A stretch of DNA of 61,140 bases. Origin: Lachnospiraceae bacterium A4. Its GTDB lineage: Bacteria > Bacillota > Clostridia > Lachnospirales > Lachnospiraceae. Under the pieces are notes generated by a model that was not told the DNA's origin, did not search any database, and saw only the letters and a list, made by a program, of their open reading frames with translations. Below are positions 1 through 61,140 of this stretch, piece by piece (position 1 is the stretch's first letter; the number at the start of each line of letters is the position of its first letter). Location of the stretch: positions 113,477 through 174,616 of the forward strand of contig KE159534.1 of NCBI GenBank assembly GCA_000403215.2. Direction: 5' to 3'. The position numbers and the translations under genes were made by a program.

Positions 1-95
1 TATACATAACGCGAATAATTCAGAGGCTACAGGAAAAGTCAGAAGAACAATGGGATTTTCTGGCTTCTTAGTGGTACAAACTTTCAACTGTCAAG
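1..95 (+). mobile_element. 3' end of a truncated IS4-family element
   Basis: The first 95 bases are the reverse complement of the 59107-59201 end of the complete IS at the right of the window. They encode the last residues of the same transposase (ending in EEQWDFLAS and TAG at about 69-71) and the terminal sequence CTGTCAAG. This copy is on the + strand and the other is on the - strand, so the two bracket the window's contents as inverted copies. The rest of this copy lies outside the window. Confidence 0.93.
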
Positions 96-239
96 TACGA
101 TAATGCTGTATAAAATATAAATACCGTTGACCGTAATTAATAATTTCAAAATTTGCTTTATCTGCATTTCAAGATACAGAATAGCATAGTCGTTTTCTTT
201 TCGATATGTACTGTCAAGTTGCTTCAATAAAGATTTCAC
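84..239 (-). CDS. Small membrane-segment protein, 3' end replaced by the IS
   Basis: Minus-strand ORF of 51 codons, too short for most gene callers. It starts at GTG 239 behind a good ribosome site (GGAGGA at 247-252, 7-nt spacing). The N-terminal half is charged (KSLLKQLDSTYRKEND); the C-terminal half is a hydrophobic helix (LKLLITVNGIYILYSIIV). Only the last residues and the TGA stop lie inside the terminal repeat of the left IS, so the natural C-terminus has been cut off. Family not recognised; a single-pass small membrane protein is the plain reading. An alternative is that it is not expressed. Confidence 0.5.
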   Translation of the reverse strand: MKSLLKQLDSTYRKENDYAILYLEMQIKQILKLLITVNGIYILYSIIVLDS

Positions 240-294
240 AGTAGATTCCTCCAATATATTAAATTATTTCTACAAATTCATTATATCTAATCAA

Positions 295-342
295 CTTCAC
301 ATATTCTCTAAAACGTCGAAAGGGACATTTTCATATGTGAAG
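295..342. repeat. 10-bp perfect inverted repeat upstream of both flanking genes
   Basis: CTTCACATAT (295-304) and ATATGTGAAG (333-342) form a perfect inverted repeat with a 28-nt gap. It lies between the leftward small gene (start 239) and the rightward HTH gene (start 457), where an operator would be expected. The HTH protein encoded at 457 is a possible ligand; this is inference. Confidence 0.4.
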
Positions 343-456
343 TGCCCTTGGTCGTGTTTTTGTATTACAAGAAAAAAGTGATAATAAACACAAAAATAGT
401 GGAAAATACAACGATATAGTGATACAATGTGAAATATATTTGGAGGGAAACAGCGA

Positions 457-660
457 ATGAAAGTAAGTTATAATCGTTTGTGGAAATTGATGATTGATAA
501 AAAAATGAAAAATTCGGAACTTCAAAAAAAAGCACAGATAAGCGGTAATATCATTACAAGGCTCAATAAAGACGAGTTTGTTTCTATGGAAACGATTGCA
601 AAAATTTGTGATGTGCTTGAATGCGGTGTTGACGATATTTTGGAATTTTCAAAAGAATGA
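457..660 (+). CDS. Small Cro/C1-type helix-turn-helix regulator
   Basis: A 67-residue protein that is essentially one HTH domain. Residues about 5-62 hold the pattern LWKLMIDKKMKNSELQKKA..SGNIITRLNKDEFVSMETIAKIC, typical of the YozG/HTH_26 type of small XRE regulators, ending with VDDILEF. The start ATG follows GGAGGG at 441-446. The next gene, a truncated hsdM, begins 14 nt after its stop, so the two were one transcription unit. Small XRE proteins are common partners of type I restriction-modification operons, so it probably controlled the operon now represented by the hsdM remnant. Confidence 0.85.
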   Translation: MKVSYNRLWKLMIDKKMKNSELQKKAQISGNIITRLNKDEFVSMETIAKICDVLECGVDDILEFSKE

Positions 661-673
661 GGAGGATATAGGA

Positions 674-1288
674 GTGGCAGCAAAAGCAAAGGCGAAAGAA
701 GTTTCTATGGAGGAGGCTCTATGGAAGTCTGCGGATAAATTAAGAGGTTCGGTAGAACCATCTGAATATAAGCATGTCGTTTTAAGTTTGTTTTTCTTAA
801 AGTTTGCAAGTGATAAATTTGAAGCTCAAAGAGCAAGAATCATTGCAGATGGTATGGAAAAATTTGTGGATAATATTGCGTTCTACACAAAAGATAATGT
901 GTTCTATTTGCCGCAGGAAAGCAGATGGACTTATATTATGGAGAATGCTAAGCAAGATGATATTGCTTTAAAAATAGATACAGCGCTCTTTACAATTGAG
1001 AAAACAAATCCTATTTTAAAAGGTGCTTTGCCAGATAATTATTATTCCCGTTTACAGATTGATACAGTCAAATTGGCATCTTTGTTAGACGAAATCAATA
1101 AGATTGACACGACAAAGGATAAAGAGAACGATATGATTGGTCGTATGTATGAATATTTCCTAAGTAAGTTTGCGATTGCAGAGGGAAAAGGGAAAGGAGA
1201 ATTTTATACGCCGAAAACGATTGTAAATTTAATTGCAGAGTTGATAGAGCCTTACGATGGAACATTATATGATGAGGCAGTTGCGTGA
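674..1288 (+). pseudogene. hsdM: 5' fragment of a type I DNA methyltransferase gene
   Basis: Starts at GTG 674 after GGAGGATATAGGA. It encodes the HsdM N-terminal helical domain (EALWKSADKLRGSVEPSEYK, FLKFASDKFEAQ) and the opening of the methylase domain (GEFYTPKTIVNLIAELIEP). The frame then leaves the family after GTLYD, where the SAM-binding motif should follow, and ends 204 codons in. There is no catalytic NPPF motif. The breakpoint is near 1272. It differs from the intact hsdM at 5979-7766 and is a remnant of a second type I system; nothing recognisable as its own hsdS or hsdR is present. Confidence 0.85.
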
Positions 1289-1433
1289 TTGATACAATAT
1301 AACGGAGTTGGACACGGCAAAAAGCCAGAAATAAAGGGATTTCAAGCAAAGCTGCATACGGCAGTCTTTTCTTTTTCCCTGAAAACTGCTGTGGAATCAA
1401 CTGCTTGCAAGTGCATTGAATGGGAATTTGCAT

Positions 1434-1490
1434 ACCCTATTAACGATTTAAGAGAGGGATTCGTTAAAAGGTTCAAATCGTTAATAGGGT
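1434..1490. repeat. 16-bp perfect inverted repeat beyond the hsdM breakpoint
   Basis: ACCCTATTAACGATTT at 1434-1449 is perfectly inverted as 1475-1490 around a 25-nt centre. It has no U-run, so it is not an ordinary terminator. It sits in the 263-bp stretch (1289-1551) between the truncated hsdM and the end of hsdR, which otherwise holds no convincing gene. It may mark a recombination or mobile-element end. Confidence 0.55.
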
Positions 1491-1504
1491 GGTGCATACA
1501 ACAT

Positions 1505-1547
1505 AAGATGAGACGGCAGTTGATTTTCCACAGTCTCATCTTTTTGT
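1505..1547. terminator. Rho-independent terminator between convergent genes
   Basis: AAGATGAGAC (1505-1514) pairs perfectly with GTCTCATCTT (1533-1542) and is followed on the + strand by a T-rich run. It lies just past the hsdR stop (1552, minus strand), so it may act in both directions. The + strand version is the stronger one. Confidence 0.6.
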
Positions 1548-1551
1548 TATT

Positions 1552-4500
1552 TCAATTTGTTTCACCGTGTAGTTCACGATATAACCGCTCTGCAAGAGCC
1601 TGCTGGATGATGCGATATTTCTCTGCATCAAGGAAGAGCTGCTCGTATGCTGCCATGTCATCCATGTATGCTTGTTGTGCGGTCGATTCAAAAATGCCGG
1701 GGAAAATGCTACGCTCGTATACCTGACGGTCGTTGCTCTTGGCAGCCTTTTTGACTTTGGCATCCCGTTGCATCTTTTTATATAGGGTATCCACGATCAC
1801 GCGATCCGTTTCTGTGAAATCACCGAAAAATTCCTCGTTGATTCTGGCGATAATCTCATCCAGAGGACTGAGTCTATCCTTCTGCCCTCCAGCCCGTTTC
1901 GGCTGCGTGGGTTTGTAGGAGCCGGGGGTGGCCTCCAATTCAATCGCACCTTCAAAGGTCTTTTCAAGACGGTAATATTCGAGCTTCACTCTATTATCCA
2001 GGTCAAAGGGCTGCACAGGGTCGGAAGGTAGCAGTTTGGCGAGGTAGGAGCATAGAACATATTCCTTGTGAAGATCTTTATCAAACATCCGGGTAATCTG
2101 CGAAATGTAGTTATACCATTTCACAAAGGCTCTGACTTCGCGGCGGAATTGGTACCGCTGTTCCTGATTCAACAGATTGTAGTTGTCTGCCAATGGCTTG
2201 AGGACATTGGAGATTTTTCCCTGTGTCGCATTGGCTTTGCGTACATCCGGGTCAAAGTAAATCTCCGACACTGTCTCGATATCCTCATCTGCGTACACCT
2301 GGAAGCCACGCAGGATTTTCTGAGTGGTGTATATCAGGTCGAAGTTAATCTCCTCATCAAGGCTTGTTTCCTGGTAGAACTGTTGGAATGCCTCGCGGAT
2401 GCACTCGACATCATTGACGAAATCGAGGACATAAGTATCCTCTTTGCCGGGATATGTTCTATTCAGACGACTCAGGGTCTGCACCGCTTTCACATCCCGC
2501 AGTTCCTTATCCACAATCATGGTGTGGAGCAATGGCTCATCAAAGCCCGTTTGGTACTTTTCTGCGACAATAAGAATATGCCCCTCATCATGGAACACGC
2601 TCTTGGTTTGGCTTTCTTTGACACGGTTTCCGTTGCTGTCCACATTCATAGAGCTCTCGGTGTACTCTGGGCTGTCTGGGATATCTGGATCTTTAAGGCT
2701 ACCGCTGAAAGCAATCATGATTTCGATATCGTCATAACTGTTTTGCTCCAGATACCGCTTGATTTCATGATAGTAGCGCACAGCGGCAAGCCGAGAAGCA
2801 GTAACGACCATCATTTTTCCGAGACCGCCAATCTTTTTCTTTGTGACATCTCGGAAAGTTTCTACAATAATCGCAGCTTTCTGCTGGAGGTTATGTGGAT
2901 GCAGTTCCTCGTAGCGTCGTATTGTTCGCACAGCCTTGGAAGTCGGCACATCTGGGTTATCCGGCACATTCTTGGCAATCTGGTAGCACATTTTATAGGT
3001 AGTGTAATTTGCCAGCACATCTAGAATAAAGCCCTCTTCAATTGCCTGACGCATGGAGTAAATGTGGAATGGATGGAAAGAACCATCTGGGTGTGGCTCA
3101 CCAAAAATTTCCAGTGTTTTTCCTTTGGGTGTGGCAGTGAAGGCAAAGAAGCTCAGATTTTTGTGTTTGCCCTGACTGAGCATATCCTGTACCAGAATGT
3201 CCTTTTTTTCAAGTTCCTCGACCGCTTTTTCTTCCAGCTCGGCATATTCCTCCAAGGCATCCGAAATGTCAGCAAGAGCGGCTTTCAATTTCAATGCGGC
3301 TTGTCCAGTCTGGCTACTGTGTGCTTCGTCCACGATGATGGCATAGTGCTTGCCAACAGCGGATTCTACCTGTTCATAAATGACCGGGAACTTTTGCAGC
3401 GTGGTGACGATAATGCGCTTACCCTTGTTGATGGCATCACGCAAGTCAGCAGAGGTTTTCTTGTCATCAATGGTAGCCACGCTGCCGAGTGTATGGTCAA
3501 AGCTGGAAATGGTCGCTTGTAACTGCTGATCCAAAACACGACGGTCGGTTACAACAATCACGCTGTTGAAAACAGGCTCGTTGTTATCGTTATGCAGACT
3601 TGCCATGCGATAGGCGGTCCAGGCAATGGAGTTAGATTTGCCTGATCCTGCACTATGCTGAATCAGATAGTTATGTCCAGAACCGTTCCTGCGGACATGG
3701 TCGACCAGTTTCCGCACCACATCCAATTGATGGTAGCGCGGGAAGATGATCTTCTCTGCCTTTTTGATATTGGTAGAACCATCCGGCAGCGTTTCCTTTT
3801 TTTCGGTTTTTTCATAGCTGATGAACTTTTGAAGAATGTCCAGCAGATTGTCCTTTTGCAGAACATTCTCCCAAAAGTAAGCGGTCACATAATCACCATT
3901 TTTGTTTTCAGGATTCCCCGCGCCACCATCCTGTCCCGCACCATTGCTGCCCTGGTTGAAAGGCAGGAAATTGGTCATGGGACCGTCCAGACGGGTAGTC
4001 ATGTAGACATCGTAAAGGTCGCAGGCAAAATAAGCCAGAATACGCTTGTTGAAGCCGAAAACAGGCTCCTTGGCATTCCGATTGTAAGCCCACTGCTTTT
4101 TCCCGTCATCCACGGACTGCCCGGTCAGCTGGTTCTTCAACTCGATAGCAATGACCGGGATGCCGTTGATGGCAAGCATCATGTCGATGGTGTTGTTGTT
4201 CTGCTCAGAGTAATGCCACTGGCGGATGCACTGGCAGATATTCTGCCGATAATGAGCCCAGGCAAGCTCGTTCAATTCGGATTCCGGCTGGAAGTAGCAC
4301 ACACGGAAAGCAATGCCACGGTGCTTGAATCCATAGCGAAGGACAGAAATCAGACCGTCCTGAGTGACGGCGTTTTCAAAGGACTTATAGAACTGTCGCA
4401 CAGGGTTGATGGTACACATCCTCTCGAACCGCCGCCATGCCATCGGCTGGGTGGCTTTGACAAATTCGGTCAACGTTACGATGTCTAGATTCATACCCTT

Positions 4501-4668
4501 GTATTCTTCGCTGCGCATTCCAGCATCCGTGGCTTTCGTCCAGCCTCCATCTTCCGAAATGAGGTAGGACTCTATGAATGCCTCGAATGTTTTCTCCGAT
4601 TCGTCCATGCCTTGGATACCTTCATAATATGCCTTTGCACGGTCTTGAAATCCCTTATCTTCATTCAT
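1552..4668 (-). CDS. hsdR: Type I restriction enzyme, R subunit
   Basis: A 1038-residue ATP-dependent translocase/endonuclease that cuts DNA away from the recognition site when complexed with HsdM and HsdS. Visible motifs: nuclease signature D162 with E176-L-K178 (AIELKNQ); Walker A AGSGKS at about 340-345; DEAH box at 447-450 ([12 protein letters not shown]); motif VI-like [13 protein letters not shown]. Length is normal for the family. It is the last gene of the minus-strand operon, starting 3 nt after the end of hsdS. All catalytic motifs look intact. Confidence 0.95.
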
Positions 4669-4671
4669 GGG

Positions 4672-5982
4672 TCACATCACCTTTCGTTTTCCTGTTACTG
4701 CGTCATATATTATGGAGCGTTTATAAAACTCCAAATCTTCTAACAAGGATTCTTTTTCCTTAATTAGAGAGTCAATAGTAGAACATTTTTTGTTCAGATA
4801 CGTTGCAATTCTTCTCTGCTCTTCAATAGTAGGAGGAAGCACAACAGGCATATCGTATATTATTGTTTTAGTTAAGTTTAGGATAAAAGAGCCTCTGCAA
4901 TTCACTTCTATAAATTGATTGTAGAAAGAACTTTTCGCAAAGAACCAAAGGAAGAAATTCATATCAATAACATCCTCTTTAATCCTGAACTTTGCCAATC
5001 GCTGATTTATTATTCCTTCAGGCATATCATCAGTAATCAGCATGGCTCTTCCAAGCGAACCTACAATTGGAAAGATAATATCTCCATTTTGCACAAAGAA
5101 TTGCGACATGTCTTCCCGTCGTTCTTCTGGTAGATACAGATTTTTTTCGTTTTCAACGCTTTGCTTTGCAATGTGTTCTGGAGTGTATACTAAAATGTTT
5201 CCAGTAGAATCAAGTTTGTCGGTAATAAGTGAACTACCAAAGGGTCCTGCTTTATAACCATCGACAAGATATCTCATTCTCACAATCGAGCTACGCTCTG
5301 GAATGTGACCAATCCAATTAATCCCGCTATCTTTCATTGGGACTGTCGCGTCCAGCCCTTGGGTCAACGCACAAAAAATCACAGATTCTTTCCACTGTTT
5401 ATATTCAGAAATAGTATCTTTTGCTTCCTGAATAATGGTATCGATTTGTGAGCACTTGTTATCAAGAAATCTTGAAATAGCCTTTTGCTCATCAATAGGT
5501 GGAACGGGAAGAACAAAATTCAAAAACATATCGGCTGGTAAACGCCAGCGCCCGAATCCTGCAACGCCTTGTCCCAGTCCATAGAAAATGCGATTCATAT
5601 AACAGTATTGGAAAATATATTTGTAGTAATCTGAATCGAAGGTTTCCGGTGAATTATTAAGAAAAACACGATAATCTGGACTGGTAACACCTTCATAGGC
5701 TGAAATATCGACCCACCCCGTCAGCAAGTCCATATGGTTCATCACAAAATCTCCAATATGAACGAGTTGATAATTCGAGTAGTCTTTTGCAAACTGTCCC
5801 TTATCGTACATCTTTTTAGGTACAATGCCATGCTGGGTTACAGAAAGTACAGTATGGCCTGTTTCTCCTGCAATATCCTTTTGGATGGAAAAAGCATATT
5901 TGAGAAGGCGAGTCCCCCATGTGGAAGGAATATAACCCAACCATTTAGTACGGCTGTCTTTCATGATTTCATATGTGTTCAT
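4672..5982 (-). CDS. hsdS: Type I restriction-modification specificity subunit
   Basis: A 436-residue DNA-recognition subunit with the usual two target-recognition domains. Each ends in a coiled-coil spacer: RFLDNKCSQIDTIIQEAKD in the middle and YLNKKCSTIDSLIKEKESLL at the C-terminus, and the second half restarts with GINWIGHIPE. The duplicated layout is typical of HsdS binding a bipartite site. Its ATG overlaps the hsdM stop by 4 nt, implying translational coupling. I see no inverted repeats or spare TRD cassettes nearby, so there is no evidence of an inverting shufflon. Confidence 0.95.
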   Translation of the reverse strand: MNTYEIMKDSRTKWLGYIPSTWGTRLLKYAFSIQKDIAGETGHTVLSVTQHGIVPKKMYDKGQFAKDYSNYQLVHIGDFVMNHMDLLTGWVDISAYEGVTSPDYRVFLNNSPETFDSDYYKYIFQYCYMNRIFYGLGQGVAGFGRWRLPADMFLNFVLPVPPIDEQKAISRFLDNKCSQIDTIIQEAKDTISEYKQWKESVIFCALTQGLDATVPMKDSGINWIGHIPERSSIVRMRYLVDGYKAGPFGSSLITDKLDSTGNILVYTPEHIAKQSVENEKNLYLPEERREDMSQFFVQNGDIIFPIVGSLGRAMLITDDMPEGIINQRLAKFRIKEDVIDMNFFLWFFAKSSFYNQFIEVNCRGSFILNLTKTIIYDMPVVLPPTIEEQRRIATYLNKKCSTIDSLIKEKESLLEDLEFYKRSIIYDAVTGKRKVM

Positions 5983-7766
5983 TCCTCATCTACCTTTCCA
6001 AACAGCATTCGTAGTTTCTCCATTAGGCTGCGTTCATGGGCCTCAATGCGCTTTGCAATTTCATCTGCCGGTTCCAGTTCTTTGTACTCATAGAACGTCT
6101 TGGTAAACGGAATCTCATAGCCGACCTTTGTTTTGCTCTTGTCGATCCAGGCACTGGGACGGAACGGAAGAACTTCTCGCGCAAAGTATGCGTTGATATC
6201 CTCATCCAGGGGGATGGTTTCCGTATCCCGCTTGGATGTATCCGCGACAGGTTTTCCTTTTTTCAAAATAGGTTCTCCATTATCGTCGAGCTTAGGGCTT
6301 TCGACTGTGATTTTATTATAGCCAAGAGCGATGGCATTCATCCGCTTGCTTTTAACAGTGATGGCTTTGCCATCGGCAATTTCCGCCGTATAGGTTCTGT
6401 CGGTGTACCCACCATAAGCTTGAATAATAAGATTGCGGCAAACTTCCGTTATATCTACACGCTTATTGCCAATGGGCTTTCTGCGCTGCTCATAGCACCC
6501 GCTGGAATCAATCAGCAGGACGTGTTCCCGATGAGAAAGTGGCTTATCCTTGGTGATGATCCAGATATAGGTAGCAATGCCCGTGTTATAAAAGCTATTA
6601 TTCGGGAGTTGCACAATGGCATCCAGCCAATCATTCTCTATAAGATATCGCCTGATTTCGCTTGGTCCACTGCCGGCATCTCCACTGAACAGCGAGGAGC
6701 CATTCTGGATGATTGCCATGCGACCGGTGTCCTTCAGCTTTGCTATGCCATTCAGCATGAAAAGCATCTGCCCATCAGACTTCTGTGGCAAGCCAATACC
6801 AAAGCGTCCGGCATCGCCCAACTTGTATTCCTTTTCTACATCGGGAGCCTCCCGTTTCCAATCGATACCAAACGGAGGATTGGAGATCACATAGTCAAAG
6901 GTATAACTAGGAAATTTGTCATCATTCAGTGTGTTTCCGAACTGCATATTCTCAGGGTCGCCACCACGGATGAGCATATCCGCTTTTGCAATGCCAAAGG
7001 TAAAAGGATTGATTTCCTGTCCATAACAGATGATGTCCGCCTCGCTGTCTAGCGCCTTAATGCGTTCCTCCATGCAGGTGAGCATCTGGCTCGTTCCCAT
7101 CGCCATATCATACACGGTCTTGGCGGGAGCGTCTGGCGTGGAGAGGTCGGCATTCATTGTCAGCATATCGCACATCAGATAGATGATATCGCGGCTGGTG
7201 AAGTGGGAGCCTGCCTCCTCATCATAGCTCTCGGAAAACCTCTGAACGAGGTTCTCGAAGATGTAACCCATGTCAATGGCAGAAATCTTATTGGGACTCA
7301 TATCCGCATTGTCTTCACAAAAATCGCTGATGACTTGGTACAGAACACCTGCATCGCTCATACGGTCGATTTGGTCATAGAACCCCATCCGCGCCAGGAT
7401 GTCCGCAACATTGTCGGAGAACCCTGCGAGATATGCTTCAAAGTTCACCTTAATGTTTTCGGGGTCGGCCTTCAGCTTTTCAAAGGTAAAGGGACTGGTG
7501 TTATAAAACCTCAAGCCTCCAGTGGCAGCACGGAGAAATCCATCCCGCACAGCCAGATGCTTGATTTTTTCGTATGTCTCCACCACCTTGTCATGAGTAG
7601 GCAGAAGGCAATCGTGGAAACGCTTGATGACTGCCATCGGAAGGATGACAAGACCATACTCGTGAGGCTTATACGCTCCAAACAGAGAATTTGCCACATT
7701 CCAGATAAGGTTTGCTTTCTCTTGTATGTTGATTCCAACTGCTTTAATTTTATCGTTAGAGTTCAT
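5979..7766 (-). CDS. hsdM: Type I DNA methyltransferase (N6-adenine), M subunit
   Basis: A 595-residue modification subunit that methylates adenine with SAM. Residues 186-198 hold SHFTSRDIIYLM, 296-300 the catalytic NPPFG. The SAM-binding motif I at 218-229 reads VYDMAMGTSQML: it keeps D and GT but lacks the usual PxxGTGG, a variant worth noting. The start follows AGGAGGG with 9-nt spacing. It overlaps the upstream ISL3-like gene by 11 nt and the downstream hsdS by 4 nt, so the whole operon is one tightly coupled message. Confidence 0.94.
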   Translation of the reverse strand: MNSNDKIKAVGINIQEKANLIWNVANSLFGAYKPHEYGLVILPMAVIKRFHDCLLPTHDKVVETYEKIKHLAVRDGFLRAATGGLRFYNTSPFTFEKLKADPENIKVNFEAYLAGFSDNVADILARMGFYDQIDRMSDAGVLYQVISDFCEDNADMSPNKISAIDMGYIFENLVQRFSESYDEEAGSHFTSRDIIYLMCDMLTMNADLSTPDAPAKTVYDMAMGTSQMLTCMEERIKALDSEADIICYGQEINPFTFGIAKADMLIRGGDPENMQFGNTLNDDKFPSYTFDYVISNPPFGIDWKREAPDVEKEYKLGDAGRFGIGLPQKSDGQMLFMLNGIAKLKDTGRMAIIQNGSSLFSGDAGSGPSEIRRYLIENDWLDAIVQLPNNSFYNTGIATYIWIITKDKPLSHREHVLLIDSSGCYEQRRKPIGNKRVDITEVCRNLIIQAYGGYTDRTYTAEIADGKAITVKSKRMNAIALGYNKITVESPKLDDNGEPILKKGKPVADTSKRDTETIPLDEDINAYFAREVLPFRPSAWIDKSKTKVGYEIPFTKTFYEYKELEPADEIAKRIEAHERSLMEKLRMLFGKVDEE

Positions 7767-9102
7767 ATTCCCGTGCCCTCCTGATATTTTCTGATATATT
7801 GTTCATATTTTGTGTCAGCCGAGAGGTATGAATCCCTAGCCGGTACTTTTCACCATCCATTTCGATAGTGTCATGGCTGATCGTGAGAAAGCACCTGGCT
7901 CTCAACACATCGAATATACAGTGCGGCATTCCGTGGAATGCATCGCATATCGCTTGAATGGCTGTCGGATAAAAGTCCGGTAATTTTTCTTTTTCTTTAA
8001 AACAACGTATCTCGCTCTCGAATAGGTCGACTGCATCCGAAAGATTGAGAAACTCCGGCAACTCATCTGGCAGACTATGTATCCACTCGCTGACACTTTC
8101 GTAGTTCCATTCTTCCTGCAAAGAATCCATCAATGACTGATGTTTATCGTATGCCAATTTCAGGCGAGGACGGCTCGATAATCCATCCTTGATGCGTTTC
8201 CGCTCATAGTCGCTCTGGAGAAGCCTATTTTGGATGGTGAGTGCGTTGTCTTTGAATTTCACAGGGAATCGCTTCCCATCCTCATGTATGATTTCAAGCA
8301 TTGCGTTCTTGGCGTACCGGAGGATGCACTCATCGGTGACTACAAATTCCGCTCCGGGGAAGGCAACCGCCGCCGCATTACGGATATCTTCCAGCGGGTC
8401 CATGTAAACCGTTTCCACCCGGGTAGAGTCCAACCGACGCAGGAATTCAAGAATCGTCCCTTCGAAAGTATCCGGAAGGATATCCATACAGTAGATGCCA
8501 TCATCTAAAAGGGCAAAAATCACAGTGTACAGCTCCCTGTAATAAGTAATCTGCATGATGCCAAGTCGCTTCGGGGTACTTATGGGCTTGAGTTGAGACT
8601 CTCGATGTTGAATTCTTCGCCGCATGATTGGCCCAATAGACGCCGTGGACGCGGGGATCCCGTAATACGCACAGACTTTCTTGTAGGAGAAACGGAAGGT
8701 CCCATCAGCGAGAGCATCGGACAGACGGTTGGTATACCTGCATCCCTTGTCCCCAAAATCGATTGGCTCTGGGAATACGATGTCGCTACAGCCATCACAG
8801 CGGAGATACCGCTGATGGAATACGATGTCGATAACCCGAAACTTTCGGTGGGTGAATCCGTTCTCGTTTGTGGATTCCTCGCCCCAAAGGATGTCTTTGA
8901 AGGAGCGCCTGACCACTTTGGAAGTCCTCGTCTTCTGTGAACCGCAAGCGGGGCAGGGCAATTTATCGTCTTCAAAATACCGCGCATGGACGGTGCAAAA
9001 GCAATCATCCGTGCTTTCCTTCAAGGCGAGGAGTCCATCAATTCCGAGTTCATCTGTTCTTTCTCGTGACACGTTACTTTTTCTGTATAGCCGCTTACCC
9101 AA
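7756..9102 (-). CDS. ISL3-transposase-like protein, first gene of the type I RM operon
   Basis: A 448-residue protein with the layout of ISL3-family transposases: an N-terminal zinc ribbon (CPACGS ... LRCDGC), a helical DNA-binding stretch (RLSDALADGTFRFSYKKVCAYYGI), then a DDE-like core with IFALLDDGIYCMDILPD and VYMDPLEDIRNAAAVAFPGA. The usual C-terminal E-(G)-x-NN motif reads TSRLTQNMNN, so the expected catalytic Glu appears to be Gln. The C-terminus is also short and runs into hsdM (11-nt overlap). Start chosen at TTG 9102, 7 nt after GAGGAG; an upstream TTG at 9165 is really part of the -35 box. No inverted repeats surround it. I infer a domesticated transposase serving the RM operon, role unknown. 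Confidence 0.75.
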   Translation of the reverse strand: MGKRLYRKSNVSRERTDELGIDGLLALKESTDDCFCTVHARYFEDDKLPCPACGSQKTRTSKVVRRSFKDILWGEESTNENGFTHRKFRVIDIVFHQRYLRCDGCSDIVFPEPIDFGDKGCRYTNRLSDALADGTFRFSYKKVCAYYGIPASTASIGPIMRRRIQHRESQLKPISTPKRLGIMQITYYRELYTVIFALLDDGIYCMDILPDTFEGTILEFLRRLDSTRVETVYMDPLEDIRNAAAVAFPGAEFVVTDECILRYAKNAMLEIIHEDGKRFPVKFKDNALTIQNRLLQSDYERKRIKDGLSSRPRLKLAYDKHQSLMDSLQEEWNYESVSEWIHSLPDELPEFLNLSDAVDLFESEIRCFKEKEKLPDFYPTAIQAICDAFHGMPHCIFDVLRARCFLTISHDTIEMDGEKYRLGIHTSRLTQNMNNISENIRRAREYEL

Positions 9103-9136
9103 AGGTACACTCCTCCCCTCCCATAGACTACATTTT

Positions 9137-9165
9137 ATTATACCACCATAAACCAAATAGAACAA
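9137..9165 (-). promoter_or_regulatory. Promoter of the type I RM operon
   Basis: On the minus strand TTGTTC (9160-9165) is followed after 17 nt by a perfect TATAAT (9137-9142), about 35 nt before the TTG start at 9102. It should drive the whole leftward operon. Confidence 0.7.
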
Positions 9166-9207
9166 GATTTTATTTATATTTTGCCACCATATTACGAATG
9201 TAATTAT

Positions 9208-9236
9208 TTGAATGATATAACATCGTCTGGTAGAAT
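9208..9236 (+). promoter_or_regulatory. Rightward promoter divergent from the RM promoter
   Basis: TTGAAT (9208-9213), 17-nt spacer, TAGAAT (9231-9236). The predicted start site near 9243 coincides with an ATG, so the transcript would be leaderless or a small RNA. Confidence 0.45.
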
Positions 9237-9242
9237 GGTAGC

Positions 9243-9371
9243 ATGAAAAAAGGTTCGATGGTCAGAGGGGAGGTAAAGCCTATAGAATTGGGGATTCGCA
9301 ATAACAGTCTGTTTCGATGGACAGATATCGAAAATATCATGTGGTCTTTTACAACACTTTCTTTAACTTGA
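9243..9371 (+). CDS. Possible leaderless 42-residue ORF
   Basis: ATG at 9243 opens a 42-codon frame (MKKGSMVRGEVKPIELGI...) ending at TGA 9369-9371. It has no ribosome site but begins where the upstream promoter should start transcription, as in leaderless mRNAs. There are no known motifs. It could equally be the 5' part of a small regulatory RNA between the RM operon and the coiled-coil operon. Confidence 0.25.
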   Translation: MKKGSMVRGEVKPIELGIRNNSLFRWTDIENIMWSFTTLSLT

Positions 9372-9405
9372 AAAAATCAACAATCAATTAAATAAATTGT
9401 AAATA

Positions 9406-9433
9406 TTGACAAAATTTAAAAATATGATAGAAT
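9406..9433 (+). promoter_or_regulatory. Promoter of the coiled-coil/HTH operon
   Basis: A perfect TTGACA (9406-9411), 16-nt spacer and TAGAAT (9428-9433), about 30 nt before the ATG at 9465. This is one of the best sigma-A promoters in the window. Confidence 0.75.
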
Positions 9434-9464
9434 AAAATTACAAGTGAGAAAGGAGTTTTGTGTT

Positions 9465-10457
9465 ATGGCAAACAAGAAAGAACTTGCGGACAAAAGAGAC
9501 GAATTGGAGAAAGAGCTTGAAGGTATAGACGAGGAAATCGAAACTCTTGATTTGCAAATAAAGCATTCTAAACTGAAGGATGAGAAAACACAACTTGAGG
9601 AAGAACGTTCAAAACACGAAGATATCCAGGCAGAAATCCGTTCTGAATTGACCGATGTCAAAACGGAGTTGGAGCAAGGCAGACTTTTTGACAGGGGCAG
9701 GTGCATTGAAAACATAATGCGACTTCTTGCTATCAAGGATAAAAAGCTCGGGAACATAGAAAGGCTGTCGGGAAACAGCCCAGGCTATTTATCTAGGATG
9801 AGGAGCGGAAAAAGCAATGCGGATCCAAGCATCGAGTTTCTGCTTATGGCCGCCAGAGAACTGGAAGTTTCCCTGGATATGCTGGTATCCTCCGAGATTT
9901 ACGAGATGTCACCGACTGAGCAGTACCTCTTCAAATTTATCAGAGGTCTGATTGAGGATACGGAGGCCGATGATGTCTTCTGGGAAAGGGAAAGGCTGAG
10001 TGAGCTGAAAAGAATGACAGTTGGCTACGATGGTTACGATGAAGTATATGTGGAACATCCGATTTATCATGCAAGAGCCGTTAGGAAAGCCAACTCACAA
10101 AGCTATGAGCCAGAATATTATTCCGAGTTTTTCAAGGACTGTGGCGTGGAACCGTGTGGCGACTGCTATCACGCCAAGTTGCCGTATAGCGAATCCTATT
10201 TGTACATCATGTTTTGCGGAAAGGGCGATGACAGCATAGCGTGGAAGAAGGACACGTTTTATGAACTGTATGTCGTGGAGGAGCAGGGAATGACGCAGCC
10301 GCTCTGTAATACGATGGAGATAGCTGAATCGCTCAGTGTTGTAATTGAAAGCCTTGTAAAAGAAATCGCTCTGTCGATATCCCATGTCCATATTAACGAG
10401 GGTGTTAAGAAAATAATTGACGGGTACATGGATGCGCGGAAATTGCCGTTTGACTAA
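9465..10457 (+). CDS. Coiled-coil plus HTH protein of unknown function
   Basis: A 330-residue protein. Residues 1-75 are a highly charged coiled coil (KRDELEKELEGIDEEIETLD). Residues about 80-145 form an XRE-type HTH (LLAIKDKKLGNIERLSGNSP, YLSRMRSGKSN, DPSIEFLLMAARELEVSLDMLV). The C-terminal 180 residues are unrecognised, with a CGDCYH motif and acidic helices. Start ATG 9465 follows GAAAGGAG with 8-nt spacing; an upstream in-frame start at 9444 lacks a ribosome site. It heads a rightward operon with two other unknown genes and is divergent from the RM operon. It may be a DNA-binding sensor; the function is not known. Confidence 0.85.
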   Translation: MANKKELADKRDELEKELEGIDEEIETLDLQIKHSKLKDEKTQLEEERSKHEDIQAEIRSELTDVKTELEQGRLFDRGRCIENIMRLLAIKDKKLGNIERLSGNSPGYLSRMRSGKSNADPSIEFLLMAARELEVSLDMLVSSEIYEMSPTEQYLFKFIRGLIEDTEADDVFWERERLSELKRMTVGYDGYDEVYVEHPIYHARAVRKANSQSYEPEYYSEFFKDCGVEPCGDCYHAKLPYSESYLYIMFCGKGDDSIAWKKDTFYELYVVEEQGMTQPLCNTMEIAESLSVVIESLVKEIALSISHVHINEGVKKIIDGYMDARKLPFD

Positions 10458-10470
10458 GGGGGGAGTGAAT

Positions 10471-11682
10471 GTGGGGAGAGAATCTGATTATAAATCTCAA
10501 ATCGAAAAGCAGAATGAGACCGAAGAGGAGCTTTCTGAAAAAGCCATAAAGAAGCTGCACAAAGAATCTTTAAAGTCATCGGAATTGGCGGCATATCTCT
10601 CTTGTCATTCAAGGAATGGAATTCATTTCGACAGCAAGAAAATCAAGGGAAGGATTGCTGAAATCTGCAAGATGTCGAATGGAACACTTACTGAGGATGT
10701 GTTCAGAAAAGACAAAGGAAACAGCAGGAGCATGTATTACTTCCCACCAGAAAGCCATGGACTGCTGCTGACAATTTTGGATACGGGATATTTTGATGAC
10801 AGAAAAAATGACAGAAAACTTAGCACGAGGGAAAACCTGTACAGGGATTTGACCGTGAATGTGGACTTGTATTTACAGGAAGATGATCTGGAGATGGTCA
10901 GGAGCAATCCTGCTTTTACCGCTGCAAAATGCGAGGGGATTTTGTCGGAGGCTATCAGCTTTAAAATACAGCATCTGATAGGGAATGCGATGAATTCAGA
11001 TGAGACCATCCGTATTCAGCAATTAAGGCGGATATATAATGCGCTGCGTGATGTTGAGGAAAGAAATTCGACAGAGCGAAACCATTTATTTTCATCGAAA
11101 ATGGTGTACAAATATGCGTTCGGAGAGACTGCTGGGATTAGTGAGGGCGTTAATATCTATAAGGAGCTTTTCGGGGCAGAAAATCTGTTTGATTATCTGA
11201 TATGCCTTTTGGCGGTCCGAATGAACGGGCTTGATTTTCAAGGGCTGAAAGATGGGGAGAAAATGAATTACCGAACCCTCTATCAGAAGGTCAAGAATGA
11301 AGAAGACCCCCTGTGGGTAGAGTTGGAACAGATAGATGCAGAGAAACTGATTGAGGAACTAAAATTTAAGGCTGTTGTGAGCGGCAGATATCAGCGCATT
11401 ATGCAGAAGGCTATGGGAATTTTTGATTTGGATGACCCTGATGAGCGGAGATTGTTCAATGATCTCGTTTATTTAACGCGGCTTCATCTTATCTCAGAGC
11501 AGATGGACGAACATGACATGGCAGTATCGATGAAATCATATGAAGCAGCAATGCAGAAAGATATGTATGACTGGCTCCGTGAATTTGCAACCGGTGATTT
11601 TGACACGCCGACCATGAGGGAACTTAGGCGGATAAGACAAGTGGCTGAGTATCACCGCAAAGACAAAAAACTGGAAAACTAA
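10471..11682 (+). CDS. Conserved-looking protein of unknown function, second gene of the coiled-coil operon
   Basis: A 403-residue, mostly helical, charged soluble protein; I do not recognise a domain. The start chosen is GTG 10471, 5 nt after AAGGGGGGAG; an ORF start at 10417 would overlap the upstream gene without a ribosome site. It lies 13 nt after the coiled-coil/HTH gene, so the two are co-transcribed and probably co-function. Features: N-terminal KKLHKESLKSSELAAYLSC helical region that could bind DNA, and a C-terminal basic tail (ELRRIRQVAEYHRKDKK). No signal peptide or membrane segment. Confidence 0.8.
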   Translation: MGRESDYKSQIEKQNETEEELSEKAIKKLHKESLKSSELAAYLSCHSRNGIHFDSKKIKGRIAEICKMSNGTLTEDVFRKDKGNSRSMYYFPPESHGLLLTILDTGYFDDRKNDRKLSTRENLYRDLTVNVDLYLQEDDLEMVRSNPAFTAAKCEGILSEAISFKIQHLIGNAMNSDETIRIQQLRRIYNALRDVEERNSTERNHLFSSKMVYKYAFGETAGISEGVNIYKELFGAENLFDYLICLLAVRMNGLDFQGLKDGEKMNYRTLYQKVKNEEDPLWVELEQIDAEKLIEELKFKAVVSGRYQRIMQKAMGIFDLDDPDERRLFNDLVYLTRLHLISEQMDEHDMAVSMKSYEAAMQKDMYDWLREFATGDFDTPTMRELRRIRQVAEYHRKDKKLEN

Positions 11683-11783
11683 CGATTTACATATTGGCTT
11701 TTTCATTATGAGATTTTTGTGAGAAAATAATACCATCGAAGGGAAAATATAAAGACTTCGATTTAAAAATTATAAGGAGTGTG

Positions 11784-12029
11784 ATGGTTATAGTGAGGAC
11801 TGGAAATACTGGTAGTTTTGATACGGGGAGGGGTTCATTGATGAAGGATATGCTAACTTATGCAACGCATGGCGAGAAGAAACCTTTGGGGCAAATGGTG
11901 ATAATTAACGGGAAGCGTTCCGTTGCTTACGTGGACAAAAACAATGAAATCAAGTCGTATACGACTGTCGATGAAATAAACGACTTATTCTGCAAAGAAA
12001 AGGTACGCGAATGCGAACTGGATTTTTAA
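11784..12029 (+). CDS. Small hypothetical protein, third gene of the coiled-coil operon
   Basis: About 81 residues if begun at ATG 11784, which follows AAGGAG at 11774-11779 with short spacing. An in-frame ATG at 11841 preceded by GGGGAGGGG is an equally good start and would give 62 residues. The core GQMVIINGKRSVAYVDKNNE followed by SYTTVDEINDLF suggests a small beta-rich fold. It closes the operon: a strong terminator follows at 12117. Function unknown. Confidence 0.65.
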   Translation: MVIVRTGNTGSFDTGRGSLMKDMLTYATHGEKKPLGQMVIINGKRSVAYVDKNNEIKSYTTVDEINDLFCKEKVRECELDF

Positions 12030-12116
12030 AGATGATTACCATGATTAGCAAAGGAGTCTAATCTGGTTTATTACAATTAAATTATTTTACTGATTTGTGC
12101 CGTTCGAAGGCGTGAC

Positions 12117-12161
12117 GAGCCAGACAGTATCCAAGGAAGGATATTGTCGGGCTCTTTTTTT
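12117..12161 (+). terminator. Strong rho-independent terminator ending the coiled-coil operon
   Basis: A 16-bp stem with two mismatches (GAGCCAGACAGTATCC against GGATATTGTCGGGCTC), loop AAGGAA, followed by T7. Confidence 0.85.
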
Positions 12162-12271
12162 GTCTAATTTTCAATGCGGTTGATTCAAAAACAGAAAATA
12201 AAAAAGAGAACAATAATTTGAACGGTTGAATGGGTGTTGAGATGGGGATGCATACATGGTGTGCTTTTCCA

Positions 12272-12468
12272 TCTGAGTATCCATCGACGGATATTCAGAG
12301 AAACATATCAAGTCAAGAATGTGGCCACAAACTTGGCGAGGACAATCGAAAAATTAAAAATTTATGGATTTCATAAACTTTTAACTTTTCGGAGACTCGT
12401 CTGTTTGCTGTGCTATTTTTAGACGGGGTGTCCTCGCCGGGTTTGTAGCCGGAAAAGGAGGACAACCC
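12272..12468 (+). promoter_or_regulatory. Structured leader with RBS-sequestering alternative pairing
   Basis: The 307-nt gap before the sigma-like gene holds no gene but is rich in pairing. A stem of TCTGAGTATCC (12272-12282) with 12289-12299 closes a 6-nt loop. A segment at 12323-12344 pairs with 12429-12450 over 22 positions, with one mismatch and two G-U pairs. The same 3' strand (TGTCCTC, 12429-12435) can instead pair with GAGGACA (12458-12464), which contains the AGGAGG ribosome site. The two pairings exclude each other, the layout of a translational attenuator or riboswitch. The ligand is unknown. Confidence 0.55.
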
Positions 12469-13137
12469 ATGAAAAGAAATGACAAAAATGTAATTGCAAC
12501 CGCCAATGTTTTATGCTACGAGCATCCGGTGTTTTGGAAGCTGGAGGAGGATAAAAACAACCCAGATGTTCTTGAGGGTGCCATCAGGTATTTTAAGGAA
12601 CACGGAATCCCTGTAGACAAGATAACCCTTCCCGGCCGTCCCGCACAATACTACGCCATTTGGAATGCTGATACAGAGGAAGAGGCGAGGGAAGCAAACC
12701 GCAATCTGGAAAGATATGAGAAAGCGTTTTTCCGCCGTGTGATGCCGATGATGCAGAGAGAAACATCTCTCAATGCCCTGCAGGAAAAGGGTTATGATCC
12801 TGACAGCATATCGGATGTCTGCGTTGACGCGAAGCGCAGGAACCATGTTGCAATGGGGGATGCTGGCAAGAAAGATTTCGTTTTTGGATATGAACCTCCG
12901 AGGAGCAGGGAGTACAGCGATCCGGCGGATATCCACGAAGAAGCGACCCTGCTTTCTGAACTTGCCAAGGCGCTGACTGAAGTAACGGATGAGCAGCGCC
13001 GCATCTGTAATGCGGTTAAGGAAGGCAAGACCGACCGTGACATGGCTGCCGAGATGGGCATGGCGAAATCTACATACCAAGACCGCAAGGCTAAAACACT
13101 CAAAGCGGTGGGCGATAAACTGAAAACATGGAAGTAA
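12469..13137 (+). CDS. Sigma-70-like factor with C-terminal region-4 HTH
   Basis: A 222-residue protein whose C-terminus (residues about 165-215: LTEVTDEQRRICNAVKEGKT, DRDMAAEMGMAKSTYQDRKAKTLKAV) is a sigma region 4-type HTH. The N-terminal 150 residues are not a standard sigma region 2, so it may be a phage transcription regulator rather than a true sigma factor. The ribosome site AAGGAGG lies in a hairpin able to hide it (see leader). It faces the replication operon head-on and the two share a bidirectional terminator. Confidence 0.8.
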   Translation: MKRNDKNVIATANVLCYEHPVFWKLEEDKNNPDVLEGAIRYFKEHGIPVDKITLPGRPAQYYAIWNADTEEEAREANRNLERYEKAFFRRVMPMMQRETSLNALQEKGYDPDSISDVCVDAKRRNHVAMGDAGKKDFVFGYEPPRSREYSDPADIHEEATLLSELAKALTEVTDEQRRICNAVKEGKTDRDMAAEMGMAKSTYQDRKAKTLKAVGDKLKTWK

Positions 13138-13144
13138 TATACGA

Positions 13145-13178
13145 ACCCGGCGGAAGCACGATCCGCTGGGTCTTTTCA
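13145..13178. terminator. Bidirectional terminator between sigma-like gene and DNA polymerase
   Basis: ACCCGGCGGA (13145-13154) pairs with TCCGCTGGGT (13162-13171) and is followed by TCTTTTC. It serves the convergent genes on each side. Confidence 0.7.
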
Positions 13179-15164
13179 ATTCTTTTTATAGAACATTGTC
13201 TCAAAGCCGTCAGCCCTTAAATCTAGGCCGGGAATCCATGGCGGCGTCCTTCCCATCTGCTCACAGACCGCACCCAAGTCTACGCCCATGCTGCTCTCGA
13301 TGATGAGCTCGTCATGCACATGGCCGCAGATGAAGCAGTGCGAAAGGGTGCGCATGGCATGGCAGAGGATGTCGCGGGAAACTGCCTGTACGATATTTTC
13401 CACGAACTTGGGACCATAGGATTCGATGCGCTCCCATTTCTTGTTCGTGCCGATGCTCTCATAGGTCACCACCTCCCCGCCAAAGCGGTTCTCGCCGATT
13501 TTGGGCTTCGCATAGAAGAGCCGCCTGCCGGACGGAAGTTCTATGAATAACAACCCACTCCTATAGATGAAGCGGATTCCGTGTGTCTCCGTGGAGATTC
13601 TCATCTTGACGGTTTCCTTGACAGCCCTGTCCACATCCCACCAGAATTGCACGATGTTCTGATTGGAGCTGCGCCATGCGTCTACGAGGGGCTGGAGTTC
13701 TTCTTCGGCAAGTCCCATCTCCAAGGCTCCCATAGATTTCAACGCACCAACCGATCCGCCATAGCCCAGAGCCAGCTCCGCGATTTTTCCCTTCTGCCGC
13801 AGATGGGCGTTCCGTCCATGCTTTTCCACAGGCACATGGAACATCTGGCTTGCCGAGGCGCAGTAAATATCGCCGCCTTCTTTAAATACACGCAGCCGCC
13901 ACATCTCCCCAGCAAGCCAGGCAATGACCCTCGCCTCGATAGCGGAAAAGTCGGATACGATAAACTTGAATCTCGGCCTTGGGATGAAAGCGGTGCGGAT
14001 GAGCTGGGAGAGCGTGTCCGGCACATCCTCGTAAAGCATATTCATGAGTTCGTAATCGCCGGACTTCACCACGGAGCGGGCTTCCTCCAGGTCGGAAAGG
14101 TGGTTCTGTGGGAGGTTCTGTAACTGGATGATGCGGCCTGCCCATCTTCCGCTGCGGTTGGCTCCATAAAACTGGAACATCCCTCTTGCCCTGCCGTCCG
14201 CACAGGCGGATGCCTGCATCGCCTGGTATTTCTTGACGGATGACTTTGCGAGCTGCTGCCGGAGGCGGAGGATGTCCGCCACGTCTTCTGGTACGATTTT
14301 CAGCAGTTCGGCGACAGCCTTTTTGTCAAGGGAATCCGTATTTATCCCCTTATTGGCGAGCCATTCTTTCATCTGCTGGATGGAGTTCGGGTTCTCCAAT
14401 CCTGTCTTGTCCTTCATAGCTGCCATGAGTGCCGTCTTGCTGAATGCATCAAACCGGATGGCATTTTCTACAACTTTCATATCAAGCAGGATGCCACGGT
14501 CATTGATCTCCTGGTCAAGCCTGTATTCCTCCCAGATAAAATCCGGGACGGGGAACCTTGACAGCCTGTGCTGGATGGACATCTCGACTTCCACGTCTCT
14601 TTGGTTATATTTTTTGAATGTTTCCCATTTTTCCGGGTCATGTTTCGGCAGGTTCCGTGTCCTTCCGCCGTTGGCTTTTGTGGTGGCGCAGGGCTTGCAG
14701 AAATACTTGATCAGTGCCTTGCCTTCTTTCAGTTTCTGTTCTTCCAGCCCAAGGACTGCTCCGACGCCCTCCAGGGAGAGCGGCAGCCCCATGTATGCGG
14801 ACCATACCATGCTGCACCGCCAGGAAGACGGATCGAGGTAATCCCCGACTGTATCTCCGTCAATGCTGTAGGAAGAGAAATGCTGCGGATGGTTCCGTCT
14901 GAGCCAGATGGAGAGGAACACCCTCTCGAAAGCGGCGTTGTACGCCCATTTGGTGACGGATTCATCTGAAAGTGCCGCGAGGATTTCTTCCGGGACTCTC
15001 TCGCCGTTTGCTATATCATATACGGTGACAGGTCCGCCGTTGACGGAGCAGGCGAAAAGTAGCATCTCTGCATCCGGGGACTCCGCATATTTATAAACGC
15101 CACACTTGCTGATGTCAATGCTGCTGAATGTTTCTAGGTCGATGCTCATATACTCTATTTTCAT
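13176..15164 (-). CDS. Phage DNA polymerase, family A
   Basis: A 662-residue replicative polymerase. Residues 8-12 (IDLETF) hold the DxE pair of the 3'-5' exonuclease. Polymerase motif A is SDFSAIEARVIAWLAGE with D405, motif B is RQKGKIAELALGYGG at 456-470, motif C is HVHDEL at 615-620. Start chosen at ATG 15164 because AGGAGG precedes it by 6 nt; 50 further upstream codons have no family similarity. It is the last gene of the leftward replication operon, and all catalytic residues are present. Confidence 0.95.
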   Translation of the reverse strand: MKIEYMSIDLETFSSIDISKCGVYKYAESPDAEMLLFACSVNGGPVTVYDIANGERVPEEILAALSDESVTKWAYNAAFERVFLSIWLRRNHPQHFSSYSIDGDTVGDYLDPSSWRCSMVWSAYMGLPLSLEGVGAVLGLEEQKLKEGKALIKYFCKPCATTKANGGRTRNLPKHDPEKWETFKKYNQRDVEVEMSIQHRLSRFPVPDFIWEEYRLDQEINDRGILLDMKVVENAIRFDAFSKTALMAAMKDKTGLENPNSIQQMKEWLANKGINTDSLDKKAVAELLKIVPEDVADILRLRQQLAKSSVKKYQAMQASACADGRARGMFQFYGANRSGRWAGRIIQLQNLPQNHLSDLEEARSVVKSGDYELMNMLYEDVPDTLSQLIRTAFIPRPRFKFIVSDFSAIEARVIAWLAGEMWRLRVFKEGGDIYCASASQMFHVPVEKHGRNAHLRQKGKIAELALGYGGSVGALKSMGALEMGLAEEELQPLVDAWRSSNQNIVQFWWDVDRAVKETVKMRISTETHGIRFIYRSGLLFIELPSGRRLFYAKPKIGENRFGGEVVTYESIGTNKKWERIESYGPKFVENIVQAVSRDILCHAMRTLSHCFICGHVHDELIIESSMGVDLGAVCEQMGRTPPWIPGLDLRADGFETMFYKKN

Positions 15165-15228
15165 TGGCTGCCTCCTATAGGACAAAAGCGGCAGGGGAGA
15201 TGCCCATGCCGCCTGGTGTTGGTTATTC

Positions 15229-15357
15229 CTATTTCTTTTTCTTCCTTTTCTGGATAAATGCTTTGAACGCTTCCAAAGCCATGGATATGACCATGCCGAT
15301 GAATCCACCGACAATGATATAGGAAGCCAGTTGGATCATAAAAGGATAGTTTTCCAT
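15229..15357 (-). CDS. 42-residue single-pass membrane protein in the replication operon
   Basis: A short ORF (MENYPFMIQLASYIIVGGFI...) of 42 codons. Residues 7-27 form one hydrophobic helix and the tail is strongly basic (FIQKRKKKK), predicting an N-out, C-in small membrane protein. A GAGGTGAAA ribosome site precedes the ATG. It fits exactly between the DUF2815 gene and DNA polymerase, in the same direction. Family not recognised; possibly a membrane anchor for replication or superinfection control. Confidence 0.6.
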   Translation of the reverse strand: MENYPFMIQLASYIIVGGFIGMVISMALEAFKAFIQKRKKKK

Positions 15358-15425
15358 ATGTTTTCACCTCGATTGTCTTGGACTGCCGGACGGCGGGAAG
15401 CCCGCCGCCCAGGTTGGTGTACGCC

Positions 15426-15986
15426 TTATGACAGGAAATCATCATCGTCTGCGGAAGCGAAGTCGTCTTCGGCGCGGCTCTTCCCGCCGAGGGGTTCCCC
15501 GTCACGGATTTTCTGGAGATTGTTCAGGCCGCAGGCAATCCCCTTGTTGCCATTGGTGTTGAACGCGTAAAAGTTTACAGACGCCCTGCCGTAAACGCCG
15601 GAGTAGACCTCGGAACGCTCAAGGATAGGCTGGCGGTCCGCATCCACGATGCCGGGAGCCGTAGAAGAATTGGCGTTGATGAAATAGGAATTTGCATACG
15701 CCGCATCGTCTGGCCTCTCCAGGTCGCCGTCGCGCAGGGGAGTCTTGATGGACTTGAGGGGCGGGACGGTCTTGCCGTTGCCTTTCAGCTTGGACTCGCC
15801 TTCCTCGTAAGCGGCCTGGATCGCGGCTTTGATCTTGTTTACGGTCGCCGCGTCATCCTTCGGGATGATGAGGGAGACGCTGAATTTTGCCGGCCCTCCG
15901 TTGATGGATTTCGGATCCCATACGTTTGCGTAAGACCACCTTGTGTTTGCTCCCGTAATTACCTTTGTTGGATTATTGATTGCCAT
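15426..15986 (-). CDS. DUF2815 phage ssDNA-binding protein
   Basis: A 186-residue protein matching the DUF2815 family of phage single-strand DNA-binding proteins. It begins AINNPTKVITGANTRWSYAN, has the KFSVSLIIPKDD strand pair and RASVNFYAFNTNGNKGIACG, and ends with a very acidic tail (EDDFASADDDDFLS) like that of other SSBs, used for partner docking. It lies in the replication operon just downstream of the DUF2800 nuclease, a standard arrangement. Confidence 0.9.
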   Translation of the reverse strand: MAINNPTKVITGANTRWSYANVWDPKSINGGPAKFSVSLIIPKDDAATVNKIKAAIQAAYEEGESKLKGNGKTVPPLKSIKTPLRDGDLERPDDAAYANSYFINANSSTAPGIVDADRQPILERSEVYSGVYGRASVNFYAFNTNGNKGIACGLNNLQKIRDGEPLGGKSRAEDDFASADDDDFLS

Positions 15987-15998
15987 AATGTTTTCCTC

Positions 15999-17120
15999 CT
16001 AATTTTCTTTGAAGTCATCGGTTGCCGTGTTGATTGCCGGGCGCTTGTCTTTCTCCGGCACGAGGGCCGGCTTGCCCGGAGGCTTCATGACCAGCCCGCC
16101 AAGCAGTTCGTCAAATTTCTTCTTCCCAAGCAGTGAGGTCATCGCCGTGATGCCGAGGAGCTTTTTCTCATAAGGCTCGTACCCCGCACCCTGGACTGCG
16201 GAAGCTACAGCTGTTTCATCCGTGAACCTGCGGTTCGACTTGCCTTCCACGACCTTGAAGCCATCATACTTCATGCCGGAGAGCGCCTGCTGCAGGGCAT
16301 AGTCCTTGATGTCGCTGCCCCAGGAGACGAGTTCGTCGATCCGGGACAGGATGGCGGCAATTTCGGACGGCTCCAGGGTGTCCGGCACCGCAAAGTCGTA
16401 TCTCGCCATCTCAAGGTTATGTTCCGCCCGTTTGCGGCACGTCGCCTTGACCCTGCAGAACTGGCAGTGTTCCCCTGCATGGAATTCGCCGCCGCCTTCA
16501 TATGCCAGCTTTGCGGCCGGGGCAAGCGTGTCTTCTGCCCAGGCGAGCAGCTCGTCCCTGCCCATGGAGGCAGTGCTGATGTTGTCCCTGCGGGGCTGGA
16601 AGATGGTCATCTTCACCGTTTCGATGTCATAGATGCCATCATAGGTGTCCAGCGCGCCGAGCGCATAGCACCGCATCTGTGGGTTGTCTTCGGCATTGAC
16701 CAGGATGCCGACCCCGTACTTGAAGTCGATGACATGCAGCTCCCTGTCGGAGACGATGACGCAGTCCCCGGTGCCGAAGCCGTCCGGCACCCACCTGGAA
16801 AAGTCCAGGCGCTCCTCGATAAGCACCTGCGGGTCGGGGCAGAGCTTCTTCGCCTGTTCCAACTGCTCTAAGACATAATTCCGGTACTCATCGGTGCAGT
16901 CATCCATCTCCGCGTCAAAGTTCTCCAGGTGTCCCTCCGGGTTTTGCAGTTTCCTTCCGAGGGCTTTCCCTACCTTGTATTCGCAGAGGGTATGTGCGTC
17001 CGTGCCTTGCTGCGCGTAAGGGCTGGCCCATTCCTCTACACTGGCGCAGGCTAGAGCCGACGGCGGGCAGTTGAGCCACCGGTGGCTGGCGGAGGCGGAG
17101 AGCAGAGCGTGTTTAGCCAT
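15999..17120 (-). CDS. DUF2800 phage protein, PD-(D/E)XK exonuclease-like
   Basis: A 373-residue DUF2800 member. The opening ASASHRWLNCPPSALA is diagnostic; GTDAHTLCEYKVGKAL follows. D-C-V-I then ELHVIDFKYGVG supplies the nuclease D and D-x-K pair. The Cys cluster HAGEHCQFCRVKATCRKRAE suggests an Fe-S or zinc site as in AddB/RecB-like nucleases. It probably processes DNA ends for phage recombination together with the DUF2815 SSB. It overlaps the upstream gene by 8 nt. Confidence 0.9.
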   Translation of the reverse strand: MAKHALLSASASHRWLNCPPSALACASVEEWASPYAQQGTDAHTLCEYKVGKALGRKLQNPEGHLENFDAEMDDCTDEYRNYVLEQLEQAKKLCPDPQVLIEERLDFSRWVPDGFGTGDCVIVSDRELHVIDFKYGVGILVNAEDNPQMRCYALGALDTYDGIYDIETVKMTIFQPRRDNISTASMGRDELLAWAEDTLAPAAKLAYEGGGEFHAGEHCQFCRVKATCRKRAEHNLEMARYDFAVPDTLEPSEIAAILSRIDELVSWGSDIKDYALQQALSGMKYDGFKVVEGKSNRRFTDETAVASAVQGAGYEPYEKKLLGITAMTSLLGKKKFDELLGGLVMKPPGKPALVPEKDKRPAINTATDDFKEN

Positions 17121-17472
17121 TGCCGATCCCCTCCAGTTCCGCGAGCACCTCCGCGTATTTCTCCGCGGGTATGCTGCTTAATTGCCCTGTCCCGGAATAC
17201 TTCCTCACCAGTTCCTTCACCGCAGGCTTGTACGCCCCGCCGTCAGCATTGGATTTGGCTACGAGGAGCTTCCTGACATCCTCTTTGGAAATGCTTTTTT
17301 CTGCGGTAGGTTCAGGGTTTTCTTTTTTCAGTGGTTCCGCAGGCTTCCCCTCCTGCGCGGGTCCATTTTCGGAAGAGTAAAAAGCCTTCAATGCTTCAGC
17401 GGCTTTTACCAGTCCGTTGCCGCACGCGATCATTTCGTCAATCGCGGCGGACAGCTCGTTCATTTTTCCCAT
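17113..17472 (-). CDS. Hypothetical replication-operon protein
   Basis: A 119-residue protein starting at ATG 17472, 8 nt after GGAGGT; a longer upstream frame is a shadow of the neighbouring gene. The N-terminal helix (MNELSAAIDEMIACGNGLVK) leads to a Pro/Glu-rich linker, then a helical C-domain (SISKEDVRKLLVAKSN ... AVKELVRKYSGTGQLSSIPA) that resembles the short helical domain found in many phage early proteins. Function unknown; it overlaps DUF2800 by 8 nt and so is translationally coupled to it. Confidence 0.75.
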   Translation of the reverse strand: MGKMNELSAAIDEMIACGNGLVKAAEALKAFYSSENGPAQEGKPAEPLKKENPEPTAEKSISKEDVRKLLVAKSNADGGAYKPAVKELVRKYSGTGQLSSIPAEKYAEVLAELEGIGNG

Positions 17473-17650
17473 CTGATGGCACCTCCGTTTTCCTGAGATT
17501 TTCGCTGATTTTCCGTGCAAGCCGTTTCGTGATGACGCTGATCGCCACCAGGACATCCGCCAGTTCTTCGTCCAGCTCCCTGTCCCGGATACGGCCCGCG
17601 TCTGCCGCATTTTTTACATCCATGTGCAACACCGCCTTCCTGATCGGCAT
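17438..17650 (-). CDS. Small helical hypothetical protein, first gene of the leftward early operon
   Basis: A 70-residue frame (core DRELDEELADVLVAISVITKRLARKI) with an AAAGG ribosome site. It overlaps the next gene by 35 nt in another frame. The RELADVLVAISVITKRLAR pattern is coding-like and recurs, as I recall, in small early proteins of related prophages. It is the promoter-proximal gene of the replication operon, directly beside the repeat-rich control region. Confidence 0.6.
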   Translation of the reverse strand: MPIRKAVLHMDVKNAADAGRIRDRELDEELADVLVAISVITKRLARKISENLRKTEVPSDGKNERAVRRD

Positions 17651-17664
17651 ATTTGCCTTTCAAT

Positions 17665-17698
17665 TTCCTATGGACACGTTTTCCGGTTTTGGACGGAA
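17665..17698 (+). repeat. 34-bp motif, copy 1 (forward)
   Basis: Begins TTCCTATGGACACG and ends TTTTGGACGGAA. It shares outer halves and exact length with copies at 17747, 17845 and 52334. It lies in the divergent early control region, just upstream of the leftward operon. Confidence 0.75.
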
Positions 17699-17746
17699 AT
17701 TTTTTGAGGGACTTTGCGGGGGCGCCGCCCCTGTCTGTCCTTCACC

Positions 17747-17780
17747 TTCCCATGGACACCTTCCCTGGATTTGGACGGAT
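17747..17780 (+). repeat. 34-bp motif, copy 2 (forward)
   Basis: Begins TTCCCATGGACACC and ends ATTTGGACGGAT. Same length and half-sites as copy 1. TGGAC recurs 19 bp apart within the motif, so the two halves may be direct-repeat contacts for one protein. Confidence 0.75.
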
Positions 17781-17844
17781 TATTTTGAAAAATTTTTTTG
17801 GGAAGGTGCCGCATTTATATGGAAGGAAAAGAAACCAAAAGTTT

Positions 17845-17878
17845 TTCCGTCCAAAACGTCCCGGCGTGTCCATGGGAA
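17845..17878 (-). repeat. 34-bp motif, copy 3 (inverted)
   Basis: On the minus strand it begins TTCCCATGGACACG and ends TTTTGGACGGAA. It is about 45 nt upstream of the first plus-strand early frame. The 335-nt stretch 17651-17985 holds these three copies and no separate gene. Confidence 0.75.
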
Positions 17879-17985
17879 GGTAGGAGGACAAAACAGTCCT
17901 TACTAATTAACGAAAGGCGTGATGCAGGATTGGGATAGCTTACAAGAACAGCGAAGGCTACAGCGACCCTGTCCCGTTCCGGGCC

Positions 17986-18345
17986 GTGGCAAATATGGAG
18001 AGGAAAGGGTACCGCCCGCTTGTCTATATCTGTTCGGCGCTTTCCGGGGACGAGGAAGGGAATGCGGAGAAGGCAAGGAAATACAGCAGGTTCGCCGTGG
18101 ACAGCGGCGCGATCCCTTTAGCGCCGCACCTGCTCCTGCCGCAGTTCATGGACGAGGGGGAGGAGCGGGAGCTGGCAATGTTCATGGATCTGGTGTTCCT
18201 TGGGAAATGCGAGGAGGTCTGGGTGTTCGGCTCGGAAGTCCGGCTGTCGGAGGGCATGAGGGCGGAGATCGGGAAGGCGGAGCGCAGGGACATGAAGATC
18301 CGGTATTTTACGGAAGGCTTAAAGGAGGAGACAGGATGCAGATAA
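17986..18345 (+). CDS. DUF4406-like protein (nucleoside deoxyribosyltransferase fold)
   Basis: A 119-residue frame with PLVYICSALSGDEEGNAEKA, then GAIPLAPHLLLPQFM and CEEVWVFGSEVRLSEGM, the signature of DUF4406/nucleoside 2-deoxyribosyltransferase-like proteins common beside phage primases. A GTG at 17986 and an ATG at 17995 are possible starts, but neither has a ribosome site. The frame stays open upstream (AYKNSEGYSDPVPFRAV) back to a TGA at about 17919, with only ATA or ATT where a start would be. The true start may therefore be non-canonical or a lost ATG. It overlaps the primase start by 10 nt. Confidence 0.75.
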   Translation: MANMERKGYRPLVYICSALSGDEEGNAEKARKYSRFAVDSGAIPLAPHLLLPQFMDEGEERELAMFMDLVFLGKCEEVWVFGSEVRLSEGMRAEIGKAERRDMKIRYFTEGLKEETGCR

Positions 18346-20609
18346 CGATTTGCCGCGCCGACTGTGCCGGTAATGCCAGGAACTGCAGGTACCCCACGAA
18401 AGTCGTGGTGGCGGATGCGGGGATGATGAAGGATGCGGCGGCTTATGACCATGTGTGCGGGGAATACAGGGGGAGCTACCGTACCAATGGGAATTTCCTC
18501 TCTTCGGATGTGGTGGTCATGGACCTGGACAATGACCATACCGATGACCCGGCGGAATGGGTGACGGAGGGGAAGCTGGACGGGATGATGCCGGATATTT
18601 CTTATATATTGGTGCCGAGCCGCCACCACATGCTGGAGAAGGACGGGGAGTCCGCAAGGCCCCGGTACCATGTGTACTTCCCTGTCGGGGCGGTCGCGGA
18701 TGCCGGGCAGTATACGGCCCTGAAGCGGGCGATCCATAATGCGTTCCCTTTCTTTGACGGGAATGCCCTGGACGCCGCAAGGTTCATCTTCGGGGCGGAC
18801 TGCGGCGACGTGGTGTGGCACGAGGGCTGGGTGAATATTGACGAGGAAGTGTCAACAGAAACAGAAGAAGAGGAAGAGGCTCCGTCTGTGGGCGGCCCCA
18901 TCCTGGAAGGGAGCCGGAACAACACCCTTTCCCGCTTTGCCGGGAGGGTGCTGAAACGCTATGGGGAATGCGTTAAGGCGCATGAAATCTTCCTGGAGGA
19001 GGCGGGGAAGTGCGAGCCTCCGCTGGAAAGCCCGGAGCTGGATGCCATCTGGTTCTCCGCGCTGAAGTTTTTCAGGAATACCATCAGCGGGCAGGACGGC
19101 TATGTGCCTCCCGGCCAGTATAATGATGATTTTGCGGGAGGGAAGTCTTTAAAGCCGGACGATTACTCGGACATCGGGCAGGCGAAGGTGCTGGCAAGGG
19201 AGTATGGGGACGAGCTGATCCACACGAACGCTACGGACTACCTCCGGTATGACGGGGAGGTGTGGCGCGAGGACCGGCAGCTTGCGGTTGGCGCGATAGA
19301 GGAGTTTTCAGACCTCCAGCTTGCGGATGCGCAGGACGAGGTGGAAAAAGCGAAAAAAGCATTGAAAGATGCCGGGGTTGCGGAGGATGCGCTTGCCGCA
19401 GGGGGTAAGGCGCTGGAAAAAGCCGTGCCGGGTAGCCTGCTGGGGCTGTACTTTGCGTATGTCGGTGCGAGGAACTATCTCGCTTTCGCGCAGAAGCGCA
19501 GGGATTATAAATACCTTACGTCCGCGCTCAATGCCGCAAGGCCGATGCTGCTTGCCGATGTGAACGACCTTGACCGGAATGAGAGCCTGCTCAACACGCC
19601 GCGTGCCACCTATGACCTCAGAAGAGGCATGGCCGGGGAGCAGCCGCATGACCCGAAAGACCTGATCACTAAGATTACCGGGTGTTCGCCGGGGGATGAG
19701 GGGAGGCAGGTATGGGAGGACGCGCTCTGGCTGTTCTTCTGCGGCGACCAGGCGCTTATCGATTATGTTCAGCAGGTGGTCGGCATGGCGGCGGTGGGCA
19801 AGGTGTACCAGGAGCATCTCATCATCGCCTATGGAGGCGGGGCCAACGGCAAGTCCACCTTCTGGAATGCTGTCTACCGGGTGCTTGGCAATTATGCGGG
19901 GAAGATATCGGCGGAGGCGCTCACGATGGGGTGCAAGAGGAACGTGAAGCCGGAGATGGCGGAGCTGAAGGGGCGGAGGCTCATCATCGCTTCGGAGATG
20001 GAGGAAGGGATGCGGCTGAACACGGCGGTGGTCAAACAGCTCTGCTCCACGGACGAGATCCAGGCGGAGAAGAAATACAAGGACCCGTTCCAGTTCATCC
20101 CTTCCCATACGCTGGTGCTGTACACTAACCACCTGCCGAAGGTCGGCGCGAACGATGACGGCATCTGGCGCAGGCTCGTGGTGATCCCCTTCAATGCCCA
20201 TATCGTGGGGGACACGGATATCAAGAACTATGCGGATTATCTTTTTGAGAACGCAGGCCCCGCCATCCTGGCATGGATCATCGAAGGGGCGCAGAAGGCG
20301 GTTGCGCAGAACTTCAAAACCGACCCGCCGCAGTGCGTGAAGGATGCGGTGCAGGCATACCGGGAGGACAACGACTGGCTTGGGAGGTATATCGACGAAT
20401 GCTGTGAAGTCGCCTCTTCCTGCCAGGAGAAGTCGGGGGAGTTCTACCAGCAGTACCGGGCTTACTGCATCCAGAACGGCGAGTATATCCGCAGCACCAC
20501 GGATTTTTATTCCGCCGTGGACAAGGCGGGCTTTGTCCGACGCAAGACGAACAAGGGGATGTTCGTGCATGGCGTGCAGCTCAAGAGCGGGCAGGACTTT
20601 CTGGGTTAG
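18336..20609 (+). CDS. P4-type phage primase-helicase
   Basis: A 757-residue protein starting at ATG 18336 right after AAAGGAGGAG; the long upstream extension of this frame is only a shadow of the DUF4406 gene. The N-terminal half has a primase-like fold (VVVMDLDNDHTDDP, ILVPSRHHMLEKDG, RYHVYFPVG). The C-terminal half is a D5/P4-type helicase with Walker A YGGGANGKST at about residues 498-508, then EMAELKGRRLIIASE and LVLYTNHLPKV. It primes and unwinds at the phage origin and leads the plus-strand early operon. Confidence 0.93.
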   Translation: MQITICRADCAGNARNCRYPTKVVVADAGMMKDAAAYDHVCGEYRGSYRTNGNFLSSDVVVMDLDNDHTDDPAEWVTEGKLDGMMPDISYILVPSRHHMLEKDGESARPRYHVYFPVGAVADAGQYTALKRAIHNAFPFFDGNALDAARFIFGADCGDVVWHEGWVNIDEEVSTETEEEEEAPSVGGPILEGSRNNTLSRFAGRVLKRYGECVKAHEIFLEEAGKCEPPLESPELDAIWFSALKFFRNTISGQDGYVPPGQYNDDFAGGKSLKPDDYSDIGQAKVLAREYGDELIHTNATDYLRYDGEVWREDRQLAVGAIEEFSDLQLADAQDEVEKAKKALKDAGVAEDALAAGGKALEKAVPGSLLGLYFAYVGARNYLAFAQKRRDYKYLTSALNAARPMLLADVNDLDRNESLLNTPRATYDLRRGMAGEQPHDPKDLITKITGCSPGDEGRQVWEDALWLFFCGDQALIDYVQQVVGMAAVGKVYQEHLIIAYGGGANGKSTFWNAVYRVLGNYAGKISAEALTMGCKRNVKPEMAELKGRRLIIASEMEEGMRLNTAVVKQLCSTDEIQAEKKYKDPFQFIPSHTLVLYTNHLPKVGANDDGIWRRLVVIPFNAHIVGDTDIKNYADYLFENAGPAILAWIIEGAQKAVAQNFKTDPPQCVKDAVQAYREDNDWLGRYIDECCEVASSCQEKSGEFYQQYRAYCIQNGEYIRSTTDFYSAVDKAGFVRRKTNKGMFVHGVQLKSGQDFLG

Positions 20610-20619
20610 TGCAGTGCAT

Positions 20620-20652
20620 GGAGGTCTTTTGCAAGTGTTGCATAAGACTTCC
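20620..20652 (+). other. Hairpin after the primase gene
   Basis: GGAGGTCTT pairs with AAGACTTCC (one mismatch) just past the primase stop, with inner TTGCAA/TTGCAT. No U-run follows, so it is more likely a processing or stability element than a terminator. The rest of 20610-20814 is AT-rich and holds no gene I can support. Confidence 0.35.
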
Positions 20653-20814
20653 ACGACATACACGAATCCTGTATTTAAGCCATTTGTGACAGTTTAGATA
20701 CTCTTTTCCGAAAAGTTTCCTATATAGAAAAATATTAGTAAAAAAGCCTTATGGGAAAGTTTACGCAGGGAGGTTCATGAGCGTCACGCTTCATTGATTT
20801 GACGGAGGTGTGCG

Positions 20815-21096
20815 ATGCGTGAAAAAGACATCGAGAGGAAGTTTGTTGCGGAGGTGAAAAGGCGCGGCGGCATATGCCCTAAGTGGGTGTCGCCGGGATT
20901 TGACGGGATGCCCGACCGGATTGCCTTGCTGCCGGGTGGGAAGTCCGGCTTTGTGGAGGCCAAGGCTCCGGGGGAGAAGCCCCGTCCCCTCCAGGCTTCC
21001 CGCTACGCATTATTACAGCGGCTGGGGTTCCGGGTGTATGTCCTGGACGACCCGGCGCAGATTGGAGGGATCATTGATGAGATACAGTCCACATAA
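20815..21096 (+). CDS. VRR-NUC domain nuclease
   Basis: A 93-residue stand-alone VRR-NUC protein of the PD-(D/E)XK superfamily. Visible: E7 of the first helix, GFDGMPDRIALLPGG with the catalytic D, and FVEAKAPGE giving E-x-K. These phage proteins act on branched DNA and almost always sit just before a SNF2-type helicase, as here: the helicase start overlaps its 3' end by 20 nt. Ribosome site GGAGGTG. Complete. Confidence 0.92.
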   Translation: MREKDIERKFVAEVKRRGGICPKWVSPGFDGMPDRIALLPGGKSGFVEAKAPGEKPRPLQASRYALLQRLGFRVYVLDDPAQIGGIIDEIQST

Positions 21097-22440
21097 GTAC
21101 CAGCAGTATGCGATAGATTTCATAATCCGTAACCCCGTGGCGGCAATCCTGCTGGATATGGGGATGGGGAAGACGAGCCTAACATTGATGGCAATCAACA
21201 GGCTGATGTACGAGGAATTCGAGGTGAGTAAAGTATTGATCATCGCTCCCCTGCGGGTTGCCAAGAATACATGGTCGGCGGAGATTGGGAAGTGGGAGCA
21301 GCTTAGCGGGCTGCGGTATTCCATTGTTGTGGGGACGCCCGCCCAGAGGAAGAAAGCGTTAAAAGCAGATGTAGATATTTATATCATTAACAGGGAGAAC
21401 CTCACCTGGCTGGTTGAAAGCAGCGGCATCCCGTTCGGATTCGACATGGTAGTGGTCGATGAGCTGTCCAGTTTCAAGTCCTGGCAGTCGAAGCGGTTCA
21501 AGTCGTTCATGAAGGTGCGCCCGCTGGCCAGGAGGGTGGTGGGGCTTACGGGAACCCCCAGCAGCAACGGGCTCATGGATCTGTTTGCGGAGTTCAAGGT
21601 GCTGGACATGGGGAAAAGGCTTGGGAGGTTCATCGGGCAGTACCGGCTGGATTATTTCAAGCCGGACAGGATGAACGGCCCCATCGTGTACTCCTACAAG
21701 CCGCTGCCGGGTGCAGAGGAGAAGATATATGCCAGGATCTCGGATATCACCATCTCCATGAAAGCGGCAGATTACCTGGAGATGCCGGAGCTGGTAGTGT
21801 CGGAATACCCCGTGTACATGGACGCGGAGGAGCAGGGGATTTATGATGCCATGAAGGAGAACCTGGTCATCGGGAAACCAGAAGAGGAGATCACAGCCGC
21901 AAACGCGGCATCCCTTTCCGGCAAGCTGTCGCAGATGGCGAACGGCGCGGTGTATTCCGATAACGGGAGGCCGTCCAGATCCATGGCCGGAAGCTGGATG
22001 CATTGGAGGACATCATCGAGTCCGCATGTGGGAAGCCGCTCATGGTGGTCTACTGGTACAAGCACGACTACAGCCGGATTGCGGAGAGGCTTTCAAGCCT
22101 TGGTGTAATGTATGAGAAGCTGGATACGGATGCAAGTATCAGAAAGTGGAATGCCGGGGAGCTTCCGGTTGCCATGGTGCATCCCGCCTCTGCGGGGCAT
22201 GGGCTGAACCTGCAGGGCGGCGGTTCAGCAATGGTGTGGTTCGGGCTTACCTGGTCGCTGGAGCTGTACCAGCAGACAGTGGCACGTCTCTGGAGGCAGG
22301 GGCAGACATCCGGGACGGTGGTCATCCAGCACATCATCACCAGGGGAACGGTTGATGAGCAGATCATGGGGGCATTGCGGTCTAAGGACACCTCGCAGGC
22401 GGCACTCATCGAGGCGGTGAAAGTGAATCTGAATAGATAG
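21077..22440 (+). pseudogene. SNF2/DEAD-type helicase gene with a -1 frameshift
   Basis: Starts at ATG 21077 (GGAGGG upstream). Frame 1 encodes DMGMGKTSLTLMA (Walker A), VDELSSF (motif II) and GLTGTPSSNGLMDL (motif III), up to about 21965. The similarity then jumps to another frame: IHGRKLDALEDIIE, VYWYKHDYSRIAERL, HGLNLQGG, and ELYQQTVARLWRQGQT (motif VI). One missing G in the run at 21965-21967 explains it: restoring GGGG gives a continuous 450-odd-residue helicase. As sequenced the gene is split, either a real lesion or a sequencing error in a G-run. Confidence 0.88.
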
Positions 22441-22516
22441 GCCAATCCATGTAAATCAAAGACAATCCATGAAAATCCGGGGGAAATAAAATATTTTTTG
22501 ATTGGAGGCATGGCTT

Positions 22517-22975
22517 ATGAGCATTATCTGGAAATACCTTGACAAGAGGTCGGCGGTTGTGGACGCATTGAAAGATTACGGCAGCATGAGGTTCATCATC
22601 GAACATACGGATGATGAGATCAAGGCGGCATATGAGAAGATGGGCGGCATCAGCAGCCAGCCGCCTGACGGGATGCCCCATACCCACAATCCCAATGCCA
22701 TGGAGGAAAGGATGGTTAAGGGGATTGAGGAAATCGACATCCTGAAAGAGCGTTACCGCCAGGCGGCGGAATATATGGCGTGGTTCCTTCCGGCATGGGA
22801 GGAGCTTTCTGAAGATGAGAGGTATGTGCTGGAAACCTTTTATTCGGATTCGGAAAGTCAGACCAGCGCCGTGTACAGCATCTGCGACCGCTTCGGCATC
22901 GAGCGTTCCTCGGCGTACAATAAAAAGAACCGCGCCCTGGGCAGGCTGGTGACGCTGCTGTACGGGAAAGCATGA
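22517..22975 (+). CDS. DUF1492/ArpU-like phage transcription regulator
   Basis: A 152-residue protein starting at ATG 22517, 8 nt after GGAGG. The C-terminus (LSEDERYVLETFYSDSESQT ... CDRFGIERSSAYNKKNRALG) is a sigma region 4-like HTH. The N-terminal half is helical with KYLDKRSAVVDALKDYGSM. Proteins of this type, just before HNH and terminase genes, activate late transcription in Firmicute phages. It is the likely switch to the structural operon. Confidence 0.85.
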   Translation: MSIIWKYLDKRSAVVDALKDYGSMRFIIEHTDDEIKAAYEKMGGISSQPPDGMPHTHNPNAMEERMVKGIEEIDILKERYRQAAEYMAWFLPAWEELSEDERYVLETFYSDSESQTSAVYSICDRFGIERSSAYNKKNRALGRLVTLLYGKA

Positions 22976-23114
22976 TGCGGCCGGTGTGAGTAATATCGTG
23001 GATGCTTTTCCTTACCGGGCGTGGTATGCTGATAGCATGAAAAAATGTCAAGAGGGCCTTCGCGGGAGAATCGGAATCCTGCGGAGGCTTTCTGCCGCAA
23101 GGGAGGTGGAGACG

Positions 23115-23465
23115 ATGCCAAGGAAACCAAAGAGGCCGTGTTCCTTCCCCGGATGCCCGAAGCTGACCGAAGGGCGTTTTTGTGAGGAGCATGAAAAGCA
23201 GGAGAACCGACGCTACGAAAAGTATGACCGTGTACGCCGTAAATATGGAAGGAAATGGGAATATATCCGTAACCGCTACGCCGCCAAGCACCCATTCTGT
23301 GAGGAGTGTCAGAAGAAGGGATTGATGCGTCCAGTGGAGGAGGTACATCATAAGCTCCCGCTGGCGGAGGGTGGGACGCACGATGAGGATAACCTTTTGT
23401 CATTGTGCCGGACGTGCCATGCAAGACTCCATGCGAAGCGTGGAGATAGGTGGCACAACCATTAA
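23115..23465 (+). CDS. HNH endonuclease next to the terminase
   Basis: A 116-residue HNH nuclease starting at ATG 23115 behind GGGAGGTGGAG. The zinc-binding pairs are CSFPGCP/CEEH and CEECQ/CRTC. The catalytic beta-beta-alpha stretch is VHHKLPLAEGGTHDEDNLLS followed by LCRTCHARLH. In HK97-like cos phages this protein helps terminase cut cos; here the small terminase begins 220 nt downstream, with a candidate packaging site between. Confidence 0.92.
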   Translation: MPRKPKRPCSFPGCPKLTEGRFCEEHEKQENRRYEKYDRVRRKYGRKWEYIRNRYAAKHPFCEECQKKGLMRPVEEVHHKLPLAEGGTHDEDNLLSLCRTCHARLHAKRGDRWHNH

Positions 23466-23575
23466 TTTACTGTGTGGACCTATGCTGCGGAGATTTCTGT
23501 CAGCCGGGAGGGGCGGGTGAAACCTCTGTAAGGAATCCACTGGGAAACGGGCGTGGGGTGTTACGCATAAAAACC

Positions 23576-23653
23576 GGAAATCAAACGGGGGATTGCCCTG
23601 CCCTGATTTTCCGCAGAATAAAGGCTTTTAAGGTGCTGTGGCGTTTGATTTCC
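23576..23653. other. Candidate packaging (cos) region
   Basis: Between HNH and small terminase there is a perfect 11-bp inverted repeat (GGAAATCAAAC at 23576 and its complement at 23643). A near-direct repeat (TGATTTTCCGCAG / TTGATTTCCGCAG) overlaps the right arm. No gene is supported in 23466-23687. Position alone suggests cos or pac binding sites; the function is inferred. Confidence 0.4.
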
Positions 23654-23687
23654 GCAGCATTTTTTCAAAAATAATCAAAGGAACGGG

Positions 23688-24230
23688 GTGAAAACGGTGG
23701 CAAAGGACGGCAGCGGGCGCGGCGGCGCAAGGCCGGGGGCGGGGCGGAAGCCCAAGGCGCTCACGGAGAAGATCAGTGAGGGGAAATCGGCGGCGGTCAT
23801 GCTGGTGCCTGCCGAGTTGGAGGGTGTGGATGTGCCGCCTGTGAAAGCCTTCCTCAAATCCCCGCAGAAGAGCGGGCGGGAACTGGTGGCGGAGGAGGTA
23901 TACAACGAAATGTATGCATGGCTGAAAGCGCGGGGCTGTGAAAAGCTGGTCACGGTTCAGATGGTGGAGCAGTATGCCATGAGTGTCTCCCGGTGGATTC
24001 AGTGTGAAGAGATTGTTTCGTCCACTGGATTCCTGGCGAAGCACCCGACTACGGGAGCCGCCATCGCCTCCCCTTACGTTTCCATGAGCCAGTCCTATAT
24101 GAAGCAGACCAACTACTGCTGGATGCAGATTTACCAGATCGTGAAGGAGAACTGCTCGGTGGAATTCCAGGGGAACACGCCCCAGGATGACGTGATGGAG
24201 CGGCTGCTCCGCGCAAGGAAGGGCATATAG
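23688..24230 (+). CDS. Phage terminase small subunit, P27 family
   Basis: A 180-residue protein with the typical opening GGARPGAGRKPK, then FLKSPQKSGRELVAEEVYNE and a helical body VQMVEQYAMSVSRWIQCEEI and YVSMSQSYMKQTNYCWMQIY. It recognises the packaging site and hands DNA to the large subunit. Start GTG 23688 behind AAAGGAACGGG; GTG 23697 is also possible. Unusually, the large subunit is 9.5 kb away, separated by cargo genes and an IS. Confidence 0.88.
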   Translation: MKTVAKDGSGRGGARPGAGRKPKALTEKISEGKSAAVMLVPAELEGVDVPPVKAFLKSPQKSGRELVAEEVYNEMYAWLKARGCEKLVTVQMVEQYAMSVSRWIQCEEIVSSTGFLAKHPTTGAAIASPYVSMSQSYMKQTNYCWMQIYQIVKENCSVEFQGNTPQDDVMERLLRARKGI

Positions 24231-24275
24231 GGATACCTAAAACTGCCGGACATACAGAAATTTTGAGCAAAGGTC

Positions 24276-24303
24276 TTGATTCTTCATCAGCAAGTGGTAT
24301 ACT
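24276..24303 (+). promoter_or_regulatory. Own promoter of the nucleotidyltransferase cargo gene
   Basis: TTGATT (24276-24281), 16-nt spacer, TATACT (24298-24303), about 70 nt before the ATG at 24372. A host-type promoter inside the late region marks the gene as a moron. Confidence 0.6.
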
Positions 24304-24371
24304 GTAATGATTTAGCAAATTCTGCTAAGTGGGTGGGAGGACTGGGAATAAATGAGAAGGAGAACAAAACC

Positions 24372-25040
24372 ATGCAGCATGATTTCCATTACATTTCCAA
24401 ACATGACCCAAAGGTGCGGGAAGCCTATAAAGACATCCAGGCTATTCTCAGGGAGGCGCAGGACTTATTAAGGCCCAAGTTTACATTCAGGTTTGATGTT
24501 GTGGGCAGTTACAAAAGGAACATGATCACCTATGACAGCAAATCAAATGTGGGTTATGACTTTGATTTTAATATTGAGGTCAACGATGATGATGAAACAT
24601 ATAAGCCGAAGCAGCTAAAGAATATGCTCCAGAAGGCGATAGGCGCTGTCTGTGTAAAATACGGATATGATTACCCGGAGGATTCTACGCGAGTATTGAC
24701 GATCAAGATGAAAAACAGGAGGGAATCCCGTATTCTACATAGCTGTGATTTCGCAATCGTGAATAATTACACTGATGAAGGATATGAGTGCCAGGAATAT
24801 ATCCACTTTGACAAGCAGCATGGGAACTACACATGGTGTGAACAGCCGGACGGATATTATATGCTGCCGGAAAAGATTGACTGGATCAAGGAAAACGGCT
24901 TGTGGGATGTCGAGATGCGGGACTTATACATCGGGAAGAAAAATAAGAACGATAATCCGGATATTCATTCGAGAGCCATTTTTGCTATGACTGTCCACGA
25001 GATATGCCAGAAACGTGGGTTTTATGAAGATGAAAAATAA
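24372..25040 (+). CDS. Pol-beta-fold nucleotidyltransferase, prophage cargo
   Basis: A 222-residue protein starting at ATG 24372 behind GAAGGAG. It has the minimal nucleotidyltransferase signature: FDVVGSYKRN (the GS of the active site), NVGYDFDFNIEV (D-x-D), then ILHSCDFAIVNNY (third Asp). All three acidic residues are present, so catalysis is plausible. It has its own promoter and terminator and is less GC-rich than the phage genes beside it. It is not a phage structural or replication gene. Possible roles are AMP or tRNA nucleotidyl transfer, or a CD-NTase-like signal; none can be assigned. Confidence 0.78.
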   Translation: MQHDFHYISKHDPKVREAYKDIQAILREAQDLLRPKFTFRFDVVGSYKRNMITYDSKSNVGYDFDFNIEVNDDDETYKPKQLKNMLQKAIGAVCVKYGYDYPEDSTRVLTIKMKNRRESRILHSCDFAIVNNYTDEGYECQEYIHFDKQHGNYTWCEQPDGYYMLPEKIDWIKENGLWDVEMRDLYIGKKNKNDNPDIHSRAIFAMTVHEICQKRGFYEDEK

Positions 25041-25066
25041 ATAAGGATGTGGCTGTTAAACCAATG

Positions 25067-25096
25067 CCGTCCAGCAGAGATGTTGGGCGGTTTTTT
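25067..25096 (+). terminator. Terminator of the nucleotidyltransferase gene
   Basis: CCGTCCAGCA and TGTTGGGCGG form a 10-bp stem (two G-U pairs) with loop GAGA and T6. It isolates the cargo gene from the methylase downstream. Confidence 0.8.
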
Positions 25097-25119
25097 CATG
25101 CAATTTTTTGGAGGTGGAA

Positions 25120-26376
25120 ATGAAGACCACGACTGATATGCAGCTTGTACCTGTTGACAGGCTTGTACCTTATGTGAATAACGCGCGGACGCATTCGCCG
25201 GAGCAGATCACAAAGCTCCGCTCGTCCCTACGGGAGTTCGGCTTCATCAACCCGGTCATCATCGACCGGGATTTCAATGTCATTGCGGGGCATGGACGGA
25301 TTGCCGCGGCAAAAGAAGAAGGGATTACGGAAGTTCCGTGCGTGTTCGCAGACTTCCTGACGGAGGCGCAGAAGAAAGCCTACATCCTTGCGGATAACCG
25401 CATGGCTCTTGACGCGGGGTGGGATGAGGAGCTGCTCCGCATCGAGATTGAATCCCTGCAGGGCACGGATTTCGATGTGTCGCTGACAGGTTTCAGAGAG
25501 GATGAGCTTGCAGATCTTTTTGCAGGGGAAGGGGATAAAGATGTGAAAGATGATGGCTTTGACCTTTCCGCTGCGCTGGAAAAGGCGGCGTTCGTGAAGC
25601 GGGGAGACATCTGGACGGTGGGCAGGCACAGGCTGATGTGCGGCGATGCCACCAGCGCGGAGGATGTGTCGGCGCTCATGGACGGGAAGAAAGCAAACCT
25701 TATCGTGACGGATCCGCCCTATGGGGTTTCCTTCAAAAGTTCCGGCGGGCTTACCATCCAGAACGACAGCATGAAGGGGGATGAATTCTACAATTTTCTG
25801 TACAATTCATTTTTACAGATGGCGGCGCACCTGGAGAACGGCGGCGCGGCGTATGTGTTCCATGCGGACACGGAGGGCCTGAATTTCCGCAAGGCATTTG
25901 TGGACGCAGGGTTCCACCTTGCCGGGGTGTGCATATGGGTGAAGAATTCTCTCGTCTTAGGACGCTCGGATTACCAGTGGCAGCATGAGCCGGTTCTTTA
26001 CGGCTTTCTGAAGAACGGGAAACACCCATGGTATTCCGACCGGAAGCAGACCACCATCTGGAACTACGACAAACCGAAGCGGAATAAGAACCACCCGACT
26101 TCCAAGCCGCTTGACCTGCTCGGCTATCCAATCTGCAATTCCTCCCAGGAGAACGCCATCGTGCTGGACACTTTCGGCGGCAGCGGCTCCACAATGATGG
26201 CATGTGAGCAGACAAACCGCATCTGCTGCATGATGGAACTGGATGAGAAGTATGCGTCCGTCATCCTGCGGAGGTATGTGGAGGATACCGGGGACTCGGA
26301 AAATGTGTATGTGGAGCGGGGCGGGGAGAAGATTGCGTACTCCGCGCTTGTGAAGGAGGTGGAGGCGGATGTATAA
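25120..26376 (+). CDS. ParB-domain DNA methyltransferase (N6-adenine or N4-cytosine)
   Basis: A 418-residue fusion. Residues about 5-100 are a ParB-like domain (LVPVDRLVPYVNNARTHSPE, GHGRIAAAKEEG, ILADNRMALDAGWD). The rest is an amino-methyltransferase with LIVTDPPYGVSF (DPPY) and VLDTFGGSGSTMMACEQTNR (SAM motif I at the C-terminal side, the beta-class order). Start ATG 25120, 5 nt after GGAGG. Phage versions protect DNA from host restriction. It overlaps the PP-loop gene by 8 nt. Confidence 0.93.
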   Translation: MKTTTDMQLVPVDRLVPYVNNARTHSPEQITKLRSSLREFGFINPVIIDRDFNVIAGHGRIAAAKEEGITEVPCVFADFLTEAQKKAYILADNRMALDAGWDEELLRIEIESLQGTDFDVSLTGFREDELADLFAGEGDKDVKDDGFDLSAALEKAAFVKRGDIWTVGRHRLMCGDATSAEDVSALMDGKKANLIVTDPPYGVSFKSSGGLTIQNDSMKGDEFYNFLYNSFLQMAAHLENGGAAYVFHADTEGLNFRKAFVDAGFHLAGVCIWVKNSLVLGRSDYQWQHEPVLYGFLKNGKHPWYSDRKQTTIWNYDKPKRNKNHPTSKPLDLLGYPICNSSQENAIVLDTFGGSGSTMMACEQTNRICCMMELDEKYASVILRRYVEDTGDSENVYVERGGEKIAYSALVKEVEADV

Positions 26377-27184
26377 GCCGGAATACTGCGTGGTGGCGCT
26401 GTCCGGCGGCAAGGATTCGACTGCCATGCTCCTTGGGATGATTGACAGGGGGATGCAGATTGACTGTATCCTGTTCTGTGACACCGGACTTGAGTTCCCA
26501 GCCATGTATGCCCACCTGGACAGGCTGGAAAAGGATACCGGCAGGCAGATTACACGCATAAGAGCAGAGCATCCATATGAGTACCTGATGTTTGATGCCC
26601 CGGTCCGGCGCGGTCCGGATTCGCCAATTGTCAGGAGGTATGGCGCGGGGAGCCTTGGGTATGGATGGCCGGGACCGAGGCAGCGGTGGTGTACGACCCG
26701 GCTGAAGGATATGCCGCGGGAGAAGTTCTTCCGGGAGCTGCGCGGGCGGTACCGTATAAGGGAGCATATCGGGATAGCCGCGGATGAGCAATACCGATTG
26801 GAGCGGGAGAGGAACAGGAATCCGGATCATGTGCATCCGCTTGTGGAGTGGGGCATGACGGAGGAGGACTGCCTGCGGTACTGCTATGAGCGTGGGTATG
26901 ACTGGGACGGGTTGTACGGGCAGTTCAGGCGGGTATCGTGCTGGTGCTGCCCGCTGCAGTCATTGCCGGAGCTGCGGCAGCTATACCATAATCACCCCGC
27001 ATTATGGGGGCAACTGAAAGAATGGGATAGGCGAACATGGAGGAAGTTCCGTGCCGATTATTCCGTGGAAGAACTTGAAAAACGCTTTGATTTTGAGGAC
27101 GAATGGCAGAAAGCCGGGAAGCCCCTCAGAAGCAGAGCGTTTTTTTCTGCCCTGAAAAGGAGGCTGGAGACGGAGGATGGGTAA
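26369..27184 (+). CDS. PAPS-reductase-like PP-loop protein
   Basis: A 271-residue member of the phosphoadenosine phosphosulfate reductase family. The N-terminal PP-loop is VALSGGKDSTAML, followed by ILFCDTGLEFPAMYAHLDRL. Cys motifs WCTTRLKDMP and SCWCCPLQSLPELR could bind a metal or carry sulfur. In phages it always travels with DNA methylases, as here (overlaps of 8 nt on both sides), so a role in DNA or base modification is more likely than sulfate reduction. Substrate unknown. Confidence 0.88.
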   Translation: MYKPEYCVVALSGGKDSTAMLLGMIDRGMQIDCILFCDTGLEFPAMYAHLDRLEKDTGRQITRIRAEHPYEYLMFDAPVRRGPDSPIVRRYGAGSLGYGWPGPRQRWCTTRLKDMPREKFFRELRGRYRIREHIGIAADEQYRLERERNRNPDHVHPLVEWGMTEEDCLRYCYERGYDWDGLYGQFRRVSCWCCPLQSLPELRQLYHNHPALWGQLKEWDRRTWRKFRADYSVEELEKRFDFEDEWQKAGKPLRSRAFFSALKRRLETEDG

Positions 27185-29192
27185 AGTAAATTTGACATTG
27201 GGGAGCCTGTTCGATGGCAGCGGGGGATTCCCGCTCGCCGGGCTTCTGGCGGGAATCACGCCCTTATGGGCTTCGGAAATTGAGCCGTTCCCTATCTGCG
27301 TGACCACGAAACGGCTGCCTTTTGTAAAACATCTGGGTGATATTTCCCTGGTAGACGGAGCGGAGGCTGACCCGGTGGATATCGTCACGTTCGGTTCGCC
27401 CTGCACCGACATGTCGGTGGCGGGCAAGAGGGCCGGACTGGACGGGAAGCAGTCCTGCCTGTTCTACCAGGCAATAAGGATCATAAAGGAAATGAGGTGT
27501 GCGACAGATGGAAAATATCCAAGGTTTATCGTGTGGGAGAACGTCCCCGGAGCCTTCTCGTCCAACAAAGGGAAAGATTTCAGGGCAGTCCTCGAAGCAG
27601 TATGCTCCGTCAAAGGCGGGGAGGTTCCTGTTCCTATGCCTCCAAGGGGGAGATGGGCAAACGCGGGGAATATCGTGGGAGACGGGTTTTCCCTCGCGTG
27701 GCGCGTCCTCGATGCCCAATTTTGGGGAGTCCCCCAGCGTAGGAAACGCATCTACCTTGTCGCAGATTTTGCAGGCAGGCGTGCCGGAAAAATACTATTT
27801 GAGTCCGAGGGCGTGTCAGGGTATTCTGCGGAGGGCTTCCGTGCGTGGCAAGGAACTGCCCGCCATATTGAAAAGGGCTCTGGAGCGGCAGGCGGCGTCC
27901 GGGGAGTGACCTGTCTCTGCGACCAGGGCGGGCAGAGGATGGATGTGATGGAAGATGCGGTCTGCACCCTGCGGGCGGAGGCGCACCACCCGCCGTGCGT
28001 AATGGATAAAAAGCATCCATCGGAATCAGCAGGTTTCTGCGAGGAATATTCCGCACAGGCACCGGATGCCAGCTATAGGGAGAAAGCCCCACCCATGTTC
28101 CATGCCGGGACAGGGCCTGCGGCGGCAATGTTTGAGAACCACTCCCAGGACACACGATACACGGGGCCGCTGGAGACTTCACCTACGGTCAGCGCCACCT
28201 ATGGCATGGGCGGGAACAACCAGCCGTTCGTGGCGGAGCCGGGCATCCCCAGGACGCTGAAGATCCGCTCCGGCTGTGAAGGCGGCGGCAAAGGCATTTT
28301 GATACAGGAAGATAAATCGGCTACGCTCTCCTGTAATAATGACCAGACGGTGTTCGTGCCGTCCGGCAGGGAGCATCCGGTACAGGCATTTGGCATATGT
28401 TCCAAGGACAGCCATGCCATGTTGTCCGGTAACCCGCGCAGCGGTTTCTACGAGGCGGAAACCTCCCGGACGCTGGATGCCAATGGCGGGAATCCCGGCT
28501 GCAGCCAGGGAGGGATTGCCGTGGTGGAGCCGGAGGGGATGTCGGCGTTCCACATCAACCAGAGGGACGAGGTCATCGACCTGCGCGGGAAGTCCGGGGC
28601 ATTGATGGCGACCCGGAATATGCAGATGCAGACTTTTGTCCTTCAGGGGTCCATGATCGGGCGGGATGATGGGAACTGGCCGCAGGGCAGCGGCATAGGC
28701 GGGGATGTTTCTTTTTCCCTTACTGCGGCAGACCGCCATGCTGTGGCACAGCCGGCCTACTGCGCCAGCAGGGCATCTTTTTTCACGAAAGCGGAGAAGG
28801 AACTGGCGAACACACTGATGGCTACTGACTATAAGGATCCTCCCGTAGTCAATGATGTGGAGGAAGAACCGGACTACATTGTGCGGAGGCTGACACCCAC
28901 GGAATGCGCGAGACTGCAGGGCTTCCCGGACTGGTGGTGTGCCGGGCTTGGGACGGAGGAACCCGCAGAAGGTGAGCTGGCGTTCTGGCGGGAGGTCTTT
29001 GAGACCCACCGGAAGGCCATGGGGACTTCAAAAAAGCCGAAGACCGACAGGCAGATCATCAAGTGGCTGAAAGACCCGCATTCCGACAGCGCCGAATACA
29101 AGTTGTGGGGAAACGGGATTTATCTTGGAAACGCATATTTTGTGCTTGCGGGCATTGTGTACTACGCCCAGTTCCCAGACTTTTTATTGTGA
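27177..29192 (+). CDS. DNA C5-cytosine methyltransferase with a multi-unit recognition region
   Basis: A 671-residue C5 methylase. Motif I SLFDGSGGFPLAG (10-22), catalytic FGSPCTDMSVAG with C76, motif VI VWENVPG (119-125), motif VIII QRRKRIYL (187-194), and motif IX-X RRLTPTECARLQGFP (570-584) ... GNGIYLGNAYFVL. Between motifs VIII and IX lies an unusually long variable region (about 200-568). It holds seven or eight Thr-Leu-Ala-type cores (CTLRA 263, PTVSA 336, RTLKI 359, ATLSC 382, RTLDA 431, GALMA 474, FSLTA 513, NTLMA 545). Each core looks like a separate target-recognition unit, as in multispecific Bacillus phage methylases. Confidence 0.92.
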   Translation: MGKVNLTLGSLFDGSGGFPLAGLLAGITPLWASEIEPFPICVTTKRLPFVKHLGDISLVDGAEADPVDIVTFGSPCTDMSVAGKRAGLDGKQSCLFYQAIRIIKEMRCATDGKYPRFIVWENVPGAFSSNKGKDFRAVLEAVCSVKGGEVPVPMPPRGRWANAGNIVGDGFSLAWRVLDAQFWGVPQRRKRIYLVADFAGRRAGKILFESEGVSGYSAEGFRAWQGTARHIEKGSGAAGGVRGVTCLCDQGGQRMDVMEDAVCTLRAEAHHPPCVMDKKHPSESAGFCEEYSAQAPDASYREKAPPMFHAGTGPAAAMFENHSQDTRYTGPLETSPTVSATYGMGGNNQPFVAEPGIPRTLKIRSGCEGGGKGILIQEDKSATLSCNNDQTVFVPSGREHPVQAFGICSKDSHAMLSGNPRSGFYEAETSRTLDANGGNPGCSQGGIAVVEPEGMSAFHINQRDEVIDLRGKSGALMATRNMQMQTFVLQGSMIGRDDGNWPQGSGIGGDVSFSLTAADRHAVAQPAYCASRASFFTKAEKELANTLMATDYKDPPVVNDVEEEPDYIVRRLTPTECARLQGFPDWWCAGLGTEEPAEGELAFWREVFETHRKAMGTSKKPKTDRQIIKWLKDPHSDSAEYKLWGNGIYLGNAYFVLAGIVYYAQFPDFLL

Positions 29193-29194
29193 CA

Positions 29195-29240
29195 TTTTTC
29201 CTGCGGTTTCCCTTGCTATTTCCAGGGTTTAGAGTGATCT
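29195..29240 (+). repeat. Intergenic cassette repeat G, left part (split by IS110)
   Basis: The stretch from GACATTTTTCCTG through TTGCTATT, TTTAGAGTGATCT matches the 100-bp intergenic repeats found elsewhere in the prophage, especially copy F. It stops at the CT where the IS110 element begins. The matching right part (ATATGTGACTACC...GGCAGGGA) resumes at 30863-30890. Confidence 0.6.
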
Positions 29241-29515
29241 GGTCATGAAAGTATTTTCACAGTATCGTATGAAACGGCTCCCCAGGGATTTCGCAGACTG
29301 TTATACTGGAAGGGCAGGGGAGATTCCGGCATTTAACTGAGTTGCGAACTCGTGAGTGATCTTGGCTGGGCTCATTTTGGTGTACAGTTTCATGTTGCCC
29401 TATCGCAGGATCTCTGCATAGGAATAGCACGGGTATTATTATTCCAATCCTTCAAAATGAGCCATCCTGCAGATTTGGACGGATATTTTTTGATTTTAGA
29501 TGAGGAGGATGGATT
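29241..29515 (+). ncRNA. Candidate bridge (seek) RNA region of the IS110 element
   Basis: IS110 elements encode a guide RNA in the non-coding end upstream of the transposase. This region contains GAGTGATCT at 29354-29362, identical to the nine bases of the left target ending in the CT core (29232-29240), as expected of a left-target guide. It directly follows a small hairpin (GAGTTGCGAACTC). A right-target guide and donor loop could not be assigned by eye. Confidence 0.5.
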
Positions 29516-30766
29516 ATGAAGGATTTATTGGAAGTATGCTGTGGGCTGGACGTGCATAAGGAGATGATCGCGGCATGCCTGCTGTCAGGCAGCCTTGGGA
29601 CAGAGCCGAAGGAAGAAGTGCGTGAGTTTTCCACTCTCCTTTCCGGGCTGGAAGAAATGAGGGAATGGCTGAAAGCAAACAATTGCAGGGACATTGCAAT
29701 GGAAAGCACAGGTGTTTACTGGTTCCCGATCTACAATGTCCTGGAAGCCGGGGCGGAGGAGGATTTTAAGTTTAATATTACAGTGGCAAATCCCTACCAT
29801 ATGAAAAATGTGCCTGGGAAGAAGACGGATATTAAGGATTCCAGGTGGATTGCAGGACTCCTGCGGGCGGGGCTCCTGGAGCCGAGCTATATCCCTCCAA
29901 GGGAGATCCGTGAGCTGCGTGACTGGACGCGATATCGCAGGACATTGGTCCAGGAAATGACGGGGCATAAAAACCGGATCGAAAAGCAGCTCCAGGCATG
30001 CGGCTTTAAGCTCTCCACTGTTTTGACGGATATTTTTGGGAAAACAGGGATGGCTTTGATCCGGAAGTTATGTGAAGCAGGCTCTATTGAACCGGAAGAG
30101 ATCCTGAACCTCCTGCATGGGACGGCACGGAAGAAGCTGGATGTCATAAGGCAGGCCGTGAATGGCAGGATGGATGGGCATGACAGGGCTTTCCTGTCCA
30201 TGCTGGTGCGCAATTATGAGCAGTCTTTAAAAGAGATCGAGGATGTGGAAAGGGAGATCTATGCCTGTGCGCAAAAATATGAGCCGAGCATCGCCCTTTT
30301 GGAAACAATCCCAGGGATCAGCGGGATGACTGCAATCACTATGATCTCTGAGCTTGGGACGGATCTGAGTATGTTCCCGACATCCGGGCATCTGTGTAGC
30401 TGGGCCGGGGTGGTTCCGGGGGATAATGAAAGTGCCGGGAAGAAGAAATCGAACCGTTTAAAAAAAGGGAACCCTTATGTGAAATGCGTGATATGCCAAT
30501 GCGCCTGGGCGGCGACACGGGCGAGAAAGAACTATCTGAGGGAATGGTTTTACCGGCTGTCCAAACGCCGGGGGATGAAAAAAGCAGTCATTGCCCTTGG
30601 CCATAAACTCCTGGTCATTGTATACAATATTTTGACCACAGGGGAGGCATACGATGAGAGCAGGTTTGCAGAAGTCCAGAAACGCGTGGATGAATCAAAA
30701 AAGATGAAACTGATCGCGCAGGCCCGGAAATACGGCCTTGTTTTAACTGATGCCAGGGGAACATGA
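29516..30766 (+). CDS. IS110-family DEDD transposase/recombinase
   Basis: A 416-residue IS110 transposase. The N-terminal RuvC-like DEDD domain shows CGLDVHKEMI, AMESTGVYWFP and KKTDIKDSRWIAGLL. The C-terminal Tnp_20 domain shows LLETIPGISGMTAITMISEL and the conserved serine region SWAGVVPGDNESAGKKKS. Start ATG 29516, 7 nt after GAGGAGG. Full length with no visible lesion, so the element may still be active. Confidence 0.95.
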   Translation: MKDLLEVCCGLDVHKEMIAACLLSGSLGTEPKEEVREFSTLLSGLEEMREWLKANNCRDIAMESTGVYWFPIYNVLEAGAEEDFKFNITVANPYHMKNVPGKKTDIKDSRWIAGLLRAGLLEPSYIPPREIRELRDWTRYRRTLVQEMTGHKNRIEKQLQACGFKLSTVLTDIFGKTGMALIRKLCEAGSIEPEEILNLLHGTARKKLDVIRQAVNGRMDGHDRAFLSMLVRNYEQSLKEIEDVEREIYACAQKYEPSIALLETIPGISGMTAITMISELGTDLSMFPTSGHLCSWAGVVPGDNESAGKKKSNRLKKGNPYVKCVICQCAWAATRARKNYLREWFYRLSKRRGMKKAVIALGHKLLVIVYNILTTGEAYDESRFAEVQKRVDESKKMKLIAQARKYGLVLTDARGT

Positions 30767-30979
30767 ATTTTCTGTAAATTACACAATATGCATCTTTTAT
30801 TCGGCCAATTTTTTGTCATTTTGGATTGGCTTATTAATGTTGACTTCTTTTGAAAGGTATGGCTATATGTGACTACCCGGCAGGGAGTGGCAGGCGGAAG
30901 AATGGCAGGCCGGGGTTATCGGCTAACCGCCATGGTTTCGTATTATTAATGTAGTACCACAAAAAGGAGGGCAATAAGC

Positions 30980-31825
30980 ATGGAAAGAAGATACAACGTG
31001 GCAGGGGAACGCAGGAAAGAGATGGTGGAGGTTATTTCCGGGATTGTCGGTATGAAGGCGGTCTACATGAGGATGCCGACCTGCGCATACGCCGTCAGCA
31101 ATTTTACGGTCAGCAAAGAAGGGGTGCTGGTCTGGGATGGGCGCACGGACAGCGGTATGGTGGAAAAGGTTCTGGCAGGGCTGGCGCAGGCAGGTTTCAC
31201 AGCAGAGTCGGAGGATTCCAGAGAAGAAACGGCAGGGCCGCAGGAAGACACAGTGCCGGAGGATTCCGCAGAAGCAGCGGCGAAAGAGCCGGGAGCAGTC
31301 ATCGGGGAGATGGTAGCAGAGCCGCAGGAAACAGCCACAGACGCGCCGGAGACGGCGGCAGGGGAAGAAAACCCAGAACCGCAGGAGGCGGGCACTGGGC
31401 TCACGGTGTCGTTGCCGAGGGAGGCTTTCACGGATGTTGCGCTGGAGAACCTGCGGAAGCTGGTGGATGCCAAGGCCGCCCTAATCAAAAAGGCTCTGGC
31501 GGTGGAAACCCTTCCGGTGGAGACAGACGAGGAGAAGGTTTCCTTTCCCTGGTTCGTAGATGGGCAGGACGGGGATTCGGTGAAAGCATACACGCACTTC
31601 ATCACCGCCCTCTGCGACATGGCGAGGAAGCAGAAGCGTGTGACGGCAAAGGAGAGGACGACGGACAACGAGAAGTACGCCTTCCGGTGCTTCCTGCTCC
31701 GGCTCGGATTTATCGGGGAGGAATACAAAAACGAGAGGAAGATCCTGCTGAAGAACCTGTCCGGCAATGGCAGCTTCAAGAGCGGGGCAAGGAAGGGGGC
31801 GGCAGACGATGGCGTTTCCGAGTAA
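30980..31825 (+). CDS. Phage hypothetical protein with acidic linker
   Basis: A 281-residue protein common in Clostridial prophages and sometimes labelled virulence-related, without functional proof. Residues 1-75 are a compact domain (MVEVISGIVGMKAVYMRMPT, YAVSNFTVSKEGVLVWDG). Residues 76-140 are a Glu/Ala/Pro-rich, probably disordered linker. The C-terminal 140 residues form a helical domain (ENLRKLVDAKAALIKKALAV, FVDGQDGDSVKAYTHFITAL). Ribosome site AAGGAGG. It may have been the gene following repeat G before the IS110 insertion. Confidence 0.75.
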   Translation: MERRYNVAGERRKEMVEVISGIVGMKAVYMRMPTCAYAVSNFTVSKEGVLVWDGRTDSGMVEKVLAGLAQAGFTAESEDSREETAGPQEDTVPEDSAEAAAKEPGAVIGEMVAEPQETATDAPETAAGEENPEPQEAGTGLTVSLPREAFTDVALENLRKLVDAKAALIKKALAVETLPVETDEEKVSFPWFVDGQDGDSVKAYTHFITALCDMARKQKRVTAKERTTDNEKYAFRCFLLRLGFIGEEYKNERKILLKNLSGNGSFKSGARKGAADDGVSE

Positions 31826-32027
31826 AGAGATTGTGGAGCGCGTCCGCAGGGAGTATCCTGCGGGGACGCGGGTCCGCCTCGAAAAAATGGACGATTGCCA
31901 GGCACCGCCAATCGAGACGGAGGGCGTGGTGGAAGGGGTGGATGACACAGCCTCCCTGATGGTTCGCTGGAGCAACGGCTCTCACCTCCACGTCGTCTAT
32001 GGTGTTGACGAAGTCCGCAAGATTTAG
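31809..32027 (+). CDS. DUF4314 small protein
   Basis: A 72-residue protein starting at ATG 31809, overlapping the previous gene by 17 nt. PAGTRVRLEKMDDCQAPP, then VEGVDDTASLMVRWSNGSHL and VVYGVDEVRK match DUF4314, a small beta-barrel family found in Clostridial mobile elements, often near DNA methylases. Molecular role unknown. Confidence 0.85.
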   Translation: MAFPSKEIVERVRREYPAGTRVRLEKMDDCQAPPIETEGVVEGVDDTASLMVRWSNGSHLHVVYGVDEVRKI

Positions 32028-32045
32028 CGGAAGGGGGCTGGAAGG

Positions 32046-32237
32046 ATGAAGGCATACGGCAGGAACCTCCGTTGGATCGAGGACCACCAGTACGGGGATG
32101 AGATACATACCGGGATTGCCATGCCCGCGTCCGGGAAAAGGCGCGGGCAGAGGCGGAGGCGCTACAAGCGGCCGTTCAAAAAATCGGAGCGGCAGCACTC
32201 CAAACACATGATCCGCAGGGAGTTTGGCGGGGATTAG
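32046..32237 (+). CDS. Small basic hypothetical protein
   Basis: A 63-residue, very basic protein (ASGKRRGQRRRRYKRPFKKS) after a GGAAGG ribosome site. Its C-terminal pattern KRPFKKSERQ resembles KRPLKKRARQ of the 54-residue protein at 35476, and both start MxAYG, so the two look like paralogs. Probably nucleic-acid binding. It follows DUF4314 by 18 nt. Confidence 0.65.
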   Translation: MKAYGRNLRWIEDHQYGDEIHTGIAMPASGKRRGQRRRRYKRPFKKSERQHSKHMIRREFGGD

Positions 32238-32242
32238 CCTGC

Positions 32243-32350
32243 CATAAACTACACAATTTCCGGCGCGGATATTTGTACAGTTTATGCCCGAAATTGACTT
32301 GATAATATGCGCTTTTAGAGCGAATATGTTTACTATCAAAAGGAAAGGGG
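32243..32350 (+). repeat. Intergenic cassette repeat A
   Basis: Two-part repeat: an inverted-repeat part (CATAAACTACACAA with TTGTACAGTTTATG, 12 of 14 paired) and a conserved 3' part (TTTTAGAGCGAATATG, then TTTACTATC and AAAAGGAAA). It ends at the ribosome site of the next small gene. Confidence 0.8.
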
Positions 32351-32358
32351 GCATTGCA

Positions 32359-32571
32359 ATGGAATACGATTTTTATGCCGAACAGAAATACTATGGCGAT
32401 GGGAAAGTGGAAGCCCGTGTGCTGACGGCTGGTGAAGCGGAAAGCCTGGGCTACGAGGATGGCTACAAGGGCAAAAAGGATGGCTGTACGGTTTATGTCG
32501 ATGGGTTCTATAGTGAACGTGCGGTACGGAACTTCCTATCCGGTCTGTACAACTGCATCACTGTAGACTGA
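32359..32571 (+). CDS. Small cassette protein behind repeat A
   Basis: A 70-residue acidic protein (MEYDFYAEQKYYGDGKVEAR ... FYSERAVRNFLSGLYNC) starting at ATG 32359 after AAAGGGGG. There is no known domain; it looks like a compact alpha/beta mini-protein. It is preceded directly by repeat A, like the other small cassette genes of the prophage. Confidence 0.65.
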   Translation: MEYDFYAEQKYYGDGKVEARVLTAGEAESLGYEDGYKGKKDGCTVYVDGFYSERAVRNFLSGLYNCITVD

Positions 32572-32598
32572 TGCCTGTGTAGCGCCAGCCGGATTCCC

Positions 32599-32733
32599 AT
32601 GCTTGCGGAATTCGCAAAACAAGGCTTCCGGCTGGCGGGGGTGAAGGCAAACTACACGGACTTCCAGACCCGGAGCGGGCGGCTATCCCAGCAATTCGGA
32701 TGGCTGCGAAAGAATCATAAGGTACAGGGGTGA
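32599..32733 (+). CDS. Possible 44-residue ORF or gene remnant
   Basis: ATG 32599 opens MLAEFAKQGFRLAGVKANYT ... QQFGWLRKNHKVQG in the same frame as the preceding gene, without a ribosome site. The composition is coding-like, so it may be the tail of a decayed gene. I would not trust it as an expressed protein. Confidence 0.25.
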   Translation: MLAEFAKQGFRLAGVKANYTDFQTRSGRLSQQFGWLRKNHKVQG

Positions 32734-32834
32734 CCTGCCGGATAGGAAAACTGGCAGGCCGGAAGCCCCGGAAAAAAATAGGAAGGAACAGAAAAATACA
32801 TCTGTAGGGCAGTGCGAGGCGAAGGAGGAGTTTT

Positions 32835-33155
32835 ATGGCAGGGATGAAATGGTACAAAGTCTGGCTGGTGGTTCCGGGGACGGACGGGGATGCGGAGAAC
32901 GGCCCCTGCGAGCCGGAATGGTGGAACGACATGGAGCAGGCTCCCGATGAGGAAACGGCAGTCCGGCAGGCAAATGATAAGGCCCGGAGGCAGTGGGAAG
33001 AACCGAACCAGTATGAGCCTGGGGCGGAGGCCCCATCGGACAGGGAGATGGGGCAGGAATGCCCGGTCTGCACCGGGGTGGCGGAAGTCACCGATGAGGA
33101 ATACGCGGAATGGAAAAGGGAAATGGAGGAGCCGGTGGAGCTTCCGTTTGGATAA
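32835..33155 (+). CDS. Hypothetical protein with zinc-knuckle-like C-terminus
   Basis: A 106-residue acidic protein after AAGGAGGAG. The N-terminus (MKWYKVWLVVPGTDGDAENG) is beta-like; the middle is Glu/Pro-rich; ECPVCTGVAEVTDEEYAEWK near the C-terminus has a single CxxC. No family recognised. It lies between two cassette genes and has no repeat in front of it. Confidence 0.65.
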   Translation: MAGMKWYKVWLVVPGTDGDAENGPCEPEWWNDMEQAPDEETAVRQANDKARRQWEEPNQYEPGAEAPSDREMGQECPVCTGVAEVTDEEYAEWKREMEEPVELPFG

Positions 33156-33218
33156 CATTCGGGCGGGATTCCCGCAGGGCAACTGGGCCGGAAGGCTCTT
33201 TTGCCCGTGGCAGATATA

Positions 33219-33322
33219 CATAGTTTCCCCCGCAGATATTTGTGTACTTTATGCCCCAGATTTGCTTGCTATTACTGGCAGAAAGAGCGAATATGTGTAC
33301 TACCGACAGGGAAATCAAAAAA
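33219..33322 (+). repeat. Intergenic cassette repeat B
   Basis: Right arm TTTGTGTACTTTATG, then CTTGCTATTACTGGC, AGAGCGAATATGTGTACTACC. The left arm is degraded compared with copies A and D. It ends about 20 nt before the next small gene. Confidence 0.75.
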
Positions 33323-33342
33323 GAAAACGGAGGACACAGACC

Positions 33343-33618
33343 ATGAAGATCAACGATGCAATGAGAACCTACAGACTGCCGAATCCCACCACGCCGGAAG
33401 ATCTGGAATGCAGATGGAGCAAGCTGCTGACCTTTGGCGACAGGGTAGTCATCGCCGGGTACTTTTTCAACGGCCCGAACAAGCCCTGCTACTTCGGGGC
33501 GGCTTATGAATTCCTGGGTGACGACCACACCTGCGAAGGAGCCATCGGGCTCCGGGCGGCAAGCGGAGCCGAGTTCGAGGATGACGGTCACGCAATCGTC
33601 TGGGCGATGCAGCAGTAA
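33343..33618 (+). CDS. Small cassette protein behind repeat B
   Basis: A 91-residue protein (MKINDAMRTYRLPNPTTPED ... VVIAGYFFNGPNKPCYFGAA) starting at ATG 33343 behind CGGAGG. Mixed alpha/beta, no known domain. It is directly preceded by repeat B and followed by a hairpin and the large terminase gene. Confidence 0.65.
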   Translation: MKINDAMRTYRLPNPTTPEDLECRWSKLLTFGDRVVIAGYFFNGPNKPCYFGAAYEFLGDDHTCEGAIGLRAASGAEFEDDGHAIVWAMQQ

Positions 33619-33634
33619 ACGAAAAATGGAGCAT

Positions 33635-33669
33635 TACAAGAACGGAGCCGGAAGGCTCTGTGTCTTGTA
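33635..33669 (+). other. GNRA-capped hairpin before the large terminase
   Basis: TACAAGA (33635-33641) pairs with TCTTGTA (33663-33669), and inside GAGCC pairs with GGCTC around a GGAA loop. A small internal loop separates the stems. It could be a structural RNA element or packaging-related; no U-run is present. Confidence 0.45.
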
Positions 33670-33732
33670 CTGATAGATTGGGGCTTGCCGCTGGCAGACC
33701 ATTTTTGATGCCATCTTCTGGAGGTGATGCTG

Positions 33733-35340
33733 GTGGCGATGCGGAAGCTGAAAAAATACAGGCCAACGAAGTTCAGGGCGAAGGACAGCCGTTACGATAA
33801 GGACGCCGCCGATTTTGCCGTGATGTTCATCGAGAGCCTCTGCCACACCAAGGGGACATGGGCAGGGAAGCCCTTTGAGCTGATTGAATGGCAGGAGCAG
33901 ATCATCCGTGACATTTTCGGCACTCTGAAACCGAACGGCTACCGCCAGTTCAACACGGCCTATGTGGAGATACCGAAAAAGCAGGGGAAGTCGGAGCTTG
34001 CCGCTGCCGTGGCGCTGCTTTTGACCTGCGGGGACGGGGAGGAACGTGCCGAGGTGTATGGGTGCGCCGCCGACCGTCAGCAGGCCACCATCGTTTTTGA
34101 TGTTGCCGCTGATATGGTGCGGATGTGCCCTGCGCTGAATAAGCGGGTGAAGATACTCGCCTCGCAGAAGAGGATTATCTACACGCCCACCAATTCCTTC
34201 TACCAGGTGCTTTCGGCGGAGGCGTATTCCAAGCATGGCTTCAACATCCACGGCGTGGTGTTCGACGAGCTGCACACGCAGCCGAACCGGAAGCTGTTTG
34301 ATGTCATGACCAAGGGCTCCGGGGATGCACGGATGCAGCCGCTGTATTTCCTCATCACCACGGCGGGGACGGACACCCATTCCATCTGCTACGAGACGCA
34401 CCAGAAGGCGAAGGACATTTTAGAGGGCAGGAAGATTGACCCAACCTTCTACCCTGTCATCTATGGCGCAGATGAGGCAGACGACTGGACGGACTCGAAG
34501 GTGTGGAGGAAAGCCAATCCGTCCTTAAACATCACGGTGGGGATTGACAAGGTGGAGGCCGCCTGCGAGTCGGCAAAGCAGAACCCCGGTGAGGAGAACA
34601 GCTTCCGGCAGCTCCGACTGAATCAGTGGGTGAAACAGGCGGTGCGGTGGATGCCCATGGACCGGTGGGACGCCTGCGCTTTCCCCGTTTCCGAGGACGG
34701 CCTGGAGGGGCGCGTCTGCTACGGCGGGCTGGACTTATCCTCCACCACGGACATCACGGCGTTCGTGCTGGTGTTCCCGCCGCTGGATGAGGAGGACAAA
34801 TACTGCATCCTGCCGTACTTCTGGGTGCCGGAGGAGACGCTGGAGCTGCGTGTGCGGCGCGACCATGTCCCCTATGATGTGTGGGAGCGGCAGGGGAAGC
34901 TGATGACCACGGAGGGGAACGTGGTGCATTACGGCTATATTGAAAAATATATCGAGAGGCTTGGCGAACGGTTCAACATCCGTGAGATCGCCTTTGACCG
35001 GTGGGGCGCGGTGCAGATGGTGCAGAACCTGGAGGGGATGGGCTTTACGGTGATCCCGTTCGGGCAGGGCTTCAAGGATATGTCCCCGCCCACCAAGGAG
35101 CTGATGAAGCTGGTGCTGGAGCAGATGGTCGCCCACGGCGGGCATCCGGTCCTCCGGTGGATGATGGACAACATCTTCATCCGCACCGACCCTGCGGGGA
35201 ACATCAAGGCGGACAAGGAAAAGTCCACGGAGAAGATTGACGGGGCGGTGGCCGCCATCATGGGGCTTGACCGGGCAATCCGCTGCGGGAACGTGTCCGT
35301 GGAAAGCGTCTACGACACCCGCGGTCTCCTCATCCTGTAG
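33733..35340 (+). CDS. Phage terminase large subunit
   Basis: A 535-residue DNA-packaging motor. The ATPase domain has VEIPKKQGKSELAAAVALLL (Walker A) and IHGVVFDELHTQP (Walker B). The C-terminal RNase H-like nuclease has YGGLDLSSTTDITAFVLV with the first catalytic Asp, and AFDRWGAVQMV. The start chosen is GTG 33733, 8 nt after GGAGG; ATG 33727 is only 2 nt from the ribosome site and ATG 33739 is 14 nt away. It heads the head-morphogenesis operon. Confidence 0.94.
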   Translation: MAMRKLKKYRPTKFRAKDSRYDKDAADFAVMFIESLCHTKGTWAGKPFELIEWQEQIIRDIFGTLKPNGYRQFNTAYVEIPKKQGKSELAAAVALLLTCGDGEERAEVYGCAADRQQATIVFDVAADMVRMCPALNKRVKILASQKRIIYTPTNSFYQVLSAEAYSKHGFNIHGVVFDELHTQPNRKLFDVMTKGSGDARMQPLYFLITTAGTDTHSICYETHQKAKDILEGRKIDPTFYPVIYGADEADDWTDSKVWRKANPSLNITVGIDKVEAACESAKQNPGEENSFRQLRLNQWVKQAVRWMPMDRWDACAFPVSEDGLEGRVCYGGLDLSSTTDITAFVLVFPPLDEEDKYCILPYFWVPEETLELRVRRDHVPYDVWERQGKLMTTEGNVVHYGYIEKYIERLGERFNIREIAFDRWGAVQMVQNLEGMGFTVIPFGQGFKDMSPPTKELMKLVLEQMVAHGGHPVLRWMMDNIFIRTDPAGNIKADKEKSTEKIDGAVAAIMGLDRAIRCGNVSVESVYDTRGLLIL

Positions 35341-35341
35341 G

Positions 35342-35462
35342 GCTAAAATGCACAAATCCCGCCGTGGATGTTTGTCTAAGATACTGCCGGAATCCGCTTG
35401 CGATTCTGTGGCTTCAGAGCGAATATGTCACTTACCGGGAAGCTATCCCGGAAAACAGGAGA
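35342..35462 (+). repeat. Intergenic cassette repeat C (diverged)
   Basis: AAAATGCACAAAT with GATGTTTGTCTAAGAT, then GCTTGCGATTCTGTGGC and CAGAGCGAATATGTCACTTACC. The layout matches copy D though the sequence has drifted. It lies between the large terminase and the 54-residue gene. Confidence 0.7.
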
Positions 35463-35475
35463 CGGAGGTATTGTG

Positions 35476-35640
35476 ATGAGGGCATACGGTGAAATGGAGA
35501 TGCATGGGAAATATACGCTGGAGGATTTCGGCGGCTGGTCGAGGAACCACACCAAAGCGGCATCTATCCGCAGGTGGAAGCGGCCGCTGAAAAAGAGGGC
35601 GAGGCAGGTATGCCGCGCCGCTTTGAGACGGCTGGTCTGA
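35476..35640 (+). CDS. Small basic cassette protein behind repeat C
   Basis: A 54-residue basic protein (MRAYGEMEMHGKYTLEDFGG, then IRRWKRPLKKRARQVC) after CGGAGG. It appears paralogous to the 63-residue protein at 32046. Likely nucleic-acid binding; function unknown. Confidence 0.6.
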   Translation: MRAYGEMEMHGKYTLEDFGGWSRNHTKAASIRRWKRPLKKRARQVCRAALRRLV

Positions 35641-35655
35641 GCGGCTTTTCCGGGG

Positions 35656-35778
35656 CATAAACCACACAAAAACTGCCCCGGATGTTTGTGTAATTTATGC
35701 CCGTAATTGGCTTGCTATTACCGGCATTTAGAGCGAATATGTGTACTACCGAAAGGAAAATCAAAAAAACAAACGGAG
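35656..35778 (+). repeat. Intergenic cassette repeat D (best preserved)
   Basis: CATAAACCACACAAA with TTTGTGTAATTTATG (13 of 15 paired), then GGCTTGCTATTACCGGCATT, TAGAGCGAATATGTGTACTA and CCGAAAGGAAAA. It ends beside the ribosome site of the next gene. Confidence 0.85.
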
Positions 35779-35787
35779 GTAACGCAC

Positions 35788-35973
35788 ATGAAGGTATACG
35801 AATTTATGGAGAAACACGGGATCGGCGAGTCAAGGGTGAGGATTTTTGACGCGGAACTTGGAAAAGAGATTTGCGGGATTTTTGAAACGGGACTCTATTA
35901 CGACTGTGAAGTGTCCGGGGTATATCCGGCGGGCAGGAACACGGTTTTAGAGGTCGCATCGGTAAACGGTTAA
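35788..35973 (+). CDS. Small cassette protein behind repeat D
   Basis: A 61-residue protein (MKVYEFMEKHGIGESRVRIF ... GIFETGLYYDCEVSGVYP) starting at ATG 35788 behind ACGGAGG. The compact alpha/beta pattern suggests a small folded domain; I do not recognise a family with known function. The gene and the repeat in front of it form one clean cassette. Confidence 0.7.
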   Translation: MKVYEFMEKHGIGESRVRIFDAELGKEICGIFETGLYYDCEVSGVYPAGRNTVLEVASVNG

Positions 35974-36027
35974 GACAGGACGGTACAGGGGGCGCTGCTT
36001 CGGCGGCGCCTTCGGGCTGTCCTTTTT
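35974..36027 (+). terminator. Terminator-like hairpin after cassette D
   Basis: Inner GGCGC/GCGCC and outer GACAG/CTGTC pairs, followed by T5. It would separate the cassette gene from the head operon. Confidence 0.5.
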
Positions 36028-36165
36028 GGAAGGGGGATCTGCAGGATTTCAGCGGTTTGTTGGTATTATAATATTTTACAGAATTATACGGGGAATCCTT
36101 GGTGGTTTCTTGTATGGCTATTTTTCCCACACTCCTTTATGCTGTCTGGCAAAGGAGGTGGAAGG

Positions 36166-36462
36166 ATGGACGAGAAGGATTTCCTTGAACTTATCATTTC
36201 GGAACGGATGGGGATGCACCATGACGCCTTTAAAAAGGAATATCCCCTGACAAAGGAGCAGGCAGCAGAAGCGGAAAAGGCAGACCAGGTACATGAGATG
36301 ATGTTTCAGCAGTTAAGTACGGAGCAGAGGAAAATGATGGAACTGTGCGAGGATGTGGCAAATTCGGAAGCCACAAGGGAAAACGAATATTACTACCGGG
36401 CAGGGTTCCGGGACGGGATAAACCTTGACAGGCTGGTAAAGCAGCTCAGGGAAGAAAAATGA
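36166..36462 (+). CDS. Hypothetical helical protein before the portal gene
   Basis: A 98-residue, entirely helical acidic protein starting at ATG 36166 after GGAGGTGGAAGG. It has KEQAAEAEKADQVHEMMFQQ and a C-terminal ENEYYYRAGFRDGINLDRLV resembling the tails of small DUF6809-type proteins; that assignment is weak. Located between the cassettes and the portal gene. Confidence 0.65.
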   Translation: MDEKDFLELIISERMGMHHDAFKKEYPLTKEQAAEAEKADQVHEMMFQQLSTEQRKMMELCEDVANSEATRENEYYYRAGFRDGINLDRLVKQLREEK

Positions 36463-36476
36463 AAACACATACTGCT

Positions 36477-36523
36477 GGCAGGCAGGGCATCGCTCCGGCG
36501 GTGCCTTTTGCCTGTCTGTTTTT
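36477..36523 (+). terminator. Hairpin with U-run just before the portal gene
   Basis: GGCATCGC pairs with GCGGTGCC (one G-U), with an outer CAG/CTG pair, then T5, immediately before the portal ribosome site. It is a terminator or attenuator that would lower read-through from the cassettes. Confidence 0.65.
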
Positions 36524-36543
36524 CGGAAAGGAGCGTGGTGACT

Positions 36544-37890
36544 ATGGGATTATTCAGCGTCCTGTTTCGGGCGAGGGATGCTCCCCAGAACAGGACGTCG
36601 GGGGGCGCCTACAGCTTTTTCCTTGGGAACAGCACCAGCGGGAAAAGGGTGAACGAGCGCACCTCCATGCAGATGACGGCGGTGTACTCCTGCGTCCGGA
36701 TTCTTTCCGAGGCGGTGGCGGGGCTTCCGCTGCACTTTTATAAGTACACGGAGGACGGCGGGAAGGAAAAGGCGGCAGGCCACCCGCTGTATTTTTTACT
36801 CCATGATGAACCGAACCCGGAGATGACTTCCTTCGTGTTCCGGGAAACGCTGATGACGCACCTGCTCCTGTGGGGGAATGCCTACGCACAGATCATCCGT
36901 AACGGCAAGGGGGAGGTCATCGGGCTGTACCCGCTGATGCCGGACCGGATGGGCGTGGAGCGGGATTCCAAAGGGCAGCTCTATTACGAATACACGGTCA
37001 GCATGGAGGACGCGCCCACGGTGAAGGGCAGCACGGTGATCCTGCCGCCCACGGAGGTGCTGCACATCCCCGGCCTTGGCTTTGACGGGCTGGTGGGCTA
37101 TTCCCCCATTGCCATGGCAAAGAACGCCATCGGCATGGCGATAGCCTGCGAGGAGTACGGGGCGAAGTTCTTCGCCAACGGAGCGCAGCCCAGTGGGGTG
37201 CTGGAGCATCCGGGAACGATAAAAGACCCGACCAGGGTGCGGGAGAGCTGGCAGTCCACTTTCGGCGGCAGCCATAATGCCAATAAGGTGGCCGTTTTAG
37301 AGGAGGGGATGAAATACACTCCGATTTCCATCTCGCCGGAACAGGCACAGTTTCTGGAAACGAGGAAGTTCCAGATCAATGAGATAGCGCGGATTTTCCG
37401 TGTGCCTCCGCACATGGTGGGCGACCTGGAAAAGAGCAGCTTCTCCAACATCGAGCAGCAGAGCCTTGAGTTCGTGAAATACACCCTCGACCCGTGGGTG
37501 TCGAGGTGGGAGCAGTCCATGGCGCGGTCGCTGCTGACGGCGGAGGAGAAAAAGAAATATTTTGTGAAGTTCAACGTGGACGGCCTGCTCCGGGGCGACT
37601 ACCAGAGCCGCATGAACGGCTACGCCGTGGGGCGGCAGAACGGGTGGATGTCAGCAAACGACATCCGGGAGCTGGAGAACCTTGACCGCATCCCGGAGGA
37701 TGTGGGCGGCGACCTGTACCTCATCAACGGGAACATGATGCCGCTTTCCATGTCCGGGGCGGCATATCAAAAAGGGAAGGAGGAACCCAATGAAGACGAA
37801 GAAGTTCTGGAACTGGAAGAAAGCGAAGAACCAGGAAACGGGGGTGGAGGAGCGCGTCCTGGAACTGAGCGGCACCATCGCGGAAGATAG
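36544..37890 (+). CDS. Phage portal protein, HK97 type
   Basis: A 448-residue portal. NERTSMQMTAVYSCVRILSE near the N-terminus, LLLWGNAYAQIIRNGKGEVI, and FQINEIARIFRVPPHMVGDL with FSNIEQQSLEFVKYTLDPWV are diagnostic. It forms the dodecameric ring for DNA entry. Start ATG 36544 behind GGAAAGGAG; GTG 36538 is an alternative. Its 3' end overlaps the protease gene by 101 nt in a different frame, an unusually long overlap whose last 34 residues are low-complexity. Confidence 0.95.
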   Translation: MGLFSVLFRARDAPQNRTSGGAYSFFLGNSTSGKRVNERTSMQMTAVYSCVRILSEAVAGLPLHFYKYTEDGGKEKAAGHPLYFLLHDEPNPEMTSFVFRETLMTHLLLWGNAYAQIIRNGKGEVIGLYPLMPDRMGVERDSKGQLYYEYTVSMEDAPTVKGSTVILPPTEVLHIPGLGFDGLVGYSPIAMAKNAIGMAIACEEYGAKFFANGAQPSGVLEHPGTIKDPTRVRESWQSTFGGSHNANKVAVLEEGMKYTPISISPEQAQFLETRKFQINEIARIFRVPPHMVGDLEKSSFSNIEQQSLEFVKYTLDPWVSRWEQSMARSLLTAEEKKKYFVKFNVDGLLRGDYQSRMNGYAVGRQNGWMSANDIRELENLDRIPEDVGGDLYLINGNMMPLSMSGAAYQKGKEEPNEDEEVLELEESEEPGNGGGGARPGTERHHRGR

Positions 37891-38617
37891 CTGGTTCGAC
37901 GATGACGTCACGCCGCAGCTTTTCAAGGATGAGCTGAATGCCGGGAGCGGCGACATCACCGTGTGGATCAACTCGCCGGGCGGCGACTGCGTGGCGGCGG
38001 CACAGATTTATAATATGCTCTCCAACTATAAAGGCAGGGTGACTGTAAAGATTGACGGCATCGCCGCAAGCGCCGCCAGTGTGATTGCCATGGCGGGCGA
38101 CACCGTCCTGGTATCCCCCGTTTCCATGCTTATGATCCACAATCCCGCCACCATGGCCTGGGGCGACCATGCCGAAATGCAGAAAGCGATGGATATGCTC
38201 TCCGAAGTGAAGGAATCCATCATCAACGCCTATGTGTTAAAGACGGGGCTTTCCCGTCCGAAGCTGTCGCACCTGATGGATGCGGAGACATGGATGGATG
38301 CAAACAAGGCGGTGGAGCTTGGCTTTGCGGATGACATCATGGCACGGGCAAAAACGGAACCGGAGGAAGGCGAGGGGGATACGGACGGGGAAGAAAAGAA
38401 ATCCCCTTCTGCCCACAGCTCCATGCTGTTCTCCCGCAGGGCGGCGGACAACGCCCTGCTGAATAAAGTGATTGCCAGATACGGGGAGAAAAAGCCGAAG
38501 GCGGGCGTCGGGGAGCAGGCAAGAATCCCCGCGCCAGAGAAGAAGACTGCACCGGAAACAGAAACCGGCCGTTCCGTGGACGCACTCATGGAGCGGCTTA
38601 ATTTATTGAAACGATGA
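37790..38617 (+). CDS. ClpP-like prohead protease
   Basis: A 275-residue head-maturation protease of the ClpP/S14 fold. Catalytic Ser lies in DGIAASAASVIAMAGD and His in LMIHNPATMAWGD; the acidic partner lies near LMDAETWMDANKAVELGFAD. The oxyanion-strand motif is VWINSPGGDCVAAAQIYNML. The C-terminal 80 residues are a charged tail that may act as a scaffold. Ribosome site GGAAGGAGG. It lies between portal and capsid, as is standard. Confidence 0.94.
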   Translation: MKTKKFWNWKKAKNQETGVEERVLELSGTIAEDSWFDDDVTPQLFKDELNAGSGDITVWINSPGGDCVAAAQIYNMLSNYKGRVTVKIDGIAASAASVIAMAGDTVLVSPVSMLMIHNPATMAWGDHAEMQKAMDMLSEVKESIINAYVLKTGLSRPKLSHLMDAETWMDANKAVELGFADDIMARAKTEPEEGEGDTDGEEKKSPSAHSSMLFSRRAADNALLNKVIARYGEKKPKAGVGEQARIPAPEKKTAPETETGRSVDALMERLNLLKR

Positions 38618-38633
38618 GAAGGAGGATTCCATT

Positions 38634-39851
38634 ATGACGATTCTTGAACTGCGTGAGAAACGTGCGAAGGCATGGGAGGCGGCAAAGGCATTCCTGGATT
38701 CCCACAGGAAGGAGAACGGAGTCCTTTCCGCAGAGGATGACGCCGCATACACGAGGATGGAGCAGGAGATCACAGACCTTGGGAAAGAGATTGCAAGGCT
38801 GGAGCGGCAGGAGGCATTGGATGCGGAACTGAACCGCCCGGTCAACAAGCCCCTCACAGGCAAGCCGGGCGGAAAGGCGGATGCGGACGGCGGGGAGGAT
38901 AAGACGGGGCGCGCCTCTGACGACTACCGGAAGAACTTCTGGAACGCCATGCGCTCCAAGGCGCCGATGCCCGCGGTCACCAATGCCCTGCAGATTGGCA
39001 CGGATTCCGAGGGCGGCTACCTGGTGCCGGATGAATATGAAAGGACGCTGGTGGAGGCTCTGGAGGAGGAGAACATCTTCCGCCAGATGGCGAAGGTCAT
39101 CAAAACTTCCAGCGGCGACAGGAAGATCCCGGTGGTGGCAAGCAAAGGCACGGCATCCTGGATTGACGAGGAGGGCGCATTCCCGGAGAGCGACGACTCC
39201 TTCGGGCAGGTCTCCATCGGCGCTTACAAGTTAGGCACGCTGATCAAGGTTTCCGAGGAACTGTTAAACGACAGCGTCTTTGACCTGCAGTCCTATATCT
39301 CCCGCGAGTTTGCCCGCCGCATCGGGGCGAAGGAAGAGGAGGCGTTCTTCACGGGGGACGGCAAAGGCAAGCCGTTAGGTGTGCTTGCATCAACAGGCGG
39401 CGCGGAAACGGGCGTGACCGCCGCATCCGCCACGGCCGTGACGGCGGATGAGCTGATGGACCTGTATTACTCGCTGAAATCCCCGTACCGCAAGAAATCC
39501 ATGTGGGTACTGAACGATTCCACCATCAAGGCCATCCGCAAGCTGAAGGACAATAACGGGCAGTACCTGTGGCAACCGTCCCTGGCAGCCGGGACGCCGG
39601 ACATGATCCTGGGCCGCCCCATCAAGACCTCGGCGTATATGCCGGCCATGGCCGCGGGCGCAAAGACTATCGCTTTCGGCGACTTTTCCTATTACTGGAT
39701 CGCTGACAGGCAGGGGCGTTCCTTCAAGCGCCTGAATGAGCTGTTCGCTGCAAGCGGGCAGGTGGGATTCCTCGCTTCGCAGCGTGTGGACGGGAAGATG
39801 ATCCTTGCGGAAGCGGTGAAGGTGCTGGAACAGAAAGGGGCTTCGGCTTAA
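38634..39851 (+). CDS. Major capsid protein, HK97 fold
   Basis: A 405-residue capsid protein with an N-terminal coiled-coil delta domain (ARLERQEALDAELNRPVN) likely removed by the protease. The conserved HK97 core follows: GTDSEGGYLVPDEYERTLVE, SKGTASWIDEEGAFPESDDS, LIKVSEELLNDSVFDLQSYI, EEAFFTGDGKGKPLGVL. Full length, with a good ribosome site. Confidence 0.96.
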   Translation: MTILELREKRAKAWEAAKAFLDSHRKENGVLSAEDDAAYTRMEQEITDLGKEIARLERQEALDAELNRPVNKPLTGKPGGKADADGGEDKTGRASDDYRKNFWNAMRSKAPMPAVTNALQIGTDSEGGYLVPDEYERTLVEALEEENIFRQMAKVIKTSSGDRKIPVVASKGTASWIDEEGAFPESDDSFGQVSIGAYKLGTLIKVSEELLNDSVFDLQSYISREFARRIGAKEEEAFFTGDGKGKPLGVLASTGGAETGVTAASATAVTADELMDLYYSLKSPYRKKSMWVLNDSTIKAIRKLKDNNGQYLWQPSLAAGTPDMILGRPIKTSAYMPAMAAGAKTIAFGDFSYYWIADRQGRSFKRLNELFAASGQVGFLASQRVDGKMILAEAVKVLEQKGASA

Positions 39852-39875
39852 GGTTTTTCGGAGGGAGGTGGAAAC

Positions 39876-40151
39876 ATGGCAGTGACGCTGGAAGAAATGA
39901 AGAACTACCTCCGTGTGGACTATGACGAGGACAACGCCCTGATCGAAAGCATCATCGGGGCGTCGGAACGCCTCTGCATGGACGTGGCGCGGATGGATTC
40001 AATGGAGGAGTTTTCTGCTGTGGAAAATGCCAGGATTGCCGTGCTGTATGCGGCGGCCTACCTCTACGAACACCGGGAGGAGGCTGACCACCGCGCCCTC
40101 ACGCTCACCCTGCGAGCTTTGCTCTTCGGGGCCAGGAAGGAGGCGTTCTGA
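39876..40151 (+). CDS. Head-tail connector, gp6-like
   Basis: A 91-residue helical connector (AVTLEEMKNYLRVDYDEDNA, IESIIGASERLC, AVLYAAAYLYEHRE) of the phage gp6-like family that caps the portal. It follows GGAGGTGG and overlaps the next gene by one base. Confidence 0.88.
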   Translation: MAVTLEEMKNYLRVDYDEDNALIESIIGASERLCMDVARMDSMEEFSAVENARIAVLYAAAYLYEHREEADHRALTLTLRALLFGARKEAF

Positions 40152-40492
40152 TGGATGTGGCGGCGATGAACGTGCGGATCATGTTCCAGAAAAATGAAAT
40201 GGTGTCCGATGCCATCGGGAACCATGAAAATGTGTGGACGGACTACTATTCCTGCCATGCCACCGTCAGCGATTCCCTGGGGAAGTCCTCTGTGGAATCC
40301 GAGGCGGCGGGACAGACCGTGGCGCACCCGGACATCAGCTTCACGGTACGTTTCTGTAGGAAAGCAAAGGCTGTGGACACCACGGGCTTCCGTATCCTGT
40401 GGGACGGCGGCATTTATGATATTTTAAAGGTAGACCATCTGAACAATAAAAAACGGGCATTGAAATTCAAGTGTGAGAAAGCGGGGCGGTGA
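40151..40492 (+). CDS. Head closure (head-tail adaptor) protein
   Basis: A 113-residue beta-rich protein (VWTDYYSCHATVSDSL, HPDISFTVRFCRKAKAVDTT, RILWDGGIYDILKVDHLNNK) of the SPP1 gp16/HK97 head-closure type. The order connector, closure, gp10 supports it. Confidence 0.85.
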   Translation: MDVAAMNVRIMFQKNEMVSDAIGNHENVWTDYYSCHATVSDSLGKSSVESEAAGQTVAHPDISFTVRFCRKAKAVDTTGFRILWDGGIYDILKVDHLNNKKRALKFKCEKAGR

Positions 40493-40493
40493 A

Positions 40494-40874
40494 ATGTCGG
40501 ACAGGGTAAGGATTGACCAGCTCGCGGCCGCAGTGATGGAAGGGCTGACGGAGTATGCGGACCTTGCGGCGGATGAGCTGAAAAAGGCAGTGAAGAAGGC
40601 GGGGAATTCCGTGAAGAAGGATATCCAGGAGAATGCACCGAAGGACACGGGCGCCTATGCGAAGAGCTGGTCTGTGAAGAATGTGAAGGAAACTTCCAAC
40701 TCCATTGAGCTGGTGGTGCATTCCGGGAACCGCTACCAGCTCTCGCACCTCCTGGAGTTCGGCCACGCCAAACGGGGCGGCGGGCGCGTCCCCGGAAAGG
40801 CGCACATCGCGCCTGCGGAAGAAAGGGCGGAACAGACGCTGGAGCAGGAGATTGAAAAGGCATTAAGGGGGTGA
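40494..40874 (+). CDS. HK97 gp10-like tail completion protein
   Basis: A 126-residue protein starting at ATG 40494. VKKDIQENAPKDTGAYAKSW and YQLSHLLEFGHAKRGGGRVP are the HK97-gp10 signature. It joins the tail tube to the head. Confidence 0.9.
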   Translation: MSDRVRIDQLAAAVMEGLTEYADLAADELKKAVKKAGNSVKKDIQENAPKDTGAYAKSWSVKNVKETSNSIELVVHSGNRYQLSHLLEFGHAKRGGGRVPGKAHIAPAEERAEQTLEQEIEKALRG

Positions 40875-40881
40875 GGTTATT

Positions 40882-41199
40882 TTGGAAGGGCTTGTAAAAA
40901 TGATAGCGGAGATGGGAATCCCTTTCGCCTATGACCACTTCGCGGAGGGGGAGTCGCCGGAGCCGCCGTTTTTGTGCTACCTCCTGCCGGGGAGCGATAA
41001 CTTTGCGGCGGACGGGAAGGTGTACCACAAGGGCGCAAGCGTGCATCTGGAAATTTACACGGATAAGAAAGACCCGGAGCTGGAGGAGCAGGTGGAGGAT
41101 GTGCTGGATGCGTATGAGGTTTTTTATAATAAATCGGAAACGTGGATCAGCAGCGAGCGGCTCTACGAAGTTCTGTATATTTTTGGATGGGAGGCATGA
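40882..41199 (+). CDS. Minor tail / tail terminator protein
   Basis: A 105-residue protein starting at TTG 40882, 6 nt after AGGGGGTGAGG. PFAYDHFAEGESPEPPFLCY, VYHKGASVHLEIYTDKKDPE and a C-terminal LYEVLYIFGWEA fit the small tail-terminator family found just before the major tail gene. Assignment rests partly on position. Confidence 0.78.
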   Translation: MEGLVKMIAEMGIPFAYDHFAEGESPEPPFLCYLLPGSDNFAADGKVYHKGASVHLEIYTDKKDPELEEQVEDVLDAYEVFYNKSETWISSERLYEVLYIFGWEA

Positions 41200-41202
41200 C
41201 AG

Positions 41203-41802
41203 ATGGCAAATAACAGCAAAAAGAACAAAGTGAAATACAACCTTAAAAATACGCATTATGCGATGCTCAATATTTCGGAGGACGGGGCGGTTTCCTACGG
41301 CACGCCCGTCCCGATGCCGGGCTCAGTGTCCATCTCACTGGACGCCAATGGCGAGCCAGAGAATTTCTATGCGGACGGGACGGCTTATTATGTCATCAAC
41401 AATAACATGGGCTATGACGGCGACCTGGAGCTTGCCATGATCCCGGAGTCATTCCGCAGGGATGCTTTAAGGGAGGAGCTGGACAGCAAGGGCGTGCTGA
41501 TCGAGAACGCCTCGGCGGAGCTTGCGGCGTTTGCGCTGCTCTTTGAGTTTGACGGCGACCAGCGGCACATCCGGCACGTCCTTTACAACTGTTCTGCGTC
41601 CCGCCCCGGCATTGAGGGAAAGACCAATGAGGAGAGCCGGGAGGTGCAGACGGAGACGCTGACCGTCAAGGCCACGCCGCTGGCGGACGGGATGGTGAAG
41701 GCGAAGACCGGGGACTCCACGGATGAGACGGTCTATAAGGACTGGTACAAGGCGGTGTATATGCCCACGGCATCAGATGAAGGAGGGGAGGAAAGCGTAT
41801 GA
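41203..41802 (+). CDS. Major tail tube protein, phi13 family
   Basis: A 199-residue tail tube protein: KYNLKNTHYAMLNISEDG, VPMPGSVSISLDANGEPENF, GYDGDLELAMIPESFRRDAL, GDQRHIRHVLYNCSASRPG. It polymerises around the tape measure protein. It overlaps the chaperone gene by 4 nt. Confidence 0.93.
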   Translation: MANNSKKNKVKYNLKNTHYAMLNISEDGAVSYGTPVPMPGSVSISLDANGEPENFYADGTAYYVINNNMGYDGDLELAMIPESFRRDALREELDSKGVLIENASAELAAFALLFEFDGDQRHIRHVLYNCSASRPGIEGKTNEESREVQTETLTVKATPLADGMVKAKTGDSTDETVYKDWYKAVYMPTASDEGGEESV

Positions 41803-42176
41803 GCATGACGAGGAAGATCGAGATTGACGGGAAGGAAGTGCCGTTCCGGGCATCGGCGGCTGTGCCGCGCATCTACCGGATCAAGTTCCACCGGGATATT
41901 TATAAAGACCTGAGCGCGCTGGAAAAGAGCATTGGGAATAGCGATGAGGAGAATTCCAGCCTGGATTTGTTTTCTTTGGAGCTGTTCGAGAACATCGCTT
42001 TTATCATGGCGAAGCACGCCGACCCTTCCATCCCGGACACGCCGGAGGAATGGCTGGACGGCTTCGGCACGTTCTCCATCTACCAGGTGCTGCCGCAGCT
42101 CATCGAACTGTGGGGGCTGAACGTGAGGACCGATGTGGAGGCTAAAAAAAACTTCGCGCAATTGACCGCCCGATGA
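41799..42176 (+). CDS. Tail assembly chaperone, short form (G)
   Basis: A 125-residue protein (RKIEIDGKEVPFRASAAVPR, DLFSLELFENIAFIMAKHAD) just before the tape measure gene, where siphophages encode the G/GT pair. Its last codons contain an A8 run that lets ribosomes slip into the -1 frame and make an extended form. Coats the tape measure during tail assembly. Confidence 0.9.
   Translation: MSMTRKIEIDGKEVPFRASAAVPRIYRIKFHRDIYKDLSALEKSIGNSDEENSSLDLFSLELFENIAFIMAKHADPSIPDTPEEWLDGFGTFSIYQVLPQLIELWGLNVRTDVEAKKNFAQLTAR
42146..42152 (+). promoter_or_regulatory. Programmed -1 frameshift site in the tail chaperone gene
   Basis: A AAA AAC in the zero frame, within eight consecutive A residues, is a canonical slippery heptamer. 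The -1 frame is open from here to the stop at 42335. Confidence 0.8.
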
Positions 42177-42337
42177 CCACGCCGCTGTTCCTGCTGCGGT
42201 GTGTGCAGCTCGGCATCTCCATCCGGGATCTGGACCTGCTGACCATCGGCATGGTCAACGATATGTATGCGGAGAGCAGCAATGACAGCGCCGACTATTC
42301 CATCATCGCGGGGCAGGACGAATTTGACTTATTTTAA
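42173..42337 (+). CDS. Tail assembly chaperone T extension (-1 frame)
   Basis: 54 codons in the -1 frame (MTTPLFLLRCVQLGISIRDL ... DYSIIAGQDEFDLF). The ATG at 42173 overlaps the stop of the short form, but expression is expected mainly as a GT fusion through the slip at 42146-42152, giving about 180 residues. Arrangement and size match the G/GT system of lambda-like phages. Confidence 0.82.
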   Translation: MTTPLFLLRCVQLGISIRDLDLLTIGMVNDMYAESSNDSADYSIIAGQDEFDLF

Positions 42338-42356
42338 CCGGAAAATATGTGTATGC

Positions 42357-42412
42357 GGGACTGGCGGCGGTATTCCAGTCCCCTTTTACGCCTGGGCAGC
42401 CGGGCTTTTTTT
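42357..42412 (+). terminator. Tandem hairpins with T7 between chaperone and tape measure
   Basis: GGGACTGG/CCAGTCCC makes a perfect 8-bp stem at 42357-42382; a second short GC hairpin ends in T7 at 42406-42412. A terminator or attenuator that would temper tape measure expression. Confidence 0.5.
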
Positions 42413-42434
42413 GTGCCGTTAAGGGGGTGTTGGT

Positions 42435-45371
42435 GTGGCGGCAAACAGGATAAAAGGGATTACGGTAGAGATCGGCGGCGACACCACGAAGCTCCAGACG
42501 GCCCTAAAAGGCGTGAACACGGAGATACGGAACACGCAGTCGCAGCTTAAGGACGTGGAGAAGCTGCTGAAGCTCGACCCCGGCAACACGGAGCTGATGG
42601 CGCAGAAGCACCGGCTCCTTGGGGATGCGGTCAGGGAAACGAAGGAGAAGCTGGAAACGCTGAAAACGGCGGCGGAGCAGGCGAACACGGCCCTTGCCAA
42701 TGGGGAAATCTCACAGAGCCAGTACGACGCCCTCCAGCGGGAGATCATAGAAACCGAAAACAACCTGCGCGACCTGGAGCGGCAGGCGGGGCAGTCTGCC
42801 GTGGCTTTACAAAAGATTGCCGCCACGGGGGAGAAGTTAAAGACCGTGGGCTCCGCCATCGAGGGCGTGGGGCAGAAGCTGATGCCCGTCACTGCGGCGG
42901 TGGGCGGGCTTGGCGTGGCTGCCGTGAAGGTGGCATCCGACTTCGACTCCGCCATGAGCTAGGTGGCGGCCGTGTCCGGGGCGACAGGGAAAGACCTGGA
43001 AGCCCTGCGTGACAAGGCAAGGGAGATGGGCAGCAAGACCAAGTTCTCCGCTTCGGAAGCCGCTGAAGCGATGAACTACATGTCCATGGCGGGCTGGAAG
43101 ACGAACGATATGCTCTCCGGCATCGAGGGCATCATGAACCTTGCCGCAGCCTCCGGGGAGGACCTTGCCATGACTTCCGATATCGTGACGGACGCGCTGA
43201 CCGCCCTGGGGCTGTCGGCGGAGGATTCCGGGCATTTTGCGGATATCCTTGCGGCGGCAAGCTCGAACGCCAACACGAACGTCAGCATGATGGGTGAGAC
43301 GTTCAAATACTGTGCGCCCGTGGCGGGTGCGCTCGGCTTTTCCGCAGAGGATACAGCGGAAGCCATCGGCCTGATGGCGAACGCGGGCATCAAGTCCTCC
43401 CAGGCAGGCACGGCCATGCGCTCCATGATGACGAACCTCACCGGGGAAGTGAAGTTTGTCGGGGACGCTTTCGGCGAACTGACCATCCAGACCACGGACA
43501 CGGACGGCAGCATGAGGAGCCTTGGGGACATCCTGGCAGACTGCCGTGCGGCATTCGCACAGATGTCCGAGTCGGAGAAGGCCGCCAATGCGGAGGCGCT
43601 GGTCGGGAAGAACGCCATGAGCGGCTTCCTTGCGGTGATGAACGCCGCGCCGGGGGACATTGAAAAGCTGAACAGCGCCATCAACAACTGCGACGGCACA
43701 GCGGAAAAGATGGCGGCCACCATGCAGGATAACCTTGCGGGGCAGCTTACGATCTTAAAGAGCCAGCTTGAGGAGCTTGCCATCTCCATCGGGGAAATCC
43801 TGATGCCTTACATCAGGCAGATCGTGGGGTGGATTCAGGGGCTTGTGGACTGGCTGAACAGCCTGGATGAAGGCACGAAGAAGATCATTGTCACAGTCGC
43901 CCTTGTGGCTGCGGCGCTCGGTCCCGTCCTGATTGTCATCGGGAAAGTGGTCGGGGCCATCGGCACGATCATGACCGTGGTGCCGCAGATTGCCGGGGCA
44001 ATCTCAAGTGTGATCGGGTTTGTATCCGGGACGGTGATCCCGGCGATCTCTGCCGTGGTGGCGGCTATCGGGTGGGTGCCTCTGGCGATTGCGGCGGTGG
44101 TGGCAATCCTCGTGGTGCTGTACAACAAATGCGAATGGTTCCGTGAGGCGGTCAATGCCATCTGGACGCAGATCAAGGAATTTTTTGTTTCCGCATGGGA
44201 AGTCATCTGTTCTTTCTTTACGGAGACCATACCGAATGCCTGGAATTCCCTGGTCTCATTCTTCCAGGGCATCCCGGCGTGGTGGAGCGGGCTGTGGCAG
44301 TCCGTGGGCGACTTTTTCAGTAACATCTGGACGAACATGATGAACAATCCCGTGCTGACGGGGATTGTGGACATGATACGCTCCCTGTGGGAGAACCTCT
44401 CCACGACGCTGCAGGGCATTTGGAACGGCATCAAGACGGCGGCTTCCGGGGCTTGGGAGCTGATCAAGAATGTGGTGCTTGGGCCGGTGCTTCTGCTGAT
44501 CGACCTGGTGACCGGGAATTTTACCAAGCTGAAGGAGGACGCCGCCAACATCTGGAACAACATCAAGAATGCGGCGTCCAATATCTGGAACGGCATCAAG
44601 CAGGTGGTCGGCTCGCTGGCGCAGGGGCTTGCGAACCACGTTTCCATCCTGTTCAACGGGCTGAAAACCACAATCGCAAATATCTGGACGGCAATCAAGA
44701 ATACAGCCTCGTCCGCCTGGAACGGGCTGAAAAACCTGGTGTCGTCCATTGCGTCCAATCTGAAACAGGCGGCGGTGAACGCTTTCAAGGCCATGGTTTC
44801 CGGCATCGGCTCCGCGCTTTCCTCCCTGGGGAGCGTGGTGCAGTCCGGGTTCCAGTCCGCCATCAGCTTCATCACCTCGCTGCCGGGGAAGGCGCTGGAA
44901 TGGGGGAAGGACTTCATCAACGGAATCGCGGACGGCATCCGCAGCGCCATCGGCAACGTGGTAAATGCGGTGTCGGATGTAGCGGACAAGATACGCTCCT
45001 TCCTGCACTTCTCCGTGCCGGACGAGGGGCCGCTGACGGATTACGAGAGCTGGATGCCGGACTTCATGTCCGGGCTGGCAAAGGGCATCGAAAAGAGCCG
45101 GGGCATGGTGAAGAAGGCCGTGTCCGGGGTGGCGTCCGACTTAATGCTCCAGCCGCAGGCGGCTGTCCAGGGGATGCAGGGCGGCAGGGATTCCTCCGGG
45201 GATCCTTCCGTGGGCGAGCTGCTCGGAGGGCTTAGGGAGATGCTTTCCGGCCTGCAGGAGATGGCGGGCGGCGGGACCATCTGTATCCCCGTGTATGTGG
45301 GCGGGACGCTGCTGGATGAAGTGGTGGTGGACGCGCAGGCAAGGCAGAACTTAAGGTCGGGAGGGAGGTAA
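42435..45371 (+). pseudogene. Tail tape measure gene interrupted by an in-frame TAG
   Basis: One frame of 979 codons from GTG 42435 (AGGGGGTG upstream) to 45371, broken only by TAG at 42960-42962. The N-terminal part is a coiled coil (TQSQLKDVEKLLKLDPGNTE). The sequence then reads ASDFDSAMS-stop-VAAVSGATGKDL, where homologs carry Gln, so CAG to TAG is the simple explanation. The C-terminal part has hydrophobic segments (VALVAAALGPVLIVIGKVVG) and Trp-rich 11-residue-type repeats (IWNNIKNAASNIWNGIK). Other genes of this prophage end in TAG, so general TAG recoding is unlikely. As read, no full-length tail could form. Confidence 0.9.
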
Positions 45372-45377
45372 GGCGGC

Positions 45378-45740
45378 ATGGCGTATATACAGTATTTAAC
45401 GATTGACGGGGTGCCGCTCCCCCTGCCGGACTCCTACGAGGTGCAGATGGCGGACGTGGAGGCGGATTCCGGCGGAGAGACGGAGGCCGGGACCACGCAG
45501 AGGGACGTGGTGAGGATGGGCGTGGTGTCCATCCCCGCCGCTTTTTCTGTTTCCCCCAAATGGCTGAAGCTGCTGACGGGGTTTAAGCAGAAGGAAAAGC
45601 TCACAGTAGATTATTTTGACACGGAAACGCTGGAAATAAAGCGGACGGAAATGTTTATTAGCGGCTACAAGGCAAGCCTTGTGAAAGACACATCCTATAA
45701 GGGGCTTTGGAAGGTGTCGTTCACGCTGAAAGAGTTATAA
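45378..45740 (+). CDS. Small tail protein after the tape measure
   Basis: A 120-residue beta-rich protein (IQYLTIDGVPLPLPDSYEVQ, ETEAGTTQRDVVRMGVVSIP, SGYKASLVKDTSYKGLWKVS). Position and fold suggest a distal tail or baseplate adaptor. It begins 6 nt after the tape measure stop. Confidence 0.78.
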   Translation: MAYIQYLTIDGVPLPLPDSYEVQMADVEADSGGETEAGTTQRDVVRMGVVSIPAAFSVSPKWLKLLTGFKQKEKLTVDYFDTETLEIKRTEMFISGYKASLVKDTSYKGLWKVSFTLKEL

Positions 45741-45776
45741 GGACACAAAAAGCATGGCGGGAGGAGGTGGAATCGG

Positions 45777-47687
45777 ATGTACCCGGTGAGCGATGCGTTC
45801 CTGCGGGCGGTGCAGGAGAACACACGGAACTACTGCTGGACGGGGCAGATCACGACAAAGGGCGGCGCTGTATACCCGTTTGTTTACGAAGATATCGTGA
45901 AAGGGAGCGGGTACCTCACGGCGCAGTGCTGCGGCAGCGCAGAGATTGAGCTGGGGACGGTGTACGCCGCCGAGATGGGCATCACGCTCTTTTCACAGAT
46001 TGACCGCTACACGCTGGAAGGGGCGGAGGTGCGGCTCTCCTACCACCTGCGGCTTGCGGACGGGAGTTTCGAGGAAGTGCCGATGGGAATCTTCGAGGTC
46101 AGCGAGGCGAACCGGACGGCGCACTGCCTGGAGCTGAAAGCCTACGATTATATGCTGCGCTTCGAGAAGAGTTTTAACGGTTTTGAGACGGTGGGCAACG
46201 CCTGGGCGTTCCTGGATTTATGCTGTAAGGCGTGCAACGTCGTATTGGCGCACACACAGGCGGAGATCGAGGCCATGCCCAACGGCACGGAGCTGCTCTC
46301 CATCTACCCGGAAAATGACATCGAGACTTACCGTGACGTGCTGTACTTTGTCGGGCAGGTGCTTGGCGGCTTTTTCTGCATTAACCGGGAAGGGAAGCTG
46401 GAGCTGCGGAAATATGGGACACAGCCGGTGATGGAGGTAAAGAGCAGGCACCGTTTCACCAGCAGCTTTTCCGACTTCATCACCCGGTACACGGCGGTCA
46501 GCTCCACGAACCTGCGCACACAGACGGCGGAGTATTACGCCCTGGAGCCGGACGACGGGCTGACCATGAACCTGGCGGTGAACCCGCTCCTGCAGTTCGG
46601 GCTGGAGGAAACGCGGGAGACGCTCTGCCGGAACATTTTAAATGACCTGGCGGTGGTCAGTTATGTGCCGTTTGATTCCAGCACCATCGGGAACCCGGCA
46701 TTGGATTTAGGGGACGTGCTGACTTTCACGGGCGGGCAGGCAGACGGGAGCCAGACCGCCTGCATCACTTCTTCCAACTGTAGGATTGGTGGGAAACACA
46801 CCTTGAAATGTGTGGGGAAGAACCCAAGGCTGGCGCAGGCAAAATCGAAGAACGACAAGAACATCTCCGGCCTCCTAAACCAGATCGAGGCGGGGAAGAT
46901 CGGGATACACACGTTTACCAACGCCTCCGCTTATACGGTGGCAGAGACCAATGTGCGGATCATCAGCATTGAGTTCGCGGCGAAGGAGGAGACCCATGTG
47001 CAGTTTTTCGGGCAGGTGCTGGTGGATGTGTCTGCGGAGCAGGTGGACCGGTCCGCCACTGCCAGCGGGAGCATCGTGGTACCATTCCCGGCATCGGGAG
47101 GGAGCAGTGGGGATGTGTCTGCCGGGACTGGTGAGGATGGAGGGGAAAACACGGGAACCGGCACAGGGGATGGCAGTGGGGAGCCTGGCACGGATACGGA
47201 GAATGTCGCGGTGGACGTGGAGCTTCCGGTCACATGGACGGAGGACGGGAAGGCGGTGGCGTATGTCACATACGAATTCAACGATTCTGAAATACTCATC
47301 CATTACCCGGCGGAGACCTGGGGGAGCGGGAAACATATCCTTTCCCTCTATTATCCAATCGATAACCTTGTGCCGAACATCACAAATACATTCAACGTCC
47401 ACCTGCGGATGGAGGGAGGCACAGCGGCGATCAGCACGGGCGGGTGCATAGCCTCCATCAGCGGCCAGGGCATGGCTGCGGGCGCAGCATGGGACGGCAC
47501 GGTCACAATAGAGGAATATGTGCAGCCGTTTGCGGTCGGCGGCGGTCTGCGAGCAAAGGCGTTTTCCGGGGAGATGGGATTTGAGACAATGGAGCTGGTG
47601 AAGAAATTTTATTCCGACAACATCAAAAAGGCGGTCATCGGCGCGTTCGGGAAGCCCGTGGAGCTGCCGCAGGAAGGAGAAAGGTAA
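45777..47687 (+). CDS. Baseplate hub / tail-associated protein
   Basis: A 636-residue tail protein. The N-terminal 330 residues resemble gp27/hub-like tail proteins (DRYTLEGAEVRLSYHLRLAD, PMGIFEVSEANRTAHCLELK, YFVGQVLGGFFCINREGKLE). A Gly/Ser/Thr-rich flexible linker around residues 440-475 leads to a beta-rich C-terminal domain (DVELPVTWTEDGKAVAYVTY). The linker suggests an exposed, swappable receptor-facing domain. Ribosome site GGAGGTGG. Confidence 0.82.
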   Translation: MYPVSDAFLRAVQENTRNYCWTGQITTKGGAVYPFVYEDIVKGSGYLTAQCCGSAEIELGTVYAAEMGITLFSQIDRYTLEGAEVRLSYHLRLADGSFEEVPMGIFEVSEANRTAHCLELKAYDYMLRFEKSFNGFETVGNAWAFLDLCCKACNVVLAHTQAEIEAMPNGTELLSIYPENDIETYRDVLYFVGQVLGGFFCINREGKLELRKYGTQPVMEVKSRHRFTSSFSDFITRYTAVSSTNLRTQTAEYYALEPDDGLTMNLAVNPLLQFGLEETRETLCRNILNDLAVVSYVPFDSSTIGNPALDLGDVLTFTGGQADGSQTACITSSNCRIGGKHTLKCVGKNPRLAQAKSKNDKNISGLLNQIEAGKIGIHTFTNASAYTVAETNVRIISIEFAAKEETHVQFFGQVLVDVSAEQVDRSATASGSIVVPFPASGGSSGDVSAGTGEDGGENTGTGTGDGSGEPGTDTENVAVDVELPVTWTEDGKAVAYVTYEFNDSEILIHYPAETWGSGKHILSLYYPIDNLVPNITNTFNVHLRMEGGTAAISTGGCIASISGQGMAAGAAWDGTVTIEEYVQPFAVGGGLRAKAFSGEMGFETMELVKKFYSDNIKKAVIGAFGKPVELPQEGER

Positions 47688-47688
47688 G

Positions 47689-49083
47689 ATGAAGCTGAAA
47701 GGGACGATGGTAATGGAACTGACGGATGAGGCCACGGGGGAAGTGGAAACGGTCACAGAGGGGAACATGGTGACGGAGGCGGTGAACGACATCCTGGGCA
47801 TGAACCCCATGGGCGTGTTCTACTCCGAGGAGGAGCTGGGGGATGTGCTTGCATGGAACAATGTGCTGCTCCCCATCTGCCCGAACATGGTCGGCGGCAT
47901 CCTGCTCTTCCCCCAGACGCTGGAGGAGGATGCCGCGCATATCTACGAGGCGTCGGGCAACCTCCCGGTGGCGTATGCCTCCAACAACGTGAACACCACG
48001 GCGAACACGGCCAGGGGCAGCATGAACCAGACGGAGAGCAAGGCTTTGGAAAACGGCTATAAATTTGTATGGGAGTTCACGCCCAGCCAGGGGAACGGGA
48101 CCATCGCGGCGGTGGCGCTGACCAGCGCCCAGGGCGGGCAGAACGCCTACGGGAGCCTGGTGGGGGACGCCAGCACGTTCTTAAAGATCAAGAAGCTGGA
48201 CATCGGCGACCTTGGGAAAGCGAAACAGGCGGTGCTGTTCGAGGCCGTGGAGGTGGATTTTGAAAAGGACCTGCTGTACTCCATCACCTTTGCGGACTCC
48301 AGCGTGCGGATACGGAAAGTCCGCATCCCCATCTTCACCATCGGGCTGAATGAGAAGCTGGACGATTCCACCTACACCGTGCTGGAAGACCACGCCGTGC
48401 CGACGGAGACCTTCCTGTTCCTGGGCAGCTACACGAAGTACGGGGAATTCCTGGACGGGAAGGACGGGTACTGGTACGGCTTCTCCAACCAGGGGAATTC
48501 CTCCGGGAACGCAAGGATGCTGTGGGTAAAGATATCCAAGGCGGACTATTCCATGACGGAGGGGGAGTGGACGCTGTCCAACGCAAAGCTGATGACGGTC
48601 GGGGAGCGGGACATGGACGACAGCTACCCGCAGAGGGAGTGCCGGTGCTGCATGAGGGGCGGATACCTGTATGTCCCCGCGTATGACAAAAAGGGCATCT
48701 ACAAGATCAATGTGGCGAATTCCGCAGACGTAACGCTGGTCGCCTTCGGCTTCACATCAAAGATGAAGCCGCTGTGCGAGTCCGCGACCTGCGAGCTGTA
48801 CCTTACGCTGATCGGCGACCTGATCATCGGCGGGGACTTCCAGGTCACGGCGGACGACACGGTCATCCACACCCAGGGGAGCGCGAGGCTCGGCAGTGCG
48901 GCGACGCCGCTGTTCCAGCATAAGCAGTTCCTGGTGGGGTGGGGAGGCAGCTACGGGAACGAGTACCGCCATATGTACCTGCTGACGCCGTACCTCGCCA
49001 CCATCAACAACCTTTCCTCGGCGGTGGTGAAGGACGCCAACAAGACCATGAAGATCACCTACACGCTGACGGAGGAGGCATGA
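47689..49083 (+). CDS. Tail fibre / receptor-binding candidate
   Basis: A 464-residue beta-rich protein, last of the tail genes (GTMVMELTDEATGEVETVTE, NTARGSMNQTESKALENGYK, GGYLYVPAYDKKGIYKIN). The middle has repeated short aromatic strands (KDGYWYGFSNQGNSSGN) that could form a propeller-like head. No chaperone or trimerisation domain seen. Assigned by position; adsorption role inferred. Confidence 0.7.
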   Translation: MKLKGTMVMELTDEATGEVETVTEGNMVTEAVNDILGMNPMGVFYSEEELGDVLAWNNVLLPICPNMVGGILLFPQTLEEDAAHIYEASGNLPVAYASNNVNTTANTARGSMNQTESKALENGYKFVWEFTPSQGNGTIAAVALTSAQGGQNAYGSLVGDASTFLKIKKLDIGDLGKAKQAVLFEAVEVDFEKDLLYSITFADSSVRIRKVRIPIFTIGLNEKLDDSTYTVLEDHAVPTETFLFLGSYTKYGEFLDGKDGYWYGFSNQGNSSGNARMLWVKISKADYSMTEGEWTLSNAKLMTVGERDMDDSYPQRECRCCMRGGYLYVPAYDKKGIYKINVANSADVTLVAFGFTSKMKPLCESATCELYLTLIGDLIIGGDFQVTADDTVIHTQGSARLGSAATPLFQHKQFLVGWGGSYGNEYRHMYLLTPYLATINNLSSAVVKDANKTMKITYTLTEEA

Positions 49084-49094
49084 CAGACAGCTTT

Positions 49095-49123
49095 ACGGCA
49101 GGGGGATGCGTTTCCCCTGCCGT
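49095..49123. other. 10-bp perfect hairpin between convergent genes
   Basis: ACGGCAGGGG and CCCCTGCCGT flank a 9-nt loop just past the tail gene stop and before the 3' end of the leftward SymE-like gene. It lacks a U-run on either strand but is well placed to block read-through. Confidence 0.5.
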
Positions 49124-49169
49124 GATAAAAGGGTGGTGTGTGCCGGGAACCCCGGCGTGCGGCGTTTCT

Positions 49170-49541
49170 TCAGTTCCGGGATTCCGGTGCGGATGCGGCG
49201 TATGGCCTGGCTGGTTCTGCGACCATGGAGAGGGATGCGGCTTCGGCGTCAATGCGGCGTTTCATCTGTTCAAGCTGCGCGATCCTTTTTTCAAGCTCCG
49301 CCTGCGCCTCCCGCTGCTCCTTTGCCGCCAGCTCTTCTGCGGTGAGGGTGCGGATGTGGATGGAGCCTTCCTCGTATTCGACGATGAGCGGGGCCCCGAT
49401 GGAAAAGCCGAGGGCTTCCAGCCAGTGGCCTTCCATCTGTATCTTCGGGACTGCGGTGCATGGGCCGGTGCCGCTGTGCAGGGTGACGCTGCTCTGGTGG
49501 TGGCGGTAGGTGTAAACGACTTTGATGTTCTTTGTCTTCAT
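49170..49541 (-). CDS. SymE-like toxin-family protein
   Basis: A 123-residue protein on the strand opposite the late genes. Residues about 30-65 (VPKIQMEGHWLEALGFSIGA, PLIVEYEEGSIHIRTL) match the SymE AbrB-like fold. An added coiled coil follows (AAKEQREAQAELEKRIAQLE). E. coli SymE condenses DNA and is held down by the antisense RNA SymR. Start ATG 49541 is 7 nt after AGGAGG. Its own copy of the intergenic cassette repeat lies directly upstream in the same leftward orientation, so it is an inverted accessory cassette. A toxic effect is unproven. Confidence 0.82.
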   Translation of the reverse strand: MKTKNIKVVYTYRHHQSSVTLHSGTGPCTAVPKIQMEGHWLEALGFSIGAPLIVEYEEGSIHIRTLTAEELAAKEQREAQAELEKRIAQLEQMKRRIDAEAASLSMVAEPARPYAASAPESRN

Positions 49542-49608
49542 AAGGTGTCCTCCTGATTATTTTGTTTTCCCCTGCCGCCTCCGTTTTTTTGGCAGGCGGG
49601 GCTTTGGG

Positions 49609-49705
49609 TAGTGTTATTAATCACTCTGAAGCCGTGAAATAGCAAGGGAAACAGGGGCATAAATGTGACAAAGATTCCCACAGATGCTTGTGTAAACGAC
49701 ACAAA
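49609..49705 (-). repeat. Intergenic cassette repeat F (inverted)
   Basis: On the minus strand: GTTTACACAAGC with TTTGTCACATTTATG, then CCCTTGCTATTTCACGGCTT and CAGAGTGATTAATAACACTA. It lies 68 nt upstream of the leftward SymE-like gene. The rest of 49542-49791 has GC-rich inverted repeats near 49570 but no further gene. Confidence 0.75.
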
Positions 49706-49791
49706 TAAATATTTCACGGAAACTGGCGGATGCCCATTTCGGACACCCGCTTTTTTCATACAAAAAAATTTTAGAAACGGAGGGTTTCACT

Positions 49792-50211
49792 ATGAAGGAA
49801 TTCTGGAACACGATCCAACTTATTTTCACGGCCATCGGTGGATGGCTCGGCTGGTTCCTGGGCGGCTGTGACGGCCTGCTGTATGCGCTCACCGCTTTTG
49901 TCGTGGTGGACTATATCACGGGCGTGATGTGCGCCGCAGAGGATAAGAAGCTGTCCAGCGAGGTGGGCTTTAAGGGCATCGCAAAGAAGGTGCTGGTCTT
50001 CCTGCTGGTGGGGATCGCCAACATCCTCGACGTGCAGGTCATCGGCACGGGGAGCGTCCTGCGGACGGCGATTATCTTTTTTTATATCTCCAACGAGGGG
50101 GTGAGCCTCCTGGAGAATGCCGGACACCTTGGGCTTCCCATCCCGGAAAAGCTGAAGGATATTCTGGCGCAATTGCATGACCGGGCGGAAAACGGGAAGG
50201 GGGACGAATGA
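49792..50211 (+). CDS. Phage holin, toxin secretion/lysis family
   Basis: A 139-residue holin of the phage_holin_4 type. Hydrophobic segments at about 10-25 and 29-48 (YALTAFVVVDYITGVMCAAE), 65-82 (VLVFLLVGIANILD) and 90-105. It opens the membrane for the amidase, which it overlaps by 4 nt. Ribosome site CGGAGGG. Confidence 0.92.
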   Translation: MKEFWNTIQLIFTAIGGWLGWFLGGCDGLLYALTAFVVVDYITGVMCAAEDKKLSSEVGFKGIAKKVLVFLLVGIANILDVQVIGTGSVLRTAIIFFYISNEGVSLLENAGHLGLPIPEKLKDILAQLHDRAENGKGDE

Positions 50212-51722
50212 GGATGAAACTTGTGGAAAGCATACTGACAAGGAATCCGTGTTACGCGGCGGGGAGGAAGATCACGGTCAAGGGGCTGATGCTCCATTCC
50301 GTGGGCTGCCCGCAGCCGAAGGCGTCCGCATTCATCAGTTCGTGGAACAGCTCGTCACACGGCAGTTCTTGTGTCCACGGATTTATTGACGGAAACGATG
50401 GGACGGTGTACCAGACGCTTCCCTGGAACCACAGGGGATGGCACTGCGGAAGCGGGAACAAAGGGAGCGGGAACAATACCCATATCGGAGTAGAAATGTG
50501 CGAGCCTGCGTGTATCAGGTACACGGCAGGCTCCAACTTTACCTGCTCCAATCTGGCAGAGGCAAAAGCGGTGGCAAAGAGGACTTATGAGGCGGCAGTG
50601 GAGCTGTTCGCATACCTTTGTAAGAAATACAGCCTGGACCCGCTTGCGGATGGTGTCATCATCAGCCACAGGGAAGGCCACAGCCGGGGCATTGCCAGCA
50701 AACACGGCGACCCGGAGCATCTGTGGACGCAGCTTGGGACGGGGTACACGATGGATGGATTCCGCAGGGCGGTCAAGGCGGCGATGGGCGGCGCGTCCTC
50801 CGGTGGCAGCGGCACGGACGGGTACACGAAGGTCATGGGGAATGCCGCGGCAACGGCGGAGCAGATGGAAGCGTATCTGAAAGCGAAGAATCCAAAGGTG
50901 GCGCAGTCCGTCCTTGACATGGTCCCGCTGTATCTTTCGGAAGGAAAAGCGGAGGGAGTCCGGGGCGACATCGCCTTTGCGCAGTCCTGCCTTGAGACGG
51001 GAAACTTCACTTTTTCCGGCTCTGCGGTCACGCTCTCACAGAACAATTTCTGCGGCATGGGCGTGACTTCCAATGGTGTGAAGGGGAATTCCTTCGGCAC
51101 GCCGCAGCTTGGCATCCGGGCACAGGTGCAGCACCTGAAAGCCTACGCCTCCACGGATGCGCTGAAGAACGCCTGCATTGACCTGCGTTTCAAGTATGTC
51201 ACGAGGGGCTGTGCGGAATATGTGGAGTGGCTTGGGCAGAAGGAGAACCCGCATGGGAAAGGATGGGCGGCAGGAGCCAGCTATGGGGAGAAGATCCTCG
51301 CCATCCTGAAAGGCATCCTCGGAACGGCGGGCGGCGCATCTTCCCCCGCTCCGGCAGAAACCGAAGCCTGGTACCGCGTCCGGAAATTGTGGTCGGACGC
51401 CTCCTCGCAGAAAGGGGCGTTCAAGTCGCTGGAGAACGCGAAGAAGTGCGCAGATGAGAATCCGGGGCATTCCGTGTTCGATGAATCCGGGAAGGCGGTG
51501 TACACCAAAGCGGCGGCATTCCGGCCGTACCTTGTGCGGGTATCCATCCCCGACCTGAACATCCGGAAAGGCCCCGGCACGGATAAGCCAAAAACAGGGA
51601 AGGTGACCGGCGTGGGTGTATTTACCATTGTTGGGGAAGCGGACGGCAAAGGCGCCTCCAGGTGGGGAAAACTGAAATCCAATGCAGGGTGGATTTCCCT
51701 GGATCACGCCAGCCGGATATAA
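50208..51722 (+). CDS. Endolysin: amidase, glucosaminidase and SH3
   Basis: A 504-residue lysin. Residues 1-180 are an N-acetylmuramoyl-L-alanine amidase (GLMLHSVGCPQPKASAF, NHRGWHCGSG, IISHREGHSRGIASKHGDPE) with zinc ligands visible. Residues about 210-370 are a glucosaminidase domain (EGVRGDIAFAQSCLETGNFT with the catalytic Glu, NNFCGMGVTSNG). A SPOR-like segment and a C-terminal SH3 (VSIPDLNIRKGPGTDKPKTG) bind the wall. Two catalytic domains make it a bifunctional lysin. Confidence 0.95.
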   Translation: MRMKLVESILTRNPCYAAGRKITVKGLMLHSVGCPQPKASAFISSWNSSSHGSSCVHGFIDGNDGTVYQTLPWNHRGWHCGSGNKGSGNNTHIGVEMCEPACIRYTAGSNFTCSNLAEAKAVAKRTYEAAVELFAYLCKKYSLDPLADGVIISHREGHSRGIASKHGDPEHLWTQLGTGYTMDGFRRAVKAAMGGASSGGSGTDGYTKVMGNAAATAEQMEAYLKAKNPKVAQSVLDMVPLYLSEGKAEGVRGDIAFAQSCLETGNFTFSGSAVTLSQNNFCGMGVTSNGVKGNSFGTPQLGIRAQVQHLKAYASTDALKNACIDLRFKYVTRGCAEYVEWLGQKENPHGKGWAAGASYGEKILAILKGILGTAGGASSPAPAETEAWYRVRKLWSDASSQKGAFKSLENAKKCADENPGHSVFDESGKAVYTKAAAFRPYLVRVSIPDLNIRKGPGTDKPKTGKVTGVGVFTIVGEADGKGASRWGKLKSNAGWISLDHASRI

Positions 51723-51734
51723 ACACGGACAGCA

Positions 51735-51775
51735 GGGCCCGCGGCATTTTTCCATGTGCCGCGGGCCCATTTTTT
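51735..51775 (+). terminator. Strong terminator of the late operon
   Basis: GGGCCCGCGGCA pairs perfectly with TGCCGCGGGCCC, 10-nt loop, T6 after a single A. Confidence 0.92.
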
Positions 51776-51782
51776 GTGGGTG

Positions 51783-51900
51783 TAGATCACACAAGGAACG
51801 GACGGAAAGTTTGTGCATCTTATGGCGCAGAAATGAGTGGATAATCTGCCAAATCCGATTTAACATGGCACTACCCCAAAGGGGAGCTGCCGAAAACGGC
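51783..51900 (+). repeat. Intergenic cassette repeat E (diverged)
   Basis: TAGATCACACAAGG with AAGTTTGTGCATCTTATG, then ACATGGCACTACC and CCAAAGGGG. It has the same two-part layout as copies A-D and precedes the two small genes at 51929 and 51994. Confidence 0.6.
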
Positions 51901-51928
51901 GGCAGAAAAATAAAAGAGGCACACGCCT

Positions 51929-51994
51929 ATGACAGAAAGATTTATGAAGACAGCCCGCCTGCCACGCAGGGAGCGGCGGAAGGAGGGATTCTGA
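51929..51994 (+). CDS. 21-residue basic micro-ORF coupled to the next gene
   Basis: MTERFMKTARLPRRERRKEG with a final F, stop TGA overlapping the next ATG (TGATG). An AGAGG ribosome site precedes it. It may be a leader peptide for coupling or a real mini-protein. Composition is very basic. Confidence 0.45.
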   Translation: MTERFMKTARLPRRERRKEGF

Positions 51995-52272
51995 TGTTCA
52001 CTGCAAGGGAACGCACACTTCTCACTTCCCCATATTTCCGGCTCATCCGCCAGACGGATGACTTCTATGAGGTCCAGTCCAGATGCACGAAGCACTGCTG
52101 GATCGTCCAGAAACTTTCCTATGACCGGTATCCGGTCCGCATCTACCACAAGCACACGAAAGGGACGGCCTACTACCATAAGCACGGCCATGCCAACACG
52201 GTATCCTCCGCCGTCCGCCAGATCAAAAGCCACGATGTGTGGCAGCTAAACGGGAGGCGCGCCATGGCGTAA
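51994..52272 (+). CDS. Small basic hypothetical protein behind repeat E
   Basis: A 92-residue protein starting at ATG 51994 after AGGAGGG. SPYFRLIRQTDDFYEVQSRC, HCWIVQKLSYDRYPVRIYHK and HTKGTAYYHKHGHANTVSSA suggest a small His-rich beta fold, common in Clostridial mobile elements. It is followed by its own terminator and lies between the late operon and the recombinase operon. Function unknown. Confidence 0.72.
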   Translation: MFTARERTLLTSPYFRLIRQTDDFYEVQSRCTKHCWIVQKLSYDRYPVRIYHKHTKGTAYYHKHGHANTVSSAVRQIKSHDVWQLNGRRAMA

Positions 52273-52292
52273 AGTTCGGTGCGAATAGTGAC

Positions 52293-52320
52293 AAGCCCAC
52301 GGCATTTAGTGGGCTTTTTT
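52293..52320 (+). terminator. Terminator after the repeat E cassette
   Basis: AAGCCCAC pairs with GTGGGCTT around an 8-nt loop, followed by T6. Confidence 0.88.
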
Positions 52321-52333
52321 GGTGTGAAGAAAA

Positions 52334-52367
52334 ATCCGTCCAAAAACAAAAATCACGTCCATGGGAA
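52334..52367 (-). repeat. 34-bp motif, copy 4 (inverted)
   Basis: On the minus strand it begins TTCCCATGGACGTG and ends TTTTTGGACGGAT, the same length and half-sites as the three copies near 17.7 kb. It lies 64 nt upstream of the recombinase operon. Confidence 0.72.
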
Positions 52368-52430
52368 GTTGAAAGGGATACCAGATAACGATGGATATGG
52401 TTTCCTTCCAATTGTTTATGGAGGTGTGCT

Positions 52431-52856
52431 ATGACCGAAGGACAGAAAACACAGATTGCAAATCTAAGGGGCGAAGGTTATGGGTATGTGAGGATTGCCC
52501 AGGCTCTCGGTATATCAGAAAATACAGTGAAATCATTTTGCAGGAGGAAGAAGCTTACCGGGAAAGCGGCTTCCCAGACCATGCCAGCCATGGCCAGGGA
52601 TGGGAAGCATTTCTGCCCTTGCTGTGGGAAAGAAGTGGCGCAGACTCCTGGGAGGAAGGAGAAAAAGTTCTGCTCGGACAGATGCCGGAACAAATGGTGG
52701 AACAGCCATCTTGACAGGGTAAAGCGTAAAGCCAACTACGAGTTTATCTGCCCGCAGTGCAGAAAACCGTTCACAGTCTACGGCAATGCAAAAAGGAAAT
52801 ACTGTAGCCATGAGTGCTATATTGCCCACAGGTTTGGGGGTGGCGCGGATGACTGA
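52431..52856 (+). CDS. HTH plus zinc-ribbon protein of the recombinase operon
   Basis: A 141-residue protein. Residues 1-40 form a sigma-like HTH (TQIANLRGEGYGYVRIAQAL, GISENTVKSFCRRKKL). Then come two Cys-rich zinc ribbons (FCPCCGKEV ... FCSDRCRNKWWN and FICPQCRKPF ... YCSHECYIAH). It starts the operon with the SHOCT-like protein and two serine recombinases, an order seen repeatedly in Clostridia, so it may regulate or assist recombination. It is also a candidate ligand for the 34-bp motif. Confidence 0.85.
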   Translation: MTEGQKTQIANLRGEGYGYVRIAQALGISENTVKSFCRRKKLTGKAASQTMPAMARDGKHFCPCCGKEVAQTPGRKEKKFCSDRCRNKWWNSHLDRVKRKANYEFICPQCRKPFTVYGNAKRKYCSHECYIAHRFGGGADD

Positions 52857-53034
52857 TGAGCAGTTCAGGGCTGAAAAGCTGTACCAGACGACCATGAATG
52901 TGGCGGGGAGGATGCTTTCGCAGGGGCTGATCTCGGAGGAAGAGTATTGTCAGATTGATACAATCTTTCTGGAAAAATACCGCCCCGTTTTCGGCACATT
53001 ATTTTCTGCTATGTCGTTGACTTCCAGGGCGTAA
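52849..53034 (+). CDS. SHOCT-like small protein of the recombinase operon
   Basis: A 61-residue protein starting at ATG 52849, overlapping the previous gene by 8 nt. TMNVAGRMLSQGLISEEEYC is the short helical SHOCT-type pattern, followed by FLEKYRPVFGTLFS. It is routinely found between the HTH/zinc protein and serine recombinases; possibly a directionality or assembly factor (inference). Confidence 0.8.
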   Translation: MTDEQFRAEKLYQTTMNVAGRMLSQGLISEEEYCQIDTIFLEKYRPVFGTLFSAMSLTSRA

Positions 53035-53068
53035 AGAGTGATGTATGGTAGCGGAAAGGAGTGATTTC

Positions 53069-54841
53069 ATGGCGAAGATCAGAAAGATTGAGCAGACGAT
53101 GCCAGCTATTGCGCCCAGGAAAAAAGTGGCCGCTTACGCCCGTGTGTCTGTGGAAAGCGAGAGGATGAGCCATTCCCTATCCGCACAGGTCAGCTATTAC
53201 AGCGCGCTGATTCAGCGTAACCCTGACTGGGAATACGCCGGGGTATATGCGGATTACGGGATCTCCGGCACTGGCACGGCCAGGAGGGAAGAATTCAGGA
53301 AAATGGTAGAGGATGCGGATGCCGGGAAAATCGACATCATCCTAACCAAGTCGATACAGCGTTTTGCGAGGAATACGGTTGACCTTCTGGAGACTGTACG
53401 GCATCTGAAAAGTATCGGCGTGGAAGTGAGGTTTGAAAAGGAAGGGATAAGCTCCATGAGCGGCGACGGCGAACTGATGCTGACCATCCTCGCGTCCTTT
53501 GCCCAGGAGGAGAGCCGATCCATCAGCGATAATGTGAAGTGGGGCACCCGCAAGCGGATGGCGGAGGGAATCCCCAACGGGCGTTTCCGGGTATATGGTT
53601 ACCGATGGGAGGGGGACGCACTGGCCATTGTGCCAGAGGAAGCGGCGGTGGTCCGCAGGATTTTCCAGAACTTCCTCGATGGGAAGTCAAGGTTGGAAAC
53701 GGAGAGGGAGTTTGCCGCTGAAGGCATCACCACGAGGGATGGCTGCCGCTGGGTGGATTCCAATCTCAAGGTTGTCCTTACGAACATCACTTATACGGGC
53801 AGCCTGCTCCTGCAGAAAGAGTTTATCGCAGACCCCATCACCAAGCACAGGAAGAAGAACCGTGGCGAGCTTCCGCAATATTATGTGGAGGGCACGCATC
53901 CCGCCATCATTGATAAGGACACTTTTGATTATGTGCAGGCGGAGATGGAACGCCGCAGGGAACTTGGCGCGCTGGCGAACAAGAGCCTCAATACCTGCTG
54001 CTTTACCGGGAAAATTAAATGCCCTCATTGCGGCGTCAGCTATATGCACAATAGGCGCACGGACAGAGGATTGATGGAGTTTTGGAACTGCGGCAGCAAA
54101 AAGAAAAAGAAGGTCGGCGCTGGCTGTCCGGTAGGAGGGACGATCAACCACCAGAACCTTATGAAAGCCTGTGCGGATGTTCTGGGGACGGAGGGGTTTG
54201 ATGAGGATGTGTTCCTTGACAGGGTTGACCATATAGAGGTGCCGGAGAAATACACGCTCGAATTATTCTTTAAAGACGGGAACCGCATAATCAGGGACTG
54301 TCCGAACACAGGACACCAGGACTGTTGGACGGCGGAATACCGTGCCGCCACATCTGAGAAAAGGCGGAAGTATGGGACGAACCCCAGGGGCGCGACCTGC
54401 TTCACAGGCAGGATTAAATGCGCCGAGTGCGGGAACAATTACCGCCAGCAGACGAGGAAGCGGAAGAATGGTGAAAAGTACCATATGTTTTCCTGCGCCA
54501 CCACGAACACCTGTGGCAACAACAGCATCCATGAGGACGACCTCCAGAGGCTTTCCGCCGCAGCCATGGGGCTTGATGCATTCGATGCATCGGCTTTTTC
54601 TGAGAGGATTGACCATGTTGTGATTTCCAAAGGCGGCAGGATCGCATTCCATTTCAAAGATGGCGGGATTCATGAGGCTTTCTACAGCACTAAGCGCAGG
54701 GCGCAGCCATGGACGGAAGAACGCCGGAAAAAACAGGCAAAGGCGATCAGGGACAGCTTTACCGGGGAACCGCGGCAGAAGATGAGCGAAAGCACGAAGC
54801 GTCTCAGGAAGGAGCGTGGGGACGGATGGCGAAGAGAGTGA
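53069..54841 (+). CDS. Large serine recombinase 1
   Basis: A 590-residue large serine recombinase. Catalytic Ser27 in AAYARVSVESERMSHSLSAQ, then TKSIQRFARNTVDLLETVRH and SFAQEESRSISDNVKWGTRK. A recombinase domain follows, then two zinc ribbons (CPHCGVSYMH, CAECGNNYRQ) and basic C-terminal helices. Start ATG 53069 behind GGAAAGGAG, preferred over 53045. It overlaps recombinase 2 by 16 nt; both are probably needed for integration or excision. Confidence 0.94.
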   Translation: MAKIRKIEQTMPAIAPRKKVAAYARVSVESERMSHSLSAQVSYYSALIQRNPDWEYAGVYADYGISGTGTARREEFRKMVEDADAGKIDIILTKSIQRFARNTVDLLETVRHLKSIGVEVRFEKEGISSMSGDGELMLTILASFAQEESRSISDNVKWGTRKRMAEGIPNGRFRVYGYRWEGDALAIVPEEAAVVRRIFQNFLDGKSRLETEREFAAEGITTRDGCRWVDSNLKVVLTNITYTGSLLLQKEFIADPITKHRKKNRGELPQYYVEGTHPAIIDKDTFDYVQAEMERRRELGALANKSLNTCCFTGKIKCPHCGVSYMHNRRTDRGLMEFWNCGSKKKKKVGAGCPVGGTINHQNLMKACADVLGTEGFDEDVFLDRVDHIEVPEKYTLELFFKDGNRIIRDCPNTGHQDCWTAEYRAATSEKRRKYGTNPRGATCFTGRIKCAECGNNYRQQTRKRKNGEKYHMFSCATTNTCGNNSIHEDDLQRLSAAAMGLDAFDASAFSERIDHVVISKGGRIAFHFKDGGIHEAFYSTKRRAQPWTEERRKKQAKAIRDSFTGEPRQKMSESTKRLRKERGDGWRRE

Positions 54842-56400
54842 CGACAATACCCGCGACGGTAAAAAAATATACGGCTGAGCCGCTGGCCGGGACAAAAAAG
54901 CGGCGTGTAGCGGGATACGCCCGTGTCAGCACCGACCATGAGGACCAGGTCACAAGCTACGAGGCGCAGGTGGACTATTATACCAGTTACATCCAGGGGC
55001 GTGACGACTGGGAATTTGCCGGAATATATACGGACGAAGGTATCAGTGCAACTTCCACTAAAAAACGGGAAGGCTTTAAAACAATGATTGCCGATGCGAA
55101 AGCTGGAAAAATAGACCTCATCATCACCAAGTCGGTCAGCCGTTTTGCGAGGAACACAGTAGACAGCCTTACGACAGTCCGAGAGCTGAAGGACAGGGGC
55201 ATTGAGATATATTTTGAAAAAGAGAACATCTGGACGATGGATTCCAAGGGGGAACTGCTGATCACCATCATGTCTTCGCTGGCACAGGAGGAGAGCCGCT
55301 CCATTTCGGAGAATGTCACTTGGGGGCAGAGGAAGCGTTTTGCCGATGGAAAGGTCAGTTTTGCCTACAGCCGGGTCCTTGGCCTGGATAAAGGACCGGA
55401 TGGCAGGATCGTGGTGAATCCCAAGGAAGCTGAAACAGTGCGGCTGATATTCAGCTTATTACTTGAAGGGCTTTCTCCCCATTCCATTGCGGCAGAGCTT
55501 ACCAGGCGCGGCATCAAGACACCGGGCGGGAAAGATGTGTGGAACCAGCAGACGGTGCGCCGGATGCTTTCCAACGAAAAATACAAGGGAGATGCCCTCC
55601 TCCAGAAGGAATTTACGGTGGATTTCCTGAATAAGAAGACGAAAAAGAACGAGGGTGAAGTCCCACAGTATTATGTGGAGGGAAACCACAAAGCCATCAT
55701 CAACCCTACAGTTTTCGATATGGTGCAGGCGGAGCTGGAGAAACGGAAACGGGGCAACTCCCGGTACAGCGGGGTCAGCATCTTCTCCAATAAGATTAAA
55801 TGCGCTGACTGCGGCGGATGGTTTGGCTCCAAGGTCTGGCATTCCACGGATAAGTATCGCAGGGTCATTTACCGATGCAACAGCAAATATAAGGATAAAA
55901 AATGCGGGACTCCCCATGTGACGGAAGAAGAGGTCAAAGCGGCATTCCTATCCGCCTATGACAAGCTGGTTTCTGAAAGGGCGGAGATTGTAGCGAATGC
56001 GGAAACTATCCGGGAGACACTTTGCCGGACGGATGCGCTGGAGGAAGAGAAGCGCAGATTGGAAAACGACATGGCGGTGTTGGCGGGGATGGTGCAGAGT
56101 GCCATAGATGAGAACGCCCGTATAGCGCAAGACCAGGGGGAATACCAGGAACGCTATAATGGGCTGGTGGAGCGGTATGATACGTTTAAAGCACGGTACG
56201 ATGAGGTTGCCAGAGCCATTACGGAAAAGGAAGCGCAAAATGAGCGGCTGGCAGGCTTCATCAAAATTTTGAAGGCTCAGGATGGAGTCATTGCTGAATT
56301 TGATGAAAGACTTTGGAGCAGCATGGTGGATTTCGTGACGGTTGGTAGGAATAAGGAAATGACGGTGACTTTCCGAGACGGCACGGAGATAACAGCATAG
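54826..56400 (+). CDS. Large serine recombinase 2
   Basis: A 524-residue large serine recombinase. Catalytic Ser35 in AGYARVSTDHEDQVTSYEAQ; TKSVSRFARNTVDSLTTVRE; zinc ribbon CADCGGWFGSKVWHS; long coiled coil near the C-terminus (EEEKRRLENDMAVLAGMVQS). Start ATG 54826 after AGGAGCG; the upstream extension of the frame is a shadow of recombinase 1. The att site normally lies close to such a gene at the element's end, here probably 56400-56600. Confidence 0.94.
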   Translation: MAKRVTTIPATVKKYTAEPLAGTKKRRVAGYARVSTDHEDQVTSYEAQVDYYTSYIQGRDDWEFAGIYTDEGISATSTKKREGFKTMIADAKAGKIDLIITKSVSRFARNTVDSLTTVRELKDRGIEIYFEKENIWTMDSKGELLITIMSSLAQEESRSISENVTWGQRKRFADGKVSFAYSRVLGLDKGPDGRIVVNPKEAETVRLIFSLLLEGLSPHSIAAELTRRGIKTPGGKDVWNQQTVRRMLSNEKYKGDALLQKEFTVDFLNKKTKKNEGEVPQYYVEGNHKAIINPTVFDMVQAELEKRKRGNSRYSGVSIFSNKIKCADCGGWFGSKVWHSTDKYRRVIYRCNSKYKDKKCGTPHVTEEEVKAAFLSAYDKLVSERAEIVANAETIRETLCRTDALEEEKRRLENDMAVLAGMVQSAIDENARIAQDQGEYQERYNGLVERYDTFKARYDEVARAITEKEAQNERLAGFIKILKAQDGVIAEFDERLWSSMVDFVTVGRNKEMTVTFRDGTEITA

Positions 56401-56417
56401 AAACACAGTTTATGATG

Positions 56418-56443
56418 CACCTCGCTTAGGCGGGGTGTTTTTG
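56418..56443 (+). terminator. Terminator after the recombinases
   Basis: CACCTCGC and GCGGGGTG (one G-U) with a short TTA(G) loop and T5. It ends the prophage's rightward transcription. Confidence 0.8.
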
Positions 56444-56504
56444 TGTTTAGTTAAATTTTTATTTGTGTGGGTTAGTCGCATACGTCGCGTAAAAATATTA
56501 GAGG

Positions 56505-56533
56505 ATGACAAATAGCAAAAGATAAGTTATAAT
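56505..56533 (+). promoter_or_regulatory. Promoter of the right-hand five-gene operon
   Basis: ATGACA (56505-56510), 17-nt spacer, perfect TATAAT (56528-56533), about 55 nt before the HTH gene. Confidence 0.75.
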
Positions 56534-56589
56534 AAATTATCCGATTTGTGAAATTAATAGAGTGACGAGTAAAAAATAGGAGCATAAGC

Positions 56590-56832
56590 ATGGTTCGAAA
56601 TAATATAGAAGTGGATGTTAAAGTCAAATGTATAGAATCCGAAATAACTCAGGCGCAGCTAGCGGAAAATATTGGGACTACCAGTTCTTATGTGAATCGT
56701 ATTGTCAAGAAAAAAGAAGGGGTCGTTAATAAGACATTTGTGCAAATGATGGAGGCTTTGGGATATGATATTGAATTGATTTATACAAAAAGGGACATGG
56801 AAGGTGGTAATCATAATGGGGATGTCTTATAG
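56590..56832 (+). CDS. XRE-family regulator of the right-hand operon
   Basis: An 80-residue HTH protein (EITQAQLAENIGTTSSYVNR, IVKKKEGVVNKTFVQMMEAL, GYDIELIY). It is the first gene behind a canonical promoter and overlaps the nuclease-like gene by 17 nt, so it may be an autoregulator or antitoxin-like controller of the cluster. Confidence 0.85.
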   Translation: MVRNNIEVDVKVKCIESEITQAQLAENIGTTSSYVNRIVKKKEGVVNKTFVQMMEALGYDIELIYTKRDMEGGNHNGDVL

Positions 56833-57192
56833 GCACTCAGCCGGATTTGGAAAACGAATGGAATACAGAATAATTGGAAAGATGCTGATGGAAGGGCTGG
56901 ACTGCTATGTTCCTTTGGTGGATGACCATGGAGTTGATTGTGTTATCAAAAGGGGGATGGTACATACATAGAAGTGCAAATTAAAGCGAGATTCCGCGAA
57001 GTGGCAGAAGGAGATGCTGCATTGTTTTCAGCGATATCACATGAACGGAAGGAAAATTTTTATTTTGTTTTTTATTCAGAGCACCTTGATTTGACATGGA
57101 TTCTGTCTTCAGAAGAATTCTTGAAAGAGTGTGTAACGAATAAAACCGGAAAGAATGCCGGGAAAAGAAGCATCTGGTTTAATTGGGAATAA
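56816..57192 (+). pseudogene. PD-(D/E)XK-like nuclease gene with a frameshift
   Basis: From ATG 56816 (AGGTGG upstream) the frame reads GFGKRMEYRIIGKMLMEGLD, CYVPLVDDHGVDCVIKRG and then stops. The continuation is in another frame: DGTYIEVQIKARFREVAEGD, FYFVFYSEHLDLTWILSSEE. One missing G in the run at 56952-56956 rejoins them into about 125 residues with D ... E-V-Q-I-K, the active-site pattern of Mrr/DUF4365-like nucleases. Either decay, phase variation at the G-run, or a sequence error. Confidence 0.75.
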
Positions 57193-57293
57193 AACGGACG
57201 GAAATGGAGAGAAAAAAGAATACTGCAAGCCGCAGTTTGAAAAATACATCTGTAATGATTTTTCAAGGTTTTACTGAATAGGAGAAGGAAGTT

Positions 57294-57485
57294 ATGAGAA
57301 GCACGGAACGAGGATTCGTAAACAGAAATCGACAGAAGAATAATGGGAGAACGCAGATACCTGGCACAGATAATCAGCAATGGTTTTATGAAATGGAGTG
57401 CTTGGGATGTGGCCATAAATATTATGCCAATGGAAGTGATATCTGGCAAAGGAAATGCCCGAGATGCCAGGGAGGCAGGCCATAA
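57294..57485 (+). CDS. Zinc-ribbon mini-protein
   Basis: A 63-residue protein with one C4 zinc ribbon (ECLGCGHKYYANGSDIW, then RKCPRCQGG) after a basic N-terminus. The gap before it (57193-57293) holds two adjacent hairpins (CTGC/GCAG and TTGAAAAAT/ATTTTTCAA). It starts behind GGAGAAGGAAG and ends 23 nt before the next gene. Zinc ribbons of this kind often give nucleic-acid binding to a partner. Confidence 0.75.
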   Translation: MRSTERGFVNRNRQKNNGRTQIPGTDNQQWFYEMECLGCGHKYYANGSDIWQRKCPRCQGGRP

Positions 57486-57508
57486 CATTCCAGGAAAGGA
57501 AACAGGGT

Positions 57509-58195
57509 ATGGGTAATATAACAGAGGAAGAGAATAATCCGTTTGCAGAGCTAAGGACTTACAATCCAGATATAATAGATGATGGGGTTGTAGACGAAGA
57601 AGGATATCTATCTGCAAAATATAAAATCATGTATGTGCTGAAAGAGGTTAATGGTGGGAAAGGCTGGAGCCTTCGGGAATTTGTACGGAATGGTGGCCGA
57701 CCCCAGACATGGGATAATTTTGCCCGGTGGACAGAGGCTATTTTGGATTTGGATGCGGAGAGACCATGGAGTTATTGGGAAAAGGATAACGAAGCCCGTA
57801 GGAACAGAATCCTGAAAATGATTTGTGCTGTCAATGTGAAGAAGACATCCGGTGGACATACATCAAATGCAGATGAGATTTATCAGGCTGCAATAGATAA
57901 CAGCCTCATCCTTCAGAAGCAATTAAACTTGTATGATCCGGATATTATCATCTGCTGTGGCACGGAAAAAGCATTTGTCGATGCATGCTATAAAAATCAA
58001 GAACTGAACTGGAAAATGACATCACGTGGAATTTGGTATTTTGTAGATAATGGTAAAGTTGTAATTTCTTTTGCCCATCCAGAAGCACGAGTCAAAGACT
58101 GTTTTTTACATTATGCTTTGGTGGATGCGGTAAGGGAAATCCGATTAAAAGAGATTAACTCAATTTCTGCATTAGACAAACCGTTTATTGATTGA
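57509..58195 (+). CDS. Uracil-DNA-glycosylase-fold-like protein
   Basis: A 228-residue protein starting at ATG 57509 behind AGGAAAGG. KYKIMYVLKEVNGGKGWSLR resembles the motif I loop of the UDG superfamily, DIIICCGTEKAFVDACYK the central strand, and KVVISFAHPEARVKDCFLHY the HP motif loop. These support a UDG-like fold; the general-base Asp of classical UDG is not evident, so glycosylase activity is uncertain. It could be a sensor of modified bases or nucleotides in a defence operon. Confidence 0.55.
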   Translation: MGNITEEENNPFAELRTYNPDIIDDGVVDEEGYLSAKYKIMYVLKEVNGGKGWSLREFVRNGGRPQTWDNFARWTEAILDLDAERPWSYWEKDNEARRNRILKMICAVNVKKTSGGHTSNADEIYQAAIDNSLILQKQLNLYDPDIIICCGTEKAFVDACYKNQELNWKMTSRGIWYFVDNGKVVISFAHPEARVKDCFLHYALVDAVREIRLKEINSISALDKPFID

Positions 58196-58205
58196 GGTAA
58201 AGCAA

Positions 58206-59111
58206 ATGAAAATGGAGTATATTTTTATAAAGCAAAAAGATGAATATTGTGTATCACAAGAAATGTTCCGAAATTTTTTGTGTGTAAATAAGCGTATTGA
58301 ATTCAAAAACGAAGAAGACAATAAATCAGATATAATTATTTTCGATGGACAAAAACTTGAATATGGTTTGGAGTCAACTGAAGTTGAAAAATCTAATGAA
58401 ATGATTTTTCATCTAATGGTTGAAGTGCAAGGAGACGGAGAAGCTCAGGCAGGCATATTAGAACATTTTGATTTTCTTATTAAAGAAATTAATGAAAAAA
58501 ATGGGACGCAATTTGCTATTAATACTGTATGGAATGATGTTTCGTCATATTATGGAAAGAAACTGTATCCGGATATTTCAAAAGTGGAGAATATGCTACG
58601 AAAAATTATATACCTGTTTATGCTGAAAACAGTTGGGAGTAAATGGATTGATGTAGGCACGCCTGAAAAATTTCAAATAAGTATCAATAATGTAATTGAG
58701 AAGAATAATAAAACGAAAAATGACATTAATGCAGAATGGCTTACATATGCAGATTTTATTACTCTTGGTTATTTTTTTACTGCGCCATATTCGATGAAAA
58801 CAGATTTAAAAGTTCTATTCAAAGAACTTAAACAATATGAAAGTTTTGATGCATTGAGTGATGGGGAAAAACAGGCAGATGATGAAGTTAAAAAAGAAAA
58901 TAAAGAGAAGGGGAAAGTACTGACAGCAGATGTTATAAGAAAAATGTCCGATGAGTATGAACCAAAGAATAATTGGGATCGATATTTTTCAGATAAATTG
59001 AGTGTCAAAGGACCCAATAAGTTTTCAAAAGACTGGGGTTCACTTTATGATATTCGTAATAAGGTAGCCCATGGAAAACCAATAAATAAAGCAGACTTTA
59101 AAAAAGCTTGA
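58206..59111 (+). CDS. HEPN-domain protein truncated by the IS element
   Basis: A 301-residue protein starting at ATG 58206 (AGGTAAAG upstream). The C-terminal part has SLYDIRNKVAHGKPINKADF, whose R-N-K-V-A-H is the R-x4-H signature of HEPN ribonucleases. The last codons and stop come from the IS end at 59107, so the C-terminus is cut just after the catalytic motif. It is AT-rich, unlike the prophage. The N-terminal domain (MEYIFIKQKDEYCVSQEMFR, LMVEVQGDGEAQAGILEHFD) is unrecognised and may be the sensor. Probably inactive or altered as sequenced. Confidence 0.78.
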   Translation: MKMEYIFIKQKDEYCVSQEMFRNFLCVNKRIEFKNEEDNKSDIIIFDGQKLEYGLESTEVEKSNEMIFHLMVEVQGDGEAQAGILEHFDFLIKEINEKNGTQFAINTVWNDVSSYYGKKLYPDISKVENMLRKIIYLFMLKTVGSKWIDVGTPEKFQISINNVIEKNNKTKNDINAEWLTYADFITLGYFFTAPYSMKTDLKVLFKELKQYESFDALSDGEKQADDEVKKENKEKGKVLTADVIRKMSDEYEPKNNWDRYFSDKLSVKGPNKFSKDWGSLYDIRNKVAHGKPINKADFKKA

Positions 59112-60715
59112 CAGTTGAAAGTTTGTACCACTAAGAAGCCAGAAAATCCCATTGTTCTTCTGACTTTTCCTGTAGCCTCTGAATTATTCGCGTTATGTAT
59201 AATTCGGGTTTTTGCGCCAAAAGGCGGAAAAAATGTTTTCGGAAGTAGTACATAAGGGTGGCTTCCGAAACCCTTCCTTGGGAAGGTGTCCTCTGGTAAC
59301 GGATCTGGCTAGAACTAACCTTCCCAATAAAGCAGATAGAAAGGCTCTGCAGAATTCCCATTGCAATACAGGACAGTGCCATGTGCATCTCAATGGCACG
59401 AACGGCTTCCAACACTTTTTGGCGGGGTTTTTCACCTTCCACCCTCTCCATGGGCGTAGGCTCCCCTTTCTTCTGGTAGTAGCTTAGCTTCGGCATGTAC
59501 TTTGACCAGAAGTGGTAACAGAACGCCCCAATCTGCTGCTTCAGTTCGCGGAATGTACATTCAATCCGGAACCGGTAGCTGTAGAGCCGGATGATGGACA
59601 GCGGATCCAGCTCCAGGCTGGTGCTTGCAAGGATGCCCTGGACGCCATTCATTTCCACCAGGACGAAGCGCAGTTCCTGATACAGCTTCTGCCCCCATAA
59701 CAGGTCAATGCAGTAGTAACGGATGGATTCCCTTTTTCCATAAAGTTCAATCTCCGTTTTCTGGAATTGCCCCCCGCGTGAAGCGAACAGTTCTTTCAGG
59801 TGGACAGCCGCTCCTTTTTTGGCAGGCCGTCCCCTTCCGGGTTTGCGGGGGCCTGGCCTTTCAAATGCGGTACAGGACTTTTTGGCCTTGGTGACGATCT
59901 CCATGTGTACATCCCCGCTGCCGTTGAGGGATTTCAGCTTTTCAAGTGCCGGTACAGTAAGAAAATATCTGTCCAGCAAGAGCAGGGAATTCCCAAAAGT
60001 AAGGGCTGCGCGATAAGCATCTTCCACCATCTGCACCACATGGGAAGCCTCAGAAACAGATGCGCCTTTCCACTCCATGGCAGCCTGCAGGCCGTCATGG
60101 AGCCGGATACTCAAAGGAATGCAGGCCCAATTCCGTACACTTCCGGCTAAGATGCCAAGACCACCGAACATATGCCCATGGATGTACTCCGGTTTTGCGG
60201 AGTTTTCGGATTCCTGGAACAGCTTTTTCACCCCTGGCATACGGCGCCCTTCCTTGGACTGCTTCACCCCGTCGCCCACAAGGACGTGGTAGTTCCCCTC
60301 CCTATAGAGGGGAGCATACAGCCTGACAGCGGAGAACCAACGTTTACGGATTTCCTCCAACGACCATGAGGATGCCCTGAAAAAATGCAGCATGGAATCA
60401 TAGCAGCCCGGACTTAGTGCAAGGTCACGGATGACAGAAGTGACACCAAGTTTATCTGAACGGAGCATAAGCCCTATGATAATGGTTACAAACCAGCGGA
60501 AAGCAGCCTTGCGGGAAAAACAGGATTCAAAGTGGCATAAAACATTTTCAATAAAATTCATCATAATCGTATGGTTAACCACTGGAAAGTATGGTAAACT
60601 CATACATGAAATAACTCTTTCAGTGGTTTATATCTTTCTTAAGTGTTGCAACTTAAAGATACCATAAATCCATACGAAAGGGTTATTTTTTTATTGAGAA
60701 CTTTCAACTCATAAG
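59107..60715 (-). mobile_element. Complete IS4-family element, 1609 bp
   Basis: Ends share imperfect inverted repeats (CTTGACAGTTGAAAGTT at 59107 and CTTATGAGTTGAAAGTT on the complement at 60715, 14 of 17 identical). One transposase gene fills it. No matching target duplication is visible in its flanks, which would fit a past rearrangement between this copy and the inverted copy at the window's left edge. Confidence 0.85.
59131..60603 (-). CDS. IS4-family DDE transposase
   Basis: A 490-residue transposase. First Asp in YHVLVGDGVKQSK, second in LLLLDRYFLTVP, and the Glu in YSYRFRIECTFRELK, which fits the IS4 signature Y-(2)-R-(3)-E-(6)-K exactly. Zinc or basic linker RKPGRGRPAKKG near the middle. 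It has no frameshift, so the element may be active. Start ATG 60603. Confidence 0.95.
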   Translation of the reverse strand: MSLPYFPVVNHTIMMNFIENVLCHFESCFSRKAAFRWFVTIIIGLMLRSDKLGVTSVIRDLALSPGCYDSMLHFFRASSWSLEEIRKRWFSAVRLYAPLYREGNYHVLVGDGVKQSKEGRRMPGVKKLFQESENSAKPEYIHGHMFGGLGILAGSVRNWACIPLSIRLHDGLQAAMEWKGASVSEASHVVQMVEDAYRAALTFGNSLLLLDRYFLTVPALEKLKSLNGSGDVHMEIVTKAKKSCTAFERPGPRKPGRGRPAKKGAAVHLKELFASRGGQFQKTEIELYGKRESIRYYCIDLLWGQKLYQELRFVLVEMNGVQGILASTSLELDPLSIIRLYSYRFRIECTFRELKQQIGAFCYHFWSKYMPKLSYYQKKGEPTPMERVEGEKPRQKVLEAVRAIEMHMALSCIAMGILQSLSICFIGKVSSSQIRYQRTPSQGRVSEATLMYYFRKHFFRLLAQKPELYITRIIQRLQEKSEEQWDFLAS

Positions 60716-61140
60716 TAATATAGATATTACCAAGAAATATTTGTCAATTGATCAGGACGAAAAAGACAATCTTTTTCTCAAATTGAATCTATAAGATTAT
60801 GTTTTTGGGATTGTTAAAATGTTGTTAATAGCAACTTTTGGTAATTGTGGCATTTAAAGTATGTCACGACAAACGCATGAATGAACATTTTGTTAACAAA
60901 ACTAATTAAGTATGCAGAATAACTTTTCAAAGTTGAATATTTATACAAGATGACTTGAAATACTAGTCAAAAATTGTCCAGATTTTAAGTTCTGGTAACA
61001 CTCTGTTCATAGTTTATTCATTCATACGTATGTCGTGAAAGTATGTCAGGGTTGTTTCACGAAGAATAATTGAAACTAATAGACACGGCATTTTTACGAG
61101 GTATATGGAAGCTATACATATTTTCCATATCCCTCGACTT
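60716..61140. other. AT-rich intergenic region with a 20-bp inverted repeat
   Basis: No ORF with a ribosome site is visible. TCACGACA...ATGAATG at 60864-60883 is inverted at 61019-61038 with 18 of 20 positions matching. AAAGTATGTCA occurs directly at about 60857 and 61038. TTTTGTTAACAAAA (60888-60901) is a perfect palindrome. These look like protein-binding sites upstream of a gene beyond the window. Confidence 0.5.

Follow-up and report, generated by a model that had tools for sequence, protein, structure and literature searches.

A five-gene cassette with a UDG-fold protein in a variable cargo slot of a prophage inserted in hsdM of Lachnospiraceae bacterium A4

Prophages of the P2/P4-like, Vibrio and Bacillus types contain defence hotspots in which a fixed slot holds variable cargo with known defence families (Rousset 2022, PMC9122126); in Bacillus, the hotspot is bounded by a regulator gene on one side and, on the other, by the gene for a peptidase adjoining the integrase (PMC9122126). 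Integrative and conjugative elements of the Tn1549 type encode serine-integrase triplets and insert in hsdM (Ambroset 2016, PMC4701971; also PMC7563491); the enzyme given for a Tn1549 in hsdM in a table of PMC9652813 is of the tyrosine type, in contrast to the serine enzymes of PMC4701971. The UDG superfamily includes Brig1 and Brig3, antiphage enzymes described as excising phage bases (PMC11078745, PMC13160076). HEPN proteins of the Swt1/Abi2 type carry an R-x4-H motif, with Swt1-like members found in operons together with restriction-modification (RM) components (PMC3710099), and DUF4365 nucleases occur in the short Argonaute SPARDA systems (PMC10810196).

The DNA analysed here (the window, 61,140 nucleotides) corresponds to the IMG/VR record IMGVR_UViG_2600255157_000001 and lies at the end of contig C8 in a draft genome of 6.96 Mb. 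The presence of a terminase, an endolysin, a DNA polymerase and two integrases confirms its phage identity. At the left boundary, the N-terminal part of the host hsdM (578..1273, plus strand, within an open frame 578-1288) is split off at attL, near 1273. An intact hsdM from another genome (L167) is 94.6% identical to window positions 759-1273 over the 515 bases compared, and contig C36 matches the other side of the same gene from its base 965; both sides are about 95% identical and have 4 bases in common. Because both flanks match the one intact gene, the prophage lies inside the host hsdM, from window position 1273 to base 965 of C36, and other readings would need a second rearrangement. On C36 the stop codon of the last cassette gene is followed, after a short stretch, by hsdM from motif I onward (Pfam N6_Mtase) and then by an hsdS-like gene, a gene for a DUF4365 protein, a further frame and an hsdR-like gene (hsdS and hsdR identified by eye). 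The cassette had been thought to lie beside the prophage; attL and attR in the host hsdM place it inside.

Next to attL the prophage carries a type I RM system of its own (1552-7766), with hsdR (1552..4668; Pfam HSDR_N, SWI2_SNF2 and T1R_D3-like), hsdS (4672..5982; Methylase_S) and hsdM (5979..7766; an open frame of 595 residues with N6_Mtase and HsdM_N) all on the minus strand. The five-gene cassette is located at the opposite end, beside attR. Upstream of it, on the plus strand, are a gene for a small HTH/zinc-type protein with weak Pfam matches (52431..52856), which has a relative of 52% identity in phage NatCom_43819, and two large serine recombinase genes. Recombinase 1 (53045..54841) matches the integrase family PHROG 95 with an E value of 8.4e-131. 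Recombinase 2, directly upstream of the cassette, matches PHROG 95 and the Pfam families Resolvase, Recombinase and Zn_ribbon_recom; its longest open frame is 54709..56400, of which 54823-56397 was used in searches. The window gave no Rfam match at the gathering threshold and no tRNA.

The cassette is a tight five-gene operon on the plus strand behind a single promoter (ATGACA-17-TATAAT, 56505..56533), as the preliminary description had it, and the same -35/-10 pair is found at locus L045. The first gene (56590..56832) encodes an XRE-type HTH regulator (Pfam HTH_3) with weak matches, below the cut-offs, to antitoxin-type XRE families. It is followed by genes for a PD-(D/E)XK-like protein (NUC), a small zinc-ribbon-like protein (ZNR), a UDG-superfamily protein and a HEPN protein. 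The nuclease-like and HEPN genes had been described as damaged, and both are: the former is frame-broken and the latter is interrupted by an insertion sequence. No cassette protein strongly matches a named defence family.

The UDG-superfamily gene (57509..58195) is intact. A structure model of its product and a fold search with that model recovered the α/β fold of UDGs, bearing out an assignment first made from the letters of the sequence. Residues E46, N109 and H190-P191 are invariant in 24/24 members of the close family; N109 and H190-P191 remain so in 13/13 more diverse relatives, among which E46 varies. Their order leads us to equate these residues with the UDG motifs, namely the acidic motif, the Asn motif and the His-Pro motif; the His-Pro part was the sole motif aligned to the structure 4zbx. 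The family matches no repair family at the cut-off in Pfam or NCBIfam, no relative was detected in the phage records searched, no Brig entry appeared among the 50 fold-search matches listed, a result still compatible with kinship, and no Brig-named PDB chain among the sequence matches. The relatives are mostly solitary, several adjoining housekeeping genes (by eye), and one is a solo gene within a cassette-like array on a Vibrio plasmid. We consider the family a promising candidate for a novel defence enzyme.

The HEPN gene (58206..59111, with its tail on C36 bases 145-834) encodes a protein that Pfam assigns to the Swt1 type (HEPN_Swt1, PF18731), with 27.6 bits in the window against a cut-off of 27.5 and 30.1 bits in L045. 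The R-x4-H motif noted at the outset (R284...H289) is invariant in all four relatives compared, in agreement with a HEPN assignment. No Pfam family outside HEPN was matched at the cut-off, and the long C-terminal tail on C36 is without a Pfam match; the best PADLOC match is the candidate PDC-M34B (E 2.6e-5). The protein is found in 3/299 family genomes, including A4 itself, and relatives occur in two plasmid records, one of them an unannotated Persicobacter record; in a Nostoc plasmid the relative lies between brxC and pglX, that is, in a BREX locus. The interrupting element (59107..60716, minus strand) is IS701-like (Pfam DDE_5; NCBIfam IS701 models below cut-off) and has 44 matches in its own genome, itself and fragments included. 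At the start of contig C36, the IS end is followed by the same 7 bases as stand directly before the IS in the window; the remainder of the HEPN gene comes next, as in the uninterrupted L045 (89% identity for C36:145-297). The repeated bases and the HEPN tail mean that the IS was inserted with a 7-base duplication and that C8 continues in C36, and they rule out truncation through an IS-linked deletion. The last ~425 bases of the window, after the IS, do not continue the HEPN gene; they may stem from the way in which a repeat with so many matches was assembled.

The NUC gene (56816..57277) is present as three pieces (56816-56971, 56938-57192 and 57155-57277) separated by frame breaks. Intact relatives were found at L070, L081-L085, L088, L154 and L155, and in 9/9 relatives the D...(E/Q)xK core (D41, Q55, K57), which we take to be catalytic, is invariant. 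The profile evidence for a nuclease is weaker, with the L070 protein scoring 22.0 bits against PDDEXK_5 (cut-off 26.1) and 18.3 against DUF4365 (cut-off 24.3); as these values lie below the cut-offs, the protein is named only PD-(D/E)XK-like. Relatives with 73-80% identity occur in 5/298 other family genomes, one with 60% in an alphaproteobacterial plasmid and others in two further viral contigs near serine recombinases. No PADLOC model matched NUC, no relative of it was detected in the phage records searched, and comparison of NUC and HEPN with PDB sequences gave no convincing match. By eye, the neighbours of NUC are helicase and dynamin-like genes at L081 and L082, an hsdR-NUC-hsdM-hsdS-ZNR operon at L084 and, as a counterexample, ordinary genes at L085. 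ZNR (57294..57485; intact frame, weak Zn_ribbon_8) is 84% identical to its counterpart in L045 and 74% identical to the end of a 210-residue protein in L084; it occurs in 3/299 family genomes including its own, the third being G494.

The HTH gene had been counted as one member of the five-gene operon; it travels with other cargo as well and is better described as the head of a phage cargo slot. Close relatives are present in two GenBank phages; one has the gene directly behind its serine recombinases, the other has it one gene farther on, and different genes follow in both. Scanning viral contigs brought the number of loci to 63, the window among them. The 62 further loci and the two phages, with near-duplicates kept, made up a survey of 64 loci, of which 59 were testable (two had no HTH frame and three too little upstream sequence). 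A recombinase lies at most 350 bases upstream of the HTH gene in 48/59, farther away in two, and none was found in nine; the slot thus has a fixed flank within phage genomes. The cargo is variable, with 112 genes behind the HTH gene, from 55 loci and up to three genes at each, falling into 69 clusters.

Cluster representatives that were first genes, of at least 110 residues and with a clean translation (27 in all; 32 later representatives were left out), were scanned with PADLOC, and 11 matched at E<=1e-5 whereas 16 did not. The matching proteins were GmrSD-type, RhuM-type (PDC-S05), type IV restriction and AbiH proteins, an HNH restriction enzyme, a DrmC-like phospholipase D, a DUF262 protein (NsnA), a protein like type I methyltransferases and HSDR_N, and the candidates PDC-S63, PDC-S21 and PDC-S14. 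Two of the 11 come from loci with no recombinase seen upstream (L097 and L142: contig too short, none found), and both of two later genes chosen by eye also matched (PDC-M33A, PDC-S11). Among 20 random control clusters from upstream of the HTH gene, three matched: one is a type II enzyme, another, on L100, weakly matched a reverse-transcriptase model, and the third, a GmrSD gene, is itself slot cargo as it is located between recombinase and HTH. The difference between 11/27 and 3/20 has a one-sided Fisher p of 0.054, or 0.025 without the GmrSD control; enrichment of the slot in defence genes is no more than suggestive. Some cargo appears unrelated to defence, such as the acetyltransferases in L123 (by eye).

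Directly after the -10 element is an imperfect dyad (56535..56555, plus strand) resembling an operator. The sequences upstream of the HTH gene (64, from the window, L045 and 62 others) were reduced to 44 non-redundant ones; a strict promoter pattern fitted only 29/64 and was dropped in favour of a motif search. A 30-base motif, TGgTACAATAAATTATCcGATTtGTGtAAt, is common to the 44 loci and scored 22.6 bits; four letter-shuffled sets, for which fewer restarts were used than for the real set, reached 8.0-8.4. Complementarity of the arms peaks at a single register, picked after viewing the sequences, with 147/264 cells (56%) compared with 6-40% in other registers. One pair of positions covaries (G-C 9, A-T 19, A-C 6, G-T 1 and other letters 9, of 44; Fisher p 6e-4, a statistic that ignores relatedness). 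On its sequence features, the motif is most simply read as an operator through which the HTH protein would control its own promoter and the cargo that follows.

The proposal that the cassette is a dedicated five-part antiphage system, in which recognition of altered bases by the UDG-like protein triggers the HEPN RNase and the nuclease, draws on tight gene spacing, on the NUC and ZNR-bearing proteins that share the type I RM-like operon of L084, and on L045, where all five genes stand in the order of the window, with 84-87% identity for four of them, behind the tail of what by eye is the same recombinase. In L045 the NUC frame is disturbed too, the sequence has unread bases and the HEPN frame runs to the contig end. 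A pattern-limited scan for the UDG family across 84,980 species, each represented by one genome, gave 26 close loci, of which only L045 has all five genes. L070 holds a heavily decayed copy, with a shortened HTH gene, intact NUC and UDG remnants, adjoining (by eye) an hsdM start that was not found in the A4 genome. The partners are absent from the other 24, several of them on short contigs, except for a chance-level HTH in L054, and from 18 UDG loci found otherwise, the solo gene of the Vibrio plasmid among them; the two sets overlap at least in L022, the same locus as L059, and L036, the same as L064. The co-occurrence in L045 is real but appears to stem from the same phage lineage. The idea of a single pathway, in which RNA cleavage follows the sensing of altered bases, is accordingly not upheld, and the five genes as a widespread unit are ruled out. 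Since HTH, NUC, ZNR, UDG and HEPN otherwise occur apart, the HTH gene with other cargo, they are best seen as mobile modules that meet in the slot, and a dedicated five-part system is distinctly unlikely.

Cargo that benefits the lysogen in ways other than phage defence, such as DNA repair by the UDG-like protein and toxin-antitoxin-like stabilization by HTH/NUC and HEPN, would accord with the repair-enzyme fold, with the UDG relatives near housekeeping genes or single in the Vibrio array and with the antitoxin-type matches of the HTH; the restriction and Abi-like families in the same slot and the lack of a match between the UDG-like family and repair families speak against it, and we consider it unlikely. 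That the cassette is a decaying remnant of no present function is very unlikely: the broken NUC, the IS-interrupted HEPN gene and the decayed L070 copy point that way, whereas the UDG-like, ZNR and HTH frames are intact and the family residues are conserved in A4. We regard it as probable that a temperate phage carries the five genes as accessory cargo, held between the serine recombinases and attR in a slot inside hsdM, with the XRE HTH restraining its own operon through the dyad and with modules behind it that can be exchanged and whose most likely role is protection of the lysogen against other phages. The antiphage role suggested earlier is thus retained as probable, in line with the variable slot and its defence-like cargoes, the NUC and HEPN relatives in restriction and BREX loci and the published UDG-superfamily defence enzymes.

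For regulation and activity we infer the following sequence of events. After entry of the phage into hsdM, the lysogen would express the cargo from the promoter under HTH control; by binding the dyad, which lies over the transcription start, the XRE HTH most likely restrains its own operon. The UDG-fold protein would probably recognize, and perhaps excise, non-standard bases in incoming DNA, the HEPN protein would probably cut RNA and NUC might cut DNA or support a restriction enzyme. As two of the four effectors (NUC and HEPN) are broken in A4, at most ZNR and the UDG-like protein could work there, leaving the cassette at best half active.

The att site seems to recur in related phages. Of the 31 HTH loci for which 2.5 kb or more of downstream sequence was available, six have methyltransferase motif I directly after a conserved half-site; this half-site reads TTGTATCA or TTGTATTA followed by GGCAAC, which is also the arrangement in C36. 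L106 and L107, both among the six, are near-identical, and a seventh case, L138, has a methylase fragment starting at about the same residue. The other 24 have neither half-site with motif I nor methylase fragment and may represent insertion elsewhere or longer cargo. The gene disrupted at L102 is a different, SNF2-like methylase (by eye), and the other end of the NatCom_43819 record has one annotated restriction endonuclease and a McrB-like frame (by eye). The open-licence literature gave no report of phages inserted in hsdM among the matches listed. We put forward, tentatively and as less than probable, a Clostridia phage family that inserts through the motif I (D-P-x-x-G-S-G) codons of methyltransferase genes, mostly hsdM, switching off the resident restriction while carrying its own restriction genes by attL and a swappable, HTH-operator-controlled immune cassette by attR, here one coupling UDG-fold base recognition, a nuclease and a HEPN RNase. 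If insertion in methyltransferase genes were general, lysogeny in these hosts would swap one restriction system for another.

The preliminary description knew of no named system of this composition, and among the matches listed from the open-licence literature none concerns the five-gene set. The slot offers an address, flanked by the recombinase and the att site and marked by one conserved HTH gene, where defence genes of Clostridia phages that have yet to be described may be collected; the window adds a candidate UDG-fold family to it, at a time when antiphage action has been demonstrated for enzymes of the UDG superfamily. NUC shows weak Pfam kinship to the DUF4365/PDDEXK_5 nucleases, as in SPARDA (PMC10810196); unlike SPARDA, no Argonaute-like gene was seen among the five and NUC is a stand-alone protein of 153 residues. 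The HEPN protein shares R-x4-H with the Swt1/Abi2 type (PMC3710099) and differs in that nothing beyond HEPN, the long C-terminal tail included, matches Pfam at the cut-off. Like Brig1, the UDG-like protein belongs to the UDG superfamily, and the S. tokodaii UDG matched here is also the enzyme that the Brig1 paper names as the best structural match of Brig1; by motif order, the only basis of this comparison, the family has its invariant N109 where Brig1 has Glu. Serine recombinases, insertion inside hsdM, repeats of 2-8 bases and, in some cases, genes between integrases and target are shared with the Tn1549-type elements (PMC4701971), which are conjugative, whereas the element described here is a phage with its own type I RM system near attL. 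As in the prophage hotspots of PMC9122126, a fixed prophage slot holds variable cargo that includes known defence families; in contrast to them, the present slot lies between serine recombinases and attR in Clostridia-type phages and is headed by a conserved XRE HTH gene with an operator-like motif of its own. It looks like a new instance of a prophage defence hotspot that has a head gene, a motif and an att site of its own.

The IS701-like insertion that interrupts the HEPN gene of the window cassette has 44 matches across the whole draft genome, its own copy and fragments included, at about 77–100% identity, and one of these is found at the very start of the window. The last bases of the window beyond the insertion (60716–61140) hold no continuation of the HEPN gene and may represent an assembly artefact at the IS repeat.

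Relatives of cassette genes were found in other settings. By visual inspection, the locus L084 (539–7123) carries an operon of hsdR, a relative of the cassette nuclease, hsdM and hsdS, together with a protein of 210 residues; the end of this protein is 74% identical to the zinc-ribbon protein of the window. On the viral contig L154 (7367–8486), the nuclease lies in a region behind serine recombinases that lacks the HTH gene, and the frame opposite it resembles, by eye, a slot gene of L099 and L104. A plasmid of Vibrio sp. HDW18 (L036/L064) encodes a relative of the UDG-like protein (42%) as a single gene amid cassette-like genes, with a SIR2 protein nearby.

The prophage, which runs from window position 1273 to position 965 of the continuing contig C36 (L164), interrupts the hsdM gene of its host where catalytic motif I is encoded, and TTGTATCA arms are present at both phage ends in inverted orientation. 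Methyltransferase motif I was observed at the ends of other prophages that share the cargo slot (L089, L102, L106, L107, L109, L136 and L138); the target in L102 looks like a SNF2-like methylase.

Within the prophage, type I restriction–modification genes (1552–7766) adjoin attL and are followed by an ISL3-like transposase gene (7759–9165). In phage NatCom_43819 (L176), another record of the same phage kind, a restriction endonuclease is encoded together with a frame resembling McrB at the opposite extremity of the record (6446–9396).
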